Shown here in pieces: positions 1 to 64,000 of a stretch of 64,000 bases of DNA. The notes beneath the pieces were generated by a model that was not told the origin of the DNA, searched no databases, and saw only the letters and a program-made list of their open reading frames with translations. The translations under genes and the position numbers were made by a program. Positions within the stretch are counted from its first letter, which is position 1. Each line of letters starts with the position of its first letter. This DNA comes from Novisyntrophococcus fermenticellae (lineage in GTDB: Bacteria > Bacillota > Clostridia > Lachnospirales > Lachnospiraceae), in contig NZ_CP076458.1 in NCBI RefSeq assembly GCF_018866245.1, positions 2,852,001-2,916,000 on the forward strand, in the 5' to 3' direction.

Positions 1-453
1 TAACTCTTCCAAACTCAGTCTCTTGGCCTCGGACTGCTTTCTGACGTGCGCCCCTTTGCTTTTTCCAAACGCAACAATCCCTACCAGGTTTTTTCCATCC
101 TTAACAAGCTGTGTTTTCTTTATCCGATCGCTTCCTATATAACAGGTCCCTATCCCGATGCTGCACATATACAGCACCATCTGCTCCATCATATATCCCA
201 TATTCATCAGGCTTCTTGGCGCCTCTTCCGAATAAAAAGCAAGATAATAGGGTGCTTTCACACTAAAAAAACTCAGAACCTTCTGTTGTCCTTTGCGGTT
301 GTCCAGTATAGCAATATCTGTGTCGATGTTCCCGAAAAGGCTGGTCAATTCCGTATAATGTGCCCGGATTTTATCTAAAGTCTGAGCATTCAGACCTTCC
401 ATATTGTAATTTCGCACCGATTTTCTTACAAAAATAGCCTCATATAAATTCAT
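1..453 (-). CDS. Nitroreductase-family protein (3' end outside window)
   Basis: An open frame of 151 codons runs from an ATG at 453 to the window edge with no stop, so the C-terminus is missing. The N-terminus reads MNLYEAIFVRKSVRNY, the usual start of FMN-dependent nitroreductase-like flavoproteins, in which the arginines of the RKSVRNY segment (residues 10-16) contact the FMN phosphate. Further on, a MNMGYMMEQM helix and a GIGTCYIG segment match the family's second half. A weak Shine-Dalgarno (AAGGGTG) precedes the ATG, and a good promoter lies upstream. Members reduce quinones, nitro compounds or other substrates with NAD(P)H; the substrate here cannot be read from the sequence. It is followed, against transcription, by an independent amidase gene. 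Confidence 0.75.
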   Translation of the reverse strand, partial: MNLYEAIFVRKSVRNYNMEGLNAQTLDKIRAHYTELTSLFGNIDTDIAILDNRKGQQKVLSFFSVKAPYYLAFYSEEAPRSLMNMGYMMEQMVLYMCSIGIGTCYIGSDRIKKTQLVKDGKNLVGIVAFGKSKGAHVRKQSEAKRLSLEEL

Positions 454-482
454 AGCATCACCCTTAAATGTTTCGTAACATT

Positions 483-510
483 ATTGTAACATAACTACTG
501 GCTTTTTCAA
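483..510 (-). promoter_or_regulatory. Sigma-A-type promoter of the nitroreductase gene
   Basis: On the minus strand TTGAAA (505-510) is followed after 16 bases by TACAAT (483-488), about 30 bases before the start codon. Seen directly; activity is inferred. Confidence 0.55.
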
Positions 511-608
511 GACTTCTCCCAAAATAATTTTATCTAAAGTTCCTATTGTATATTTGAAAAATCACAGCAGTTTGATGGATTGCCAAATAGTTCTTAACGC
601 TCCTCATT

Positions 609-1328
609 CTATGCATAGTATTCCCTGATTTCTTCCATCTTATTTCCAACATCTTCTTTAAACTGCTGCCATGCATCCTCATGTTCCACAAAATATTTGG
701 GGCATATCTTTCCCGTCACATCATAATGGCGGATTACATCATCAGGCTTCAAATCAAATTGCACACAGAGCCAGCCGGTCAGCTGAACCAGAGTGTTGTA
801 CGTACTTTCATTAAACTTTCCGGTTTCATCCGGATGGCAGGTTTCTATCGATAATGTATCCACATTTCTGGTATTAGACGCATAAGCCTCTTCACTGCTT
901 GGGATACATTGAATAACCTCCCCATCAAGCCCAACGACAAAATGGCTGCTGGCGGATGTTCCTGAACCATCTTTCAGGCTTTCGAAGTAATCGTGATTTG
1001 CCTGTGCACTCGTTCCGGCATTCCCTGTATAATGAATTACAATCCCTTTCACCTTTGATAATTTCAATTGAGGGCGGGAATATGGATTCGGTGTTAAAAG
1101 CTGTACATTAATAGCAGGAGCTCCTCTCCAGTCTACAGGGGACTCTGCCAATACCTGTTCATCTCCCCGGATTTCCTGCAAAGGATTTCTCCCCTTAATT
1201 ACTCTCACGCCGGCTCCGGCCAGGAAAATAATCCCAAGAAGCAGCAATACCCGATTCCGATAGACAACACGCCGGCGTTTCTTATAGGATTCAGACAGAC
1301 GCCTGTAAGATTTTCTCTTCTGTGCCAT
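609..1328 (-). CDS. Membrane-anchored N-acetylmuramoyl-L-alanine amidase (Amidase_2)
   Basis: A 239-residue protein that should cleave the amide bond between MurNAc and the stem peptide of peptidoglycan. Residues 1-25 are very basic (KKRRR), residues about 27-43 form one membrane segment, and the Amidase_2/PGRP-like zinc domain covers about 90-230. Probable zinc ligands are His99 (GIVIHYTGN), His201 (VIRHYD) and Cys209 (KICP), as in T7 lysozyme-type amidases. The frame extends upstream to 1418, but the ATG at 1328 has GGGGAG five bases before it and removes an unlikely leader. The topology suggests a domain outside the membrane, tethered by an N-terminal anchor. No spore-specific or phage signature is seen, so a role in wall turnover is only inferred. 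Confidence 0.85.
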   Translation of the reverse strand: MAQKRKSYRRLSESYKKRRRVVYRNRVLLLLGIIFLAGAGVRVIKGRNPLQEIRGDEQVLAESPVDWRGAPAINVQLLTPNPYSRPQLKLSKVKGIVIHYTGNAGTSAQANHDYFESLKDGSGTSASSHFVVGLDGEVIQCIPSSEEAYASNTRNVDTLSIETCHPDETGKFNESTYNTLVQLTGWLCVQFDLKPDDVIRHYDVTGKICPKYFVEHEDAWQQFKEDVGNKMEEIREYYA

Positions 1329-1362
1329 ATATACTCCCCTGTCATTTTTTTCTTTACCCTCT

Positions 1363-1389
1363 ATTGTATAATCATCTTGTGTACAAGAT
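1363..1389 (-). promoter_or_regulatory. Possible -10 box with adjacent dyad operator
   Basis: Upstream of the amidase gene a TACAAT hexamer (1363-1368, minus strand) sits beside a dyad ATCTTGT-GT-ACAAGAT (1374-1389). No convincing -35 box is placed correctly, so the dyad may be an activator or repressor site. Low certainty. Confidence 0.3.
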
Positions 1390-1402
1390 GTATCCAAAAT
1401 GT

Positions 1403-1466
1403 AAAAAATGCCATGCAATTATCCCAGCCTCCGCTACAAGCGCAGACATAGGTTTCTGCATGGCAC
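1403..1466 (-). terminator. Terminator downstream of guaB
   Basis: On the minus strand TGCCATGCA (1457-1465) pairs perfectly with TGCATGGCA (1409-1417) across a 39-base loop and is followed by a run of six T. It starts six bases after the guaB stop codon. Confidence 0.7.
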
Positions 1467-1470
1467 TCCT

Positions 1471-2946
<1,476 letters not shown>

Positions 2947-2966
2947 CTACATTTGTTTTGTTCCCA

Positions 2967-2995
2967 AGTGTAACAAAATTCCCATGCAATGTCAA
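2967..2995 (-). promoter_or_regulatory. Sigma-A promoter of guaB
   Basis: TTGACA (2990-2995) and TACACT (2967-2972) on the minus strand are separated by exactly 17 bases. The -35 box overlaps the stop codon of the preceding gene. Confidence 0.8.
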
Positions 2996-3495
2996 TCAGT
3001 AAATACCTTTCGCGGCATTCTGTTCCTGATATCCTTAATCATCACTTCGTCGGGCTCAAAGAGCAGTCTGTGCATCTCTTTATCACCCGGAACAATCACT
3101 GCATATACCTTTGCATTATCCATTCCGGAGGAATAATCTATTGTTTTAATATTGGGGTTATTGCGATAGGAGTCCAGTTGGTGGGAATTTAGCGGCGCCA
3201 TAATCTCCATCTTGCCAAGATCAAAGCTGGCTCCTTTTTTCCTCTTGGACTTGGAATATATTTTATCGATATCCAGTTCACCATTCACATATACATATTC
3301 ATATTCCACATTCAGTTTCGGGATGATAAGATAATCTGCAATTCCCAAGGCCAAAGCCACGACCAGGGCAATGGGGATGATGGTCAGACCCGCCACAGCC
3401 GCAAGCACAGTCAGAAAAATCAGCCCTACCTTAACAGCCATATCCTTTCCTGTAAACTTTTTCTCCACCATTACTTCGGTATACAAGTCACTCAT
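2992..3495 (-). CDS. Small membrane protein of unknown function (DUF6106-like)
   Basis: A 167-residue protein with two closely spaced hydrophobic stretches at about residues 20-50 and a soluble C-terminal domain of about 115 residues. The wording resembles the family annotated DUF6106 in Lachnospiraceae; that is recall, not a search. The start ATG at 3495 overlaps the TGA of the preceding gene (TGATG) and has AGGAGG seven bases upstream; a GTG three bases earlier is possible. It is almost certainly translationally coupled to the upstream membrane protein, so the two may work together. No catalytic motif is visible and I do not assign a function. Confidence 0.75.
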   Translation of the reverse strand: MSDLYTEVMVEKKFTGKDMAVKVGLIFLTVLAAVAGLTIIPIALVVALALGIADYLIIPKLNVEYEYVYVNGELDIDKIYSKSKRKKGASFDLGKMEIMAPLNSHQLDSYRNNPNIKTIDYSSGMDNAKVYAVIVPGDKEMHRLLFEPDEVMIKDIRNRMPRKVFTD

Positions 3496-4193
3496 CACTT
3501 TTCCTCCTCAACTGCTGTTATAAATTCCTTTATCTTTTCCTGGTGGCCGGTATTCGCAATTACCGCCAGATACACCGGCTCATACTCTACCCACTTATGA
3601 TTCTGCAGCCAGTCAGTATCCGTAATATCCAGCCTGTACGTATCTCCCGAAATGCCATACCTGCTGCACTCTTCCTCTGTAAATAAAGTGGACAGATCCA
3701 GAAACATATCCTGCTTCTTATAGTGTTCGTAAAATTCCGGGCTCGTAATCAGTATATCCATGTCTTTTGCCGCAACAACAGTAGTGAACTTCATCACCAT
3801 ATTATAATCTGCCGTTTCAACATCCTTCCCCATCACGAATGAGGAATCAAATACTACCTTCTCATACTTATCCCCCGTCCCAAACCGGCTTAGCAGTTCC
3901 TCCTGCACACGCTCGGAATCCGACTGCATCGAAGCATTAATCACGCTCACATTCAAGATCGTGTAATATTTTGAATTCTCAACCAGCTGGCAGATAATCA
4001 CAACAGCGGCAATTATTCCAACAACCGCCGCCATGTGCGGTTTATAATAAGTCCAGATGTACGCAAGCTTGCCGGTAAGACTCATCTCCGAAAGTTTTTG
4101 TTTCTCCAGCTCTCTCTTCTCTCTTCTTGTCATATCAGATTCATAGCGGTGAAATTTTATGGGTTCCTTTTCATTCGTCTTTCTGCTTCTCAT
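3495..4193 (-). CDS. Single-pass membrane protein of unknown function
   Basis: A 232-residue protein. A charged N-terminal part of about 50 residues (rich in RREKRELEKQK) is followed by one hydrophobic segment at about 55-72 (AAVVGIIAAVVIICQL) and a C-terminal domain of about 160 residues that would lie outside the membrane. That part contains the patterns DILITSPEFYEHY and FLDLSTLFTEEE, slightly reminiscent of extracellular binding-protein folds, but this is too weak to name. It overlaps the next gene by its stop codon, forming a two-gene operon between groESL and guaB. Function unknown; conserved synteny could be tested in other Lachnospiraceae. Confidence 0.7.
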   Translation of the reverse strand: MRSRKTNEKEPIKFHRYESDMTRREKRELEKQKLSEMSLTGKLAYIWTYYKPHMAAVVGIIAAVVIICQLVENSKYYTILNVSVINASMQSDSERVQEELLSRFGTGDKYEKVVFDSSFVMGKDVETADYNMVMKFTTVVAAKDMDILITSPEFYEHYKKQDMFLDLSTLFTEEECSRYGISGDTYRLDITDTDWLQNHKWVEYEPVYLAVIANTGHQEKIKEFITAVEEEK

Positions 4194-4239
4194 ACGGATT
4201 CCTCATACGTCGTAGATTTTATAATTTATATAGTATCAT

Positions 4240-4280
4240 AAATAGGAGCCAGCGTCTATGCGCATAGCTCCTATTTTTCT
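4240..4280 (-). terminator. Terminator downstream of groL
   Basis: AAATAGGAGC (4240-4249) pairs with GCTCCTATTT (4267-4276). The hairpin lies just after the groL stop and is flanked by T-rich sequence in both directions, so it may work both ways. Confidence 0.65.
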
Positions 4281-4301
4281 AAAGTTCTCTATTCTAGCAG
4301 A

Positions 4302-5960
<1,659 letters not shown>

Positions 5961-6233
5961 TTATTCAACAACTGCAAGAATATCTTCCTGTTTTACGATG
6001 ATGTATTCTTCCTCATCCAGCTTTACTTCCGTACCTGCATACTTGGAATAAATAACCTGATTTCCAGTCTCTACTTCCATCTTCACTTTTTCGGTTCCGG
6101 GTCCAACTGCAACCACCTCTGCCTGCTGAGGTTTTTCCTGTGCCTGGCCTGGAAGAACGATACCTGATTTTGTGGTTTCCTCTGCTTTTAACTGTTTTAA
6201 TACTACTCTGTCACCCAATGGTACTAACTTCAT
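5961..6233 (-). CDS. groS: Co-chaperonin GroES (10 kDa)
   Basis: A 90-residue lid protein that caps the GroEL ring. The sequence starts MKLVPLGDRVVLKQL and contains the mobile-loop region ETTKSGIVLPG (about residues 18-28) that contacts GroEL, followed by the usual beta-barrel strands ending EEEYIIVKQEDILAVVE. The Shine-Dalgarno is AAGGAGG. First gene of the groS-groL operon, with CIRCE in its leader. Confidence 0.99.
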   Translation of the reverse strand: MKLVPLGDRVVLKQLKAEETTKSGIVLPGQAQEKPQQAEVVAVGPGTEKVKMEVETGNQVIYSKYAGTEVKLDEEEYIIVKQEDILAVVE

Positions 6234-6264
6234 TCTATATTACCTCCTTAATGTTTGTTTCTTA

Positions 6265-6291
6265 TTAGCACTCGTTAGCTTCGAGTGCTAC
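6265..6291 (-). promoter_or_regulatory. CIRCE operator of groESL (HrcA site)
   Basis: TTAGCACTC (6265-6273), nine bases, then GAGTGCTAC (6283-6291). This matches the CIRCE consensus TTAGCACTC-N9-GAGTGCTAA at 17 of 18 arm positions. It lies between the promoter and the groS ribosome-binding site, where HrcA would block transcription. HrcA is encoded at 28771-29820. Confidence 0.95.
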
Positions 6292-6303
6292 TCGGTGATT
6301 CTT

Positions 6304-6332
6304 ATATTAGTGATTATCACCAGAATTCGCAA
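6304..6332 (-). promoter_or_regulatory. Sigma-A promoter of groESL
   Basis: On the minus strand TTGCGA (6327-6332), 17 bases, TAATAT (6304-6309), just upstream of CIRCE. Confidence 0.65.
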
Positions 6333-6450
6333 CTACATTCATTTCGATTTTTTAGGAATAATTCTGATATTTTCTATATTATACTCATTCTTACTCCTGT
6401 TATCTCACTTTTATATTTTTTTGATATTTTATATTCTGTTTATATTTGCA

Positions 6451-6500
6451 AAGCAGGGCAATACACAGTTACAGTTATCTGCACTGTGCTGCCCCGCTTA
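6451..6500 (-). terminator. Possible terminator after codY
   Basis: An imperfect dyad (GGGCA-GCACAGT with ACTGTGT-ATTGCCC) lies just after the codY stop on the minus strand. The following sequence is only modestly T-rich, so the call is tentative. Confidence 0.4.
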
Positions 6501-6503
6501 TTA

Positions 6504-7301
6504 TCATTTATCATGGCTTTTTAAGTTCTTTTTATCTTTAATTTCTTCTAACTCGTCGAAAATATAGTCGTTTAATACCTTGATATAGGTTCCCTTCATC
6601 CCACTGGATCTGGATTCAATCACACCGGCACTTTCAAATTTGCGCAGCGCATTGACAATTACAGATCTTGTGATACCGACGCGGTCCGCAATTTTACTTG
6701 CAACCAAAATTCCCTCATCGCCATCCAGTTCATTAAAAATATGAATGATTGCTTCCAATTCGGAAAAGGATAATGTGCTGAATGCAGATTTCACCACCTG
6801 AACTTTCCGGTTCTCCTCAACATTTTCTTCGTTGACGGAACGCATCATTTCCAATCCTACCACAGTAGTGCCATACTCGCTCACAATAATATCATCAATA
6901 TCATAACTGGGTTTACACCGGTACATGAAAACTGTGCCAAGACGTTCCCCTGCAATATCAATTGGTGTTATAATTGCAGTATATTGTTTGAAATATTCGC
7001 CCTCAAATCCAAGAGTCTCAAGATTGACGTTCTCTTTTGTAGACAATACACTTAAAAAGCGGTCATTCAGAAGTATATCCACATAGCCGCCCACTTTGTC
7101 AACAATCAATTCTGTAATTTCCTGTACGCCATCACACAGACCGACCCCCAGAACTTTTCCTTTCTTACTGATTACCAGAATGTTGGAATCCAGCGTTTCA
7201 CTTAAGACTTTACAGATATCACTGAATACCACTTTCGTAGTGTTATTATTGTGAAGCAGTTTATTTATCTTTCTGGTCTTATCTAATAATTGTACGCTCA
7301 T
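6504..7301 (-). CDS. codY: GTP-sensing global repressor CodY
   Basis: A cytoplasmic DNA-binding protein that, in the family, senses GTP and branched-chain amino acids and represses nutrient-stress genes. The 265-residue protein has the N-terminal GAF ligand domain (about 1-155) and a C-terminal winged helix. The recognition-helix region ASKIADRVGITRSVIVNALR is nearly identical to the known CodY motif and is followed by KFESAGVIESRS. I start it at the ATG at 7301, which gives the standard MSVQLLDKTRKIN; GGGAG lies about ten bases upstream. It sits in the conserved order comM-dprA-topA-codY but has its own promoter, with a probable CodY box just upstream that suggests autoregulation. Confidence 0.98.
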   Translation of the reverse strand: MSVQLLDKTRKINKLLHNNNTTKVVFSDICKVLSETLDSNILVISKKGKVLGVGLCDGVQEITELIVDKVGGYVDILLNDRFLSVLSTKENVNLETLGFEGEYFKQYTAIITPIDIAGERLGTVFMYRCKPSYDIDDIIVSEYGTTVVGLEMMRSVNEENVEENRKVQVVKSAFSTLSFSELEAIIHIFNELDGDEGILVASKIADRVGITRSVIVNALRKFESAGVIESRSSGMKGTYIKVLNDYIFDELEEIKDKKNLKSHDK

Positions 7302-7375
7302 CTTACACACGCTCCCTTCTGCATGATTGATTTAAATTTAAAACTGTATCACATCTACAATTTTAAGCCGTTTAT

Positions 7376-7404
7376 ATTGTAGCATGGAATTCCGACGTAG
7401 GCAA
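7376..7404 (-). promoter_or_regulatory. Sigma-A promoter of codY
   Basis: TTGCCT (7399-7404) and TACAAT (7376-7381) on the minus strand, 17 bases apart, about 75 bases before the codY start. Confidence 0.6.
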
Positions 7405-7406
7405 TA

Positions 7407-7421
7407 TATTTTCTGACAATT
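7407..7421 (-). promoter_or_regulatory. Probable CodY box upstream of codY
   Basis: The minus-strand 15-mer AATTGTCAGAAAATA matches the CodY consensus AATTTTCWGAAAATT at 13 of 15 positions. It lies two bases upstream of the codY -35 box, a position compatible with autorepression. The consensus is established knowledge; binding here is inferred. Confidence 0.6.
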
Positions 7422-7440
7422 TGATGAGTTATTATTACCT

Positions 7441-7475
7441 TTCAGCCATAGGGGCAATTTCACTGCGCTGCATCT
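7441..7475. repeat. Degenerate fragment of the dispersed palindromic repeat
   Basis: TTCAGCCAT (7441-7449) matches the left end of the repeat at 29962. ATTTCACTGCGCTGCATCT (7457-7475) is an exact 19-base reverse-complement match to 30062-30080. The two pieces are brought together here with the middle of the element missing. Confidence 0.6.
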
Positions 7476-7493
7476 ATATAAAGTGAAATAATT

Positions 7494-7553
7494 CAAAAAA
7501 ATAGTTACAGTTTAGTCATGACTTTATTTATCATAATTACCAAACTGTAACTA
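7494..7553 (-). terminator. Terminator downstream of topA
   Basis: TAGTTACAGTTT (7502-7513) pairs perfectly with AAACTGTAACTA (7542-7553). On the minus strand the stem is followed by TTTTTTT. The loop is long (28 bases). The stem sequence itself resembles the ends of the dispersed repeat family. Confidence 0.65.
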
Positions 7554-7572
7554 AAGGTGTTTCTTTCGGGTT

Positions 7573-9648
7573 CTATTCTTCTATCTTCAATTTCTGTGCG
7601 ACATAACCACATTGATTATTTGCGCACAAAAGCTTATTCCCCTTCTCCAACATGTATCCGCCGCACTGAGGGCATTTTTCACCGGACGGCTTCTGCCATG
7701 TCATAAAATCACAGTCAGGATTATGTTCACAACCATAATACCTTCTGCCCTTTTTTGTCTTTTTCAGGATAATCTCTCCTCCACATTTTGGGCAGCTGAC
7801 ACCTATTTTTTCAAGATATGGTTTTGTATTCTTACAGTCAGGAAATCCGGGGCAGGCCAGAAACCTTCCATGCGGTCCATATTTAATCACCATATTCCGT
7901 CCACATACCTCACAGATTTCATCGGTAACCTCATCGGCAATCTCTACCTGTTCCAGTTCTTCTTCCGCACGCTCCACAGATTCCTTCAGATCCGGCCAGA
8001 AATTTCTCACAACAGTCTTCCACTGCACACTGCCATCACCTACCTTATCCAGAAGTGCCTCCATATTAGCTGTAAAGTTTACATCTACTATGGTCGGAAA
8101 AGCCTGCTTCATCATCTTATTAACCACTTCGCCCAATTCTGTCATGTACAGATTCTTGTTTTCTTTCGCCACATACCGGCGTGCAAGTATCGTGGTAATT
8201 GTCGGAGCATAAGTACTTGGCCGGCCAATTCCCAGTTCTTCCAGAGTCTTAACCAGCGATGCCTCCGTATAATGTGCAGGGGGCTGTGTAAAGTGCTGCT
8301 CCGGCTGAAGCTGCTCCAGTTTCAGCTGTGTGTTCTTATCTAACGCACGTACTAAAGTATTGCTTTCTTTCTTCTCGTCATCTTCCTGTATATAGACGGA
8401 CATGAATCCATCAAACTTCACTCTGGATGCCGATACAGTAAACAGATAGTCATTTCCCTTAATTTTCACAGATGTTGTTTCATATATTGCAGACTGCATC
8501 CGGCTGGCAGTAAACCGCTTCCAGATCAGCTGATACAGACGGAATTGATCTCTGGAAAGGGAGTCTTTCATCGCTGCCGGCGTTCTTGTGATATCTGAGG
8601 GACGGATTGCCTCATGAGCATCCTGGGCTTTCTTATTCTTATTTTCTGTATGCTCCGCTTTTGCCGTATATTCTTCTCCGTATTCAGCAGCGATATATTC
8701 CCGGGCCGCTGTGCTGGCCTCTACTGAAATACGTGTAGAATCCGTACGCAGATAGGTAATAAGTCCTACCGTACCATTTCCCTTAATGTCCACGCCTTCA
8801 TATAATTGTTGAGCAAGACGCATGGTTTTGGATGTAGCGAAGTTTAGTACCTTAGCAGCCTCCTGCTGCAGGGTGCTTGTAGTAAAGGGAAGCGGTGCCT
8901 TTTTGGTGCGCTCACCCTTCTTCACTTCTGTGACTTCAAACTGCGCACCTTTTAATTCATCCAGAATCCGGTTCATCTCTTCCTTTGAATTAATATTGAT
9001 TTTTTTATCTTTTCCGTAAAAATGAGCGACTAACGGTTTTTTCTCACCCGGTATCTGAAACGATGCATCCAGCGACCAGTACTCCTGCGGAATAAACGCA
9101 TTGATTTCCTCTTCCCTGTCACCTATAATCCGAAGCGCAACCGATTGAACACGCCCCGCGCTTAATCCTCGTTTGATTTTTTTCCAGAGCAGCGGACTGA
9201 TCTCATATCCAACCATACGATCCAGGCACCTGCGCGCCTGCTGCTCATCCACCAGATTCATATCAATTTCTCTGGCTTCCTTAAGAGACGCCTTTACAGC
9301 GGTTTTTGTTATCTCATTAAAAGTTATACGCTGCATCTTCTTGTCTTCCAGCTTTAACGCCTTGGACAGATGCCATGAAATTGCCTCTCCTTCGCGATCA
9401 GGGTCAGTTGCGAGATAAATTTTGTCTGCCTTCTTCACAGATTTACGCAAACCTGCCAAAAGCTCTCCTTTACCACGAATTGTTATATATTTTGGCTCAA
9501 AGTCATGTTCTATGTCAATACCCAGCTGACTCTTTGGAAGATCCCGAACATGTCCATTTGATGCTGCTACTTCATAATTGGCCCCGAGGAATTTTTTCAC
9601 CGTCTTCACTTTCGCCGGTGATTCCACGATAACAAGATACTTTGCCAC
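7573..9648 (-). CDS. topA: DNA topoisomerase I (type IA)
   Basis: Relaxes negative supercoils by single-strand passage. The 691-residue protein starts MAKYLVIVESPAKVKT (Toprim, catalytic Glu9), has the acidic TDPDREGE motif at 81-88 and the active-site tyrosine in TYLRTDS (Tyr299). The C-terminal tail carries three C4 zinc ribbons, beginning CEVCGRN, CPKCGGE and CPQCGGY, as in E. coli-type TopA. The start is GTG at 9648, with AGGAGG seven bases upstream, rather than the frame's more distal GTG at 9666, which lies upstream of that Shine-Dalgarno. Transcribed from its own promoter at 9737-9765; a terminator follows. Confidence 0.98.
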   Translation of the reverse strand: MAKYLVIVESPAKVKTVKKFLGANYEVAASNGHVRDLPKSQLGIDIEHDFEPKYITIRGKGELLAGLRKSVKKADKIYLATDPDREGEAISWHLSKALKLEDKKMQRITFNEITKTAVKASLKEAREIDMNLVDEQQARRCLDRMVGYEISPLLWKKIKRGLSAGRVQSVALRIIGDREEEINAFIPQEYWSLDASFQIPGEKKPLVAHFYGKDKKININSKEEMNRILDELKGAQFEVTEVKKGERTKKAPLPFTTSTLQQEAAKVLNFATSKTMRLAQQLYEGVDIKGNGTVGLITYLRTDSTRISVEASTAAREYIAAEYGEEYTAKAEHTENKNKKAQDAHEAIRPSDITRTPAAMKDSLSRDQFRLYQLIWKRFTASRMQSAIYETTSVKIKGNDYLFTVSASRVKFDGFMSVYIQEDDEKKESNTLVRALDKNTQLKLEQLQPEQHFTQPPAHYTEASLVKTLEELGIGRPSTYAPTITTILARRYVAKENKNLYMTELGEVVNKMMKQAFPTIVDVNFTANMEALLDKVGDGSVQWKTVVRNFWPDLKESVERAEEELEQVEIADEVTDEICEVCGRNMVIKYGPHGRFLACPGFPDCKNTKPYLEKIGVSCPKCGGEIILKKTKKGRRYYGCEHNPDCDFMTWQKPSGEKCPQCGGYMLEKGNKLLCANNQCGYVAQKLKIEE

Positions 9649-9675
9649 CCTATTGCCTCCTAACACTAAATTGAA

Positions 9676-9725
9676 GTTACGGCACAGCCGTTAGCTGATT
9701 ACATTGTTCTGGGCTGAACCGTAAC
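9676..9725. repeat. Short copy of the dispersed palindromic repeat in the topA leader
   Basis: GTTACGGCACAGCC (9676-9689) and GGCTGAACCGTAAC (9712-9725) form a 12-of-14 inverted repeat. The right end GGCTGAAC is shared with the element at 30088. It lies between the topA promoter and start codon, so it would form a hairpin in the mRNA leader. Confidence 0.55.
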
Positions 9726-9736
9726 AAATTGAGACC

Positions 9737-9765
9737 ACTATACACCAAATTATTTTTTCTTGCAA
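9737..9765 (-). promoter_or_regulatory. Sigma-A promoter of topA
   Basis: TTGCAA (9760-9765), 17 bases, TATAGT (9737-9742) on the minus strand. Confidence 0.7.
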
Positions 9766-9817
9766 GTTCTTTTTCCTGACCCGGAGCGCCAAAATCTAAA
9801 AATCATACGCTGTTTTC

Positions 9818-10717
9818 TTAGTATTGTCCAAATTTCCGCCAATAATTTCTGTATGATTCTTCCACAAAACCTTTTGCCTGTAAAGTCAGCAAAATCTTTG
9901 ATAAAACAGGCATTGAGTACTCCGTTATATCTGCAAGTTCACCCAAGCTCTTTGGTAAAATATCCAGTTGTTGATAAACACATTGCTCCTCTTTCGAAAA
10001 ATTTTTGATTTTGTATTTAATTTTATGATTTGGAGTACTTGTAATTCCCAATTCTTCCAAAATACATTCCGGCTGATACGCTAATCCCGCTCCCTGGTAG
10101 AGCAGATAATTACACCCTCTGCTCAAAGCATCTCCAACTCTTCCCGGTATGGCAAATACAAGTTTTCCTTGTTCCAGTGCATAGTCAGCGGTAATCAGGG
10201 ATCCACTGCGTTCTCTGGCTTCCACTACCAGCACCGCGTCTGCCAGGCCGCTTATAATACGATTTCTGACAGGAAAATGCCAGGCCTCCGGCGCAGAACC
10301 CGGCGGGAATTCTGACAAAACTCCACCCTCCCGGGCAAGCATCTTCCTATAGAGCGGATAATTCTCTTTTGGATAACAAATGTCCACACCACATCCAAGT
10401 ACTGCAAATGTCTTTCCTCCTCCGGCTAATGCTCCTTCATGTGCACCTGTATCTATTCCATAGGCAAGCCCGCTGATAATCTGAACCCCACATTCAGCCA
10501 GAATTCTTGCGTATTCAAATGCTAATTGTCTCCCATAAGAGGAACATGCTCTGGCGCCTGCAATCGCAACCACAGGCTCGTCTTCTGCCGGGAGTTTTCC
10601 TTTTACATAAATTCCTTCCGGCATTCTGGGCAGTAATTTCAGACGGCCTGGATATTTGCTCTCTTCCCTTCCATAATATTCATACCTTTCCTCTCTCATA
10701 CCTCTAATCCTTTCCAT
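9818..10717 (-). CDS. dprA: DNA-processing protein DprA
   Basis: DprA protects incoming single-stranded DNA and loads RecA during natural transformation. The 299-residue protein has the Rossmann-like core: VAIAGARACSSYG, GIDTGAHEGAL, VLGCGVDICYP and the conserved RNRIISGLADAVLVVEA region, then a C-terminal winged-helix part (about 235-295). It is shorter than typical DprA (about 360 residues) because the N-terminal SAM-like domain is nearly absent. The ATG at 10717 overlaps the comM stop by one base, so the two are co-translated; a GTG three bases upstream is an alternative. With comM it forms a competence-type pair, though no uptake genes are in view. Confidence 0.93.
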   Translation of the reverse strand: MERIRGMREERYEYYGREESKYPGRLKLLPRMPEGIYVKGKLPAEDEPVVAIAGARACSSYGRQLAFEYARILAECGVQIISGLAYGIDTGAHEGALAGGGKTFAVLGCGVDICYPKENYPLYRKMLAREGGVLSEFPPGSAPEAWHFPVRNRIISGLADAVLVVEARERSGSLITADYALEQGKLVFAIPGRVGDALSRGCNYLLYQGAGLAYQPECILEELGITSTPNHKIKYKIKNFSKEEQCVYQQLDILPKSLGELADITEYSMPVLSKILLTLQAKGFVEESYRNYWRKFGQY

Positions 10718-12261
10718 CACCTTCTATCCAGGTTATCCAGACTTCTATAGCAGATTGCTTCGCTGATGTGCTCTGTTCTTATTACATCACTCTCATCCAG
10801 ATCTGCAATGGTTCTCGCCACCTTTATAATTTTATGGTAACCTCTGGCTGTGATCCCGTAGACTTCAAATGCCTGCTTTAATAGCCTTTTTCCCTCAGCA
10901 GTTATGGGACAGAATCTCTCAATATCCTGTGGATTTAATCCACTGTTATAGTGAATTCCATCCTTTTTGTTCCATGGCTGTTCCTGATATCGGTTTTGCT
11001 GTATCTGCAGTGTTCTGTACACAATTTTTCTTAGCTCTCCTGAAGATTTACCCTTTCTTCCGGTTTCTGTCAATGCTTCATAACCAAGAGCAGGTACTTC
11101 TACACATAAGTCCATCCGGTCCAGAAGAGGAAGGCTGATTTTATTCGTATACCTTATAATTTCCTGCATTGTGCAGGTACAGCGGTTCATATCGGGATAG
11201 AATCCGCAAGGGCAGGAATTCATGGCTCCTACCAGCATAAAATTGGCAGGAAACAGAAATCTTCCACCCGTCCTCGATATTATAATCTGATGGTCTTCCA
11301 ACGGTTGGCGGAGAATCTCTATTGTCTTCCTGGAAACCTCGGCCAATTCATCCAAAAACAGTACCCCATGGTGAGCCAGTGTTATTTCACCAGGAATTGG
11401 AATCCTGCCTCCTCCAGCCAGAGCCTGTGGTGATATGGTATGATGCGGCTGACGAAAAGGTCTTTTTTTCAGCACCGGTGCTTCCCCCGGCAGCATCCCT
11501 GCCACACTATATATCTTGGTTAACTCCAGACTTTCTTCTCTGGTAAGTTCCGGCATGATCGTCGGCAAGCGCTTTGCCAGCATCGACTTTCCACTTCCCG
11601 GACCTCCCCGGAGCAAAAGGTTATGAAAACCACAGGCCGCGATTAATGCTGCTCTTTTTACATATTCCTGACCCAATATGTCCTGAAAGTCCACATCATA
11701 ATCACCCTTCTCGTCCACTGCTTCTCTTTCTTTGTCTTCCTTTATCGACCTTTCATCAAAGCAATATGTAATCAGCTGCTTCAGGGATTCTACTCCAATT
11801 ACCTGTATTCCGTCTACAATGTTTCCTTCTTTGATATTGTCCCTGGGTATCACACATCTTTTGCATCCTGATTCCCGGGCGAGAAGCACGGTGGAAAGTA
11901 CCCCTGTGACCCCCTGAATACCTCCATTCAGGCGCACTTCTCCTATAACCATCACATCGTCAAGTGCTCCCGGCGGAATCCTTCCGACCGCTTTTAAGAA
12001 TGCGACTGCCATTGGCAGATCAAATCTGGAACCATCCTTTCTGATGTCTGCAGGAACCAGATTAATTGTTACCCGCTTGGGCGGGAAAGCAACCCCAACA
12101 TTCCGAAGTGCCGTCCTCACACGATCCTGACCTTCTTTTACCTGTGCTGAAACAGATCCGACTATGACAAACTGCGGCATACCATCACTGACATCAGCCT
12201 CTACCTGTACCTTTACCGCATCAACTCCATAAATTGCAGCCGATAATACACTACAAAACAT
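10717..12261 (-). CDS. comM: YifB/ComM family AAA+ ATPase
   Basis: ComM is a hexameric helicase that promotes branch migration during transformation in the studied species. The 514-residue protein has an N-terminal Lon-protease-like domain (about 1-165), a Mg-chelatase-like AAA+ core with Walker A GGPGSGKS (about 219-226) and Walker B LFLDELAEV, and a C-terminal Mg_chelatase_C domain with four cysteines near SCPCGFYPDMNRCTC. The frame opens at 12279, but the ATG at 12261 gives the family N-terminus MFCSVLSAAIYG and has CGGAGG just upstream. It leads the comM-dprA operon from a strong promoter at 12367-12395. Confidence 0.95.
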   Translation of the reverse strand: MFCSVLSAAIYGVDAVKVQVEADVSDGMPQFVIVGSVSAQVKEGQDRVRTALRNVGVAFPPKRVTINLVPADIRKDGSRFDLPMAVAFLKAVGRIPPGALDDVMVIGEVRLNGGIQGVTGVLSTVLLARESGCKRCVIPRDNIKEGNIVDGIQVIGVESLKQLITYCFDERSIKEDKEREAVDEKGDYDVDFQDILGQEYVKRAALIAACGFHNLLLRGGPGSGKSMLAKRLPTIMPELTREESLELTKIYSVAGMLPGEAPVLKKRPFRQPHHTISPQALAGGGRIPIPGEITLAHHGVLFLDELAEVSRKTIEILRQPLEDHQIIISRTGGRFLFPANFMLVGAMNSCPCGFYPDMNRCTCTMQEIIRYTNKISLPLLDRMDLCVEVPALGYEALTETGRKGKSSGELRKIVYRTLQIQQNRYQEQPWNKKDGIHYNSGLNPQDIERFCPITAEGKRLLKQAFEVYGITARGYHKIIKVARTIADLDESDVIRTEHISEAICYRSLDNLDRR

Positions 12262-12366
12262 AAACCCTCCGTTATTCATCTAATTAAGCATGGGAAATAA
12301 AAAGAAAAAGATTCACTGACAAATGGAATTCCAGATAGGGATTCCGTATGATTTGTTCATGAGACA

Positions 12367-12395
12367 ATTATACTCCTGCCATTAAAAGTATACAA
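12367..12395 (-). promoter_or_regulatory. Sigma-A promoter of comM-dprA
   Basis: TTGTAT (12390-12395), 17 bases, consensus TATAAT (12367-12372) on the minus strand, about 105 bases before the comM start. Confidence 0.7.
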
Positions 12396-12419
12396 CCCTT
12401 CATTTCGTATTAATATACA

Positions 12420-12446
12420 GAAAACAAGCGCGGGATAGTCCGCGCC
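12420..12446 (-). terminator. Terminator downstream of sigK
   Basis: A GC-rich hairpin GGCGCGG-ACTAT-CCCGCGC (12428-12446) followed on the minus strand by TTGTTTT, just after the sigma factor stop codon. Confidence 0.75.
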
Positions 12447-12454
12447 TGCATGGT

Positions 12455-13075
12455 TTATTCAAAATAATTCCTGAGCTTTATAACAGCATTTTTTTCAATC
12501 CTGGAAACATAGGATCTGCTGATTCCCATCTTTCCGGCAATAGCCCGCTGGGTCAGCCCTTCCGTCCCATACAGACCATATCGCATGCAAAGCACTTTAT
12601 ATTCTTGTTCTGTCAGCACCTGTTCAACCAGATTATAAAGCTTTCGCACATTTTCCTTATGGAGGTATTGTTCCTCCGTATCTTCGGCATCTCCCTCCAT
12701 CACATCCATAAGATGTATTTCATTACCCTCTTTATCAGTTCCTATAGATTCATAGAGCGATACTTCCTTATTTAGCTTTTTACGGGAACGTAAAAACATC
12801 AGAATTTCATTTTCTATGCATCGGACCGCATAGCTGGCCAGTTTACTGCTCTTATTATGGTCGAATGTGCTCACAGCTTTAATCAGACCAATGGTGCCTA
12901 TAGAGATCAGATCTTCCTGGTCTTCCGCTATCCCCTGATATTTCTTAACTACATGGGCCACCAACCGCATATTCCGCTCAATCAGAACATTCTTAGCATC
13001 CAGATCTCCCTCCTGGTATTTTTTAAGAAATGCTTTCTCTTCCTGTGCCGACAGGGGTTTTTGGAATGTTTTCAA
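12455..13075 (-). CDS. sigK: Sporulation sigma factor SigK, without pro-sequence
   Basis: A 206-residue sigma-70-family factor that should direct late mother-cell transcription in sporulation. It shows region 2 (ARNMRLVAH-like start, EDLISIGTIGLIKAV, YAVRCIENEILMFLR) and region 4 with helix-turn-helix (TQRAIAGKMGISRSYVSRIEK). The N-terminus MKTFQKPLSAQEEK aligns with the mature end of Bacillus SigK (FPQPLS.EEK); SigE is the main alternative but normally has a long pro-region. The start is TTG at 13075 with GAGGTG upstream. An in-frame TAG lies eight codons before it, so no membrane-inserted pro-sequence is possible. A sequence matching the SigK promoter consensus lies about 20 bases upstream of the start, suggesting autoregulation. 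Confidence 0.85.
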   Translation of the reverse strand: MKTFQKPLSAQEEKAFLKKYQEGDLDAKNVLIERNMRLVAHVVKKYQGIAEDQEDLISIGTIGLIKAVSTFDHNKSSKLASYAVRCIENEILMFLRSRKKLNKEVSLYESIGTDKEGNEIHLMDVMEGDAEDTEEQYLHKENVRKLYNLVEQVLTEQEYKVLCMRYGLYGTEGLTQRAIAGKMGISRSYVSRIEKNAVIKLRNYFE

Positions 13076-13101
13076 GCTGCACCTCGAAGAGGATTTCTAT
13101 C

Positions 13102-13129
13102 TATTCTATGACCTGAATCGGAAAAATGT
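13102..13129 (-). promoter_or_regulatory. SigK-type promoter of sigK
   Basis: On the minus strand AC (13128-13129), 17 bases, then CATAGAATA (13102-13110). This matches the SigK consensus AC-N16/17-CATAnnnTA. The expected RNA start is about 20 bases before the TTG codon, leaving room for the GAGGTG ribosome-binding site. Confidence 0.55.
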
Positions 13130-13205
13130 GCTTTTCCAACTGTCCCTATTTTGTCGTATTGAGGTGTTTTTATAGAACAAGCAGTCGGATTTTAAGAAAG
13201 TGGTA

Positions 13206-13233
13206 TCAAAAAAGGGACCTCAGTCCCTTTTTA
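13206..13233 (-). terminator. Terminator of the ireB-trhP operon
   Basis: A compact hairpin AAAAAGGGAC-TGAG-GTCCCTTTTTT immediately after the trhP stop codon. It has A and T runs on both sides and can act in both directions. Confidence 0.9.
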
Positions 13234-13239
13234 CATTAT

Positions 13240-14463
13240 TTACGCCTTTTTTCGCAGAATATCAAATGCATCCATCTCATGGGTCAGATCAATCCACAAT
13301 TTCTGCTTCGGATGTGGTGCCGACTCCATGGAATTTCCTTCGTTATCAAAAATCGCGCGTACAGTTGCCGGAATGTTTCGACCATCCGGTTTCATGATTT
13401 CTATCTCCTCGCCGACACAAAACTTATTTCTCTGTTCAGTCGAATAATATCCGCGTTTATCCCTTTCTCCTGCAATCCCGAGGTATATATACTCTTGTAT
13501 ATAGGTGTTATTATCATAAATCTGTGCCTCATCTGTAGGCTTTCCATAGAAAAATCCTGTAGTGAACTGCCGATATGTGCAATTGGAAATCTGCTCCCGA
13601 TACCATGGCATATTTTGCTGATATAATTCGGGATCCTTTCGATAGTCATCGATTGCTTTCCGGTACGTCCGTGCGACTGTGGCCACATAGAGGGCAGTCT
13701 TCATACGTCCTTCAATTTTCAGGCTGTCAATCCCCGCATTCAGGATATCCGGCAGATGTTCAATCATACATAAATCCCTGGAATTAAATATGAAGGTTCC
13801 TCTTTCATTCTCATATACCGGCATGTATTCCCCGGGTCTTGACTCTTCTACTACGGAATACTTCCATCTGCATGGGTGGGTACAGGCTCCCCGGTTCGCA
13901 TCTCTGCCCGTTAAATAGTTGCTGAGCAGACACCTTCCCGAATAAGACATGCACATCGCCCCATGAATAAATGTCTCAATTTCCAGATCCTCCGGAATAT
14001 GTTTCCTTATACTTCGTATTTCCTCCAGTGACAATTCCCGGGCGGTAACAATCCTCTTTGCCCCCTGTTGATACCAGAAGTTAAATGTCCCATAATTGGT
14101 GTTATTGGCCTGTGTACTGATATGCCGCTCAATTTCCGGGCAGACTTCTTTTGCAATCTGAAACACGCCTGGATCCGAAATAATCAATCCATCTGGTTTT
14201 ATGTCCTTCAATTCTTCAAAATACTTCCTTACACCTTCAAGATCTTCATTATGTGCCAGAATGTTCGCCGTCACATAAACTTTAACATCCCGCGTATGTG
14301 CAAAAGCAATTCCTTCCCTCATATCTTCCGGAGAAAAATTCTTAGCTTTCGCACGCAGTCCAAAGGCTTCTCCACCGATATAGACAGCATCGGCTCCAAA
14401 TATCACAGCCACTTTCAAAACCTCCAGGCTGCTTGCCGGCACCAGTAACTCCGGTTCTCTCAT
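13240..14463 (-). CDS. trhP: Peptidase U32-family tRNA hydroxylation protein TrhP
   Basis: Despite the name U32 peptidase, bacterial TrhP proteins help make 5-hydroxyuridine at tRNA position 34, using prephenate-derived chemistry. The 407-residue protein begins MREPELLVPASSLEVLKVAV, the family start, and carries the conserved cysteine set in GAMCMSYSGRCLLSNY and CTHPCRW (about residues 169-200), likely an Fe-S cluster site. The C-terminal beta-barrel (about 330-400) is present. It follows trmR by 13 bases; TrmR methylates the same hydroxyuridine, and B. subtilis has the same order (yrrM then yrrN-yrrO). Here one gene replaces the yrrN-yrrO pair. Last gene of an eight-gene operon. Confidence 0.88.
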   Translation of the reverse strand: MREPELLVPASSLEVLKVAVIFGADAVYIGGEAFGLRAKAKNFSPEDMREGIAFAHTRDVKVYVTANILAHNEDLEGVRKYFEELKDIKPDGLIISDPGVFQIAKEVCPEIERHISTQANNTNYGTFNFWYQQGAKRIVTARELSLEEIRSIRKHIPEDLEIETFIHGAMCMSYSGRCLLSNYLTGRDANRGACTHPCRWKYSVVEESRPGEYMPVYENERGTFIFNSRDLCMIEHLPDILNAGIDSLKIEGRMKTALYVATVARTYRKAIDDYRKDPELYQQNMPWYREQISNCTYRQFTTGFFYGKPTDEAQIYDNNTYIQEYIYLGIAGERDKRGYYSTEQRNKFCVGEEIEIMKPDGRNIPATVRAIFDNEGNSMESAPHPKQKLWIDLTHEMDAFDILRKKA

Positions 14464-14476
14464 GTATTCCTCCTTC

Positions 14477-15118
14477 TCAACACTTCACACTGATTGTGAT
14501 TCCATCTCCCAATGGTACTATAGCTGTCTCCAATTCTTTATGGTGCTTCAGCATATAGAGATATTCCCTCATGCGCTTATAAATCGTACGGTTTCTCCGC
14601 TCCACAATATAATGGGATTCTATGATATCACCATCCTGGAGGACATTATCCGAGATAAGTACGCTTCCCGGATGCATGAGTCTCATAAGTTCTGGTAAGT
14701 AATGAATATACTGCCCTTTGGCAGCATCCATAAAGATTAAATCGTAAGTTCCTTCCAGTGTTTTCAGTACATCTCTCGCATCCCCTTGCAGCAGCGTAAT
14801 TTGTTCCTGCCTTCCGGCCTCTTCAAAATGTCTCCTGGCAACCGGTATTCTCTTTTCATAATTCTCAATCGTTGTCATCTTGCAATTCGAAGGTGCGTAT
14901 TCAGCCATAAAAAGAGCAGAGAACCCTATGGCAGTTCCCACCTCCAGGATTCTCTCAGGCTTTTGGATTTTTAAAAACACTTTTAAAAAGCTTTGCATTT
15001 CCCTTCGGATAATCGGAACAAAAGCCTCTTTTGCCTCTTGCTCCAATTCCTCCAGGAAAGGTGTATGACCGACATCCATGGAATTAATGAAGGTAAGCAT
15101 TCTTTCGTCAACAATCAA
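14477..15118 (-). CDS. trmR: tRNA 5-hydroxyuridine methyltransferase TrmR
   Basis: A 213-residue SAM-dependent O-methyltransferase of the Methyltransf_3 family. Motif I is ILEVGTAIGFSALFMAE (about 57-73), and DLIFMDAAKGQY (about 126-137) supplies the metal and SAM-site acidic residues; SVLISDNVLQDG follows. The frame extends to 15214, but that would overlap the upstream gene deeply. The TTG at 15118 has GGAG six bases before it, begins one base after the upstream stop, and gives the family length. Its position beside trhP supports the tRNA U34 methoxyuridine pathway rather than a catechol methyltransferase. Confidence 0.87.
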   Translation of the reverse strand: MIVDERMLTFINSMDVGHTPFLEELEQEAKEAFVPIIRREMQSFLKVFLKIQKPERILEVGTAIGFSALFMAEYAPSNCKMTTIENYEKRIPVARRHFEEAGRQEQITLLQGDARDVLKTLEGTYDLIFMDAAKGQYIHYLPELMRLMHPGSVLISDNVLQDGDIIESHYIVERRNRTIYKRMREYLYMLKHHKELETAIVPLGDGITISVKC

Positions 15119-15119
15119 C

Positions 15120-15626
15120 TTATTCTCCGCCTTCCTGCGTACCTTCCTGGGCATGCTCCGGAATCGCAGCGTCATCGCTGTCATCTCCATCACTTTCGCC
15201 GGAAGTATCATCATCCTCTGAGGGCTGACCTTCTGTATTTTGTTTGGATAAAATCTCCAGCATCTCGTCTACCGTCTGATACGTATTCAATATATAACTC
15301 CCGGGTTCCAGTTTGCCGTAATAGTCTGACAATCGAACCTGAACCCAGAATACTACAGGCCCATTTGCGATCAGACCTTTCTCTGAAAGCTGTTTCCCTA
15401 TCCCATAGGTCGAAGTATCTTCCTTGATAATTACAGTGACATCCTGTCCTTTACTCTCAGAGGAGGCAACAGGCTTCTGGGCAAATACATCGTAGCCAAA
15501 ACTATATGTGATTTTTCCCAGATACAGAATCAGTACAATTCCGAAGATATATATCAGAATCCGCAGAGTTCCTCTGGCACCTGTAAGCGCCGCTCTATAT
15601 CCGGTATCCTTATTTTTCTTAGCCAT
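15120..15626 (-). CDS. MltG-like membrane protein lacking the catalytic domain
   Basis: A 168-residue protein with an N-terminal cytoplasmic part, one membrane segment (about 21-37), and an external region at about 62-128 that resembles the LysM-like subdomain of MltG/YceG (VTVIIKEDTSTYGIGKQL, LEPGSYILN, TVDEMLEIL). MltG is normally about 350 residues and cuts nascent glycan strands with a catalytic glutamate in a domain that is entirely missing here. Instead the protein ends in a strongly acidic tail of about 40 residues. Its place before trmR-trhP matches yrrL (mltG) in B. subtilis. It cannot be a lytic transglycosylase; a binding or scaffold role is inferred. The stop codon is clear and adjacent genes are tightly packed, so a recent truncation is unlikely. 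Confidence 0.8.
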   Translation of the reverse strand: MAKKNKDTGYRAALTGARGTLRILIYIFGIVLILYLGKITYSFGYDVFAQKPVASSESKGQDVTVIIKEDTSTYGIGKQLSEKGLIANGPVVFWVQVRLSDYYGKLEPGSYILNTYQTVDEMLEILSKQNTEGQPSEDDDTSGESDGDDSDDAAIPEHAQEGTQEGGE

Positions 15627-15640
15627 ATGCCTCTCCTTTG

Positions 15641-15982
15641 TTAAACCTCATCCGGTATGGAGATATTTAAGCTCTTTACAAGTGCAGTCTGTGTATCCTG
15701 CATCATCTTACAGACCGCCAATTCGGCCTCCAGATATGCATTGGCAAGTGCGTTCTTGCGTATATGCTCAAATTCCCTTTCCAGATTATCCACCTCATCA
15801 TACAGGTCAATCCCTTCCTGCTTCTGGAGATGGTAATTTCTGATTCGAAATTCATCAACCTGTTCACGCAGCTTAGGTTTACTTCTCAGCTCACCTTCAT
15901 ATCGCTGGTAATTCTGATATTCTTCACTGTTTAACATGGCATGAACAAGCGCTTCCGTGCACTTTACCACATCGCCTGACAT
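15641..15982 (-). CDS. YlbF/YmcA family regulator
   Basis: A 113-residue, helix-rich protein of the YlbF/YmcA (Com_YlbF) family. In B. subtilis such proteins form a complex with RNase Y that steers mRNA maturation and affects sporulation, competence and biofilm formation. The sequence is almost wholly helical, with heptad-like charged stretches (EYQNYQRYEGELRSKPKLRE, LEREFEHIRK). It starts four bases after the RNase J stop, so co-expression with a ribonuclease supports an RNA-processing role. Which paralogue it is cannot be decided. Confidence 0.8.
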   Translation of the reverse strand: MSGDVVKCTEALVHAMLNSEEYQNYQRYEGELRSKPKLREQVDEFRIRNYHLQKQEGIDLYDEVDNLEREFEHIRKNALANAYLEAELAVCKMMQDTQTALVKSLNISIPDEV

Positions 15983-15986
15983 AAGC

Positions 15987-17651
15987 TTACGCCTCCATGA
16001 TAATCGGAAGTATCATCGGTCTCCTCTTCGTTTTCTTCCATACAAAATCTCCCAGAGAATCCTTGATTTCCGTCTTGATTTTACCCCAGTCACTGATTTT
16101 ACGGTTAAGGCATTCATCCAGCGCGTCTTCCACCACAACTCTGGCCTCTCCCATCAAATCCTCAGATTCACGGACATATACAAAACCGCGTGAAACGATA
16201 TCCGGACCGGATAATAGCTGATTACTGCGCTTTTCCAGTGTCAGAACCACCACCATAATCCCATCCTCGGACAAATGCTGACGGTCACGCAGTACAATAT
16301 TGCCCACATCTCCGACACCAAGTCCATCCACCATAATTGCTCCCGTATGAACCTTGCCGGTCACTGCACAGCTCTGATCATCCAGTTCCAGTACATCACC
16401 GGAACGCAGAATAAATATATTCTCCTTAGGGATACCTAAGGATTCTGCAATCCCCTTCTGCGCCTTTAAATGACGGTATTCGCCATGTACAGGAATTGCA
16501 TATTTGGGATGTACCAGCGAGTATATAAGTTTAATCTCTTCCTGGCAGGCATGTCCTGAAACGTGGACATCCTGAAAAATCACATCAGCACCCTTGACCG
16601 AAAGCTCATTGATCACCTTAGATACTGCCTTTTCATTACCCGGAATAGGATTAGAGCTGAATATAATTGTGTCGCCGGGTTTAATAGATACTTTCTTGTG
16701 TATATTGGCTGCCATACGTGAAAGAGCGGCCATAGACTCGCCCTGGCTTCCGGTCGTTACAAGAACCATCTGGTCATCCGGATAGTTCTTCATCTTGTCG
16801 ATATCAATCAGAGTATTTTCCGGAATATTCAAATATCCCAGTTCCGATGCTGTGGTGATGACATTCACCATGCTGCGGCCTTCTACGATAACTTTTCTGC
16901 CATATTTATAAGCAGAGTTGATAATCTGCTGCACCCGATCCACATTGGATGCAAATGTAGCTATAATGATACGCGTGTTTTTATGTTCAGCAAAGATGTT
17001 GTCAAATGTTTTACCCACAGTACGCTCGGACATGGTGAAGCCCTTACGTTCCGCATTCGTACTGTCGCACATCAGCGCCAACACGCCTTTTTTGCCGATT
17101 TCCGCAAATCGCTGAAGATCTATGGCATCTCCAAATACAGGCGTATAGTCCACTTTAAAGTCCCCTGTGTGAATAATGGTGCCTGCCGGAGAATAGATGG
17201 CCAGCGCTGCTGCATCCTGGATACTATGGTTTGTCTTAATAAATTCTATACGGAATGCCCCCAGATTAATAGACTGTCCGTGTTTAATCGTCTTTCTTTT
17301 TGTGGAACGAAGAAGGTTGTGTTCTTTTAATTTATTTTCAATTAATCCAATTGTTAATTTTGTTGCATAAACGGGCACATTAATCTCTTTCAAAACATAA
17401 GGCAGTGCCCCTATATGATCCTCATGTCCATGTGTTATTACAAATCCTTTTACTTTTTGTATGTTGTCCTTCAGATAAGTCACATCCGGAATCACCAGGT
17501 CAATTCCCAGCATATCATCCTCCGGAAACGCCAGACCACAGTCCACGACAACTATACTGTCTTCATATTCAAAGGCAGTGATATTCATTCCAATCTGCTC
17601 TAAACCACCGAGCGAAATGATCTTTAATTTACTTTCACCTTTTTTCTTCAA
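15987..17651 (-). CDS. rnj: Ribonuclease J
   Basis: A metallo-beta-lactamase-fold ribonuclease with endo- and 5'-3' exonuclease activity in mRNA turnover and rRNA maturation. The 554-residue protein has the zinc motif HGHEDH (74-79), further metal-binding segments IIHTGDFKVD and CDSTNAERKG, the beta-CASP region, and the late HVSGHACQEE motif. The frame opens at 17732, but the TTG at 17651 has GGAGG at ideal spacing, avoids overlapping DUF1292 and gives the usual 555-residue length. One RNase J is visible, so J1 and J2 cannot be told apart. Followed four bases later by ylbF. Confidence 0.96.
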   Translation of the reverse strand: MKKKGESKLKIISLGGLEQIGMNITAFEYEDSIVVVDCGLAFPEDDMLGIDLVIPDVTYLKDNIQKVKGFVITHGHEDHIGALPYVLKEINVPVYATKLTIGLIENKLKEHNLLRSTKRKTIKHGQSINLGAFRIEFIKTNHSIQDAAALAIYSPAGTIIHTGDFKVDYTPVFGDAIDLQRFAEIGKKGVLALMCDSTNAERKGFTMSERTVGKTFDNIFAEHKNTRIIIATFASNVDRVQQIINSAYKYGRKVIVEGRSMVNVITTASELGYLNIPENTLIDIDKMKNYPDDQMVLVTTGSQGESMAALSRMAANIHKKVSIKPGDTIIFSSNPIPGNEKAVSKVINELSVKGADVIFQDVHVSGHACQEEIKLIYSLVHPKYAIPVHGEYRHLKAQKGIAESLGIPKENIFILRSGDVLELDDQSCAVTGKVHTGAIMVDGLGVGDVGNIVLRDRQHLSEDGIMVVVLTLEKRSNQLLSGPDIVSRGFVYVRESEDLMGEARVVVEDALDECLNRKISDWGKIKTEIKDSLGDFVWKKTKRRPMILPIIMEA

Positions 17652-17725
17652 AAAGCACCTCCATTTTTTATCATTTCCGAACACAAACTGTATGAGAACG
17701 TCTTCGTACATTCTCATACACGCCA

Positions 17726-17986
17726 TTAACACGAATGGAGATCCACCTCATCCAGCATCTGAGCAAAAATGCCTGCTATAGCATCGAATTCTACTTCGTC
17801 TTCCACCATAACATACTCTGCGTCAGGCGCGGATTCCTGGGATACATCCTTCATGATGTAGGCATTCGCCTCATCTTCGTCAGAATCAGAAACCAGCAGA
17901 TAATCGATACCGTTCACTCTGGTTTGCTCTTCTACGAAAAACTCTATTTCACTTCCATCTTCCGATACAAATTTGACTTTTTCCAT
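17726..17986 (-). CDS. DUF1292 (YrzB-like) small acidic protein
   Basis: An 86-residue very acidic protein of the DUF1292 family: MEKVKFVSEDGSEIEFFVEEQTRV at the N-terminus, a central YLLVSDSDEDE turn and a C-terminal VMVEDEVEFDAI strand. In many Firmicutes this family lies next to ruvX and ireB, as here (B. subtilis yrzB). Its function is unknown. It starts 23 bases after ruvX, in the same operon. Confidence 0.88.
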   Translation of the reverse strand: MEKVKFVSEDGSEIEFFVEEQTRVNGIDYLLVSDSDEDEANAYIMKDVSQESAPDAEYVMVEDEVEFDAIAGIFAQMLDEVDLHSC

Positions 17987-18009
17987 AGTCTGTGACTTCC
18001 TCTTTGCTT

Positions 18010-18444
18010 TTATTCAGGTTTTTGATTAAACAAATAATCCAGATATCCTTGCAGAATAAACACAGCCGCAATCTGGTCCACAAAATTTTTCCTGTTTTCC
18101 CTGCGCACTTCTGCCTCTATCAATGTTCTGTTTGCCGCGACTGTGGTCAGCCGTTCATCCCACATAACAACATCCAGACCTGTTCTTCTCTTCAGCATTT
18201 CCTGAAATTCCAGAGATTTCACAGCCCTGTCACCTATGTCATTATTCATATGTTTTGGGAATCCAAGCACCAACCGTTCTACCTGATACTGTTCAATCAG
18301 TTCCTCTATGCGGGCAAGTGTCTGACGCAGCTTATTCTCGGATTTTCTCCTGATAATTTCGACCCCCTGGGCAGTAATCCCAAGAGGGTCACTAACCGCT
18401 ACACCCACTGTCTTAGAGCCAAAATCCAAACCCAAAATCCGCAT
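18010..18444 (-). CDS. ruvX: RuvX/YqgF family nuclease (Holliday junction resolvase-like)
   Basis: A 144-residue RNase H-fold protein, known in the family both as a putative Holliday junction resolvase and as a nuclease in pre-16S rRNA processing. The acidic active-site positions are seen in [13 protein letters not shown] (Asp7), DERLTT and [11 protein letters not shown] use the ATG at 18444, four bases after the ireB stop, which gives the normal N-terminus MRILGLDFG; the frame continues to 18471 inside ireB. The order ireB-ruvX-DUF1292 is the classic Firmicute arrangement. Confidence 0.92.
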
Positions 18445-18448
18445 ACAG

Positions 18449-18718
18449 TCAGTCTCTCTTCCAGGATTCATTCTTAATATACTCTTTCAAAAGTTCTTCC
18501 ACCAGCTCGTCCCGCTCCACCTTCATAATCATGCTGCGGGCACCCTTATGACTTGTGATATAGGTGGGATCTCCGGACATAATATATCCGACGATCTGGT
18601 TCACCGGGTTATAGCCCTTCTCCGCCATCGCATTATAAACTATATCCAGAACTTCCTTAACCTGTATCTCCGGTTCGCTTTTGACTTTAAAGTATTGCGT
18701 ATTACCTAAATCTGTCAT
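18449..18718 (-). CDS. ireB: IreB family regulatory phosphoprotein
   Basis: An 89-residue protein nearly identical in pattern to IreB (UPF0297, B. subtilis YrzL): N-terminal [12 protein letters not shown] with threonines at 2 and 7 in the region phosphorylated by the PASTA kinase IreK in Enterococcus, followed by [20 protein letters not shown] and [14 protein letters not shown]. It influences cell-wall stress tolerance there. First gene of the eight-gene operon, with a promoter 30 to 60 bases upstream. The kinase itself is not in the window. Confidence 0.95.
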
Positions 18719-18751
18719 TTTTTCACGTCCTCGTTCATTGATATCTATTTC

Positions 18752-18780
18752 ATTTTAATATACTTTGCAGGAAAATTCAA
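18752..18780 (-). promoter_or_regulatory. Sigma-A promoter of the ireB operon
   Basis: TTGAAT (18775-18780), 17 bases, TAAAAT (18752-18757) on the minus strand. A short GATAAC-GGAAA-GTTATC hairpin at the mtaB end overlaps just upstream and may act as a weak mtaB terminator. Confidence 0.65.
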
Positions 18781-18799
18781 TGATAACTTTCCGTTATCC

Positions 18800-20134
18800 T
18801 CAAACGGTCTCAGAAAGCAAAAGATTTTGCTGTCTGTTCACAACAGTAGCCTCTATCAGACAATTCCGCAACACTTCTTCTGATTTTACGGCAGCCCGTA
18901 TATACTCTCTGGTGTATCCGGTCCAATACTTTATTCCATTCAGTTCAATCTGTTCCTCAATCAGAATTTCAACCCGATGCCCTAAAAACTGATCCATATA
19001 CTCCATTCTCCTCTGTTCATCCAGTTCCAGAAGTTTCTGGCTGCGCTCATGCTTTTGCTGTTCCTGTATTTGTTCCTGCATGACCGCGGCCTTTGTCCCT
19101 TCCCTTTGGGAATATTTAAAGATATGAGTTTCAAAAAAGCGGACGGCTTTCACAAAGGCTTCAGAGGCTTCAAATTCTTCTGTTGTTTCTCCCGGAAATC
19201 CTACGATGATATCTGTAGTCAGAGCCGGATTGTCATAATATTTCCGCAGGAGTCTGCATCCATCCATATATTCCTCAGAAGTATATCTTCGATTCATCCT
19301 TTTCAGTGTCTCATTGCACCCACTTTGTAAAGACAAATGAAAGTGCGGGCATACCTTAGGTAATGCTGCAATCCCTTTTACAAATTCCTCTGTTATAATT
19401 CTGGGTTCCAGAGAGCCAAGGCGGATTCTCTGTATCCCCTCCACATCATGAATTGCCCGAATCAATCCCAGCAGAGAATCCCTCTCTTCCAGATCAACTC
19501 CGTAAGAGCTCAGGTGAATTCCTGTCAGAACTACCTCCTGATGGCCGTTTCCGGCCAGAGTTTTCACTTCCCCTACAACATCGTTTTCAGACCGGCTTCT
19601 CACTCTGCCTCTGGCAAATGGGATGATACAGTAAGAACAGAACTGGTTGCAGCCATCCTGCACCTTGATATATGCCCTTGTATGTCCGCCGGTCCCGGTA
19701 ATCGATAAATTTTCATACTCGCCGGTATGGTTTATATCTATCATATGCGTGCAAACAGCGGAATCTTCCTGCTCCTTTTCCGAGCTGCAGTTCTCATACT
19801 CTTTCAGAATCTCTATTAAATCCTGTTTCTTATTATTCCCGATTATGATATCTATAGACGGATCTTTTTCAATTTTTTCACCTTGCGCCTGCACATAACA
19901 TCCGGTAGCTACCACAATCGCCGCGGGATTCATCTTCTTTGCCTTGTGAAGCATCTGTCTGGATTTTCGGTCAGCAATATTTGTTACCGTACATGTATTG
20001 ATAATATAGATATCTGCACCCGGAGTAAAGGGAACAATCTCATACCCTGCTTCCTCCAGGAGCTGCTGCATGGCTTCCAGCTCATAGGCATTTACCTTAC
20101 ATCCTAAATTATGCAAAGCTACCGTCTTTTTCAT
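18800..20134 (-). CDS. mtaB: tRNA t6A37 methylthiotransferase MtaB
   Basis: A radical-SAM enzyme that turns t6A37 into ms2t6A37 in ANN-decoding tRNAs. The 444-residue protein begins MKKTVALHNLGCKVNAYE (first cluster cysteine), continues with CTVTNIADRKSRQ and GCYVQ, has the radical-SAM CNQFCSYC motif in the middle, and ends in a TRAM-like RNA-binding region. The frame opens at 20170, but the ATG at 20134 follows GGAGAGG closely. Monocistronic, divergent from the HPr-like gene on the other strand. Confidence 0.95.
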   Translation of the reverse strand: MKKTVALHNLGCKVNAYELEAMQQLLEEAGYEIVPFTPGADIYIINTCTVTNIADRKSRQMLHKAKKMNPAAIVVATGCYVQAQGEKIEKDPSIDIIIGNNKKQDLIEILKEYENCSSEKEQEDSAVCTHMIDINHTGEYENLSITGTGGHTRAYIKVQDGCNQFCSYCIIPFARGRVRSRSENDVVGEVKTLAGNGHQEVVLTGIHLSSYGVDLEERDSLLGLIRAIHDVEGIQRIRLGSLEPRIITEEFVKGIAALPKVCPHFHLSLQSGCNETLKRMNRRYTSEEYMDGCRLLRKYYDNPALTTDIIVGFPGETTEEFEASEAFVKAVRFFETHIFKYSQREGTKAAVMQEQIQEQQKHERSQKLLELDEQRRMEYMDQFLGHRVEILIEEQIELNGIKYWTGYTREYIRAAVKSEEVLRNCLIEATVVNRQQNLLLSETV

Positions 20135-20210
20135 ATACCTCTCCTTTATTTGTATTTCAATAGTTATCAATTTTACCGAATATTCCTGGTATTATTTGTG
20201 GGTTTTCGCC

Positions 20211-20239
20211 TTGACTTTTACTGCCATAAACTGTAAGAT
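20211..20239 (+). promoter_or_regulatory. Sigma-A promoter of the HPr-like gene
   Basis: TTGACT (20211-20216), 17 bases, TAAGAT (20234-20239), about 75 bases before the start codon on the plus strand. Confidence 0.65.
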
Positions 20240-20312
20240 AAGTTATGACAATAGTTCGAGTATTACACGAAGAAACGTCAGTTATAAACCAAATTCAGGG
20301 AGGATTTTATCG

Positions 20313-20546
20313 ATGAAAACAGTACAGATTTCACTCAATTCAATTGACAAAGTAAAATCATTTGTCAATGACATTTCCAAATTTGATTTTGATTTTGATT
20401 TAGTATCCGGAAGATACGTTATAGATGCAAAATCCATTATGGGAATTTTCAGTTTAGATTTGTCAAAACCTATTGACTTAAATATTCATTCCGAAGGTGA
20501 AAACCTGGAAACAGTTCTTTCCGTATTAAATCCATATCTTGTTTAA
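20313..20546 (+). CDS. HPr-like protein without the phospho-histidine
   Basis: A 77-residue protein, the only plus-strand gene I support here. The second half, DAKSIMGIFSLDLSKPIDL, is clearly the Ser46 region of HPr (KSIMGVMSLGI in Bacillus), and the fold length fits. The first half lacks the GLHARPA segment with His15; position 15 falls in a KVKSFVNDI stretch. It therefore cannot pass phosphate in the PTS but keeps the regulatory serine, as does Crh of Bacillus, which works with CcpA. GGGAGG lies about eight bases upstream. The gene has its own promoter and terminator. A catabolite-control role is inferred; it could also be a lineage-specific HPr paralogue with another job. Confidence 0.8.
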   Translation: MKTVQISLNSIDKVKSFVNDISKFDFDFDLVSGRYVIDAKSIMGIFSLDLSKPIDLNIHSEGENLETVLSVLNPYLV

Positions 20547-20565
20547 AAAACAGACTTTCAGAAGA

Positions 20566-20593
20566 CAGCTGCAGCATGTGCAGCTGTTTTTTG
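20566..20593 (+). terminator. Terminator of the HPr-like gene
   Basis: CAGCTGC (20566-20572) pairs with GCAGCTG (20580-20586), followed by TTTTTTG on the plus strand. Confidence 0.8.
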
Positions 20594-20626
20594 CTTTATA
20601 GGAAAGTTCGTCCTATAAAGCAAAAA
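20588..20626. repeat. Perfect 16-bp inverted repeat between convergent genes
   Basis: TTTTTGCTTTATAGGA (20588-20603) and TCCTATAAAGCAAAAA (20611-20626) are perfect inverted copies around a 7-base loop. The T run is on the left and the A run on the right, the reverse of a normal bidirectional terminator, so the role is unclear. Downstream, GGCCGAATCGTAAC (20645-20658) resembles one end of the dispersed repeat family. Confidence 0.6.
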
Positions 20627-20665
20627 CCTCCGGGGGATCACACTGTGGCCGAATCGTAACGTTTT

Positions 20666-21847
20666 CTAATACACTATCTCTATCGTCTCCGCTGTATCAA
20701 TTGCTGTCTGTATCATCTCATCAATTTTCTCCTGCAGATTCTGCTCAGAACGTTTGATAATGTTCAGATTTGGTTTGGTAACCGGATGCTTTGCTACAAA
20801 GATGGTACAGCAATCCTCGTAAGGTAATATAGAAGTCTCATACGTATTAATTTTCAACGCTATGTCCACGATCTCCTGTTTATCAAATCCGATCAGCGGG
20901 CGGAATACCGGCATCTTACATACTTCGTTGGTGCAGGCAAGGCTCTGCATGGTCTGGCTTGCAACTTGTCCGATACTTTCACCTGTTATCAGTGCTGATG
21001 CTCCGTCTTCACCGGCAAATTGCTCTGCAATTTTCATCATATAACGCCGCATGATAATCGTAAGTTCGTCATGGGGACACTTTTCATATATATATAGCTG
21101 GATATCTGTAAAATTCACAACATGCAGACGTACGGGGCCACTGTAACGTGCAACCAGCCTCGCCAGATCCACCACTTTCTGCTTGGCACGTTCACTCGTA
21201 TACGGTGGTGCATGAAAATAAACCGCCTCCAGTTTTACCCCACGTTTTGCAATCATATAGCCGGCTACCGGAGAGTCTATCCCCCCTGACAAAAGCAGCA
21301 TGGCGGATCCGTTGGTTCCAACAGGCATTCCACCGGGACCCGGAATCGTCTCAGAATATATATATATCTTCTGACGTACTTCCACAGTCAGATGAATCTC
21401 AGGCTGATGGACATCTACCTTCATCCCCGGGCACTCATCCAGGATTCTTCCGCCCAGCTCACAGTTCAATTCCATCGAGTTCATAGGATAGGTCTTCTTC
21501 GCTCTGCGTGCATGCACCTTAAAAGTCTTGTTAAATTCCGGATACATGTGCTTAACATACGCTACCACCTGATCTGCAAGATCTTCGAAACCTTTATCCT
21601 CCACCACCACAACCGGGCAGATTCCTGAAATTCCAAACACACACTTAAGCGCCTGTACGGTTTCCTCGTAATCAAAATATCCCTCTGTAAACACATAAAT
21701 TCTTCCCTGCTCCCGGATAACACGAAATGTACCTTCCACTTTTTCAAGACTATATCTGATCTGATTTACCAAAGCTTCCTCAAACAGATATCTGTTCTTT
21801 CCTTTTATCCCTATCTCCGCATACTTTATTAAAAATGCTTTAAACAT
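20666..21847 (-). CDS. thiI: tRNA 4-thiouridine synthase ThiI
   Basis: Makes 4-thiouridine at position 8 of tRNA, and in some bacteria supplies sulfur for thiamine. The 393-residue protein has a THUMP domain (about 60-165) and a PP-loop ATPase domain with LLSGGIDSPVAGYM. It ends in the active-site region YEDCCTIFVAKHPVTKP. The C-terminal rhodanese domain found in E. coli is absent, which is normal for Firmicutes; sulfur then comes directly from a dedicated cysteine desulfurase. That enzyme is the gene 15 bases upstream. Confidence 0.96.
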   Translation of the reverse strand: MFKAFLIKYAEIGIKGKNRYLFEEALVNQIRYSLEKVEGTFRVIREQGRIYVFTEGYFDYEETVQALKCVFGISGICPVVVVEDKGFEDLADQVVAYVKHMYPEFNKTFKVHARRAKKTYPMNSMELNCELGGRILDECPGMKVDVHQPEIHLTVEVRQKIYIYSETIPGPGGMPVGTNGSAMLLLSGGIDSPVAGYMIAKRGVKLEAVYFHAPPYTSERAKQKVVDLARLVARYSGPVRLHVVNFTDIQLYIYEKCPHDELTIIMRRYMMKIAEQFAGEDGASALITGESIGQVASQTMQSLACTNEVCKMPVFRPLIGFDKQEIVDIALKINTYETSILPYEDCCTIFVAKHPVTKPNLNIIKRSEQNLQEKIDEMIQTAIDTAETIEIVY

Positions 21848-21862
21848 CTGCTTCTCCTCTCA

Positions 21863-23017
21863 TCAGTGCCTGGTATATCTTCTTAAGGCCGGGAGTACTT
21901 CCTTAAGTACCTCCAACGTATAATTTACTTCATCCAGGGTAGTTCGTTCACTGAAGCTGAATCTTAACGCTGACTCCCTCTCCGCCTGATTACATCCAAT
22001 GGCCGTCAGTGTCGCACTTCCTGCTCGTCTGTGGCTGGAGCAGGCACTGCCAGCCGATACATAAATCTGCCGCTCCTCAAGCGTATGAAGCAGCACCTCA
22101 CTTCTTACTCCCAAAAAGGAAGCATTGACAATATGTGGCGCTCCTTCCTCCACCGGCATCCCATGGATCACGACATCCGGAAGCTTTCTAAGTTCTTCCG
22201 TCAAATGCTGTTTTAAATCAAACAGATGCGCCTGATTCTGTTCCAGATTTCTGTATGTGATTTCCGCTGCTTTCGAAAGCCCCGCCACTCCGGGGACGTT
22301 ATCCGTACCGGAACGCATGCCGCGCTGCTGTCCGCCTCCCATAATCATCGGATGCACCTTCGTTTTTTCTCCAATATAAAGAAAGCCTGCACCTTTTGGT
22401 CCATGAAATTTATGAGCGCTTGCTGACATCAGATCAATGCCCATCTTACGGGGCAATATTCTGTATTTCCCGAAGGCCTGCGTTGCATCTACATGAAAAC
22501 TGGTGTTGCGGTTTTTACGTTTAATAAGCTCTCCTATCGCTGCTATGTCCTGTACAGACCCAATTTCATTATTCACATACATCACGGAAACCAGAATCGT
22601 ATCATCGGTAATGGCCTTTTCCAATTCTTCCATGGATATCCGGCCTTCTCCATCCACACCCAATTTTGTCACCTTGCAGCCCTGCTCTTCCAGAAATGCA
22701 AGCGGCGCCGAGACTGCTGAATGTTCGATGGCTGTGGTAATAATATGGTTTCCCTGTCTGCGGTTTGCTAATGCCGTTCCTAAAAGTGCCCAGTTATTGG
22801 ATTCCGTTCCACCCGAAGTAAAATATATCTCACTTTCCTGAACCTTCATCAATTTCGCCAGTGTCTGAGTTGCCTCTTTGCAATATCGCTCCGCCTCTAC
22901 GCCTTTCATATGCATGGCGGATGGATTTCCATAATCCACCATCATTGTCCGGACCATAAGGTCCTTTACCTCTTCATAACAGCAGGTAGTCGCTGCATTA
23001 TCCAGATATGCTTCCAT
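21863..23017 (-). CDS. Cysteine desulfurase (NifS/NifZ-like)
   Basis: A PLP enzyme that takes sulfur from cysteine as a persulfide. The 384-residue protein has the PLP lysine in SASAHKFHGPKG, a substrate region MYVNNEIG and the catalytic cysteine in SAGSACSSHRRAG. It lies directly before thiI, like the NifZ-ThiI pair of B. subtilis, so its main role is probably tRNA thiolation rather than Fe-S assembly; no IscU or SufU scaffold is near. Co-transcribed with prmA and rsmE upstream. Confidence 0.93.
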   Translation of the reverse strand: MEAYLDNAATTCCYEEVKDLMVRTMMVDYGNPSAMHMKGVEAERYCKEATQTLAKLMKVQESEIYFTSGGTESNNWALLGTALANRRQGNHIITTAIEHSAVSAPLAFLEEQGCKVTKLGVDGEGRISMEELEKAITDDTILVSVMYVNNEIGSVQDIAAIGELIKRKNRNTSFHVDATQAFGKYRILPRKMGIDLMSASAHKFHGPKGAGFLYIGEKTKVHPMIMGGGQQRGMRSGTDNVPGVAGLSKAAEITYRNLEQNQAHLFDLKQHLTEELRKLPDVVIHGMPVEEGAPHIVNASFLGVRSEVLLHTLEERQIYVSAGSACSSHRRAGSATLTAIGCNQAERESALRFSFSERTTLDEVNYTLEVLKEVLPALRRYTRH

Positions 23018-23061
23018 TTTATATATTTTCCTCTATATCTTCTTTTTCATCTATAAGATGA

Positions 23062-23802
23062 TTACTGCTTTTCCAACAGATACATCAGTATTGCTAACAA
23101 TGTCATCCCGGCAGTCTCCGTGCGAAGTATCCTTTTTCCAAGCGTAATAGGAAGGATGCCATTGTTCACAGCCATATCTATCTCTTTGTCCTCAAAGCCC
23201 CCCTCCGGACCAATGAAAAGTCCAATGGATTGTCCCGGCCGAATCCCTTCCAGGACTTCTCTCGTCTCCTCCATACCTTTCGCAAGTTCATAAGGAATCA
23301 GGCGTATATCCATTTGACCGGCAAATTTTACAGCCTCCTCAAAACTTTTTACTCCTGTAACCTGAGGTATCACCAGACGTTTTGACTGCTTGGCCGCGCT
23401 TTCTGATATGGCCTGCCAACGCTTTAATTTGCTTACTTCCTTCCTGGAATCCAGTTTTACAACACAGCGCTTTGTATTTACAGGAATGACCTCATATACT
23501 CCCAGTTCAACCGCCTTTTGAATGATTAATTCCATCTTATCGCCTTTGGGCAGTCCCTGAAACAGGTAAATCCTGGATGGTAATTCTAATCCATTCTCCT
23601 GTGCATACACAATTTTTGCCAGAACCTCCTCCTTGTCCAGCGCTTCTATACAGCATGTATATTCCATCTTATTCCCATCGCTGACAAGGATTTCTTCTCC
23701 CGGCTTCATGCGCAGTACATTCCTGATATGATTCACATCGCTGCCCTGGATATGAATCCATGTATCTTCAATCTGGTTCTGGTTGACAAAAAACCGATGC
23801 AT
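23062..23802 (-). CDS. rsmE: 16S rRNA m3U1498 methyltransferase RsmE
   Basis: A 246-residue SPOUT-class enzyme methylating N3 of U1498 in 16S rRNA. The N-terminal PUA-like barrel begins MHRFFVNQNQIEDTWIHI. The C-terminal trefoil-knot SAM site shows LFIGPEGGFEDKEID and the terminal LGKRILRTETAGMTLLAIL, both diagnostic. It starts four bases after prmA, a conserved pairing downstream of the dnaK operon. Confidence 0.96.
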   Translation of the reverse strand: MHRFFVNQNQIEDTWIHIQGSDVNHIRNVLRMKPGEEILVSDGNKMEYTCCIEALDKEEVLAKIVYAQENGLELPSRIYLFQGLPKGDKMELIIQKAVELGVYEVIPVNTKRCVVKLDSRKEVSKLKRWQAISESAAKQSKRLVIPQVTGVKSFEEAVKFAGQMDIRLIPYELAKGMEETREVLEGIRPGQSIGLFIGPEGGFEDKEIDMAVNNGILPITLGKRILRTETAGMTLLAILMYLLEKQ

Positions 23803-23806
23803 TCCC

Positions 23807-24760
23807 TCACCTCTTCTGTGCAGTTATGGATACCCATTCGCCCTGATGCGTTATCTCAATTACGGTAAGCCCGGCAGCCTCCACCGTTTTCTTTACTTCT
23901 TTTTCTTTCACATCCAGAATACCCGAAGTAATATATACCGCTCCCGGTTTCATATAATGGACAACCACAGGTGTCAGCGGAACCAGAACATCCGCCAGAA
24001 TATTCGCCGTGACAATGTCATATTTCTCGTGATCCACCTGTGCCTGTACCACTTTATCATCAATGATATTTCCGATTATCATATCAAATGTTTCGGCAGA
24101 TATCCCATTCACTTCTTTATTCTCTTCAACCGCAGGTATTGCACAGGGATCCAGATCGGTTCCCACGGCATATGCAGCTCCCAGTTTTAATGCGATGATG
24201 GATAAAATTCCGCTTCCTGTACCTACATCCAGAAGTCTGGCCTTAGAGGTAACATGTTTTTTCAACTGACGGATGCATAGCTGGGTCGTCTCATGCATGC
24301 CCGTACCAAAAGCAGTCCCCGGATCAATATGAATAATCATCTTTCCTTCGTCTTCCGGCTTTACCTCCTCCCAAGATGGAATAATCAAAATATCATCAAC
24401 ATAGAACTGATGAAAGTATTCTTTCCAGTTATTAATCCAGTCTTTATCCTCGGTCTCTGATTTCGTAATAGTTCCTTCCCCTATATCCAGAAACTCTCTA
24501 AGACTCTCCAGTTCTTTTTTTACATCTTGCAGGATACTTTCGTTGTCCTCTTCCGGTTCCAGATAAAAGTTCAGATAGGCAATCCCGTCATCTTCCGGCA
24601 TATCCGGCAGGATATCCACAAACATCTGCTCTTTATCCTCTTTGGTCAGAGGCTGTTTATCTTCAATCTCCACACCCTGAATTCCAATATCCGCCAATGA
24701 AGAAATTACGATATCCTCTACATCACTTTTGGTCTTCAATGTATATTTATTCCACTTCAT
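23807..24760 (-). CDS. prmA: Ribosomal protein L11 methyltransferase
   Basis: Trimethylates lysines of ribosomal protein L11. The 317-residue protein has an N-terminal substrate-recognition domain (about 1-105), a linker with PSWEEVKPED, and a Rossmann SAM domain with LLDVGTGSGILSI, preceded by DPGTAFGTGMHETT. NILADVLVPL is the catalytic motif region. The ATG at 24760 follows GGAGAGAGAC closely; the frame beyond it runs into promoter DNA. It has its own promoter at 24795-24823, downstream of the dnaJ terminator, and heads prmA-rsmE-nifS-thiI. Confidence 0.95.
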   Translation of the reverse strand: MKWNKYTLKTKSDVEDIVISSLADIGIQGVEIEDKQPLTKEDKEQMFVDILPDMPEDDGIAYLNFYLEPEEDNESILQDVKKELESLREFLDIGEGTITKSETEDKDWINNWKEYFHQFYVDDILIIPSWEEVKPEDEGKMIIHIDPGTAFGTGMHETTQLCIRQLKKHVTSKARLLDVGTGSGILSIIALKLGAAYAVGTDLDPCAIPAVEENKEVNGISAETFDMIIGNIIDDKVVQAQVDHEKYDIVTANILADVLVPLTPVVVHYMKPGAVYITSGILDVKEKEVKKTVEAAGLTVIEITHQGEWVSITAQKR

Positions 24761-24794
24761 ATGTCTCTCTCCTCTATACCAATACGTAGGATTT

Positions 24795-24823
24795 ATAATA
24801 CACGATTTTACGCCATATTTCAA
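24795..24823 (-). promoter_or_regulatory. Sigma-A promoter of prmA-rsmE-nifS-thiI
   Basis: TTGAAA (24818-24823), 17 bases, TATTAT (24795-24800) on the minus strand. Confidence 0.7.
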
Positions 24824-24851
24824 GCCGGAGTTCAGCGACGACCAAACTGCA

Positions 24852-24900
24852 ACAAAAGAAGGATTGGCTGGAAAACGTGCGTTTCCGTAAACCAATCCTC
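24852..24900 (-). terminator. Terminator of the hrcA-dnaJ operon
   Basis: GGATTGG (24861-24867) pairs with CCAATCC (24892-24898), with an inner GGAAA/TTTCC extension. On the minus strand it is followed by a T-rich stretch (TTCTTTTGTT). Confidence 0.75.
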
Positions 24901-24908
24901 CGTATCAT

Positions 24909-26063
24909 TTAATCTTCAAATGCTTCCTTTACTTTATCCATAAACCCTTTTTTCTTTTTTTCCGGGCCCGTGGTACGATTACCGCAGACTTCATCAAATT
25001 TCCGAAGAGCTTCCTTTGCCTCTTCATTCAATCTGGTCGGAGTCTGGACTACCAGTGTTACATACTGGTCGCCGCGGACACTCTTATTGCGCAGAGAAGG
25101 AACTCCTTTTCCCTTCAGGCGGATTTTCGTATCCGTCTGTGTTCCAGGTTTTACCGTATATACTACATCTCCATCCACCGTATTAATCCTTACATCACCG
25201 CCTAAAGCTGCCTGTGCAAATGTAATTGGGGCAGTAGAGAAGATATTCATATCCTGTCTCTGGAAAATCGGATGACGGGCTACCTGCACTTCCACTAACA
25301 GATCCCCTCTTGGACCGCCATTCCTTCCCGGTTCTCCCTTATCACGAATACGTATGCTTTGGCCGTTGTCAATACCGGCAGGAACTGTTACCTGTATTTT
25401 CTTGCGGTTTGCAATAAACCCACTTCCATGACAATCAGCACACTTCTCTTTTATAACCTTGCCGCTGCCGCCGCATTCCGGACATGTCTGTACATTACGA
25501 ACCATACCAAACATCGACTGTTGCGTATACGTGACCTGTCCGCTTCCGTTACACTTGCTGCATGTTTCAGGTGAAGTACCTTGCTTTGCACCTGTCCCAT
25601 GACAAGTTGTGCAGGTATCTTTCAGTGTCAGTTCGATTTCCTTGTCACAGCCAAATACCGCCTCTTCAAATGTGATATGAATCACAGCACGCAGATTTGC
25701 ACCCTTCATAGGTCCGTTATTCGCCCTTCTGGAACGCCCGCCGCCAAACAGATCGCCAAAGATATCACCGAAGATATCGCCCATATCACCACTGAAGTCA
25801 AAGCCACCGAATCCGCCCGCTCCGCCTCCGCCGTTTTCAAATGCAGCATGACCGAACTGGTCATATTGGCGCCGCTTATCAGGATCGCTTAAGACACCAT
25901 AGGCCTCCGTCGCCTCTTTGAATTTAGCCTCCGCCTCTTTATCGCCGGGATTCATATCCGGATGGTACTTCTTTGCCAGCTTGCGGTACGCCTGCTTCAA
26001 TGTTGCATCATCCGCCCCCTTATCGACTCCGAGGACTTCATAATAATCTCTTTTATCTGCCAT
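24909..26063 (-). CDS. dnaJ: Chaperone DnaJ (Hsp40)
   Basis: The co-chaperone that delivers substrates to DnaK and stimulates its ATPase. The 384-residue protein is a complete type I DnaJ: J-domain with the HPD motif ([10 protein letters not shown], about residues 30-39), a Gly/Phe linker, four zinc-finger repeats ([32 protein letters not shown]) and the two beta-barrel substrate-binding domains. Last gene of hrcA-grpE-dnaK-dnaJ. Confidence 0.99.
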
Positions 26064-26089
26064 ATGTTATCACCCTTTTACAGCAGTAC

Positions 26090-26110
26090 AGCGCAGATAG
26101 AATCTGCGCT
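26090..26110 (-). promoter_or_regulatory. Intercistronic hairpin between dnaK and dnaJ
   Basis: AGCGCAGAT-AGA-ATCTGCGCT (26090-26110), a perfect 9-bp stem with a 3-base loop and no T run. It is more likely to limit or stabilise the dnaJ part of the mRNA than to terminate it. Confidence 0.55.
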
Positions 26111-26147
26111 CTGCCATTTACTTTATATCTGTTCACTGCTGCTTCGA

Positions 26148-28723
<2,576 letters not shown>

Positions 28724-28770
28724 TTTTTATACACCGCCTTTGACCAGAGTGTGTTTTTGAATTGCTCACT

Positions 28771-29820
28771 CTACGTATCCGTTTTTTTGAATATACCATC
28801 CAACTGTCCCTTCAACGTCTTCAGGTTATCAACTACATTCTCATAATCCATGCGTTTGGGTCCTACAATTCCTATAGTTCCCCTCATGCCGTCTCCTAAT
28901 TCATATGTTGCCGTAACAACGCTGCAATCTTTCATAGTCTGAATCGGGGACTCATCCCCTATATAAATCTGAATTCCGGTACTGCCTTCCTGATTCTCGT
29001 CTTCACCTTCCACATCCTTCAGCATATCTGCAAGTACCTGCTTTTCCTCGAATGCCGAAAGTAATTCACTGGCTTTTTGGTTATCTGACAATTCCGGATA
29101 TTTAAGGAAATTTGTGGCTCCACTTGTATATACAGGAACATCCTCGGCATCTACCGCAATTGCAGCCGCCACTGCATCCAGTACACTGTTAATTACACTG
29201 CTGTGAATGCCAGCCTGTTCTTTCAGTTTAGTTATCATGCCCAGATTAATCTCTTCCATGGTCAAACCATTCAACTGCGTGTTCAGCATCAGATTCAGCT
29301 TAAGAATCTGCTCGTCATTGATTGCATCCTCAAGAGAAATCATCTGGTTCTTTACCATATTGCCTTCTGCGACAATCACCGCCAGAAGCTGTTCCTCACT
29401 CACCTTGGAGAGTTGTATGAATTTCAGTTTTGTCTGATGAATCTGAGGACCTGTAATCATTGTGGCATAATGCGTATTAGATGCCAGAATTCTTACCACC
29501 TGCTGAAGTACTTTTTCCAGTCTGTCGGTCTTACGAATCGCCAGTTCCTGAATATCTGCCACTTCGCGTTCCTTTTCCTTCATCAGCTGATCCACATACA
29601 ATCGATAACCTCTATCTGAAGGAATGCGGCCGGCGGAAGTGTGGGGCTGCATAATGTATCCCATCTCTTCCAGATCCGACATCTCATTCCTTATTGTGGC
29701 GGAGCTCAGATTCAAATCCGTATACTTTGAAATTGTCCTGGATCCAACCGGTTCCCCGGTCTCCAGATAAGTCTGGATAATCGCTTTTAGAATTTTACAC
29801 TTTCTCTCATCCAGTTCCAA
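28771..29820 (-). CDS. hrcA: Heat-inducible repressor HrcA
   Basis: Binds CIRCE and represses the groE and dnaK operons; GroEL keeps it active. The 349-residue protein has the N-terminal winged helix (LDERKCKILKAII, TGEPVGSRTISKY, LSSATIRNEMSDLEE) and the GAF-like and dimerisation domains. The frame opens at an ATG at 29841 with no ribosome-binding site. The TTG at 29820 has AAAGGAG eight bases upstream and yields the standard N-terminus, so I choose it. Autoregulated through the CIRCE in its leader. Confidence 0.96.
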   Translation of the reverse strand: MELDERKCKILKAIIQTYLETGEPVGSRTISKYTDLNLSSATIRNEMSDLEEMGYIMQPHTSAGRIPSDRGYRLYVDQLMKEKEREVADIQELAIRKTDRLEKVLQQVVRILASNTHYATMITGPQIHQTKLKFIQLSKVSEEQLLAVIVAEGNMVKNQMISLEDAINDEQILKLNLMLNTQLNGLTMEEINLGMITKLKEQAGIHSSVINSVLDAVAAAIAVDAEDVPVYTSGATNFLKYPELSDNQKASELLSAFEEKQVLADMLKDVEGEDENQEGSTGIQIYIGDESPIQTMKDCSVVTATYELGDGMRGTIGIVGPKRMDYENVVDNLKTLKGQLDGIFKKTDT

Positions 29821-29859
29821 TGTCCCGAGCTCCTTTCTCATTCAGATTTATTAGTCTTG

Positions 29860-29886
29860 TTAGCACTCGTTGTGTTGGAGTGCTAA
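29860..29886 (-). promoter_or_regulatory. Perfect CIRCE operator of the hrcA-dnaK operon
   Basis: TTAGCACTC (29860-29868), nine bases, GAGTGCTAA (29878-29886): 18 of 18 arm positions match the CIRCE consensus. It lies between the promoter and hrcA. Confidence 0.98.
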
Positions 29887-29899
29887 CATCTATGTTCTT

Positions 29900-29928
29900 A
29901 CTATAGTACTGACTTTAATTTTTGTCAA
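29900..29928 (-). promoter_or_regulatory. Sigma-A promoter of the hrcA operon
   Basis: Consensus TTGACA (29923-29928), 17 bases, TATAGT (29900-29905) on the minus strand, 14 bases upstream of CIRCE. Confidence 0.88.
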
Positions 29929-29961
29929 CACCTTTCCAACGAAAAACTGTGAAAATTTTGT

Positions 29962-30315
29962 AAACAGTTCAGCCATGCGAACAATCAAAGCCCTGGCCAG
30001 GAGAAAGCTTGCTTTCGTATGGGCAGGGCTTTGATTGTTCATAGGGCGCTCTGCCCAAGCGAGATGCAGCGCAGTGAAATCGAGCTTTGGCTGAACTGTT
30101 TATAGCTATGAGAGCTTCAAAGCCCTGGCCAGGAGAAAGCTTGCTTTCGTATGGGCAGGGCTTTGATTGTTCATAGGGCGCTCTGCCCAAGCGAGATGCA
30201 GCGCAGTGAAATCGAGCTTTGGCTGAACTGTTTATAGCTATGAGAGCTTCAAAGCCCTGGCCAGGAGAAAGTTTGCTTTCGTATGGGCAGGGCTTTGATT
30301 GTTCATAGGGCGCTC
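29962..30315. repeat. 132-bp tandem palindromic repeat, 2.5 copies
   Basis: Copies begin at 29986, 30118 and 30250, an exact period of 132 bases; the third is cut at the uvrB stop codon. The first copy carries a perfect 17-bp inverted repeat, GAACAATCAAAGCCCTG (29979-29995) and CAGGGCTTTGATTGTTC (30024-30040), with a small GAAAGC-TT-GCTTTC hairpin inside. An outer pair AAACAGTTCAGCCA (29962-29975) and TGGCTGAACTGTTT (30088-30101) frames the unit. Pieces of the same element occur near 7450, 9700 and 60350. It fills the hrcA-uvrB gap and has no convincing gene; a 73-residue open frame across it is only the repeat translated. Confidence 0.93.
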
Positions 30316-30318
30316 TTT

Positions 30319-32304
30319 TTAAAATAAATCATCTAATGACTTCTTCAACTCTACCATCTGGTCTCTCAGTTCTGCAGCCATCTCAAAGTTCAAATCAGCG
30401 GCTGCGGCTTTCATCTGTTTTTGTACCTTTGTAATGAGTTTTTCAAGTTCATCTTTGCTCATGGATTCCGGGTCTTTTTCAAGTTTGTTTTCCGATTTCG
30501 CCACTTCCTGTGATATACTGATCAAGTCCCGGACGGCCTTCTGAATCGTCTTTGGCGTGATTCCGTGCTCCTCGTTATATTTTTGCTGAACTTCCCGGCG
30601 GCGGGCGGTTTCATCAATTGCCAGACGCATGGAATCCGTAATCATATCCGCATACATAATCACATGTCCGTCTGAATTTCGTGCCGCACGGCCAATTGTC
30701 TGTATCAAAGAGGTTTCAGAACGCAGAAAACCTTCCTTGTCAGCATCCAGAATTGCAACCAGCGTAATCTCCGGGATGTCCAGCCCCTCTCTCAACAGAT
30801 TAATTCCAACCAGTACATCAAAGACATCCAGCCGCATATCACGTATGATTTTTGTACGTTCCAGTGTGTCAATATCTGAATGGAGATAACGTACCCGAAT
30901 TCCGTTTTCTTTCATATAATCAGTGAGATCCTCAGCCATTCGCTTGGTCAGCGTGGTTATCAGAATTTTATTGTGTTTGGCAACCTCTTTATTAACTTCC
31001 GTAATCAGATCGTCGATCTGCCCTTCCACCGGTCTCACTTCCACCTTGGGATCCAGCAGACCTGTGGGACGGATAATCTGATCCGCCCGAAGTAATTCAT
31101 GGTCTGCTTCATATTCTCCGGGAGTGGCCGATACAAATAGAATCTGATCTATCTTGCTTTCGAATTCTCCGAAGTTCAAAGGCCTGTTATCCTTGGCTGA
31201 AGGCAGCCGAAAACCATAATCCACAAGCGTGGTCTTTCGAGACTGATCTCCTGCATACATTCCCCGGACCTGAGGAACCGTCTTATGGGATTCATCTATG
31301 ATAATCAGGAAATCGTCCGGGAAATAATCAATCAGAGTATATGGCGGCTCACCCGGTGCCAGGCCTGTCAGATGGCGTGAATAATTCTCGATTCCCGAAC
31401 AGATACCCGTTTCTCTGAGCATCTCAATATCAAAATTCGTCCTCTCCTCGATCCTCTGTGCCTCTAAAAGCTTGTCTTCACTTTTAAAATACCTCACCCG
31501 CTCGGTCAGTTCCTCTTCGATTGCATTCGTTGCCTCACGTATCTTATCAATAGGCACTACGTAATGAGAAGCCGGAAATATGGCTATGTGTTTCAGTTCT
31601 GCTTTGATTTCCCCGGTCAATGTATCAATCTTGGTAATACGGTCAATTTCATCTCCGAAAAACTCTACCCGGACAGCGAGTTCACTTTCCTCCGCCGGGA
31701 AAATCTCCAATACATCTCCACGTACCCGGAATGTTCCACGGTGAAAGTCCATATCATTACGGTCATACTGGATATTAATCAATTCCCTGATGACATCATC
31801 ACGGTCCTTTTCCATTCCCGGTCTCAGTGAAATAATCATATTCTGATAGTCCGCCGGACTACCAATACCATAGATGCAGGAAACGCTGGATATGATGATA
31901 ACATCCTTCCGTTCACTTAAAGCCGATGTGGCTGAAAGACGAAGTTTATCAATCTCATCATTGATAGCTGAGTCCTTTGCAATATAAGTGTCTGAGGATG
32001 GAACATATGCCTCCGGCTGATAATAATCGTAATAAGACACAAAGTATTCGACGGCATTTTCAGGAAAGAATTCTTTGAATTCTCCATAAAGTTGTGCAGC
32101 AAGCGTTTTATTATGGGCGATAATCAGTGTGGGTTTATTTAGCTGCTGGATGACATTCGCCATGGTAAATGTCTTACCGGAACCGGTAACACCCAGCAAA
32201 GTCTCAAATTGATTGCCTTCCTTGAATCCTTTGACCAGTTGTTCTATGGCCTCCGGCTGATCGCCGGTGGGCTGAAATTCTGATACTAATTTAAATTCGC
32301 TCAT
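30319..32304 (-). CDS. uvrB: Excinuclease ABC subunit B
   Basis: The damage-verifying helicase subunit of nucleotide excision repair. The 661-residue protein has Walker [15 protein letters not shown], the beta-hairpin region [17 protein letters not shown], the DEAD-like box IIDESHKT, helicase motif QTIGRAARN and a C-terminal UVR domain (about 620-655) that binds UvrC. GGAGG precedes the start. No uvrA or uvrC is adjacent in the window. The 3' end abuts the tandem repeat. Confidence 0.99.
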
Positions 32305-32343
32305 CTGATTACCTCCGTTTGTGACCTGGAAAATGGCGTTCTA

Positions 32344-32640
32344 TAGACCAATATACGAACTAATACTCGCAACCCATTCTATCACAAAAAAAATAAAAAG
32401 TACAGAGGGGCAGGAACGTTTGTTCTGTGCTTTTTACCATTTTATTCTCAAAACTCATACCTCTATAACCGAAAGGAAATGTTTTCAAACTATCATATTC
32501 ATCCAGAAAATCCATTGCAGCCTTTTGATTTTTAAACTTCTTTCATATCATCAATACCTTTATCTAATGCCTCATAAAGTTTTTCTTCATCACTTTTTTC
32601 AAATTTATTTTTTATATTTGTTCACCAATGGTATATTGCC
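32344..32640 (-). pseudogene. Possible remnant of a RelB/RelE-type toxin-antitoxin pair
   Basis: The minus strand contains a short piece reading SDEEKLYEALDKGIDDMKEV then stop, like the C-terminal half of small RelB-type antitoxins. In another frame, KNQKAAMDFLDEYDSLKTFP and an end resembling DRMGCEY look like broken pieces of a RelE/ParE toxin. No intact frame remains. The similarity is from memory of family wording and is weak. Confidence 0.3.
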
Positions 32641-32641
32641 T

Positions 32642-32716
32642 ATTATAAAGCATGCCTTCTAATTTTATTCGGGCAGAATTCTTCCTATAATTATAGCAGA
32701 GATTCTGCCCAAATAC
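32642..32716 (-). repeat. 75-bp repeat, copy A, containing a promoter
   Basis: About 84 percent identical by eye to 33131-33205. On the minus strand it includes an extended -10 TGCTATAAT with TTGTAT 17 bases before. A perfect 9-bp dyad (GGGCAGAAT 32671-32679; ATTCTGCCC 32702-32710) brackets the -10 box, as an operator would. It lies upstream of the toxin-antitoxin remnant. Confidence 0.6.
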
Positions 32717-32757
32717 AACGAAAGCAAGACTTGCTTCATTTGCTTCATGAGAAATAA

Positions 32758-32910
32758 TTGTGAAAAAGTAGAAACATGATAAAATATATGGAATTAAGCA
32801 TGATACCAAAATGGAAAGAGGTAGTTTCATTAGACGTTAAAATACTAATCATAGAAGATGATCATACGCAGAACAATGTCCTTGCCAATTTTTTAAGAAA
32901 TGAGTCTCAC
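32758..32910 (+). pseudogene. Response-regulator N-terminal fragment with promoter
   Basis: A plus-strand frame includes VKILIIEDDHTQNNVLANFL, the first strand and acidic pocket of a two-component receiver domain, and then loses all similarity at about 32910. A promoter-like TTGTGA-N16-TAAAAT lies at 32758-32785. No downstream DNA-binding domain exists, so this is a truncated remnant joined to other debris. Confidence 0.5.
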
Positions 32911-32912
32911 TG

Positions 32913-33099
32913 CTATCCGAATCTATTCGCCATCACCGTTTTTTCAAATCGGCGCGGCCGGGTAATACAGATATATTCTCCGCCCCCCTCTATTAGCGGG
33001 AACAATTCTTTCAGCATCATGGATTCATTACAAAATAAGGCTTTTCGTTTCATTTTGTTATAATAAATAGGCTGTTTTACTGTCTACATACATTCTCAT
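32913..33099 (-). pseudogene. Remnant of an AAA-ATPase-like/PD-(D/E)XK family gene
   Basis: The minus strand has ATG (33099) with MRMYVDSKTAYLL then a stop. After a frame shift it continues MMLKELFPLIEGGGEYICIT and RPRRFEKTVMANRFG, then a stop at 32913. This matches the start of the large Lachnospiraceae family of AAA-ATPase-like proteins with a C-terminal nuclease domain (ELFPLIE, YICVTRPRRFGKTVMANM). The rest of the gene, about 500 residues, is gone. The Walker-type glycine is replaced by Glu (RFEKT). Confidence 0.6.
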
Positions 33100-33130
33100 C
33101 GTTTATTACCTCTTTCCAACATCTTACCTC

Positions 33131-33205
33131 TTATAAAAGCACGCCTTCTAATTTTATTCGGATAGAAGCCTTTCTACAATTATAGCAGAGATTCTTCTCA
33201 AATAC
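33131..33205 (-). repeat. 75-bp repeat, copy B (leader of the AAA-ATPase remnant)
   Basis: The second copy of the promoter repeat, with the same TGCTATAAT box. It lies 32 to 106 bases upstream of the remnant's start codon, so it is that gene's promoter. The dyad of copy A is degenerate here. Confidence 0.6.
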
Positions 33206-33207
33206 GC

Positions 33208-33251
33208 GAAAACAAGAGCAGCCGCTCCAATAATATGGAGCGGCCGCTCTT
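33208..33251 (-). terminator. Terminator of the SPFH gene
   Basis: A long stem, AAGAGCAGCCGCTCCA (33214-33229) with TGGAGCGGCCGCTCTT (33236-33251) and one mismatch, followed on the minus strand by TGTTTTC. Confidence 0.85.
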
Positions 33252-33262
33252 GGCTGTACCTT

Positions 33263-34240
33263 CTATTCTTCCACTGTCCCTGATGTTTCTGCATGCTCAC
33301 CGGCTTCTGCCGCTGCATTTTGCTCCATCAGTTTACTGATATCAATCATAACCCCGCCATCTGATCCCGTAACAGTTGGCAATTCACCATTCCACTTCTC
33401 AAGATATTGCTGAATCAGAATATTGTTTGTAATTGATTTCTCTAAAAGCTCATTGGCTTCTTTTTCTGCCTGCGCTGAAATCAGCTTGGATTCTGCTTCT
33501 GCATTGGCCCTATCAATATTTTTCTTATTTTCAATCTCCTGTGTCTCGGCTGCCTGTTTCGCAATATTCTTATCGTTTACTGATTTATTATACTCGTCTG
33601 TAAATGTGATATTTCCGATAGTAACCTGGATCACGGATAATATATCCTGACCGTATTTATCATCAATGTATTTCTGCAGTGTTTCTTTTACCTTGGCTTC
33701 CACATCCGAACGCACAACGACACCATCCGTATCAAAGCTGGGGGTTGTTGCTTTAATTGCGGAGGATACAACACTGTAAGTCAGCAGGTTATCCGGATCG
33801 GTTACGGTAGAGTATACATACGAAGCTTTCTCTGAGTTAATCTGATATGTAACGGTAACACCACTGATTGTTATGGGCACCTTTCCGGTAATTGTGGACT
33901 CAATTCCACCCTCATTGCTGACTACCTCCAAATCTTGCTGCCTGCTGTTAACCTTAACAATCGTCTGAACGAATGGAACCTTAAAATTAAAACCCTGTGA
34001 GACAGCTTTTTCATCGACCTGTCCAAAAGTAATTCTTACACCACTGTAACCCGTTCCTACAATCACAAAACACTGACTGAATAAAATCGATGCCACACCC
34101 AACAGCAGCAACAGTTTATATCCCGCTGTTTTCTTCTTTTCGCCGGTACTAAGTGCTACCTTCTTTGCAAATATCGCAGATACGATTCCTGCTATGATGA
34201 GCATTCCACCAATCCCAAATAAAATAAAATTTAAACTCAT
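33263..34240 (-). CDS. SPFH/prohibitin-domain membrane protein
   Basis: A 325-residue protein with two N-terminal membrane segments (about 5-25 and 42-62), then an SPFH domain (about 63-230) starting near GTGYSGVRITFGQVDEKAV and containing GFNFKVPFVQTIVKV, then a helical, Ala/Glu-rich coiled-coil region (NIDRANAEAESKLISAQAEK, about 240-275). Proteins of this class form rings or scaffolds in the membrane, often holding proteases or transporters. No NfeD partner or protease is adjacent. It starts 65 bases after jetD in the same direction, so it could be co-transcribed with the Wadjet operon; a defence link is only inference. GAGGAGG precedes the start. Confidence 0.85.
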   Translation of the reverse strand: MSLNFILFGIGGMLIIAGIVSAIFAKKVALSTGEKKKTAGYKLLLLLGVASILFSQCFVIVGTGYSGVRITFGQVDEKAVSQGFNFKVPFVQTIVKVNSRQQDLEVVSNEGGIESTITGKVPITISGVTVTYQINSEKASYVYSTVTDPDNLLTYSVVSSAIKATTPSFDTDGVVVRSDVEAKVKETLQKYIDDKYGQDILSVIQVTIGNITFTDEYNKSVNDKNIAKQAAETQEIENKKNIDRANAEAESKLISAQAEKEANELLEKSITNNILIQQYLEKWNGELPTVTGSDGGVMIDISKLMEQNAAAEAGEHAETSGTVEE

Positions 34241-34305
34241 CTTTCCTCCTCTTGGTTTTCTTCAAGTTTTTTGAATATCACGCACTATTTTTACATTTTA
34301 ACATG

Positions 34306-35532
34306 CTATTCTTTAAAAGTACAGATAGGTAATTCAATACATTCCTGCTCCAGCTTAATCCCCTCTGTCAGCATATAAGACAAAACATCTGCATACTCAG
34401 GATTTTTATCTAACGCACTCTTCAGACGTTTCCTGTCGTTTGCTGTCAGGGCTTTGGCATACTTTCCGTACCGCTTAAGCGTTTTCAGATCCATCCGATA
34501 TGTCTGAAATGGTATCCCGGTTCGCTTCCGTAAGTCCTCATATATCTCAAATCCACCTGCATCAATATCACCAAAGTGAAGATACTCTGCCCGTGGCAGC
34601 TGCTCATAAATCAGCCTCAGCAGATTCCTCCGGGAAGCATTATGATATCCCCCAAGATATATAAGCAGGCTGTCTGCCTCCTTCCAGTGAAAGAATGTCG
34701 TCAGGTTTTCGATCGTTATCACCCTTTTGATTTCCTTTGTCCTGCCCAGACTTACACCTGCCAAATCCTCCCCACAAATTCCAAAGCCCTGTCCGAGATC
34801 TTTCAGCAGTACCTTAGAATCTCCAAAATACAGCACCCCGCTGCTGCCCTTGATATATACATAATCGGGTGTATGATAGATCAGATGCTCAGCCAGGATT
34901 GCATAGTTGTCCATGTCTCGATACTGCCGGCCAAATTGCCGCATCACTTTTCCCACCAGCGGAAGCATTCCTTCAAACACTTTCGAATCCGCAAAATGGC
35001 GAATTGAAAACTCTCTGATATAGCAGGATTCGCAATTCTCTTCAATCAGCGTTATTGCCCGGATGAACCGCTCGGTCTTCTCCCTGTCATTAAGTGCAAT
35101 ATATTCTCTGACTGATTTCCCATCTCTGATTCGCCTGCCAAGATAGTCAATAAAATCCCGTCCGGTTTGAGAAGCTGTTTCCCCACCCAGAGTTTCCAAA
35201 AGCTGCAGGGTCAAAGCTGCATCCTCGGCCTTGGGTGTCCGCTTTACGTATTGGTAGACTTCCTCAAGATGGTCTTCCTTTAACAATACCTTCTGAACAA
35301 TATGTCTTCCCTTTTTCCACACAATTTTAATATAGCCTTTTTTCTCCAGAGCTTGGATTGCTGCATGGATTTCCTCGTAGTCCAGCGAACTTTCATCAAA
35401 ATATTTCGGAATGCTCTTTCTGGAAAAAGCGAAAGAGATACAGATATTTACTTTATTTCTTCCAGTAAAGAGCCGGCTGCGCTCATAGGAATCCAGCAGC
35501 TGGTTTAAAATATATTTATCATAGCGCACCAT
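34306..35532 (-). CDS. jetD: Wadjet protein JetD (Toprim-like nuclease subunit)
   Basis: In Wadjet systems JetD is the endonuclease that cuts circular plasmids once the SMC motor has extruded them. The 408-residue protein has an N-terminal winged-helix region (about 1-90), a helical middle, and a C-terminal Toprim-like fold of the DUF2220 type: the glutamate in VITIENLTTF (Glu275) and the acidic pair in HFGDIDAGGF (Asp322, Asp324) are the expected metal ligands. It overlaps the jetC stop by 14 bases. The order jetA-jetB-jetC-jetD is complete. Confidence 0.88.
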   Translation of the reverse strand: MVRYDKYILNQLLDSYERSRLFTGRNKVNICISFAFSRKSIPKYFDESSLDYEEIHAAIQALEKKGYIKIVWKKGRHIVQKVLLKEDHLEEVYQYVKRTPKAEDAALTLQLLETLGGETASQTGRDFIDYLGRRIRDGKSVREYIALNDREKTERFIRAITLIEENCESCYIREFSIRHFADSKVFEGMLPLVGKVMRQFGRQYRDMDNYAILAEHLIYHTPDYVYIKGSSGVLYFGDSKVLLKDLGQGFGICGEDLAGVSLGRTKEIKRVITIENLTTFFHWKEADSLLIYLGGYHNASRRNLLRLIYEQLPRAEYLHFGDIDAGGFEIYEDLRKRTGIPFQTYRMDLKTLKRYGKYAKALTANDRKRLKSALDKNPEYADVLSYMLTEGIKLEQECIELPICTFKE

Positions 35533-38500
35533 TATGATACTCCTCGATATAATTTACCTTTTGATCTGTCATAACCAGTAAGGTTTCTTCCACTGCCGGT
35601 CCAATATACTGGATCTTATCCGGCGGCGCAGCAATGATAATCTGTAACGGCAAACGGCGCAGAAATTCCAATACGCCGCCGATACGCTCATCATCCATAT
35701 TATTGAAGGCCTCATCAAACAGCACCAACCCAATTGCCTCCCCGCCTATATTATTTCCATAAAGCTGCACAAAGGATGCCGCCACCGTCACATAGAATGG
35801 CGTCTGTGTTTCACCACCACTCTTTTCTTCACATACTTTTGAGTAAAAAGAGTGGCTTCCATCGCTGTGCACAATCTTAATATCATAGTCCATATAGGTT
35901 CGATAATCCGTAAATTCATCCAGAGCCCGTGTCTCATTTTCATTGTCCAATGCCAGGCGTTCAAACAATTCTTCAATAACATCCTTATGGTTTTCATGAA
36001 ATAGCCCGCTGAATATGGATTCACCTTGTACTGCATTGAAGTCATCCATAATCATTTCATAATATTTACGATGACGGCGGCTCGGCAAATAGATAAATTC
36101 ATAACGCTCATTGCTAAAGTCAATATCTTTCAGGGCTTTATTCAGTTCTTTGAACTCCCCTTGCGCCTGCTTTATATTTTCCTGCAGCTTAGCCAGAAAC
36201 TGTTCCCGAAATTCCTCTTCCGCAGCCTGCTTTGCCGTCTGCACCTTTTCTTCGTAAGTCAAAAGCTCTGATGTCCGCAGCCGCTCATAGACAAGGGCAA
36301 ATTCCGGATAACCTTCCATACCTACAGGTGCCCCAAAGTCATGCTCCGTCTTATAGTCAATCATAACACGAATCATCTGCTCTTCGGCATTTTTCCAACT
36401 GGTGGCATTGGCTTTTCGCTGACGTTCAAAGTTTTCCTTAAACTGTTCCAATGTCTTTTTCCCGATCTGCTTATCATACTCTGCTTTCCAGAGTATGCCT
36501 GTCTCCTCTGATCCGGCGGCTCTGGCTGTCCGGCTTTGGCAAGACAGCAGCTCCTGGGCATACAGCCTCAATGAATCCTCTGACACTTTTACCTTGTTTT
36601 CTATATTCCCGTAATTCCGGTTGCTTTTTCCAATCTCCTCCTCCAGCTCCTTGCGCATTCTTTCTAATGCATCCAGCTGAATCTGTTTTTGGATAAAGGT
36701 TGCATTCTTCTCCAGTGTCCGGATGTTGTCCCGGCAGCTGCTTATCGCCTGCTGCAGCTTGCAAAGCTTCGGAATTACATCCAGACGATACTTAACATCC
36801 ACGTCTGTTTCTGTTGTCAATGGCATCAGTACACGCTCCATCGCGGCTATCTTTTCCGTATATTCGCGCATTTGACGCACCAGATCCTCTTGCTGCCGCT
36901 GTGCCTGCTCCAGCTGCACCTTAAAGGCATTGCTGCCAATAAACGGTACTTCAAAGACTGCCGGCTTAATCGCACTGGCAACCCGGTTCTGATACTTCAT
37001 ACATTCCCTGGTAATTGAAGTCGGATAATGCTTCAGCTCATCATAGTGTGCACACATCTGCACCTTCCCCAGAATCATATTGGCAAACCGGCGGGCATAC
37101 ATATTCTTCGAAGTAACAACTGCAGCCAGTGTGCCTTCCGGAGCCGTATCGTAATCCTCCAGCTTTTGCGTATTGATAAGTCCTGCGCCATAAACCTTCT
37201 TAAGTCTCCGCAGCTTATCATAAGTACCCAGTGCAATATCGAAATGCTCCGGATTTACCAGAATGTAAAACCTCTGTGTATTTAAATAGCCCTCCACGGC
37301 ATTGCGCCAGCTTTCGTCCGTAATCTCCAGCAACTCGCAGAGCACGTAAGGTTTGCTTCTCCTGCCGATACGATTGAATTCCTCCCCAATTGCTTCCACC
37401 AGACAATTCACCCCATCCGTATATGACAACTGTTTACGACTCAACCGTTCAATCTTTTTTTCAAGTACCTGCTGTTCCTGCCTTTTTTCGTTGAGACGTA
37501 TCTGTACCTCCGCAATATGACGTTGAATTCTCCCATACATCTCACCTTTATATCTGATGACTCGTTCCGAAATCGCTTTCACCTCTGAAATTTCCTCTAG
37601 CCGGTCAAGATCGGAAATTGCTTCAACATATTCGCCAACACATGAATCCACATCACTTACCTTTAAAAGCTGCCGAGCCTGGTCAAGAGCCGTCTTGACG
37701 ATTTTTTTCAATTCATTCTTTTCGCCAACACGTTCACATTCTTCTTCCTGCAGCCGCATCAGTCGTTTCTTCTGCTCTTCACACGCCAGAAAATCCTTAT
37801 CCTGACTCATCTCAACCCGCAATGCAGTTTCCATCTCCTGCTTCTGGTCACGTTCGCTGATTAAAGCCCTGCGTTTCTTTTCTTCCTCCGTCAAACGGTG
37901 TTCGTAAGTCTGAATATCTGCCTTAGCCCGGGCAATCCTGTTCTTTGTAATATCCAGATCAGCCTGGGAAAGGAAATACTCATACATCTGGTCCTTTTTC
38001 ATTCTGCTGCTGGTCTCGTCGTAATGCTTCTCAATTTGCTCAAGCTTTGCAATTCGTTTTTTGACGCTTTCAAGGGTACGTTCAAGATCCTGATAAGTAC
38101 GGACATTTTCCCGTAAAATATCGATATTTACTTCTTTTTCATCCAACACATAGGAATAAACAAAGTCCTTGATGTCATCAATTGGCTTGAAGGCCAGTGC
38201 CTTAGGAATCAGGCGGAAAAATTTGTCCTCAATCCGTCCGAATCTGCTTTTCATAACCTTCTTAGCCTCCGCCTGCGTCTTGCACCACTGCCTGATTTTT
38301 GGATTAGATACCCGAAACTCATTGATTGACTTTGGCTTTAACCCATTTAAAAACATCTCATCCGTAAGCCTTACGTCATCTATCAGATATCTGACCACGG
38401 TCTCCTGTCCTTCTGTTGCCGAATCAATGACTGCTCCAACCACAAAGTAGCGTTCTTTGCTCTCTTCATAGAATTCCAGCGCGATGTGAGCACTGATTTC

Positions 38501-38755
38501 CCCTTCTCTTTCATAGGGTTTATTTTCCTTACCTGTCTTACAGCGGATGTAACCGGCCAGTTTACGTTTGCCATTTTCATGCGCTGCTTTGTTAAAGTAA
38601 TTAGCAGAACAAGTCACAACAAACTGTATCGCATCCAAAAGTGTCGATTTTCCTGCTCCATTTTCACCGGAAATCAGGGTGGCCACCTCAAAGTCTACCG
38701 TACAATTGGAAAAACGATGCCAGTTAATCAACTTCATTCTCGTCAATTTCTTCAT
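35519..38755 (-). CDS. jetC: Wadjet protein JetC (SMC-like ATPase)
   Basis: The SMC/MukB-like motor of the Wadjet complex. The 1078-residue protein has Walker A SGENGAGKSTLLDA (about 29-42), long coiled-coil arms on both sides of a hinge region (about 440-600), and at the C-terminus the ABC signature CEEKSGGETQTPF and Walker B GLVLFDEAFNNMDDERI. It also has a D-loop, as in SbcC/MukB proteins. The frame opens at 38794, but the ATG at 38755 follows GGGGGAG and gives MKKLTRMKLINWHRF, a typical SMC N-terminus. It overlaps jetB by 32 bases, indicating translational coupling. Confidence 0.92.
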   Translation of the reverse strand: MKKLTRMKLINWHRFSNCTVDFEVATLISGENGAGKSTLLDAIQFVVTCSANYFNKAAHENGKRKLAGYIRCKTGKENKPYEREGEISAHIALEFYEESKERYFVVGAVIDSATEGQETVVRYLIDDVRLTDEMFLNGLKPKSINEFRVSNPKIRQWCKTQAEAKKVMKSRFGRIEDKFFRLIPKALAFKPIDDIKDFVYSYVLDEKEVNIDILRENVRTYQDLERTLESVKKRIAKLEQIEKHYDETSSRMKKDQMYEYFLSQADLDITKNRIARAKADIQTYEHRLTEEEKKRRALISERDQKQEMETALRVEMSQDKDFLACEEQKKRLMRLQEEECERVGEKNELKKIVKTALDQARQLLKVSDVDSCVGEYVEAISDLDRLEEISEVKAISERVIRYKGEMYGRIQRHIAEVQIRLNEKRQEQQVLEKKIERLSRKQLSYTDGVNCLVEAIGEEFNRIGRRSKPYVLCELLEITDESWRNAVEGYLNTQRFYILVNPEHFDIALGTYDKLRRLKKVYGAGLINTQKLEDYDTAPEGTLAAVVTSKNMYARRFANMILGKVQMCAHYDELKHYPTSITRECMKYQNRVASAIKPAVFEVPFIGSNAFKVQLEQAQRQQEDLVRQMREYTEKIAAMERVLMPLTTETDVDVKYRLDVIPKLCKLQQAISSCRDNIRTLEKNATFIQKQIQLDALERMRKELEEEIGKSNRNYGNIENKVKVSEDSLRLYAQELLSCQSRTARAAGSEETGILWKAEYDKQIGKKTLEQFKENFERQRKANATSWKNAEEQMIRVMIDYKTEHDFGAPVGMEGYPEFALVYERLRTSELLTYEEKVQTAKQAAEEEFREQFLAKLQENIKQAQGEFKELNKALKDIDFSNERYEFIYLPSRRHRKYYEMIMDDFNAVQGESIFSGLFHENHKDVIEELFERLALDNENETRALDEFTDYRTYMDYDIKIVHSDGSHSFYSKVCEEKSGGETQTPFYVTVAASFVQLYGNNIGGEAIGLVLFDEAFNNMDDERIGGVLEFLRRLPLQIIIAAPPDKIQYIGPAVEETLLVMTDQKVNYIEEYHNGAL

Positions 38756-39338
38756 CGTCTTTTCTCCCCCTTCTATAAGTTTCAAGTTTTTCATATGCCT
38801 GCTTGATGTCTTCCACTCTGACTGCCATCAGAATACTGTCATAAATCAGCACGCGGGATTCCTCATTTGTCAAATCCTTATCCAGTGTCTCCACCAGTCG
38901 AAAACGCCTATATAAATTCAAAGCATTGCGCATGGTTGTCTTATCAATCATCTTATCCCTGATTTTTAGACTTAAAAACTTATCCTGGATATCCCCAAGG
39001 TTTACAATCACCTCATCACTGACAGAAAGTTCCCGCTTCTTCTCATCATAAAGAATCCGCAGCACCAGCAGAATGATGGATTCGAACAGTTTTAAGTTTA
39101 AACGGTTATAGTTCTGCGGGTTGGTGAGTTGAATCACACCGTATTCCTCATTGATTTCCAGACGATATCCCAGAACCCCCAGATATTCCGCAAATTCTTT
39201 TCGATACTTCAGGGTAAAATAATAATCTGCCCGGCTGCTTGCGTCGCTTTTACAGATAAAGCAGACGCTTAAAAGTCTGTTGCAAAGTCTTTTAAATTCA
39301 TCCTTCTCCCGTGCCAGCATACCTTCTAAAAATTCCAA
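38724..39338 (-). CDS. jetB: Wadjet protein JetB (MukE-like, DUF4194)
   Basis: A 204-residue kite-type subunit equivalent to MukE/MksE. It contains the family features LLSVCFICKSD, YFTLKYRKEFAEYLGVLGYRL with EINEEYGVIQLTNP, and LVLRILYDEKKRELS, and ends in a basic-acidic tail. The start is TTG at 39338 with GGAGG nine bases upstream, three bases after the jetA stop. With JetA it would form the kleisin-kite module that bridges the JetC heads. Confidence 0.87.
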   Translation of the reverse strand: MEFLEGMLAREKDEFKRLCNRLLSVCFICKSDASSRADYYFTLKYRKEFAEYLGVLGYRLEINEEYGVIQLTNPQNYNRLNLKLFESIILLVLRILYDEKKRELSVSDEVIVNLGDIQDKFLSLKIRDKMIDKTTMRNALNLYRRFRLVETLDKDLTNEESRVLIYDSILMAVRVEDIKQAYEKLETYRRGRKDDEEIDENEVD

Positions 39339-39341
39339 GTT

Positions 39342-40727
39342 TTATTTCCTCCAAATCTCATAATCCTGAAAACGAAATCCATTGACTGTGGTTTCTTCTT
39401 TACGCTCGATTCGATACTTCATATTCTTTCGCTGCCCATACAGACGAATATAGATTACTTTGATAAAGTCTTCGACACCTTCAAGCGGCAATTCTCCTGC
39501 CCGCATCGATGTGCGTTCCCCTAACCGTTCCTCAACATATGCACCGATTTTATCCGGGGTCAGCATACGCTGCATTTTCTCGGTCATTTTCCGCAGCTTT
39601 TCCTGCCTCAGCAAGATGTCCGGTTCGTATGTCTCTATTTCCTTCGGAACAAATTCCCGGTGTCCTTCCACCTGTGAGTAAAAGGAATTGCTGTCCGGAA
39701 AACTGCTGCTGTAAATCCGTACCAGATGATCTAAAAACTCTATTTCATATATCCCACCCAGATCCATCTGCTCTTCATTGATCTTTTCATTCAGCCCAAT
39801 CAGCAATTCTTTTAACTGCCCCCGGATGTCCTCACTTCCGGTCAACAGGAATTTCGCACGGTTGATTGCCGCCTTCTGATACTGGGCATTCTTATGATTA
39901 ATTTCGTTCAGGATGTCATCCATATTACGGAATGCTTCAATAATATCATGTAGATATTGATATACAAGTTCTTCCGCTTCAGTCACAGAAAATTCCTTCA
40001 TTGCAGCAATCTCCACGGCCGCCGATTCAATATAATTATGGCTCTTACTCTTACTCTCCAACCGCTCGATGATCTCCGGTCTGAACTTAGAAACATTATC
40101 CGATGTCAGCAGACGATGGTAAGCCTTGTCCACGATGTTCGTAATATAGTCATTGAATAAAGCATCCATAATTTCCGCAACAGTGCTGTGTTTCGTCAGT
40201 TCATCAATATAGTGTTTGATGTTGGAATTCAGATTCTTAAGTCCTGTAATCAGCAAATCTGTATTTTCCAGAATCTGCATCAGCACTACTCCGGGATTAT
40301 TGGTATTGCCTCGAACAAGGCTGTAGATGGTATAAATATACCCCTGATACTCTACCTGCTTACCATCCGCAATCTCTAACAAGGTCTTAATAATCCGTAC
40401 CGCATACTCCTTGAAATTAACCCGCTGAATATAACTTTTATCCGTCTCTATCTCAATCCAGCCATACTGCTCCAACCGCCGCAGCATCAGATTTGCCTTT
40501 CCCCGGCTATCGGCTGCGGCAAACTCCTCTTCACGCATCTCAGCTGCATTCTTCTGCTCAAAGTAATACTGCAGCTCATCCACCAGAACATCTCTTTCTA
40601 CACCAAAAGAAAGCTGTTGGTTCATGACCGAAAACAGCTTTAAAATACATTCCCAGTATGCAATTTTCCCCGGCGAAGAAAGCGGATTGAAAAAGTTTGC
40701 CGGAATGGTTGAAAACAGGTGGGGCAA
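39342..40727 (-). CDS. jetA: Wadjet protein JetA (MukF-like kleisin)
   Basis: A 461-residue kleisin-type subunit equivalent to MukF/MksF. The N-terminus FSTIPANFFNPLSSPGKIAY, a winged-helix part with QYGWIEIE and IQRVNFKEYAVRII, and a long helical middle (about 150-400) match the JetA family that I recall as DUF5716. The start is TTG at 40727, with GGAG seven bases upstream, and agrees with the family N-terminus. First gene of the Wadjet operon. The subtype (I or II) would need a profile search; the proteins are shorter than the type I reference set as I remember it. Confidence 0.85.
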   Translation of the reverse strand: MPHLFSTIPANFFNPLSSPGKIAYWECILKLFSVMNQQLSFGVERDVLVDELQYYFEQKNAAEMREEEFAAADSRGKANLMLRRLEQYGWIEIETDKSYIQRVNFKEYAVRIIKTLLEIADGKQVEYQGYIYTIYSLVRGNTNNPGVVLMQILENTDLLITGLKNLNSNIKHYIDELTKHSTVAEIMDALFNDYITNIVDKAYHRLLTSDNVSKFRPEIIERLESKSKSHNYIESAAVEIAAMKEFSVTEAEELVYQYLHDIIEAFRNMDDILNEINHKNAQYQKAAINRAKFLLTGSEDIRGQLKELLIGLNEKINEEQMDLGGIYEIEFLDHLVRIYSSSFPDSNSFYSQVEGHREFVPKEIETYEPDILLRQEKLRKMTEKMQRMLTPDKIGAYVEERLGERTSMRAGELPLEGVEDFIKVIYIRLYGQRKNMKYRIERKEETTVNGFRFQDYEIWRK

Positions 40728-40858
40728 TGTAAGTCTCCTTTTTACTGCGTGCAGACCAGGAGTGGCTTTTCAGACGCACTCTGGCATGCAGATATTTATT
40801 TATAAAAATAGTTTAACACATCTGAAGGAAATGGGCTAGCCAAAAATTTTTAATCCAT

Positions 40859-42379
40859 CTACAGAAAATATTTTTTCAGCTCTCCAATCGTCCTGAGGGA
40901 ATATTCATATAAGGTAACACCAAAGTATCCTTCCCCGGAGATCTCTAAATCATAAGGGTTCCGAAGTGCTACAAAGGCTTTTGGGATTTTTTCTTTTTTT
41001 ACCGCTTCAATCAGTTTTTTCTGCCCTGCATACAGATGACCGTTCAAGGTAGCAAGTACAAGTGCCGATTTACCTCTGGAAGCAAGCAGGACCTTCTCAA
41101 TCTCCCGATCATCGGGATTCTGTGGGATACAGACAGCTTCCCCGCCAAACCTCTTTTGCATCTCATGGGAAAAATCAAACGCATCTGGAATACTGCTTGA
41201 GGCAAGTGTCACACGGGAAGGCACAGGCCCGACAAACACAGGATTCTTTCCCAGATAAAATACCTCAGATACATTTTCATTTTGCGGAGAGATGGTCTTC
41301 TTTAAAAATTCGTCTGCAAATTTAATCCGGGCTTTTGTATCAGATTTTTCCCCTTCTACTTGTAATGATACAGAAAGATTCTCTTTTTGAGCCAGGACAT
41401 GGGAAACTGCATCATCAATCCGTTCCATGGAAAGTCTCCCGTCCTCCAGCGCCCTCATTACCTCCAATATGGTGGATTTTGCAAGAGAAGGCGTATGGGA
41501 AATAAAGATTAAATCAACCCCGGCGGCAAGTGCTGCCACAGTCCCGGCTTCCGTCCCGTAAAATTCTTTTATAGCATTCATCTCCATACAATCAGAGATA
41601 ATCAGTCCCTGAAATCCAAGCTTTGCACGCAGAAGTCCATGAACGACGCTCCGGGACATCGTGCAGGGGATTTTTTCCGGCTCCAGAGCAGGAACCAGAA
41701 CATGTGCTATGGTAACCGCAGGAAGCCCCTCTTTGATTAGTTCTTTAAAAGGAAGCAGCTCCCTGCTCTCCAGTTGCTCATGGGATCGTTCGATGACCGG
41801 AAGAGAGAGGTGGGAATCCACTGATGTGTCTCCATGTCCCGGAAAGTGCTTTCCGGCACATAAAATCCCCCCATCCAGATATCCTCTCATCACAGCTTTT
41901 CCACACTGTGTGACCGTCTCAGGGTTTTCACCAAAGCTTCTGACGCCAATGACCGGATTTTCAGAATTGCTGTTGATATCCAGGACAGGAGCAAGATTAA
42001 AATTAATACCTGACTCTTTTAATTCTTGTGCCGTAATTTTTGCACCCTGATACATCAGATTCCTGTTTCCTGTATATGCCTGTGCCATGGCCGAGGGCAT
42101 GACCGCACACCCTTCGGGTAAGCGGGATACAACGCCTCCCTCTTCATCAATTGTAATGAAAGGGAGGACTCCTGTCGTCTTTTGTATTTTTGCATGTAGT
42201 TTTCCACACAACTGCTTCAGCTGTTCTTTGTTTTCCACATTGTGAGAAAATAAAATGACATTTCCCACTTTATATCTGTTTACAAGTTCAAAAAACGCAT
42301 CATCTGGTTCTCTTTCCGGAAACCCAACTACAAATAGCTGCCCTATTTTTTGCTGCAGTGTCATTTCTTCTATTTTCAT
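40859..42379 (-). CDS. nagZ: Cytoplasmic beta-N-acetylglucosaminidase, GH3 (NagZ-like)
   Basis: A GH3 enzyme that should remove non-reducing GlcNAc from GlcNAc-MurNAc fragments. The 506-residue protein has the diagnostic loop KHFPGHGDTSVDSH (177-190), carrying the Asp-His acid/base pair of NagZ enzymes, and the nucleophile Asp263 in IISDCMEMNAI. A C-terminal domain (about 350-506) of unclear role follows. No signal peptide or membrane segment is present, unlike the secreted NagZ of B. subtilis, so it acts on imported sugars. It is the last gene of the amino-sugar operon, 47 bases after namZ, the neighbour it also has in B. subtilis. Confidence 0.93.
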   Translation of the reverse strand: MKIEEMTLQQKIGQLFVVGFPEREPDDAFFELVNRYKVGNVILFSHNVENKEQLKQLCGKLHAKIQKTTGVLPFITIDEEGGVVSRLPEGCAVMPSAMAQAYTGNRNLMYQGAKITAQELKESGINFNLAPVLDINSNSENPVIGVRSFGENPETVTQCGKAVMRGYLDGGILCAGKHFPGHGDTSVDSHLSLPVIERSHEQLESRELLPFKELIKEGLPAVTIAHVLVPALEPEKIPCTMSRSVVHGLLRAKLGFQGLIISDCMEMNAIKEFYGTEAGTVAALAAGVDLIFISHTPSLAKSTILEVMRALEDGRLSMERIDDAVSHVLAQKENLSVSLQVEGEKSDTKARIKFADEFLKKTISPQNENVSEVFYLGKNPVFVGPVPSRVTLASSSIPDAFDFSHEMQKRFGGEAVCIPQNPDDREIEKVLLASRGKSALVLATLNGHLYAGQKKLIEAVKKEKIPKAFVALRNPYDLEISGEGYFGVTLYEYSLRTIGELKKYFL

Positions 42380-42426
42380 GCGGTCCTCCTGTTGTATCTG
42401 AAAATTTATTACAGAACACTTTGCTT

Positions 42427-43566
42427 TTAATACCTGTGATACTTTTCCTTACGCCGGCAAAACAACGCACTGTCGCTATCAAAAGATTCCAGCAATTCTT
42501 CCAATGACGTATTCGAATCAATAATTTTATCATTTCCAAACAGCAGCTCTATACTTCGCCTTCCCCCTTCACGGAAAGGCTCTAAGAACCGGAAATATTC
42601 CGGATAGCAGCTGCGGAATGCGTACAGCAGGGTCAGACCGGTCTTTGCAGGGCAAAAGACCTCTATATCTGTAATATGAACATGTATCCCCTGGCACTCT
42701 TCCTTCTCATACTTGGAAGTTGAGGGTACAAAATAAGCGGGGGAGAACAGGACTCCCGGCAGCTTCCTTTCATTCATATGCTTTGCAAACCGATATCCAT
42801 CCACATAGGGCGCTCCAATCAGTTCAAAGGGGGCAGCGGTTCCCCTCCCCTCCGAAAGATTCGTCCCTTCAAACAGACACGTTCCCGGGTATAAAAGCGC
42901 CGTCTCGAACCGGGGTATGCCAAGGCTTGGCATCACCCATATATTTCCTGTCTCCGGAAACAGCATCTCCCGTTTCCATCCCTCTATCGGAATTACGGTC
43001 AGCGGAAAATGATACTGCTGTTCATCATATATCATCTCTGCAAGTTCTCCTATGGTCAATCCATAGCGCATGCACAGGGGATAGGCACCGATAAAGCTTT
43101 CGTACTCCGGCTTTATCAAGTTTCCCTCTGCCTTTCCGCCCAAAGGATTCAGGCGGTCCAGAATAATCATCTCTTTTTGGCAGCTTTCGCAGGCCTGCAT
43201 GGCATAATACATCGTTGAAATGAAGGTAAAGTAGCGGACCCCCAAATCCTGGATATCATAGACAACCGCATCCACAAGCTCCAGCATTTCTTCCGTAAGA
43301 CGTTTGGACTCCTTTCGGTACAGGCTGAACACCGGTATTCCGGTATAGGGGTCTGTATAGCTGTCCACGACTTCCCCTGCGCCCATATTCCCCCGGACAC
43401 CGTGCTCCGGGCCAAAGAGCGCACGCAGTTCATATTTTCCGGCAAGTATTTCTATTGTCGAGCGAAGCTTCTGGTCCGCTCCTGAAATCGATGTGATAAG
43501 ACCTAGCCTTTTCCCACGCAATACCTTATCATAGTTGTCAATACAGTCAATTCCATTTTTTATCAT
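42427..43566 (-). CDS. namZ: Exo-beta-N-acetylmuramidase NamZ (DUF1343)
   Basis: A 379-residue DUF1343 protein. The family includes B. subtilis NamZ (YbbC), which releases MurNAc from the non-reducing end of peptidoglycan fragments. Conserved segments include GLITSISGADQ, ALFGPEHGVRG, DIQDLGVRYFTFISTMYY, LDRLNPLGG and YPGTCLFEGTNLSEGRGT. There is no signal peptide, so it should be cytoplasmic here. The ATG at 43566 has GGAGG five bases upstream; the frame extends four codons further. Together with nagZ it could take apart chains or disaccharides of either polarity. Confidence 0.93.
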   Translation of the reverse strand: MIKNGIDCIDNYDKVLRGKRLGLITSISGADQKLRSTIEILAGKYELRALFGPEHGVRGNMGAGEVVDSYTDPYTGIPVFSLYRKESKRLTEEMLELVDAVVYDIQDLGVRYFTFISTMYYAMQACESCQKEMIILDRLNPLGGKAEGNLIKPEYESFIGAYPLCMRYGLTIGELAEMIYDEQQYHFPLTVIPIEGWKREMLFPETGNIWVMPSLGIPRFETALLYPGTCLFEGTNLSEGRGTAAPFELIGAPYVDGYRFAKHMNERKLPGVLFSPAYFVPSTSKYEKEECQGIHVHITDIEVFCPAKTGLTLLYAFRSCYPEYFRFLEPFREGGRRSIELLFGNDKIIDSNTSLEELLESFDSDSALFCRRKEKYHRY

Positions 43567-43578
43567 ACAGGCCTCCAA

Positions 43579-44274
43579 TCAAAACTCATGTGCAATGATC
43601 CGCTTATCCTCTTCATTTACCGCAAACGCCTCGGCATATTCTGTTCTTGCCAGACAGCCATTGCATCGCATAAGATGGGCATAGTAATCCATATAGGGGA
43701 AGCTAGGGCTATTCACCGCAAACCAATGCAGCCGGATGGCTTTTTCCCAAAGTTCGAATCCTTCCCGGCTCACCACAGTATAGACATATGGCTTGAATTC
43801 AGGAGAATCCTCCCAATTCTGAGCATAATATGGTCCTTTTGCAAAATGAGCCTTATCCTTTCGTATAATTGCAGGCAATCCGGCGTAAAATTGTGCATCC
43901 CTGACGATTCTGTGCGTCAGCTCATGGTCCTTATGCATGCTGTATTTCCAATGTGTCATCAACGCTTCCGGCCTGTAGCTGCGTATCAGGTCACACACCT
44001 GGTAACGAACCTCTTCATTATCCGGCAGTTCCCCATCCACATAGGGCAGTACGACCGCTTTTCCACCCAGGACTCCGGCGAAATCCGCCGCTTCTTCCTC
44101 CTTTTGCTTCCGATATTCCTCTACCGTAAGATGCGGGGGATTTCCCCTTTCCCCTCCGGTCAGTGCCACTGTGACGATTTGATAGCCCTTTAAAGCATAA
44201 GTGGCTAATACACCCCCGCAGGTCAGCTCCACATCTCCTACATGCGCCCCTATCGCCATAACTGTCTTTGCCAT
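43579..44274 (-). CDS. PIG-L/LmbE family sugar deacetylase
   Basis: A 231-residue zinc-dependent deacetylase of the PIG-L family, which removes N-acetyl groups from GlcNAc-type sugars. The metal site shows a variant first motif, GAHVGDVELTCGG in place of AHPDDxE, keeping His, Asp and Glu, plus the HKDHELTHR pair later (about residues 123-131). TGGERGNPP lies between. No signal peptide. In this operon a substrate such as GlcNAc, MurNAc or a disaccharide is likely; no nagA (GlcNAc-6-P deacetylase) is nearby, so it might supply that step, but this is inference. Confidence 0.85.
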   Translation of the reverse strand: MAKTVMAIGAHVGDVELTCGGVLATYALKGYQIVTVALTGGERGNPPHLTVEEYRKQKEEEAADFAGVLGGKAVVLPYVDGELPDNEEVRYQVCDLIRSYRPEALMTHWKYSMHKDHELTHRIVRDAQFYAGLPAIIRKDKAHFAKGPYYAQNWEDSPEFKPYVYTVVSREGFELWEKAIRLHWFAVNSPSFPYMDYYAHLMRCNGCLARTEYAEAFAVNEEDKRIIAHEF

Positions 44275-44298
44275 ATCATACCTCCTCGTATGCCCTCA

Positions 44299-45270
44299 TT
44301 AATCTTCCTTTCTCATATCAGCCCAGGTCCTTACGATGGTGAAACCTGCATCCTCATATATGTTTCTGGCCGGGTTATTTTCTCCCGTGAACAGGGTCAT
44401 ATAGGACGCCCCCTCTTTTTTAAGTGCCTGACACAATTCGCAAAACAATAATTTAGCCAATCCTTTTCCGCGAAAATCCGGGTCAATTCCAATTCCTGCA
44501 AAATACCCTCTTCCGTTCTTTTCCACATCCAACGGGCCCGTGAAACCACATACCCGCTTTTCATAGACAGGAACCAGAATCGGACGTCCGCCTTTTTGAC
44601 GTGATGGTTCTCCAAGTATCTCCCGCTCCCACATGAGATTTCCGAATCTGCGCAGCATCTCCTCCATCCCTGTATGTATCCCTTTATCATATAGCTCCAG
44701 TTTAAATCCTGCACGATCCAGTTCGTTCTTTTTAGCCTCCATAGCCTTTGGGTAATGATAAGTATCCAAAGCCGCGTAGTAGCTGTTCTGCATGGAAAAA
44801 TCACGGTATCCGCAGTTTTTCAGGAAAAGATATGCACCGGACCCGATGTCCACACCCGGCATATTCGGATGTTCTGCTCCTTTCCTCCCCGGAACAACCC
44901 AGGATAACGTTATCGGATTAAAAAAGGAAATCTCCAGTCTATGCCGTTCCCCCCGGGCTATCAACTCCTGCTCAAGCTCATTTAAAATCCATCTGCCAAG
45001 GCCCCTTCCCCGTTCATCTTCTTTCACAATCACCATGGTAATGAAGGTCTTCTGTATGTTTTCATCCAGACACCCGGAAGCAAATGCCCTTCCCTCTTCT
45101 TCCAGCAGATTGACAGCCGTAATTCCTTTCCGCGCCGGATAAAGTGTTTCCTGAAATTTTTCAAAGCTCATTTTTTTAGAAAGCATATCCTGGTTTTGTA
45201 CCGACTGCACAAATAGTTGATATGCTTTTACAAGTAATGGTGAATCTTTCTGTATATGCACTGTCCTCAT
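44299..45270 (-). CDS. Tandem GNAT acetyltransferase
   Basis: A 323-residue protein with two GNAT folds. The N-terminal domain has the acetyl-CoA motif VKEDERGRGLGRWIL (about 83-97). The C-terminal domain has IGIDPDFRGKGLAKLLF (about 258-274) and the closing FTGENNPARNIYEDAGF. Both motif A loops look intact. It overlaps the upstream GH4 stop by four bases, so it is translationally coupled. It may re-acetylate an amino sugar, balancing the PIG-L enzyme beside it, or act on a peptide; the substrate is unknown. Confidence 0.82.
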   Translation of the reverse strand: MRTVHIQKDSPLLVKAYQLFVQSVQNQDMLSKKMSFEKFQETLYPARKGITAVNLLEEEGRAFASGCLDENIQKTFITMVIVKEDERGRGLGRWILNELEQELIARGERHRLEISFFNPITLSWVVPGRKGAEHPNMPGVDIGSGAYLFLKNCGYRDFSMQNSYYAALDTYHYPKAMEAKKNELDRAGFKLELYDKGIHTGMEEMLRRFGNLMWEREILGEPSRQKGGRPILVPVYEKRVCGFTGPLDVEKNGRGYFAGIGIDPDFRGKGLAKLLFCELCQALKKEGASYMTLFTGENNPARNIYEDAGFTIVRTWADMRKED

Positions 45271-46604
45271 AGCGTCCCCTCCTTGTCTATAGAAGTTTCG
45301 TCTGCAAAAAACCGTGGAAGATATTCCCGATGCACCTCCAATAGTTCCCCCAGCACAACCTCTGCAGTCTTCTGCGACATGACCAGAGGATTGATCATCA
45401 ATGCCAGCAGGGCTTTTTTCCTGTCACCCGTAACTGCCGCTGCACTTCCTGCTGCCTCAAAAGATTTAATTTGCTGGATCAATCCATTGACTGCTTTTGG
45501 CAGACGGCCAACCTTTTGAGGTACCGGCCCATTTTTGGTGATTGCACAGCTCACCTCCACAATTTCATCATCTTCAAAATTTTCTATTGCACCATGGTTT
45601 ACTGTATTGACCACCTGTATGTCCTGCTTATCATTATAGATGGAGTTAATCAGGTTACATGCTGCGTCACTGTAATAAGCCCCTCCCCGTTCTTCCAGAA
45701 GCTTCGGCTTCTGATCCAGACTGGGATTCTCATAAAGCTTGAACAGTTCTTCCTCCACACCTTTTACAAATTCCGCCCGTACCTCATGTTTCTCAAACTT
45801 TTCCTGCTCCTCCTGGAGGTATTCTTTTGTCATATAATAATACCTGTGGTAAGAACAGGGAAGCACACCCAGTTCTTCTATAAAGTCAGGATTCCAGACA
45901 ACTCCCTTGATATTCTTAACGCTCTGGTCTCCCCAAAGCTTCAGTACTTCTTTTGTTACATCTTTTTCATCCACAATGACTTTTGTGGCAAAGACCATAT
46001 GATTTAGTCCGCCGAAGGTTACCTGCACCTCCTCCATCCTGCGTTCTAAAAGTTCTGCAATGGCACGATGCATCCCAATAGGTACATTACACAAACCGAT
46101 GATCTTATGGAAATCCGTATACTTATGAATCCCTTCCATCACCATTCCTACAGGATTCGTGAAATTAATCAGCCATGCTTTTGGACACAACTCCTGCATA
46201 TCCCGGCAGATATCCATAATGACCGGAATTGTTCTCAATCCCTTAAACAATCCTCCCGCCCCATTCGTTTCCTGTCCGAGAATTCCATGAGAGATTGGAA
46301 TTCTCTCATCCTTAATTCTGGCCTGAAGCTGCCCTACACGAAGCTGTGTTGTCACAAAGTCCGCATCTTTCAGCGCTGTGCGGCGGTCCAGCGTCGTGCA
46401 GATTTCCATAGGCACTCCCGCCCTTTTTACCATACGGCGGGCCAGTCCGGCAACCACCTGCATCTTATGCTCACCTTCCGGTACATCCACCAGCCACAAT
46501 TCTTTTACCGGAAGGCTTTCATATCTCTTTAAAAACCCATCCACAAGCTCCGGCGTATAACTGGAACCACCTCCGATTGTTACAATCTTAATACCCTTCT
46601 TCAT
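45267..46604 (-). CDS. GH4 family 6-phospho-beta-glycosidase
   Basis: A 445-residue NAD+ and metal-dependent GH4 hydrolase, closest in wording to 6-phospho-beta-glucosidases (CelF, BglT, LicH). The N-terminal Rossmann motif is TIGGGSSYTPE; NFTNPVGMVMEGI and GLCNVPIGMHRAI contain the metal-binding Asn and Cys, and FGGLNHMVF carries the catalytic His region. GH4 enzymes work only on 6-phosphorylated sugars, so the operon must contain or receive a phospho-disaccharide. The ROK kinase one base upstream is the obvious source. The sugar specificity (glucoside or N-acetylglucosaminide) cannot be read directly. Confidence 0.9.
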   Translation of the reverse strand: MKKGIKIVTIGGGSSYTPELVDGFLKRYESLPVKELWLVDVPEGEHKMQVVAGLARRMVKRAGVPMEICTTLDRRTALKDADFVTTQLRVGQLQARIKDERIPISHGILGQETNGAGGLFKGLRTIPVIMDICRDMQELCPKAWLINFTNPVGMVMEGIHKYTDFHKIIGLCNVPIGMHRAIAELLERRMEEVQVTFGGLNHMVFATKVIVDEKDVTKEVLKLWGDQSVKNIKGVVWNPDFIEELGVLPCSYHRYYYMTKEYLQEEQEKFEKHEVRAEFVKGVEEELFKLYENPSLDQKPKLLEERGGAYYSDAACNLINSIYNDKQDIQVVNTVNHGAIENFEDDEIVEVSCAITKNGPVPQKVGRLPKAVNGLIQQIKSFEAAGSAAAVTGDRKKALLALMINPLVMSQKTAEVVLGELLEVHREYLPRFFADETSIDKEGTL

Positions 46605-46605
46605 C

Positions 46606-47487
46606 CTACACTCCTCTCTGGCAAACTTGTTTCAGAAGTAAAGAAAGCGCCCCGATTCTGCCTGCCTGATTTCCTGTTTCACACGCTCTGATTTCCGTAT
46701 ATGCCTCAAGCTGAGGAAACATGTTGTAAACAGTCTTCCGCAGATCGCCGATAAACCTTGGGGAACTGCAGATTCCCCCTCCGATCAGGACTGCTTCCGG
46801 ATCCAGCAGCATGGCTGTATTGCCTGTTACAAGTGCCGCCTTTTCCAGCCATATGTCGTATTTCTTTAAAATATCCGGATTATCCAGATGTCTGAATATA
46901 TAGATTCCATCCACGTCTCTTTCAAGCGACAGGGATACTTCCCGTACCAAGGCAGATGTGGCACCCACACTTTCACATAGGATTTTACCATCGGTCATGG
47001 AAGCTCCCAGTAAGGTCAAACCGGCTTCTCCTGCTTTAAAATGTTTTCCCCGGTACAGATTTCCATCCAGAACAAGTGCTCCTCCAATCCCTGTACCAAA
47101 CGTTAAAAGGCAGAAATCCCGAAGACCTCTGCCTGCCCCCATCACCATCTCACCAAGGGCAGCACAATTGCTGTCGTTTTCAAGAATCACCGGAAATTCC
47201 CCTGCTCTGGAAAGCGCTTGTTTCAAATTGTAAGCCCTGAAATTTTCACCAACACTATAGTCTATGTTTTCTCCTGTTTCGGGATTGATAAATCCGGCAA
47301 TACAAACTGCAGCTCCTTCCACCTCTTTCTTGTAACGAAGTAGTAGTGTTTCCAGCTGCTTTAAAAATTTCTCCGGGTTTTTCTTGGTTCCCTCACTCCC
47401 TTCCTCCAGTATCCTGTATTCCTCATCCATGATGCTGTGTTTTATAAATGTTCCTCCAATATCTATCGTCAGATACTTTTTTTTCAT
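46606..47487 (-). CDS. ROK family sugar kinase, BglK-like, no zinc motif
   Basis: A 293-residue ROK kinase with ATP motif LTIDIGGTFIKHSIMD, catalytic region LENDSNCAALGE, and FGTGIGGALVLDG. The CxCGxxGCxE zinc finger of most ROK kinases is missing. In its place stands HFKAGEAGLTLLGASM, as in beta-glucoside kinase BglK, which phosphorylates the non-reducing sugar of disaccharides. Start ATG at 47487 follows GGAGGGGGAG and overlaps the upstream stop by four bases. Its pairing with the GH4 gene suggests a kinase then phospho-hydrolase route. Confidence 0.87.
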   Translation of the reverse strand: MKKKYLTIDIGGTFIKHSIMDEEYRILEEGSEGTKKNPEKFLKQLETLLLRYKKEVEGAAVCIAGFINPETGENIDYSVGENFRAYNLKQALSRAGEFPVILENDSNCAALGEMVMGAGRGLRDFCLLTFGTGIGGALVLDGNLYRGKHFKAGEAGLTLLGASMTDGKILCESVGATSALVREVSLSLERDVDGIYIFRHLDNPDILKKYDIWLEKAALVTGNTAMLLDPEAVLIGGGICSSPRFIGDLRKTVYNMFPQLEAYTEIRACETGNQAGRIGALSLLLKQVCQRGV

Positions 47488-48425
47488 CTCTCCCCCTCCG
47501 AACATGCTTTATCTGTCAGCTGAAAAAGCCGTAGTGCGCCAGCTGCCGCTTCCCCATAATTTATGATAATTTCCATAGAGCTGTCATATGTCTCCAGGCA
47601 ACTGCATACAAGCTTTCGTATATGCAGATTATGGAGCAGCACACTTCCGCTCAGAGCAAGATGCTTTTCCTCCGGCATATTTCCGGATACAGCAATTACA
47701 AGATCGGCCAGGTCCCGGGCGCTCTTTCTTTCGATCTCCATAGCGGAACGATCTCCATACGCGGCCGCCTGACTGATAAGCGGAGCCAGGGACGCAACTT
47801 CTTTTTTCGAACGTCCTGGCTGATACAAAAAGCCCAACAGGTCTTCTGTTTTCCGAATATTTAATTTTTCAAAAACCAGCTTCTTAAGAAGGGTAGATTC
47901 CGCCCTTCCATCTTCTGCGCGTACCACTGCTGAAAGCATATCTCTGGCAATGGCATAAGCACTTCCCACATCATCAATCAGATGCCCGTATCCTCCTGCC
48001 CTGTACTGCCTGCCCCATGCATCCCTTCCTATACAGATTGAGCCGGTTCCTGAAATTAATACAATTCCGCGGCATTCCGGGAAGGCAGCCGCCAGAGCCG
48101 TTTCGTGATCCCCGAACAATCCGATACGGCAGAGGAAACCCTCCTGTTTGAACGCTTCCTTTAAAATTTGGGAAACCGCCGGGTTACTGATTCCAGCGGC
48201 TCCGATACCGACTCCCCGGCATTTATTGATTTTATATCCAAGCATTTTCAGCCGGATGTAAATATCGCGCAGAGTCTGAAGTGCTTTTTCTCTGCTCTGT
48301 CCATTCATGTTAAACGCTCCGGACTCGAACCGCTCTAAAATGTTGCCTTCTTCATCTGCAACGCAGACCATCGTCTTTGTTCCTCCGCCGTCAAGTCCAA
48401 GCAGATATGCTTTTTCTTTTTTCAT
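47484..48425 (-). CDS. BadF-type N-acetylmuramate/N-acetylglucosamine kinase (MurK-like)
   Basis: A 313-residue ASKHA kinase of the BadF/BadG family, in which MurK of Clostridium phosphorylates both MurNAc and GlcNAc at C6. Motifs are LGLDGGGTKTMVCVAD near the N-terminus, GDHETALAAAF, VLISGTGSICIGRD and AGGYGHLIDDVGSA. In the operon it would turn MurNAc freed by NamZ or NagZ into MurNAc-6-P, the substrate of MurQ. The start at 48425 has AAGGGTG six bases upstream; the frame begins nine bases earlier. Confidence 0.88.
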   Translation of the reverse strand: MKKEKAYLLGLDGGGTKTMVCVADEEGNILERFESGAFNMNGQSREKALQTLRDIYIRLKMLGYKINKCRGVGIGAAGISNPAVSQILKEAFKQEGFLCRIGLFGDHETALAAAFPECRGIVLISGTGSICIGRDAWGRQYRAGGYGHLIDDVGSAYAIARDMLSAVVRAEDGRAESTLLKKLVFEKLNIRKTEDLLGFLYQPGRSKKEVASLAPLISQAAAYGDRSAMEIERKSARDLADLVIAVSGNMPEEKHLALSGSVLLHNLHIRKLVCSCLETYDSSMEIIINYGEAAAGALRLFQLTDKACSEGER

Positions 48426-48430
48426 GACAC

Positions 48431-49294
48431 TCACCCTTTCACCGCGCCTACCGTAACGCCTTCCAGGAAATATTTCTGAAGTGAGAAAAACAGAATAAAC
48501 ATGGGAAGCGCAGAGACTGTTGCACCCGCCATCATCGGTGCAAAGTAAGTTGTATTGGCAAAGCTGAAGTTTTTCAAGCCAACCTGAACCGTCTGCATGG
48601 CTTCTGAATTACAGACCAGGAAGGGCCAGAAAAAGGTGTTCCATTCTCCGAGAAACGTCATGATTGCCATAACGGAAAGTATAGTTTTTGAAAGCGGCAC
48701 AACAATTTTCCACACGATCATCGGCTGGCTGCATCCTTCGATTTTTGCCGATTCCATAATGGAGGTTGGCAGTGAGGTGAAAAATTGCTTTGCCAAAAAT
48801 ACGTTGTAACAGGTCACGAGGGTCGGTGCAACCAGAGCCATATAAGTATCCTGGATCTTCAAGACATTGACCACCAGAATATACAGCGGTACCTGAGTTA
48901 CCTGGTAAGGTACCATCATCGCTACCAGAAGCACAAAAAAGAATACCTTGCATCCGGGAAAGCGCAGCTTTGCAAATGCATATCCGGCCAGTGTTGCGAA
49001 AATCACATTGCTAATCGTAACCACAGAGGCTACCAGCAAAGAGTTCAGTATCCAGCGAAAGGAATGGGCACTGAAAGAAAAAAAGAACTTATAGGAATTC
49101 AGCGTAAATTGTTTTGGAATCAGCGAATAGCTGGCTCCGCCCGCTTCTGTCGGCGCTCCAAAGGAGGAGATTACCATATAATAGATAGGAAATAACGTAA
49201 CCAGAGCGATCGTAAGTAATACAGCTGCCAGAAGAAAATTCCGGATTGTTCCTTTATATTTTAGTTTTCCGTTATATTTTTTATATAATCCCAT
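48431..49294 (-). CDS. Sugar ABC transporter permease (MalG-type)
   Basis: A 287-residue inner-membrane permease with six membrane segments. The coupling (EAA) loop reads IMESAKIEGCSQPMIVWKIV. TLFPIYYMVISSF near the N-terminus and the short ALPMFILFFSLQKYFLEGVTVGAVKG end are typical of CUT1-family MalG-type proteins. It would form a heterodimer with the permease upstream. No ATPase gene is in the operon, so a shared MsmK-type ATPase must be encoded elsewhere. Confidence 0.93.
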   Translation of the reverse strand: MGLYKKYNGKLKYKGTIRNFLLAAVLLTIALVTLFPIYYMVISSFGAPTEAGGASYSLIPKQFTLNSYKFFFSFSAHSFRWILNSLLVASVVTISNVIFATLAGYAFAKLRFPGCKVFFFVLLVAMMVPYQVTQVPLYILVVNVLKIQDTYMALVAPTLVTCYNVFLAKQFFTSLPTSIMESAKIEGCSQPMIVWKIVVPLSKTILSVMAIMTFLGEWNTFFWPFLVCNSEAMQTVQVGLKNFSFANTTYFAPMMAGATVSALPMFILFFSLQKYFLEGVTVGAVKG

Positions 49295-49306
49295 CTTGCC
49301 CTCCTT

Positions 49307-50182
49307 TTAATATTCCACATCGCCGGAGCTAAGCTTAAACTGCAGCACCGCAAAAACTGCTATGATTGCGGCAAGAATCAAAGCCTGGGCACAGGCTTCA
49401 CCATATTCAAAATATGTAAATGCACGATTGAAAATCAGTAATCCTGCCATGGTCGTTGCATTATCCGGTCCCCCGCCTGTCATCAGATATGCATTTTGGA
49501 AGGATTGGAAACCATTGATTACGCCTGTAATGGTCAGAAAAACCGTAGTAGGTTTTACAATTGGCCATACGACATAACGTACTTTCTGAAAGAAGGTGGC
49601 TCCATCTATATCGGCCGCCTCATAATAGGTTGAATCAATTCCAAGCAATGCAGCGGTATAAATAATGATATTCTGTCCCAGACCTGCGAAAACGGCCATG
49701 ATGATCAGGGACAGCATTGCAGTTTTCTGGCTTCCAAGCCAGTTTTGGTTGGATAAGCCGAATACCTTAACCACATTATTCAACAATCCGGACGGAAGCG
49801 GATCATAAATCCATTTCCACACGAAGGATAATGCAACCCCTGACGCAATTGCCGGGAGATAAAAGGCTGCCTTAAATACTGACTGCAGTTTTTTCCGAAA
49901 TGGCAGAATCATAATAGAAATCATGAAGGATAACAGCATGGATACCGGTACCGTTATAATGGAGTATACAAGTGTATTTTTCAGAGCCTTATAGAATAAG
50001 CCATTTTTAAAAGTATTTATATAATTGTCCAACCCAACCCACTCCGAACCCAGTGGTCTATACTTCTGAAAACTGATAACAGCTGCAGAGATTACAGGAT
50101 ATAATGTAAACACAATAAATGTGCACAACGGAACCAGTATGAACACATATGCCCACATGGCTTCTTTCTTCATTTTCTTCAT
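49307..50182 (-). CDS. Sugar ABC transporter permease (MalF-type)
   Basis: A 291-residue permease with six predicted membrane helices, starting AYVFILVPLCTFIVFTLYPV. The coupling loop TYYEAADIDGATFFQKVRYV is of the CUT1 family. It lies 109 bases after the binding-protein gene, separated by a strong hairpin, and 12 bases before its partner permease. Confidence 0.93.
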   Translation of the reverse strand: MKKMKKEAMWAYVFILVPLCTFIVFTLYPVISAAVISFQKYRPLGSEWVGLDNYINTFKNGLFYKALKNTLVYSIITVPVSMLLSFMISIMILPFRKKLQSVFKAAFYLPAIASGVALSFVWKWIYDPLPSGLLNNVVKVFGLSNQNWLGSQKTAMLSLIIMAVFAGLGQNIIIYTAALLGIDSTYYEAADIDGATFFQKVRYVVWPIVKPTTVFLTITGVINGFQSFQNAYLMTGGGPDNATTMAGLLIFNRAFTYFEYGEACAQALILAAIIAVFAVLQFKLSSGDVEY

Positions 50183-50232
50183 TGTTCAGGATCCTCCCAT
50201 TCCATCAGGTACATCCGGCGATTTGCTTCGGA

Positions 50233-50259
50233 CATCCTGTAAGCAAAGCTTACAGGATG
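50233..50259 (-). promoter_or_regulatory. Stable hairpin between binding protein and permease genes
   Basis: CATCCTGTAAGC (50233-50244), three A, GCTTACAGGATG (50248-50259): a perfect 12-bp stem without a T run. Such hairpins commonly protect the abundant binding-protein mRNA from 3' decay, giving it more product than the permeases. That role is inferred. Confidence 0.65.
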
Positions 50260-50291
50260 CTCCTTCATCACTTTAGCATTTTGCCGGAAGC

Positions 50292-51734
50292 TTAAGATTC
50301 GTCTGATACACATCCTGCCTCACCAAAGGCCGCATGTCCTGCATCTACAATTGCCTGGTACATCTCTTCAGGAGTAACCTCTCCCGCCAGCAGCCCCTGG
50401 AATTTCGGCATAATGACTTCATCCTGAATCTTTATGGCCGCAGCCCCCTTGTCGGCCGGTATGTCCGGTCTCGCTTCTGCAATCTGTGTTGTAAGGCTTT
50501 CTACTGCTTTTGTATTATCTTCATTCTTATTTTCAATTGGAGGCAGTTTCTCATAAGCAGTACGTCCGCTTTCACAAACCGGCTTTAAATAAAGTTCCTG
50601 ACAAGTCTGTGCAGCACGCTCACTGCTGGCAAGGTAGTATGCAACCTTTGCAACGTTTTTCAGATGCTGTTCATCCGGATTCTTTTCCCCCGTAAGGCAG
50701 ATATACCCGTCCACTGCTCCCTGTGCCTGCTGATTTCCTCCTTCGAATACCGGTACCGGAAGCACTACATATTCCACAGGAATACTTCCCTCTACTGCAC
50801 TGCCGTCATTGTTCTTCAGCTTTTCAGTGTTTTCATAGGCGGACTTTTCAAAGGAAGACAATCCTTTTCCTGTGATCATGGTCTGCCCGGTAAGCATCAT
50901 ATTCCATCTTTTTCCTGCATCGATAGAGCCCAGTTCCTTTGGCATGGAACCATCGTCAATCAAGGCTCTCAAGTCCTCCAGAAATGTAAGCATCTGTTTG
51001 CTGGTATATGCATACTTTAAGTCCTTATCAAAGGCCTCAGGCATCCCTGCATTCTTAACAAAAATGCCAAAATAGTCCTTTGCTGTAACACCGGCACAGG
51101 CAAAGAGAAATCCGTAGGTTTTTATCTGGTCACCCTCTTTTACAACGCCCTTCTTTATGGCTTCCCGGAATTCATCATACGTCCATCCATCTTTTTGTAC
51201 TGCTTTCCAGTCAATTCCGGCAGTCTCCAGAAGTTCTCTGTTTCCTCCGATACACTGAATCTCACAGTAGGCCGGAAGACCATACAGTCCTTCTTGATTC
51301 TTAAAATAATTCAGAACATTTTCATCAAAATCATTTATTTGATCCTCTTCCAGATATTTTGAGATATCTACAGCCATATCCGTATCCAGATACTTTGTTA
51401 CTCCGCTGCTGCCGATAAAGGCAATATCCGGCGGTGATCCGGCATTTACCTGGACATCCAGTTTCTGAGTTACATCCTCCCAGCTTGCCGTTGTGACTTT
51501 AATTTCAATATCCGGATTCTCCTTATTAAAATCCTCAATGTAGGTGTTAATTTTATCCTGATAAGTAGCAGAAACCGGAGGCAGTAAAGCTGTTACCACG
51601 TCCTTTTTTCCTTCTGCAGCCGTACCGGAAGCGGATGAACTTCCCCCTTTGTCTGTTCCACCACAGCCTGCCGCCAATGATGAAAGTGTCATCACAGCCG
51701 CCATCCCCAATGCTGCCATTTTTTTTCTTTTCAT
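50292..51734 (-). CDS. Sugar-binding lipoprotein of the ABC importer
   Basis: A 480-residue extracellular solute-binding protein (family 1). The signal peptide is MKRKKMAALGMAAVMTL and the lipobox LAAGC places the lipidated cysteine at 24, followed by a Gly/Ser-rich linker. The mature part has the CUT1 pattern: IEDFNKENPDIEIKV, IAFIGSSGV and a typical C-terminal lobe. Given the MurR, MurQ, NagZ and NamZ neighbours, the ligand is probably a peptidoglycan-derived amino sugar or disaccharide; this is inference. Confidence 0.9.
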   Translation of the reverse strand: MKRKKMAALGMAAVMTLSSLAAGCGGTDKGGSSSASGTAAEGKKDVVTALLPPVSATYQDKINTYIEDFNKENPDIEIKVTTASWEDVTQKLDVQVNAGSPPDIAFIGSSGVTKYLDTDMAVDISKYLEEDQINDFDENVLNYFKNQEGLYGLPAYCEIQCIGGNRELLETAGIDWKAVQKDGWTYDEFREAIKKGVVKEGDQIKTYGFLFACAGVTAKDYFGIFVKNAGMPEAFDKDLKYAYTSKQMLTFLEDLRALIDDGSMPKELGSIDAGKRWNMMLTGQTMITGKGLSSFEKSAYENTEKLKNNDGSAVEGSIPVEYVVLPVPVFEGGNQQAQGAVDGYICLTGEKNPDEQHLKNVAKVAYYLASSERAAQTCQELYLKPVCESGRTAYEKLPPIENKNEDNTKAVESLTTQIAEARPDIPADKGAAAIKIQDEVIMPKFQGLLAGEVTPEEMYQAIVDAGHAAFGEAGCVSDES

Positions 51735-51755
51735 AGAATAAAACCCTCCTTTTTT

Positions 51756-52664
51756 TTATATGGTTAACCGCTTTGACACGGCAACTTTCACTTTTCCATC
51801 TGCCTGCTCAAGGCACTCCCTGGCAGTTTCTATATCGCAGCTCAAAAGCATCTTTGTAATTGCCAGCTTTGCTCCTCCTCCGGCTTCCCGCAAAGCGGTT
51901 TTGGCTTCTTTTCTTTCGCATCCCACTGCTTCCATCACAATATTCTCCGCCCGGGTTACAAGCTTCTTATTCGTCTGGCGCAAGTCCACCATCAGATTTT
52001 GATATACCTTTCCTATGCCAACCATACTGACTGTAGATATCATATTTAATACCATCTTTTCTGCAGTTCCCGCCTTTAATCTGGTGGAACCGGTCAGAAT
52101 CTCCGGACCCGTCAGAAGTTCTATCGCACAGTCTGCCTTCTCCGAAATCTTTGTATTCGAATTGCAGGATATCGCTACTGTCCTGCATCCCACCTCCTTT
52201 GCATATTGAAGTGCACCAATTACATAAGGTGTTCTGCCGCTGGCGGCCAGCCCTATCACAACATCATCGGCTGAAAGATGGATCCGCTTCAGATCTTCCC
52301 TCCCAAGCTCCGGATCGTCTTCCGCCCCCTCTTCTGCCTTTACAAATGCTCCTTCGCCTCCTGCAATTACACCTACCACCATGTCATAAGAGACTCCAAA
52401 GGTAGGGGGGCATTCCACTGCATCCAAAATACCAAGACGCCCGCTGGTGCCTGCTCCTATGTAAATGATTCTCCCATCCTTCTGCAGGCTTTCTGTTGTC
52501 CATTCTATGGCTCTTCCGATCTGTGGAAGCGCATCATGGACTGCATCCAGAACCTTCTGATCCTCCTTATTCATGATTGTTATAATTTCATAAGGAGACA
52601 TCTCATCCAGATTCATAGTGCTCGTATTTCTCTTTTCTGTTATCAGTCTTTCTAAATCTGCCAT
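51756..52664 (-). CDS. murQ: N-acetylmuramic acid 6-phosphate etherase
   Basis: Splits MurNAc-6-P into GlcNAc-6-P and D-lactate. The 302-residue protein is a clear MurQ: ITEKRNTSTMNLDEMSP at the N-terminus, SIS domain with YIGAGTSGRLGILDAVECPPTFG and GLAASGRTPYV, and GTAEKMVLNMISTVSM. It overlaps the murR stop by 13 bases. It is the firmest indication that the operon handles MurNAc. Confidence 0.98.
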   Translation of the reverse strand: MADLERLITEKRNTSTMNLDEMSPYEIITIMNKEDQKVLDAVHDALPQIGRAIEWTTESLQKDGRIIYIGAGTSGRLGILDAVECPPTFGVSYDMVVGVIAGGEGAFVKAEEGAEDDPELGREDLKRIHLSADDVVIGLAASGRTPYVIGALQYAKEVGCRTVAISCNSNTKISEKADCAIELLTGPEILTGSTRLKAGTAEKMVLNMISTVSMVGIGKVYQNLMVDLRQTNKKLVTRAENIVMEAVGCERKEAKTALREAGGGAKLAITKMLLSCDIETARECLEQADGKVKVAVSKRLTI

Positions 52665-53530
52665 CGAATCTCTCCCTCATGATTGGTTTTCTCCTCTTTG
52701 GAGATATAGGTCTTTCTAAGACTGTCCATGCAAGTCTCATAGTTTTTCTGGACATATGCCACATACAGCATGTCAATGACTGCCAATTGCGAGAGTCTGG
52801 AACCTAATTTTCCGGTTCGGAACTCGAACTCGGTTGCTGTGACATATAGATTATAGTCGGAGATTTTAGATAATGGTGACTCATGATAACAAGTAATGGC
52901 AATAATCGGGACCCCGGCATCTTTTAAAATTTCCGCACATTCCACCATTTCCCTTGTCATCCCTGAATAGCTGATAATAATTGCCGCATCCCCACTGGTC
53001 ATATTCTTCGCCTGAACCAACTGTGCATGAAAATCCTCATTCACCAGGCATACCTTATTGACCCGCATGAACTTCAGACAGGCATCCTTTGCCACCAGTA
53101 AAGATGCGCCCATCCCGAAAATTGAAATCTTTCCTGCCGCCTGTAATATGGATACGCTTTCTTCCAGCACTTCCACATCAATCAGGCTTTTTGTATCTTC
53201 CAGGGAAACAATACTCTTATAAATAATTTTATTCACAAGTTGTTCTGTAGAATCCTCTTTGCTGATTTCACAATTTTTATCCCCTATGACTTCTTTGCGC
53301 ATTGCGTTTTCATACATGAGGGATTTTTGGAAATCCTTATAATGCTCAAAGCCCGTCTTCCTGCAGAGTCTGGTAATTGTGGAAGGTGAAGCGTAAACCT
53401 CTTTTGCCAGTTCACGGACACCCATCTCCGCCGCCTTCTCCGGATTTGCTAACAGATATCGGATGATGCCTTTCTCTGTATTACTGGCATTGGGCAAAAA
53501 CTCGCGAAACTTGACAATGACACTTTTCAT
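52652..53530 (-). CDS. murR: MurR/RpiR family transcriptional regulator
   Basis: A 292-residue regulator with an N-terminal RpiR-type helix-turn-helix (about 1-77; AAEMGVRELAKEVYASPSTI) and a C-terminal SIS sugar-phosphate-binding domain (about 120-260; ISIFGMGASLLVAKDA, AIIISYSGMTREM). E. coli MurR is released from DNA by MurNAc-6-P. It heads the twelve-gene operon and probably controls it. GGGGGG precedes the ATG. Confidence 0.92.
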   Translation of the reverse strand: MKSVIVKFREFLPNASNTEKGIIRYLLANPEKAAEMGVRELAKEVYASPSTITRLCRKTGFEHYKDFQKSLMYENAMRKEVIGDKNCEISKEDSTEQLVNKIIYKSIVSLEDTKSLIDVEVLEESVSILQAAGKISIFGMGASLLVAKDACLKFMRVNKVCLVNEDFHAQLVQAKNMTSGDAAIIISYSGMTREMVECAEILKDAGVPIIAITCYHESPLSKISDYNLYVTATEFEFRTGKLGSRLSQLAVIDMLYVAYVQKNYETCMDSLRKTYISKEEKTNHEGEIRWQI

Positions 53531-53644
53531 AGTCCCCCCTCTTCCTGGAACGTGCCTGAGAAGTTATTTCTGCAAGCTGCAGACACTTATCCATTGTATA
53601 TTTTGTATGTTTTTTTATATATCTATATCTCCTGTGTGGTTACT

Positions 53645-53673
53645 ATTATATTATTCAGAAACACTTTCGTCTA
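53645..53673 (-). promoter_or_regulatory. Probable promoter of the murR amino-sugar operon
   Basis: TAGACG (53668-53673), 17 bases, consensus TATAAT (53645-53650) on the minus strand, leaving a leader of about 110 bases. The rest of the gap at 53531-53760 is A/T-rich with no clear operator that I can define. Confidence 0.5.
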
Positions 53674-53766
53674 CTACTCTCTCTATTTATGATACTTTGT
53701 TTCATATATTGAATGCATTATCTGGAATTTTAGATTTTTATGAAAGCATTGATATCTGCAACAGAA

Positions 53767-53814
53767 AGAAGAGGCTGCTATATAAGGAATTCTTCCCATA
53801 TAGCAGCCTCTTCT
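53767..53814 (-). terminator. Terminator of the ctpA-side M18 gene
   Basis: AAGAAGAGGCTGCTATAT (53767-53784) and ATATAGCAGCCTCTTCTT (53797-53814) form a perfect 18-bp stem just after the aminopeptidase stop, followed by CTTTCTG on the minus strand. Confidence 0.85.
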
Positions 53815-53821
53815 TTCTTAA

Positions 53822-55153
53822 CTATTCTTCTGTTTCATCATCCATTTTGACCTTATAGATATGATCTTTCACGATTTCAATATCTGAACTATAGAACGTC
53901 CTTGCAGCCTTAATCAGATGCTCCGTATCCTTCACTCCGGCTGTTTCATATGGGGAGTGCATCGCCAGCTGGGGCAGGCCTATATCTGCCATAGGTAAGG
54001 ATACCTGTCCATTCGAAATATTGCCCAGTGTCGAGCCTCCCGGTATATCCGAACGGTTAACATAAACCTGACAGGGTACCTGCGCATGCGCGCAGATTGT
54101 TCTGAAAACTGCTGAACTGATACCATCCGTTGTATACTTTTGGTTCGCATTAAACTTCAGTACAATTCCCCCATTGATATAAGGACGGTTGCCGGGATCC
54201 GTTTTATCCTGATAGTTCGGATGTACGCTATGTGCATTGTCTGCTGAAAGCATAAAACTGGATGCAAGTGCGCGCAGATAGCTTGCCCTGTCTAATCCCA
54301 TACCATCAGAAATCCGTTCCAGTGTATCTTTCAAGAAAGTGGATGCCGCTCCCTGCCGGGTCAGACTCCCCACTTCTTCGTTATCCAAAACGCAGTGCAT
54401 CATCACATGCTTCCGGTTCCGGCTCACCAGAAAGCCCTTTAAAGAGGAAAATGCACACTGAAGATCATCCAGTCTGGCGCTGGAAATAAATTCCTCCTTC
54501 GCTCCCCATATACTCCCTTTCATCCTGTTATAAAGATAAATGTCCATTCCCAGAACATGTTCCGGTGATACCCCGGCCTGCTCACTCAGGATTTTCATCA
54601 AAGAGCCTTTGGTCCCCTCACCGCCAAATAACGGAAGCATATCATTCTGAGGATTATATGCGTATCCATCATTGACTTCTCTATTCATGTGAATTGCCAG
54701 ACTCGGAATCTGAACGAGATCCCTGTCTACCTTGACCAGCCGGGATACAATCTGATCTTCTTCCCGGAACAGGAGTCTTCCCGCAAGTGATAACGGTCTG
54801 TCAAACCAGGGAGCCATCAACATTCCCCCATATTTCTCCACATTCAGCTTAACAAAATGACCCTCTGCCTCGATCTCGGGATTTTCTTTTAATTTAAAGG
54901 TGGGAGAATCACTATGGCTGGCCATAATCTGAAAACTTTTCATCTCCTCTGACGGAATTGTAAATGCAATCAGAGACGATCCATTGCGCGTCACGTAATA
55001 CTTTCCATCTGGTTTGAGATTCCATAGCTCTTCCTCGTATAGATGTTTAAATCCTGCTTCCTCAAGCTCCAGTGCCATACTTTCAACTGCATGAAAACTG
55101 GTAGGACTTTTCTCTATAAAGCTTAAAAGTTCTTCTGCAGTATATTTATTCAT
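53822..55153 (-). CDS. M18 family aspartyl aminopeptidase
   Basis: A 443-residue dinuclear zinc aminopeptidase of the M18 family, probably a cytoplasmic dodecamer removing N-terminal Asp or Glu. Metal and catalytic segments: ASHSDSPTF (first His, about 83), ARLDDLQCAF, DNEEVGS and the late QLAMHSPYETAG. SADNAHSVHPNY is the family signature. It overlaps the degV stop by four bases. Confidence 0.93.
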   Translation of the reverse strand: MNKYTAEELLSFIEKSPTSFHAVESMALELEEAGFKHLYEEELWNLKPDGKYYVTRNGSSLIAFTIPSEEMKSFQIMASHSDSPTFKLKENPEIEAEGHFVKLNVEKYGGMLMAPWFDRPLSLAGRLLFREEDQIVSRLVKVDRDLVQIPSLAIHMNREVNDGYAYNPQNDMLPLFGGEGTKGSLMKILSEQAGVSPEHVLGMDIYLYNRMKGSIWGAKEEFISSARLDDLQCAFSSLKGFLVSRNRKHVMMHCVLDNEEVGSLTRQGAASTFLKDTLERISDGMGLDRASYLRALASSFMLSADNAHSVHPNYQDKTDPGNRPYINGGIVLKFNANQKYTTDGISSAVFRTICAHAQVPCQVYVNRSDIPGGSTLGNISNGQVSLPMADIGLPQLAMHSPYETAGVKDTEHLIKAARTFYSSDIEIVKDHIYKVKMDDETEE

Positions 55154-56022
55154 CGCCTGTCCCCCATAAAAAATAAAGCGACTGTTCCCGGGCCTGCATG
55201 TGCACCTATCGTTGATCCAATTGTATTTAACATAACCGACTTCACCGATGGGTATCGGCTCTTTACCAGTTCCGCAACGTAGGAGGCATCCTCTTCACAA
55301 TCTCCATGACTGATATAGATGGTATCATTCTTATCTCTGTAACTGCCGACCCGTTCTTCCATCATGTCCACAAGGTTATTAAGAGCTTTCCTTCGTCCCC
55401 TTGCCTTGCTTAGAAGAAGCAGATGCCCTTCATCATCCACATGGAGCATAGGCTTTATATTAATCATCGTGCCAAGAACTGCGCTTACCCTGGACACACG
55501 CCCGCCTCTGTGGAGGTGCATCAAATCATCCACGGTGAATACATGGCAGAGATTCAATTTATGCTCTTCCAGCCACCTGGCCGTTTCATCCAGGCTGCTG
55601 CCCCGCTCCTTTTTTTCCAAAACCTTCTGAAGAATCAGGCCCTGCCCCATGGAAGCACACAGCGTATCAATGACAATGATTTTATACTCCGGGTTTTTTT
55701 CCATCAATTCTTCAGCCGCCAGTCTGCAGCTGTTATAGGTACCGCTTAAGCCAGAAGAAAATGAAACATGCAGGATCTCCTTTCCGGCATCCAAAATCGG
55801 CTGCCAGGTCTTTTTTGCATCCTCCGTATTTACCTGGGAAGTCGTTGGCATAGAACCACTTCTCATACGGACATAGAATTCTTTTTGATCAATATCATGT
55901 TCCTTATTATAGACCCTGCCGTCCAGTGTACAGGGAAGGTACATAAATTCCACATCATGTTCTTTATAATATTCGTATGGCATATCACACGTATTTTCAG
56001 TTGTAATCATATATTGCTTCAT
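55150..56022 (-). CDS. DegV family fatty-acid-binding protein
   Basis: A 290-residue DegV protein. These bind a fatty acid and, as FakB, present it to the kinase FakA for phosphorylation. The N-terminal lobe has TTENTCDMPYEYY and the conserved MRSGSMPTTSQV; LHVSFSSGLSGTYNSC carries the ligand-binding Ser. The C-terminal lobe contains HGDCEEDASYVAEL and IGAHAGPGTVALFF, which contacts the fatty-acid head group. The start at 56022 follows GGAGGG about 11 bases upstream. No fakA in view. Confidence 0.92.
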   Translation of the reverse strand: MKQYMITTENTCDMPYEYYKEHDVEFMYLPCTLDGRVYNKEHDIDQKEFYVRMRSGSMPTTSQVNTEDAKKTWQPILDAGKEILHVSFSSGLSGTYNSCRLAAEELMEKNPEYKIIVIDTLCASMGQGLILQKVLEKKERGSSLDETARWLEEHKLNLCHVFTVDDLMHLHRGGRVSRVSAVLGTMINIKPMLHVDDEGHLLLLSKARGRRKALNNLVDMMEERVGSYRDKNDTIYISHGDCEEDASYVAELVKSRYPSVKSVMLNTIGSTIGAHAGPGTVALFFMGDRR

Positions 56023-56071
56023 AAGCTCTGTCTCCCTCCTTTGTGTGAACGATGGTATCATTCATATGCTT

Positions 56072-56100
56072 AGAATACCACAGGAAATCATCCCCTGCAA
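56072..56100 (-). promoter_or_regulatory. Promoter of degV, overlapped by a dyad
   Basis: TTGCAG (56095-56100), 17 bases, TATTCT (56072-56077) on the minus strand. A perfect dyad CAGGAAATC (56080-56088)/GATTTCCTG (56102-56110) overlaps the spacer and -35 box and could be an operator. Confidence 0.55.
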
Positions 56101-56117
56101 CGATTTCCTGTTGAGAA

Positions 56118-57290
56118 CTAATGAAGCAATATCTCTTTTGCTTTATTGAGTTGAACATCTTCCTCTGAATCATCCGGCATGTCGATCTCCACATCCGGCG
56201 TAATTCCCTTCCCATTGATATTATTACCTTTTGGTGTAAAGTAATGGGAAACAGTCAATTTTACTGCGCCTCCATTCTTTAGCTGGTAGGTGTCCTGCAC
56301 CACCCCTTTCCCATAGGTAACAGTGCCTACAATTGTACCTGTTCCATAATCCTGTACCGCTCCGGCAAAAATCTCTGAAGCACTGGCAGAACTGCTGTTA
56401 ACCAAAACAGCCAGCGGAATACTAATCGGCGATTTCCCATCACAATTCTGTTCGCTTCTGTTCCCGTACTTGTCTTCTGTATAGACAATAAGCCCTTTCG
56501 GGAGAATCTCTCTTAAGGTATCACACACACCGGACACCAGGCCGCCTGGATTGCTTCTTAAATCAATAATCAGCCTGTTCATCCCCTGATCCTGTAATTT
56601 TCCGTATGCGTCCTTGAACTGTTCAGCTGTCACTCCGGTAAATTCCGATATCCTGATATAACCGATCTGATTCTCCAGCATCTTTCCCGTGACCGAAATC
56701 GCTTCTACCTCTTCGATTGTCACATCTACCGTATATGGCTGATCCCCCCTTTCCAATGTCATGGACACTGTCTCTCCTTCTTTCGTATCCTTTATCAAAT
56801 CTACGACCTCATTTGTAGACATGGAGGAAACCGGCTTATCTCCCACCTTCAAAAGGATATCTCCAGGCTTTATTCCAGCTTTGGCTGCGGGCGTATTCTC
56901 ATAGCAGGACTCAATAAGAATTCTTCCCTGGCTGTCCTGGTAGATAGCCACACCTATTCCGGAATAATGTCCATTCGTAGACTGCATAATCTTCTCAAAC
57001 TGTTCCTGCGTATAGTAAGTAGAGTACTTGTCGCCCAGACCGGTAACCAGGCCTGCGCACATATAATCGGTCATTTTTTTATTGTCGACCTCACCAAGAT
57101 ATACATCTTCAATCAATTCATAGATGTCTGCAACTTTTGTCCTGGCACCAAGCTCTGTGGGGTTCATCTCCTTACCCATCACATAGTCCCGGTTTTTCAC
57201 CAGGAACAATATACACATAATCCCAAGGGTAAATAGAATTCCAAACAGAAATCCCTTCAATCCGCTGTATGATTTCTTATTATCGTCCAT
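56118..57290 (-). CDS. S41 carboxyl-terminal processing protease (CtpA-like)
   Basis: A 390-residue secreted or membrane-anchored serine protease. One membrane segment near residues 15-35 is followed by the N-terminal helical part, a PDZ domain (about 100-185; GIGVAIYQD, IKPGDILLKVGD) and the S41 domain. Catalytic Ser is in LVNSSSASASEIFAGA and Lys in TVTYGKGVVQ. I use the ATG at 57290, which has GGAGA seven bases upstream. Such proteases often sit beside ftsEX and trim wall hydrolases; here ftsX lies 250 bases upstream. Confidence 0.93.
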   Translation of the reverse strand: MDDNKKSYSGLKGFLFGILFTLGIMCILFLVKNRDYVMGKEMNPTELGARTKVADIYELIEDVYLGEVDNKKMTDYMCAGLVTGLGDKYSTYYTQEQFEKIMQSTNGHYSGIGVAIYQDSQGRILIESCYENTPAAKAGIKPGDILLKVGDKPVSSMSTNEVVDLIKDTKEGETVSMTLERGDQPYTVDVTIEEVEAISVTGKMLENQIGYIRISEFTGVTAEQFKDAYGKLQDQGMNRLIIDLRSNPGGLVSGVCDTLREILPKGLIVYTEDKYGNRSEQNCDGKSPISIPLAVLVNSSSASASEIFAGAVQDYGTGTIVGTVTYGKGVVQDTYQLKNGGAVKLTVSHYFTPKGNNINGKGITPDVEIDMPDDSEEDVQLNKAKEILLH

Positions 57291-57346
57291 CTTCATTCTC
57301 CATAATCACTTTCAGCCTATGCATGCTGCTCAGCGCGTACAGGCAG

Positions 57347-57543
57347 ATGTGAACTTTTATTTTCACATACAGAAAGCCTGCCACTGGCAGCTTTCCCTGC
57401 ATACTTTGGTATGAATGAATGAGCTGCCATCAATTCGGATGAATTGAGACAGCTCACTTAAATACCAAGGTATGCAAGCATGAAACGCATGACCTTTTGA
57501 CCTTTATGATACCACGGATTGCTGCGCACTTCGTAGTATCATA
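57347..57543. repeat. Cluster of four hairpins between ftsX and ctpA
   Basis: Four inverted repeats fill this gap: ATGTGAA/TTCACAT (57347-57368); GAAAG-CTGCC/GGCAG-CTTTC (57372-57395); GCATACTTTGGTAT/ATACCAAGGTATGC (57399-57475, one mismatch) with GAGCTG/CAGCTC and CAATTC/GAATTG nested inside; and TATGATAC/GTATCATA (57505-57543), overlapping the ftsX stop. None has a T run. I see no gene here. Confidence 0.75.
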
Positions 57544-58450
57544 CCTTTAAATGCTTCCGTATTGTGAATATACTGCCCACAAGACCAATTCCCATACCCA
57601 GAATGAGTCCAACCGGCAGCAGCGTATGGAACACCTGGCTTATTGGCAGCAGGCCATTCATAAAGTCTGCTATCATATGAAATTTATCTAATATATACTT
57701 AATCGCCATATTGTAGATAAAATACCAGGCAACCAGTGGAATTGCAGATCCTATCAATCCAATCAGTATGCCTTCCATAAGAAAGGGCAGACGTACAAAC
57801 AGGTTTGTAGCTCCTATCAGTTTCATAATTCCGATCTCTTCTTTTCGTACGGAAATACCAACGGATACTGTATTACTGATTAAAAACACAGAAACTCCAA
57901 GGAGAATTCCTATGATTATCAGTGATACATAGCCCACCAGTCTGTTAACTGTACTCAATGTCTTCGTCGCCTGTTCAGACTGCTTTACTTCACGCACGCC
58001 TGTAAGACCGGAAACAAAATCTTTCAGCTCACTTTGATCCTCCACCTTATTAACATAGATTTCATAACTTGCAGAATTAATCAGCGGGTTATCATTCTTA
58101 AACCCTTCCGCCAGCTCCGGATTATTCTTAAAATACTGAGCCTGATATCTTTTCCAGGACTCATCAGCTGATACATACTTCACTTCTTTTACTTCCGGGC
58201 GGGCTTGGATCTGATCCCCTATTTCATCTATCGTAGCCTGATCCGTTCCTTCTTGGAAGAAGACCACCATTGAGACCCCTTCCTCAACGTTCTTAATAAT
58301 ATAGTTAAAGTTCATAACCAGTGAAAAAAATAAACTGAAAAGAAAGATACAGGCACCCATGGTCGCAACAGATGCAATGGAAAACATCTTATTTCTCCAA
58401 ATATTTTTTATACCCTGTTTGATACTATATCCAATCGTACTAATCCTCAT
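57539..58450 (-). CDS. ftsX: Cell-division protein FtsX
   Basis: The membrane partner of FtsE; together they activate peptidoglycan hydrolases at division. The 303-residue protein has four membrane segments (about 22-45, 170-195, 222-245, 270-292), with a large external loop between the first and second, and the family patterns ASVATMGACIFLFSLFFS and GAISGVRKEEIGIMKLIGAT-like SVRKEEIGIMKLIGATN. It overlaps ftsE by 11 bases. The EnvC-like hydrolase partner often encoded next is not present. Confidence 0.95.
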   Translation of the reverse strand: MRISTIGYSIKQGIKNIWRNKMFSIASVATMGACIFLFSLFFSLVMNFNYIIKNVEEGVSMVVFFQEGTDQATIDEIGDQIQARPEVKEVKYVSADESWKRYQAQYFKNNPELAEGFKNDNPLINSASYEIYVNKVEDQSELKDFVSGLTGVREVKQSEQATKTLSTVNRLVGYVSLIIIGILLGVSVFLISNTVSVGISVRKEEIGIMKLIGATNLFVRLPFLMEGILIGLIGSAIPLVAWYFIYNMAIKYILDKFHMIADFMNGLLPISQVFHTLLPVGLILGMGIGLVGSIFTIRKHLKV

Positions 58451-59123
58451 GGTATATACCTTCTTCTTCGTCGCTTACTATGACGCCTTTCCGCAAGCGG
58501 ATTACCCGCTTTTTCATAGAGTTTACAATCTCACGATTATGTGTCACAACAAGTACGGTAGTACCACGTGCATTAATCTCTTCCAGAAGTTTCATGATTT
58601 CATTGGAATTCTTAGGATCCAGATTTCCGGTTGGTTCATCTGCCAGCAGAATATCCGGGCGATTTACCAGTGCTCTGGCCAAGGCTACACGCTGCTGTTC
58701 TCCACCCGACAATTCTTTGGGGCGTGACTTATACTTCTCAGCAAGCCCGACTAATGTCAGCACCTCCGGAACTCTTTTTTTAATTACACGATTCGGCTTC
58801 TCAATCACCCGTTGAGCAAATGCAACATTCTCATATACATTCCGGTCTTTCAGGAGCCGAAAGTCCTGGAACACAACACCTACTCCACGACGGTACTTGG
58901 GAATCTTTCTGCGTTTCATTCTGTTTAGAACCTGACCGTTCACCTTAATTACTCCGGTTGTAGGCTCCAGCTCCTTCAGCAGCAGCTTTATAAGCGTAGA
59001 TTTTCCTGATCCACTGTTACCAACGACAAATACAAATTCCCCTGCTTCTATGTGTAAGGATATGTTATTTACGGCCGGCTGGCCTTTATCATAACTCTTA
59101 CTTACACCATCTAAAGTAATCAT
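58440..59123 (-). CDS. ftsE: Cell-division ATP-binding protein FtsE
   Basis: A 227-residue ABC ATPase. Walker A is VVGNSGSGKSTLIKLL (about 33-48), the Q-loop VVFQDFRLLKDRNVYENVAF is diagnostic for FtsE, the signature is LSGGEQQRVALARAL and Walker B ILLADEPTGNLD. It follows the CdaR-like regulator by 19 bases and overlaps ftsX, so the three are probably one transcript. Confidence 0.97.
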   Translation of the reverse strand: MITLDGVSKSYDKGQPAVNNISLHIEAGEFVFVVGNSGSGKSTLIKLLLKELEPTTGVIKVNGQVLNRMKRRKIPKYRRGVGVVFQDFRLLKDRNVYENVAFAQRVIEKPNRVIKKRVPEVLTLVGLAEKYKSRPKELSGGEQQRVALARALVNRPDILLADEPTGNLDPKNSNEIMKLLEEINARGTTVLVVTHNREIVNSMKKRVIRLRKGVIVSDEEEGIYHED

Positions 59124-59142
59124 CTTATCCTCCTCTAAGACT

Positions 59143-60231
59143 TTAGTACTCCAAAGTCTCCATGTACTTCATATACCGCACTACCATCAGTGCTATCTTA
59201 AATGTAATTGCATCCTCGAATACACGAAGATCAAGTCCGGTACTTTTCTGTAGTTTATCCAGACGGTATACCAGCGTGTTTCTGTGAATGTAAAGTTGTC
59301 TGGAAGTTTCCGATACATTCAGACTGTTCTCAAAGAATTTATTAATTGTGGACAATGTCTCTTCATCAAAATCATCCGGAGACTTATCTACAAAGATTTC
59401 CTTTATAAACATCTTGCACAAAGGTATGGGCAGCTGATAAATCAGTCGTCCGATCCCCAGTGAGCTATAAGCTATGACATCTCTCTCATCAAAAAAGATC
59501 TTCCCCACATCCAGAGCCATACGCGCTTCCTTGTAGGAGCGGGATACCTCCTTTAGTTCTTTTACAATTGTTCCGTATGCAATATGCGTTCTATGATTTT
59601 CATCCCTTCCAATTGTATCCAGAACAGATAATGCAATCTTGTTCAACTGTGCAGAGTCATCGGTATCTGACAGTTCCTTGACGATAATAACATTCTTTTC
59701 ATCAACCGCTGTAATAAAATCCCCCGATTTATTGCCGAACAAATTTCTTACATTCTCAATCGTGCCATGGTCTTTATCCGGATTGCTTTCCAGTATAAAT
59801 ACTACTCTGCGCATATCTGCATCGATATGCAGCTTTTTGGCACGGTTATAGATATCCACCAACAGCAGATTGTCAAGCAGCAGATTCTTTATAAAATTGT
59901 CTTTATCAAACCGCTCTTTATATGCCACCAGGAGATTTTGTATCTGAAATGCAGCCATCTTCCCTACCAGAAAGATATCTTCGTTGTCTCCTTTCGCAAG
60001 CAGTACATATTCCAGCTGGTGTTCATCATACACCTTAAAAAACTGAAAATTTTTCATGGATTGCGAATCAGCCTGCGACCGGGCAAAATTCACAACTTCA
60101 ACATTGTTAATCTCCATCTCGGGAAATGTGGACACGAGTACATTGCCCTCAATATCAGCCACAGCCAGTTCGGCTCTGGAAATATTTTTTATCCCTTCAA
60201 TTGTATTTTGCAGAATTTGATTTGAAATCAT
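59143..60231 (-). CDS. CdaR/PucR-type helix-turn-helix regulator
   Basis: A 362-residue regulator. The N-terminal part (about 1-130) resembles the diacid-recognition/GAF-like sensor (AELAVADIEGNVLVSTFPEM). A middle GGDEF-related region and a C-terminal PucR-type HTH (about 300-350; NVSETSRQLYIHRNTLVYRL) follow. Family members respond to sugar diacids or purines, but the ligand here cannot be inferred. It is directly upstream of ftsE with a 19-base gap, an unexpected partner for division genes. Between 60232 and 60337 I see only A/T-rich DNA with no promoter I can place confidently. Confidence 0.85.
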   Translation of the reverse strand: MISNQILQNTIEGIKNISRAELAVADIEGNVLVSTFPEMEINNVEVVNFARSQADSQSMKNFQFFKVYDEHQLEYVLLAKGDNEDIFLVGKMAAFQIQNLLVAYKERFDKDNFIKNLLLDNLLLVDIYNRAKKLHIDADMRRVVFILESNPDKDHGTIENVRNLFGNKSGDFITAVDEKNVIIVKELSDTDDSAQLNKIALSVLDTIGRDENHRTHIAYGTIVKELKEVSRSYKEARMALDVGKIFFDERDVIAYSSLGIGRLIYQLPIPLCKMFIKEIFVDKSPDDFDEETLSTINKFFENSLNVSETSRQLYIHRNTLVYRLDKLQKSTGLDLRVFEDAITFKIALMVVRYMKYMETLEY

Positions 60232-60337
60232 AACTTATCCCTCTTTCGATTATATAGTCAGTAACAAAATCATTACCCCATTATGATATACTCTTTTATT
60301 TTAATACAAAGTAGCCAAAAAGGAAAGGGGAACTTTG

Positions 60338-60400
60338 TGTAACAGTTCAGCCATGCGGATTTCCAATAGGACAGGCAGGAGAAAGCTTGCTTTCGTATAT
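60338..60400. repeat. Partial copy of the dispersed palindromic repeat
   Basis: AACAGTTCAGCCATGCG (60341-60357) and CAGGAGAAAGCTTGCTTTCG (60376-60395) both match the element at 29962-30016, with a different 18-base middle. It ends three bases before the stop of the yitT-like gene. Confidence 0.75.
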
Positions 60401-60402
60401 GC

Positions 60403-61266
60403 TTATACAAAGCCTTCACCCAACACTTCCCTTGCATCTGTCACGATGACAAAAGCATCTTTATCCAGTTCCATCACGATATCCTTTAATGCCACAATCT
60501 GCTTTTTTCCGACCACACAGTAAAGCATCGTGCGGCTGTTTCCTGTATACATGCCCTTCGCAGTGATTCCTGTTACACCACGGTCCACATTTATCATAAG
60601 TGCCTGTGCTATCTCCTCCGGTTTCTCCGTAATAATGTATGCAACCTTGGAAAAATGCAGACCTTCAATCAATGTATCGGAAACCTTTGTGATTACCATG
60701 ATTGCGATTACGGCATAAAGTGCTTTCGTAATTCCAAACACATAAGCACCGGATAATACCACCAGAGCATCCAACACCTGCATAATCTGAGCGACGGTAT
60801 AATGTCTCATCTTCTGCTGTATAAGTGAAGCAACCATATCCGTTCCACCCGTAGTTGCATGTCCGATAAAGACCATGCCGATTCCCACTCCCTGCAGTGC
60901 CCCTCCAAAGGCAGCAGAAAGCAGCAAATCATCCGGAGTGAGCGAAATTTCCGGAATTATATAAAGCCATAGTGAAAGCATTGCGGCTCCAAAAAGCGTC
61001 TTTCCTAAAACTTGCGCACCCCGGATTTTAAACCCAATTAAAAATAACGGTATATTTAATACCGTTGTTGTAATCCAAAGCGGTATTCCCCCGGCCATTA
61101 AGCCTTCTGTTAATGACTTAATTATAATTGCCAGACCGGAAAACCCACCGGTTACCAGTCCTGCCGGCTCGAAAACGACGTTGATTGCCAGTGCCATCAG
61201 TGCCGTTCCGGGTACAATCAGAATGTAATCCGTATACCTGCTTTTCACCTTTACAGTTTTTCCCAT
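60403..61266 (-). CDS. YitT family membrane protein (DUF161/DUF2179)
   Basis: A 287-residue protein with five or six membrane segments in the first 195 residues (VPGTALMALAINVVFEPAGL, GGFSGLAIIIKSL, GIGMVFIGHATTGGTDMVAS) and a soluble C-terminal DUF2179 domain (about 200-285; YIITEKPEEIAQALMINV, GVTGITAKGMYTG). The family is widespread in Firmicutes; transport is suspected but unproven. It overlaps the glycosyltransferase gene by one base, so they are co-translated. Confidence 0.92.
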   Translation of the reverse strand: MGKTVKVKSRYTDYILIVPGTALMALAINVVFEPAGLVTGGFSGLAIIIKSLTEGLMAGGIPLWITTTVLNIPLFLIGFKIRGAQVLGKTLFGAAMLSLWLYIIPEISLTPDDLLLSAAFGGALQGVGIGMVFIGHATTGGTDMVASLIQQKMRHYTVAQIMQVLDALVVLSGAYVFGITKALYAVIAIMVITKVSDTLIEGLHFSKVAYIITEKPEEIAQALMINVDRGVTGITAKGMYTGNSRTMLYCVVGKKQIVALKDIVMELDKDAFVIVTDAREVLGEGFV

Positions 61267-61940
61267 CAGTCTTTTCCCTCTTTATATCTGGCTACCATTC
61301 TTTTAAATGCACTCTTCTTTAATAGTGTGCTCCACCAACTGACTTTTAAACCTGCATTCGACTGGATATTTGGATGCTCTCCCAGACAAAACCATATTTT
61401 CGTATTCAACTGGTTCCGATTTTCGATGGCAAGTCTGTCTTGACGATGTCCCTGAAGTCCGCTCACAATCACATCAACCGTCAGGCTGTTAATCTCGTTC
61501 ATTACGCCTTCCGGCGGAGTATCCTCCCCAACTGCTGCACCGCCTGCAACCTCAATGCCGGGATATGTATCTTCCAGATAACTCCGCAGCCCTTCCACCT
61601 CTTCCGGTGTCTCTCCCAGCACGAAAATTCGCTCCTTTTGTTGAATCATATACCAGAAAAACCTGGCAATAAACTCATTTCCCTTCACTTCCTCTGCAAT
61701 CTGCCCCTGCTGGATGCCTGCAGCCTTCAGCACCTCGCTATCACCAATTACAGTCAAATCCATACTCTCCAGATATTGCTTCCAGGTCGGATCCTCGTCG
61801 GCCAGCAACAGCGTATTCATGGTGACTACACCCACTGTTTCCATCCGGTCATTCTTCATCATCTCAGCTATACGCTCCATGGACGTATCCACGCCACAAT
61901 AGTCAATATGTACTCCTAGTACATCCGTTTTTTCACACAT
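61266..61940 (-). CDS. WecG/TagA/CpsF family glycosyltransferase
   Basis: A 224-residue GT26-type enzyme. Members transfer ManNAc or a similar sugar to a lipid carrier in teichoic-acid or capsule synthesis. Visible family parts: VVTMNTLLLADED near residue 40, the VIGDSEVLKAAG nucleotide-sugar region, FVLGETPEEVEGLRSYL, and the C-terminal basic helix region SWWSTLLKKSAFKRMVARY that associates with membrane. The usual GVPKQE motif is altered to GLQGHRQDRLA, so donor use may differ. First gene of a two-gene operon with yitT. Confidence 0.83.
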   Translation of the reverse strand: MCEKTDVLGVHIDYCGVDTSMERIAEMMKNDRMETVGVVTMNTLLLADEDPTWKQYLESMDLTVIGDSEVLKAAGIQQGQIAEEVKGNEFIARFFWYMIQQKERIFVLGETPEEVEGLRSYLEDTYPGIEVAGGAAVGEDTPPEGVMNEINSLTVDVIVSGLQGHRQDRLAIENRNQLNTKIWFCLGEHPNIQSNAGLKVSWWSTLLKKSAFKRMVARYKEGKD

Positions 61941-62022
61941 ATATCTAACTTCCCAGGACTGCAGCAGTGTGCCGGCAGTACTTAAGCTTCCCTTTCCTTA
62001 TAAAATAACAACACTTCGATAC

Positions 62023-62051
62023 ATTATAGCAGATAGGAAAAAAAATAGCAA
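62023..62051 (-). promoter_or_regulatory. Strong promoter of the tagA-like/yitT operon
   Basis: TTGCTA (62046-62051), 17 bases, extended -10 TGCTATAAT ending in consensus TATAAT (62023-62028). The spacer is a T run that also serves as the tail of the glutamine synthetase terminator. Confidence 0.8.
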
Positions 62052-62095
62052 GAAAGCAGCACAGAACACGCATATGAGCATTGTTCTGTGCTGCT
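62045..62095 (-). terminator. Terminator of the glutamine synthetase gene
   Basis: AGCAGCACAGAACA (62055-62068) and TGTTCTGTGCTGCT (62082-62095) form a perfect 14-bp stem. A T-rich tail on the minus strand overlaps the next promoter. Confidence 0.88.
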
Positions 62096-62109
62096 GCTTT
62101 TAAATATGA

Positions 62110-64000
62110 TTAAACCTCAAAAATCAAATCTCCATAAGAGGGCATCGGCCACATCTCTTTGTCTACAATCATCTCCAGTTTATCGACGGGAGTACGTAAT
62201 TCATTCATAGCACTTATAACCACATCGTGATAATACTTCGCACATGTCTGGCCCTCCTCCATCGCACATGCATTCTCATCCAGATCAATAAGCACTTTAA
62301 GCGCAGCATGAGTCTCTTTTAACAGTTCCGATGTTTCTGCCAACAGTTCTTTTTCTACGCTCACCTCCAATACCCCGGCGGCCTGAATGGAATTTATGGA
62401 TTCCGCAAGATTTCTTGCGTATTTTATGACCGCTGGTACAATCTGCTTTGTTGCAATATCAATCATGGCCCTGGCTTCTATATTAATGGTTTTCGCATAG
62501 TTTTCGTACTGTACTTCTGCTCTGGATTCCAGTTCCGCTCTGGTGAATACATGGAATTTTTCAAACATAGCTACCGTTTCTTCGCTGGTCAGTTCCGGTA
62601 TCGCATCAACCATGGATTTGATATTTGGAAGCCCTCTGTGCTCGGCCTCCTGTACCCATTCCTCAGAATATCCATTGCCGTTAAAGATAACTCTCTGATG
62701 ATCAATTAAATTCTCTTTAATCAGATCATGTACAGCCTCATCAAAATTCTCCGCTGTCTCCAGCCTGTCACAGGCATCACAGAACGCTTCCGCTACTATG
62801 GTATTCAGTACCGTGTTCGGTGCACCTATCGAATCACTGGAGCCTACCATACGAAATTCAAATTTATTTCCTGTAAAAGCAAAAGGTGAGGTACGGTTAC
62901 GGTCTGTTGCATCTTTTAAGAAATCCGGAAGTGTTCTCACACCGGTATTTAACTTTCCACCACTCTTACTGCTGGTTGCATTTCCGGTGCTGATCAACTG
63001 CTCTACAACATCTTCCAGCTGCTCTCCCAGGAAAATAGAAATGATTGCCGGCGGCGCTTCATTTGCTCCAAGTCTGTGATCATTTCCCGGATCAGCTGCA
63101 GATTCCCGAAGAAGTCCAGCGTGTCTGTCTACTGCACTGATAATACAGCTAAGTACTAAAAGAAACTGAATATTCTCATGTGGTGTTTTACCTGGCTCTA
63201 ACAGATTTAATCCGTCGTCCGTAGTAAGTGACCAGTTATTATGTTTTCCTGAACCATTAACGCCGGCAAATGGCTTTTCGTGAAGCAGACATTTCATTCC
63301 ATGCTGGCATGCAATGCGCTTTAATGTCCGCATGATGATCTGATTATGATCAACCGCTACATTCGCTTCCGCAAAGATGGGTGCCAGTTCATGCTGGGCC
63401 GGAGCAACCTCATTATGCTGCGTCTTGGCGGCAACCCCCAGTTTCCACAACTCAGTGTTTACATCCTTCATAAACCCGGCGATTCGCTGGCGGATAGTTC
63501 CAAAATAATGGTCATCCATCTCCTGTCCTTTCGGAGGCATCGCACCAAATAAGGTTCTTCCTGTATAAATCAGGTCTTTTCTCTGCAGAAATTTCTCGGC
63601 ATCAACCAGAAAATACTCCTGTTCCGGGCCCACCGAAGGCGTAACTTTTTTAGACGTTGTATTGCCGAATAATTGAAGAAGGCGAAGAGATTGTCTATTA
63701 ATGGCCTCCATGGAGCGAAGCAATGGTGTCTTCTGATCCAACGCCTCTCCTTTATAAGAGCAGAAGGCTGTGGGAATACAGAGCGTCCCCCCCGCAGCAT
63801 CCTGGCGTACAAAAGCAGGAGAAGTAAAGTCCCAGGCTGTGTAGCCTCTGGCTTCAAAAGTCGCCCGAAGTCCTCCTGAGGGAAAGGAAGAGGCATCCGG
63901 CTCACCCTTAATCAGCTCTTTACCTGAAAAACTCATTAACACCTTTCCATTCTCCATGGGAGCAGTGATGAATGCATCATGTTTTTCCGCGGTTACTCCT
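62110..64000 (-). CDS. glnN: Glutamine synthetase type III (5' end outside window)
   Basis: Makes glutamine from glutamate, ammonia and ATP. The frame stays open to the window edge, adding [14 protein letters not shown] before the internal Met at 63957, so the gene is cut and about 70 N-terminal residues of the roughly 700-residue type III enzyme are missing. Family segments are all present: [78 protein letters not shown] and [20 protein letters not shown]. Type III enzymes are dodecamers without adenylylation and common in Clostridia and Bacteroides. A terminator follows. Confidence 0.97.

Follow-up and report, generated by a model that had tools for sequence, protein, structure and literature searches.

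Twelve genes of Novisyntrophococcus fermenticellae are best read as an inducible operon that salvages the amino sugars of peptidoglycan and would probably combine ABC import with cytosolic breakdown. They lie in the window, as we call the whole analysed stretch of 64,000 nucleotides (contig NZ_CP076458.1). The twelve ORFs are all on the minus strand and run from 53530 to 40859; the spacing between neighbours ranges from -22 to +109 nt. Their order, 5' to 3', is murR-like, murQ, binding lipoprotein, permease 1, permease 2, MurK-like, ROK, GH4, GNAT, PIG-L, namZ and nagZ. The families that a first-pass annotation had claimed for these closely packed, co-oriented genes were borne out by searches with Pfam and curated profiles. 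Its interpretation is kept for peptidoglycan-sugar breakdown, for the ABC genes and for the cytosolic-looking hydrolases, but a route for the GH4 protein was absent from it, its MurR control rests on synteny and the operator, and the PIG-L protein lacks a catalytic residue. Note that gene content, order, motifs and operator come from the sequence, while the pathway steps are proposals.

The design, carried by some gut bacteria, is free of a PTS and predicts new roles for ROK, GH4 and GNAT proteins, the kinase and phospho-glycosidase being a pair seldom tied to cell-wall sugars; the operon enzymes should be soluble and readily assayed. Gut Firmicutes constantly encounter the cell walls of dead neighbours. 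Their use of these walls is little discussed among the matches listed in open-licence PMC, whose titles and abstract beginnings hold no description of the twelve-gene set or of a peptidoglycan GH4. Recycling of muramic acid in mycobacteria is covered in an excerpt of PMC13041923. The features of the operon are:

53767..53814, minus strand: terminator-like hairpin of 20 pairs, in the stretch that separates the operon from the M18 peptidase gene upstream of it
53645..53704, minus strand: operator/promoter, with arm TGAAACAAAGTATCA, -35-like TAGACG, second arm TGTTTC, then TATAAT
52652..53530, minus strand: murR-like RpiR/SIS regulator (PF01418 and PF01380)
51756..52664, minus strand: murQ, MurNAc-6-phosphate etherase (TIGR00274, 396.6 bits, above the cut-off of 302)
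50292..51734, minus strand: ABC substrate-binding lipoprotein (PF01547; lipobox)
49307..50182, minus strand: ABC permease 1 (PF00528, BPD_transp_1)
48431..49294, minus strand: ABC permease 2 (PF00528, BPD_transp_1)
47484..48434, minus strand: MurK-like MurNAc/GlcNAc kinase of the BadF family (best PDB match 8zo3, E 1.7e-43)
46606..47505, minus strand: ROK sugar kinase, proposed disaccharide 6-kinase (PF00480)
45267..46604, minus strand: GH4 6-phospho-beta-glycosidase (1s6y, E 8.7e-173; CNVP)
44299..45270, minus strand: tandem GNAT, proposed glucosamine/glucosaminide N-acetyltransferase (4zm6 and 5kf1 rank first by fold)
43579..44274, minus strand: PIG-L/LmbE-fold protein without the general-base Asp (PF02585)
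42427..43578, minus strand: namZ, exo-beta-N-acetylmuramidase (PF07075 and PF20732, NamZ_N and NamZ_C; PEHGxRG)
40859..42379, minus strand: nagZ, GH3 beta-N-acetylglucosaminidase (PF00933; KHFPGHGDTxxDSH; best PDB match 6k5j, E 1.4e-93)

Gene block, importer and peptidoglycan core

One pattern scan seeded by the window's GH4 protein gave 69 loci, a sample that leans toward relatives of this GH4 because of its seed. An identical order of all twelve genes is seen in 7 of the 69 (L003, L004, L005, L007, L008, L009, L068) and again in L084, which comes from one more species of the genus. This conservation argues that the arrangement is not due to chance. The order is complete in L008 apart from a 1.2-kb gap ahead of nagZ; L006 carries eleven genes up to the contig end and L002 four genes on a 4.7-kb contig. 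Loci L082, L083 and L085 repeat L008, L016 and L005, respectively, and were counted once.

The importer is of the ABC type and not a PTS, as first annotated: Pfam identifies a substrate-binding protein and two permeases, which take the place of the PTS transporter MurP, not found in the operon. A lipobox pattern is present in the window's binding protein and in 7/9 sequences in all. No ABC ATPase gene is among the twelve; a family search of the genome located one MalK-type ATPase domain elsewhere. The lipoprotein and both permeases would import MurNAc-containing disaccharides with energy supplied by a shared ATPase of the MalK type, whose gene lies outside the operon, and we infer that disaccharides or longer fragments enter intact. 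The lipoprotein has weak, mixed matches among solved binding proteins. That it and the permeases resemble general sugar importers would suit an operon for host glycans or plant oligosaccharides that only carries the Mur genes along, but such an operon is highly improbable because murQ, murK, namZ and nagZ have stayed side by side in one operon in 7 of the 69 loci and, in part, also in L014, L137 and L153.

The products of these four genes form the peptidoglycan core of the preferred salvage reading. PEHGxRG, which we take to be the NamZ motif, is found in 10/10 members of the NamZ cluster, the window's own included. KHFPGHGDTxxDSH, presumably the His/Asp dyad motif of NagZ, is present in the window protein and in all 11 cluster members. 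The looser SDxMxM, which we assume to be the nucleophile pattern, is found in the window NagZ and in 6/11 cluster members, and L007 has SDCLEM. A Kyte-Doolittle scan and reading of the in-frame upstream sequence revealed no signal peptide on NagZ or NamZ, in agreement with the earlier claim, and both look cytosolic. Judged by family, NagZ would cut GlcNAc-MurNAc and NamZ would cut MurNAc-GlcNAc. MurK would phosphorylate MurNAc and GlcNAc, and MurQ would convert MurNAc-6P to GlcNAc-6P and D-lactate. Breakdown after MurQ would be completed by NagA and NagB, encoded outside the operon, where a profile search of the genome finds both genes above their cut-offs. The single TAA flagged in nagB is its terminal stop codon.

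In Bacillus subtilis the gene order is murQ-murR-murP-amiE-nagZ-namZ. This mur operon shares with the one described here the families of the MurR-like regulator, MurQ, NagZ and NamZ. It differs in that ABC genes replace the PTS here, the hydrolases have no visible signal peptides, and MurK, ROK, GH4, GNAT and PIG-L are added, while no amiE-like gene is among the twelve.

The nearest solved relative of the operon MurK is a MurNAc/GlcNAc kinase (8zo3), whose sequence, which we take to be that of Clostridium acetobutylicum MurK, reached at best 39% identity when searched in six genomes accessed through the loci. The murK and GNAT genes of C. acetobutylicum presumably lie together with nagZ. The first-pass annotation named no characterised pathway with exactly this set; related MurK and GNAT enzymes are known in C. 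acetobutylicum (excerpt of PMC5790795; PDB titles); the kinase likeness is one of family, and the operon adds NamZ, GH4, ROK and the PIG-L protein. According to the same excerpt (PMC5790795), the C. acetobutylicum MurK accepts MurNAc and GlcNAc. This breadth would fit an ordinary monosaccharide operon, as would the presence of GlcNAc and ManNAc kinases in the ROK family: free MurNAc and GlcNAc would be imported and phosphorylated by MurK and ROK, the glycosidases clearing internal turnover products. Such an operon is nevertheless unlikely. Two exo-hydrolases of opposite polarity together with a phospho-glycosidase need cytosolic oligosaccharides as substrates, MurK and ROK would duplicate each other, and the strict pairing of ROK with GH4 described below would be left unexplained.

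Operator and regulator

The two-arm operator ahead of murR has the same layout in 9/9 genomes compared, with a second-arm offset of 41 in each. Its mean pairwise identity is 0.91 in arm 1, 0.77 in the -35/arm 2 region and 0.73 at the -10, and that of six flank or spacer stretches around it is 0.26–0.39. The operator could serve as a marker for finding related operons. A wider MurR regulon was considered and rejected: the genome holds 12 operator-like sites at two mismatches or fewer versus 10 for the reversed-pattern control, and the only complete operator among the 12 is the one before the operon. One other of these sites (L097) shows a loosely matching second arm at the expected distance but no TATAAT. 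Across the window, promoter-like sites were not commoner than in shuffles (26 versus 27.4) and terminator-like sites (15 versus 12.9) were not counted as enriched.

The regulator scores 135.6 bits, below the curated MurR equivalog cut-off of 408, so its description as MurR control rests on synteny and the operator. What stands of that description is an RpiR/SIS regulator beside a conserved operator. This RpiR-type protein would act on the two-arm operator, from which it would probably be released by MurNAc-6P.

ROK kinase and GH4 protein

The GH4 protein, left unexplained in the first-pass annotation, is a relative of 6-phospho-beta-glucosidase (1s6y, E 8.7e-173). Its CNVP motif, expected of such enzymes, is found in 57/67 GH4 rows overall and is missing in ten: L015, L016, L019 and L020, which make up 4/5 of the L014 branch, and six others. 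The GH4 tree omits L024, L041 and L065, dropped for length. The window's class label in this tree was assigned by hand; L015 and L016 carry the same label, marked as lacking mur, because the labelling rule left their PIG-L, RpiR and beta-lactamase-family genes uncounted. The nearest solved relatives of the ROK protein are an N-acetylmannosamine kinase (5nck) and a beta-glucoside kinase (4htl). It scores 119 bits, far below the BglK cut-off of 550, and the GCxCGxxGCxE pattern is absent from it and from 15/15 cluster members.

In the supported branch that forms the window's GH4 clade, the ROK gene is directly upstream of GH4 in 22/22 rows, and none of these rows has PTS genes within 10.5 kb. This pairing makes it likely that a second, kinase-dependent route through ROK and GH4 exists beside hydrolysis by NagZ and NamZ. 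In a beta-1,4 disaccharide, ROK would phosphorylate the sugar at the non-reducing end, and GH4 would cleave the resulting 6-phospho-disaccharide, a branch that would stand in for the PTS and GH4 of Bacilli. The more specific proposal that the two enzymes first form and then split GlcNAc(or GlcN)-6P-beta-1,4-MurNAc in the cytosol, which would be an undescribed kinase-dependent peptidoglycan route, is tentative and rather unlikely. The Staphylococcus aureus MurP-MupG-MurQ route, as excerpted from PMC6262408, resembles it in intact disaccharide import, phospho-disaccharide logic and MurQ; the operon has no PTS and no MupG, for which a kinase and GH4 are proposed instead. If true, the ROK-GH4 route would mirror that of MupG, and in Bacilli the GH4 clade linked to MupG would do the same behind a PTS. 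In that other clade, GH4 is accompanied in 16/17 rows by a PTS, by MupG and by a murK-like gene of remote similarity (27–31% identity); 12 of these 16 rows also have a murQ, AnmK or GHL10 gene.

The chitobiose pathway of E. coli comprises ChbBCA, ChbG and ChbF, the last two of which handle chitobiose. It has a GH4 phospho-glycosidase in common with the operon, which by contrast codes for no PTS and no YdjC among its twelve products and has a ROK and a PIG-L-fold protein. The operon might serve mixed amino sugars, MurQ, MurK, NamZ and NagZ acting on peptidoglycan and ROK, GH4 and PIG-L on a GlcN/GlcNAc disaccharide, such as chitobiose, that enters through this importer too. This is a real possibility, with chances that fall clearly short of even. 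It draws on GH4 relatives near PTS and YdjC-family genes in 12/67 rows (YdjC without PTS in 2 more) and on L017, L019, L020 and L021, four ROK-GH4 loci without peptidoglycan genes nearby, because of which the pair may serve cellobiose-like sugars. Yet the YdjC-type GH4s occupy other tree branches than the window's GH4, ROK-GH4 lies inside the murQ operon in 7 complete loci, and the PIG-L protein is without a general base. The peptidoglycan core is common to this alternative and to the best explanation, and they differ in the GH4 branch.

PIG-L-fold and tandem GNAT proteins

The metal ligands of the PIG-L protein are present (H11, D14 and HKDH, invariant in 12/12 orthologues), while the general-base position D1 is Gly, giving HxGD in 12/12. 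Table 1 of PMC4101496 lists Asp at D1, the proposed general base, for each of ten LmbE/PIG-L enzymes. Simple deacetylation is doubtful because this Asp is missing in all orthologues, and the protein should carry no "deacetylase" label without a test. A role as plain ChbG stand-in was set aside once the Asp was found missing. There is a very slight chance that the protein opens an unusual amide, such as the muramic delta-lactam of the spore cortex, and that GNAT then re-acetylates the muramic nitrogen to give MurNAc. Spore PdaA is above its cut-off in the window's own genome and in 3/6 genomes of the genus, and the operon PIG-L is found in 4/6; only some genomes belong to both sets, and those with no PdaA above the cut-off include an incomplete one, so this distribution says nothing on the lactam idea. 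The PIG-L and GNAT genes are adjacent also in L014 and L136.

The model of the GNAT protein has a pLDDT of 92.5 and a tandem GNAT fold in a PDB fold search. Its matches to 4zm6 and 5kf1 are moderate (TM about 0.65, 13–19% identity), tandem GNATs of other functions following closely in the ranking, and both halves have a profile match to 5kga (E 1.9e-11). The modelled protein resembles glucosamine N-acetyltransferases. That of C. acetobutylicum, presumably named GlmA, shares its tandem GNAT fold (5kf1) with remote sequence similarity (profile E 2e-11). The GNAT protein would re-acetylate free glucosamine residues and so make GlcNAc-MurNAc available for cleavage by NagZ. 4zm6 recurs among the PDB matches of NagZ, where it ranks second. 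It is a GH3 N-acetylglucosaminidase from a fungus and also contains a glucosamine N-acetyltransferase region; a single fungal protein therefore joins both activities, and its two parts match two operon genes, fused in the fungus and separate here.

Organization and putative control of the operon

The twelve genes that the first-pass annotation had grouped into one set are all found on the minus strand, from 53530 to 40859, and code for the families it named. Consecutive genes are spaced by -13, 21, 109, 12, -4, -22, 1, -4, 24, 0 and 47 nt. Two features mark the start of the operon; as a class, such promoter-like and terminator-like sites occur at the frequency of shuffled sequence in the same scan.

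53814-53767, terminator-like hairpin
53673-53645 (minus strand), promoter-like site

The hairpin lies between the operon and the M18 aminopeptidase and DegV genes found 5' of it (53822-56061, minus strand). The first gene on the 3' side, whose frame starts at 40727, is part of a type I Wadjet system (34306-40727, minus strand) directly adjoining the operon. PADLOC calls its JetA, JetB and JetC, and the 408-residue ORF 34306-35532 is likely JetD from its position and size.

The best evidence that the twelve genes would be under common control is a conserved putative operator. Nine genomes (the window, the congener locus L084, and the loci L003, L004, L005, L007, L008, L009 and L068 of other genomes) have in common, 5' of murR, TGAAACAAAGTACCA and TATAAT, and between these a -35-like stretch followed by TGTTTC (offset 41). 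Mismatches are found in L004 (two in arm 1, one in arm 2) and in the window (one in arm 1), and the -35 part deviates in L009. Pairwise identity averages 0.91 in arm 1, 0.77 in the -35/arm 2 region and 0.73 in the -10 region; it is 0.26-0.39 in the six remaining flank and spacer stretches. The neighbouring RpiR protein presumably binds this site. A related arm, CGAAACAAAGTTCCA, with the inverted partner GGAAC-GTTTC, is found 3' of GH4 in L010, L011, L018 and L024, and is perhaps the operator of variant operons.

The twelve-gene set is rare. A scan of GTDB genomes with GH4 as query gave 69 loci, seven of which carry the complete set with its order kept (L003, L004, L005, L007, L008, L009 and L068; in L008 a 1.2-kb gap precedes nagZ). 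L006 has eleven of the genes before its contig ends, L002 has four on a 4.7-kb contig, and L084 has all twelve. The PIG-L orthologue (E <= 1e-30) occurs in three of the 200 family genomes searched, own genome included, and in 4 of the 6 genomes of the genus; NamZ scores above its cut-off in 4 of 200 genomes. MurQ, MurK, NamZ, NagZ and the GNAT type are already known. As far as searches of the open-licence PMC literature reach, three things are new: the fixed PTS-free twelve-gene operon, the putative operator that precedes it and the proposed branch through the kinase and GH4.

The proposed core peptidoglycan route

MurQ scores above its cut-off and the BadF-family kinase is nearest to the MurNAc/GlcNAc kinase 8zo3. 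According to PMC5790795, Clostridium acetobutylicum MurK accepts both sugars. The nagA and nagB genes are encoded elsewhere in the genome. A search of the genome gave a single MalK-type ATPase domain, and the importer of the operon therefore likely uses a shared ATPase.

NagZ and NamZ had been proposed to be cytosolic, and this is probably so because their amino termini are little hydrophobic and no hydrophobic upstream extension is apparent. Within the first 50 residues, the best 12-residue Kyte-Doolittle mean reaches 0.75 in NagZ, 0.69 in NamZ and 1.97 in the lipoprotein; the other printed sequences give 0.60-1.57 for NagZ (maximum in L009) and 0.67-1.18 for NamZ. Reading upstream in frame, a stop lies immediately 5' of NamZ; for NagZ it lies at 24 codons, with no long hydrophobic run between as judged by eye. 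NamZ has both domains (nearest structure 4k05). The NagZ dyad motif is present in the window and in 11/11 cluster members, and a looser nucleophile pattern in the window and 6/11.

Two further clusters carry related genes. L137, from the genome of L015, codes for murK, nagZ, namZ, AnmK, RpiR, murQ and a cut ABC permease; it is a second ABC-linked MurNAc core, devoid of GH4 on its 8-kb contig. L153 has the cluster murQ-AnmK-murK-namZ.

The GNAT and PIG-L proteins

The predicted GNAT model (pLDDT 92.5) matches first 4zm6, a fungal protein that joins a GH3 N-acetylglucosaminidase to a glucosamine N-acetyltransferase region, and second 5kf1, the C. acetobutylicum glucosamine N-acetyltransferase (TM about 0.65, identity 13-19%). 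Tandem GNATs with other functions follow at TM 0.54-0.60. Since these two structures lead the matches and 4zm6 also ranks second for NagZ, these matches support that the GNAT would re-acetylate GlcN, enabling NagZ to act.

The PIG-L orthologues carry HxGD in 12/12 cases. LmbE-type enzymes have HXD1D2 at that site, with D1 as general base, according to PMC4101496. In the alignment D1 is also missing from GalB, a hydratase of the same fold, and is retained in 8bgn and 2ixd. For the predicted model (pLDDT 79.4), 2ixd and GalB are matches of similar quality, and the fold therefore favours neither. A survey of 61 genomes gave 29 PIG-L matches: 19 have HxDD, six HxGD and one HPLD; three are unreadable. 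Five of the HxGD proteins belong to the orthologue group of the operon and the sixth, in L130, is 58% identical and adjoins a GNAT. The GNAT/PIG-L pairing is not constant: the genes are 4 kb apart in L016, and in L152 a GNAT lies near namZ but PIG-L has no match. L136 (8832-10604), from another family of the order, has GNAT and HxGD PIG-L side by side, with no mur genes matched within its 20-kb stretch.

Genomic contexts of GH4

GH4 matches the 6-phospho-beta-glucosidase 1s6y at 8.7e-173. Its context table and tree comprise 67 rows, the window and 66 of the 69 loci. In 22 rows, including the window, a ROK gene (at least 40% identity) lies directly 5' of GH4, and these form one branch of the tree (support 97/100). 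None of the 22 has PTS genes within 10.5 kb. In 33 other rows PTS genes lie within 4.5 kb, and none of these rows has such a ROK; L035, a PTS row, has a 27% identical ROK 3.5 kb 3'. From this distribution the ROK kinase seems to replace the PTS beside GH4.

A strict peptidoglycan role of ROK-GH4 is argued against by its occurrence near a rhamnosidase (L017), an alpha-galactosidase at 5.5 kb (L019), a GH94 fragment (L020) and ABC permease genes (L021). In L015 and L016 the pair stands beside genes for an Opp-type importer, PIG-L and a beta-lactamase-family protein; L015 starts with a truncated ORF resembling, by eye, the carboxyl terminus of NagZ.

In a separate GH4 clade, 16 of the 17 rows combine PTS, MupG and a remote murK-like gene. 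Of these 16, ten have murQ, nine AnmK, nine a GHL10 gene and four none of these. The combination with a cellobiose-type PTS is found, mostly in Bacilli, at L025, L027, L028, L031-L034, L038, L045-L047, L049, L050, L062, L063 and L070, and may represent a PTS-dependent form of disaccharide salvage from peptidoglycan.
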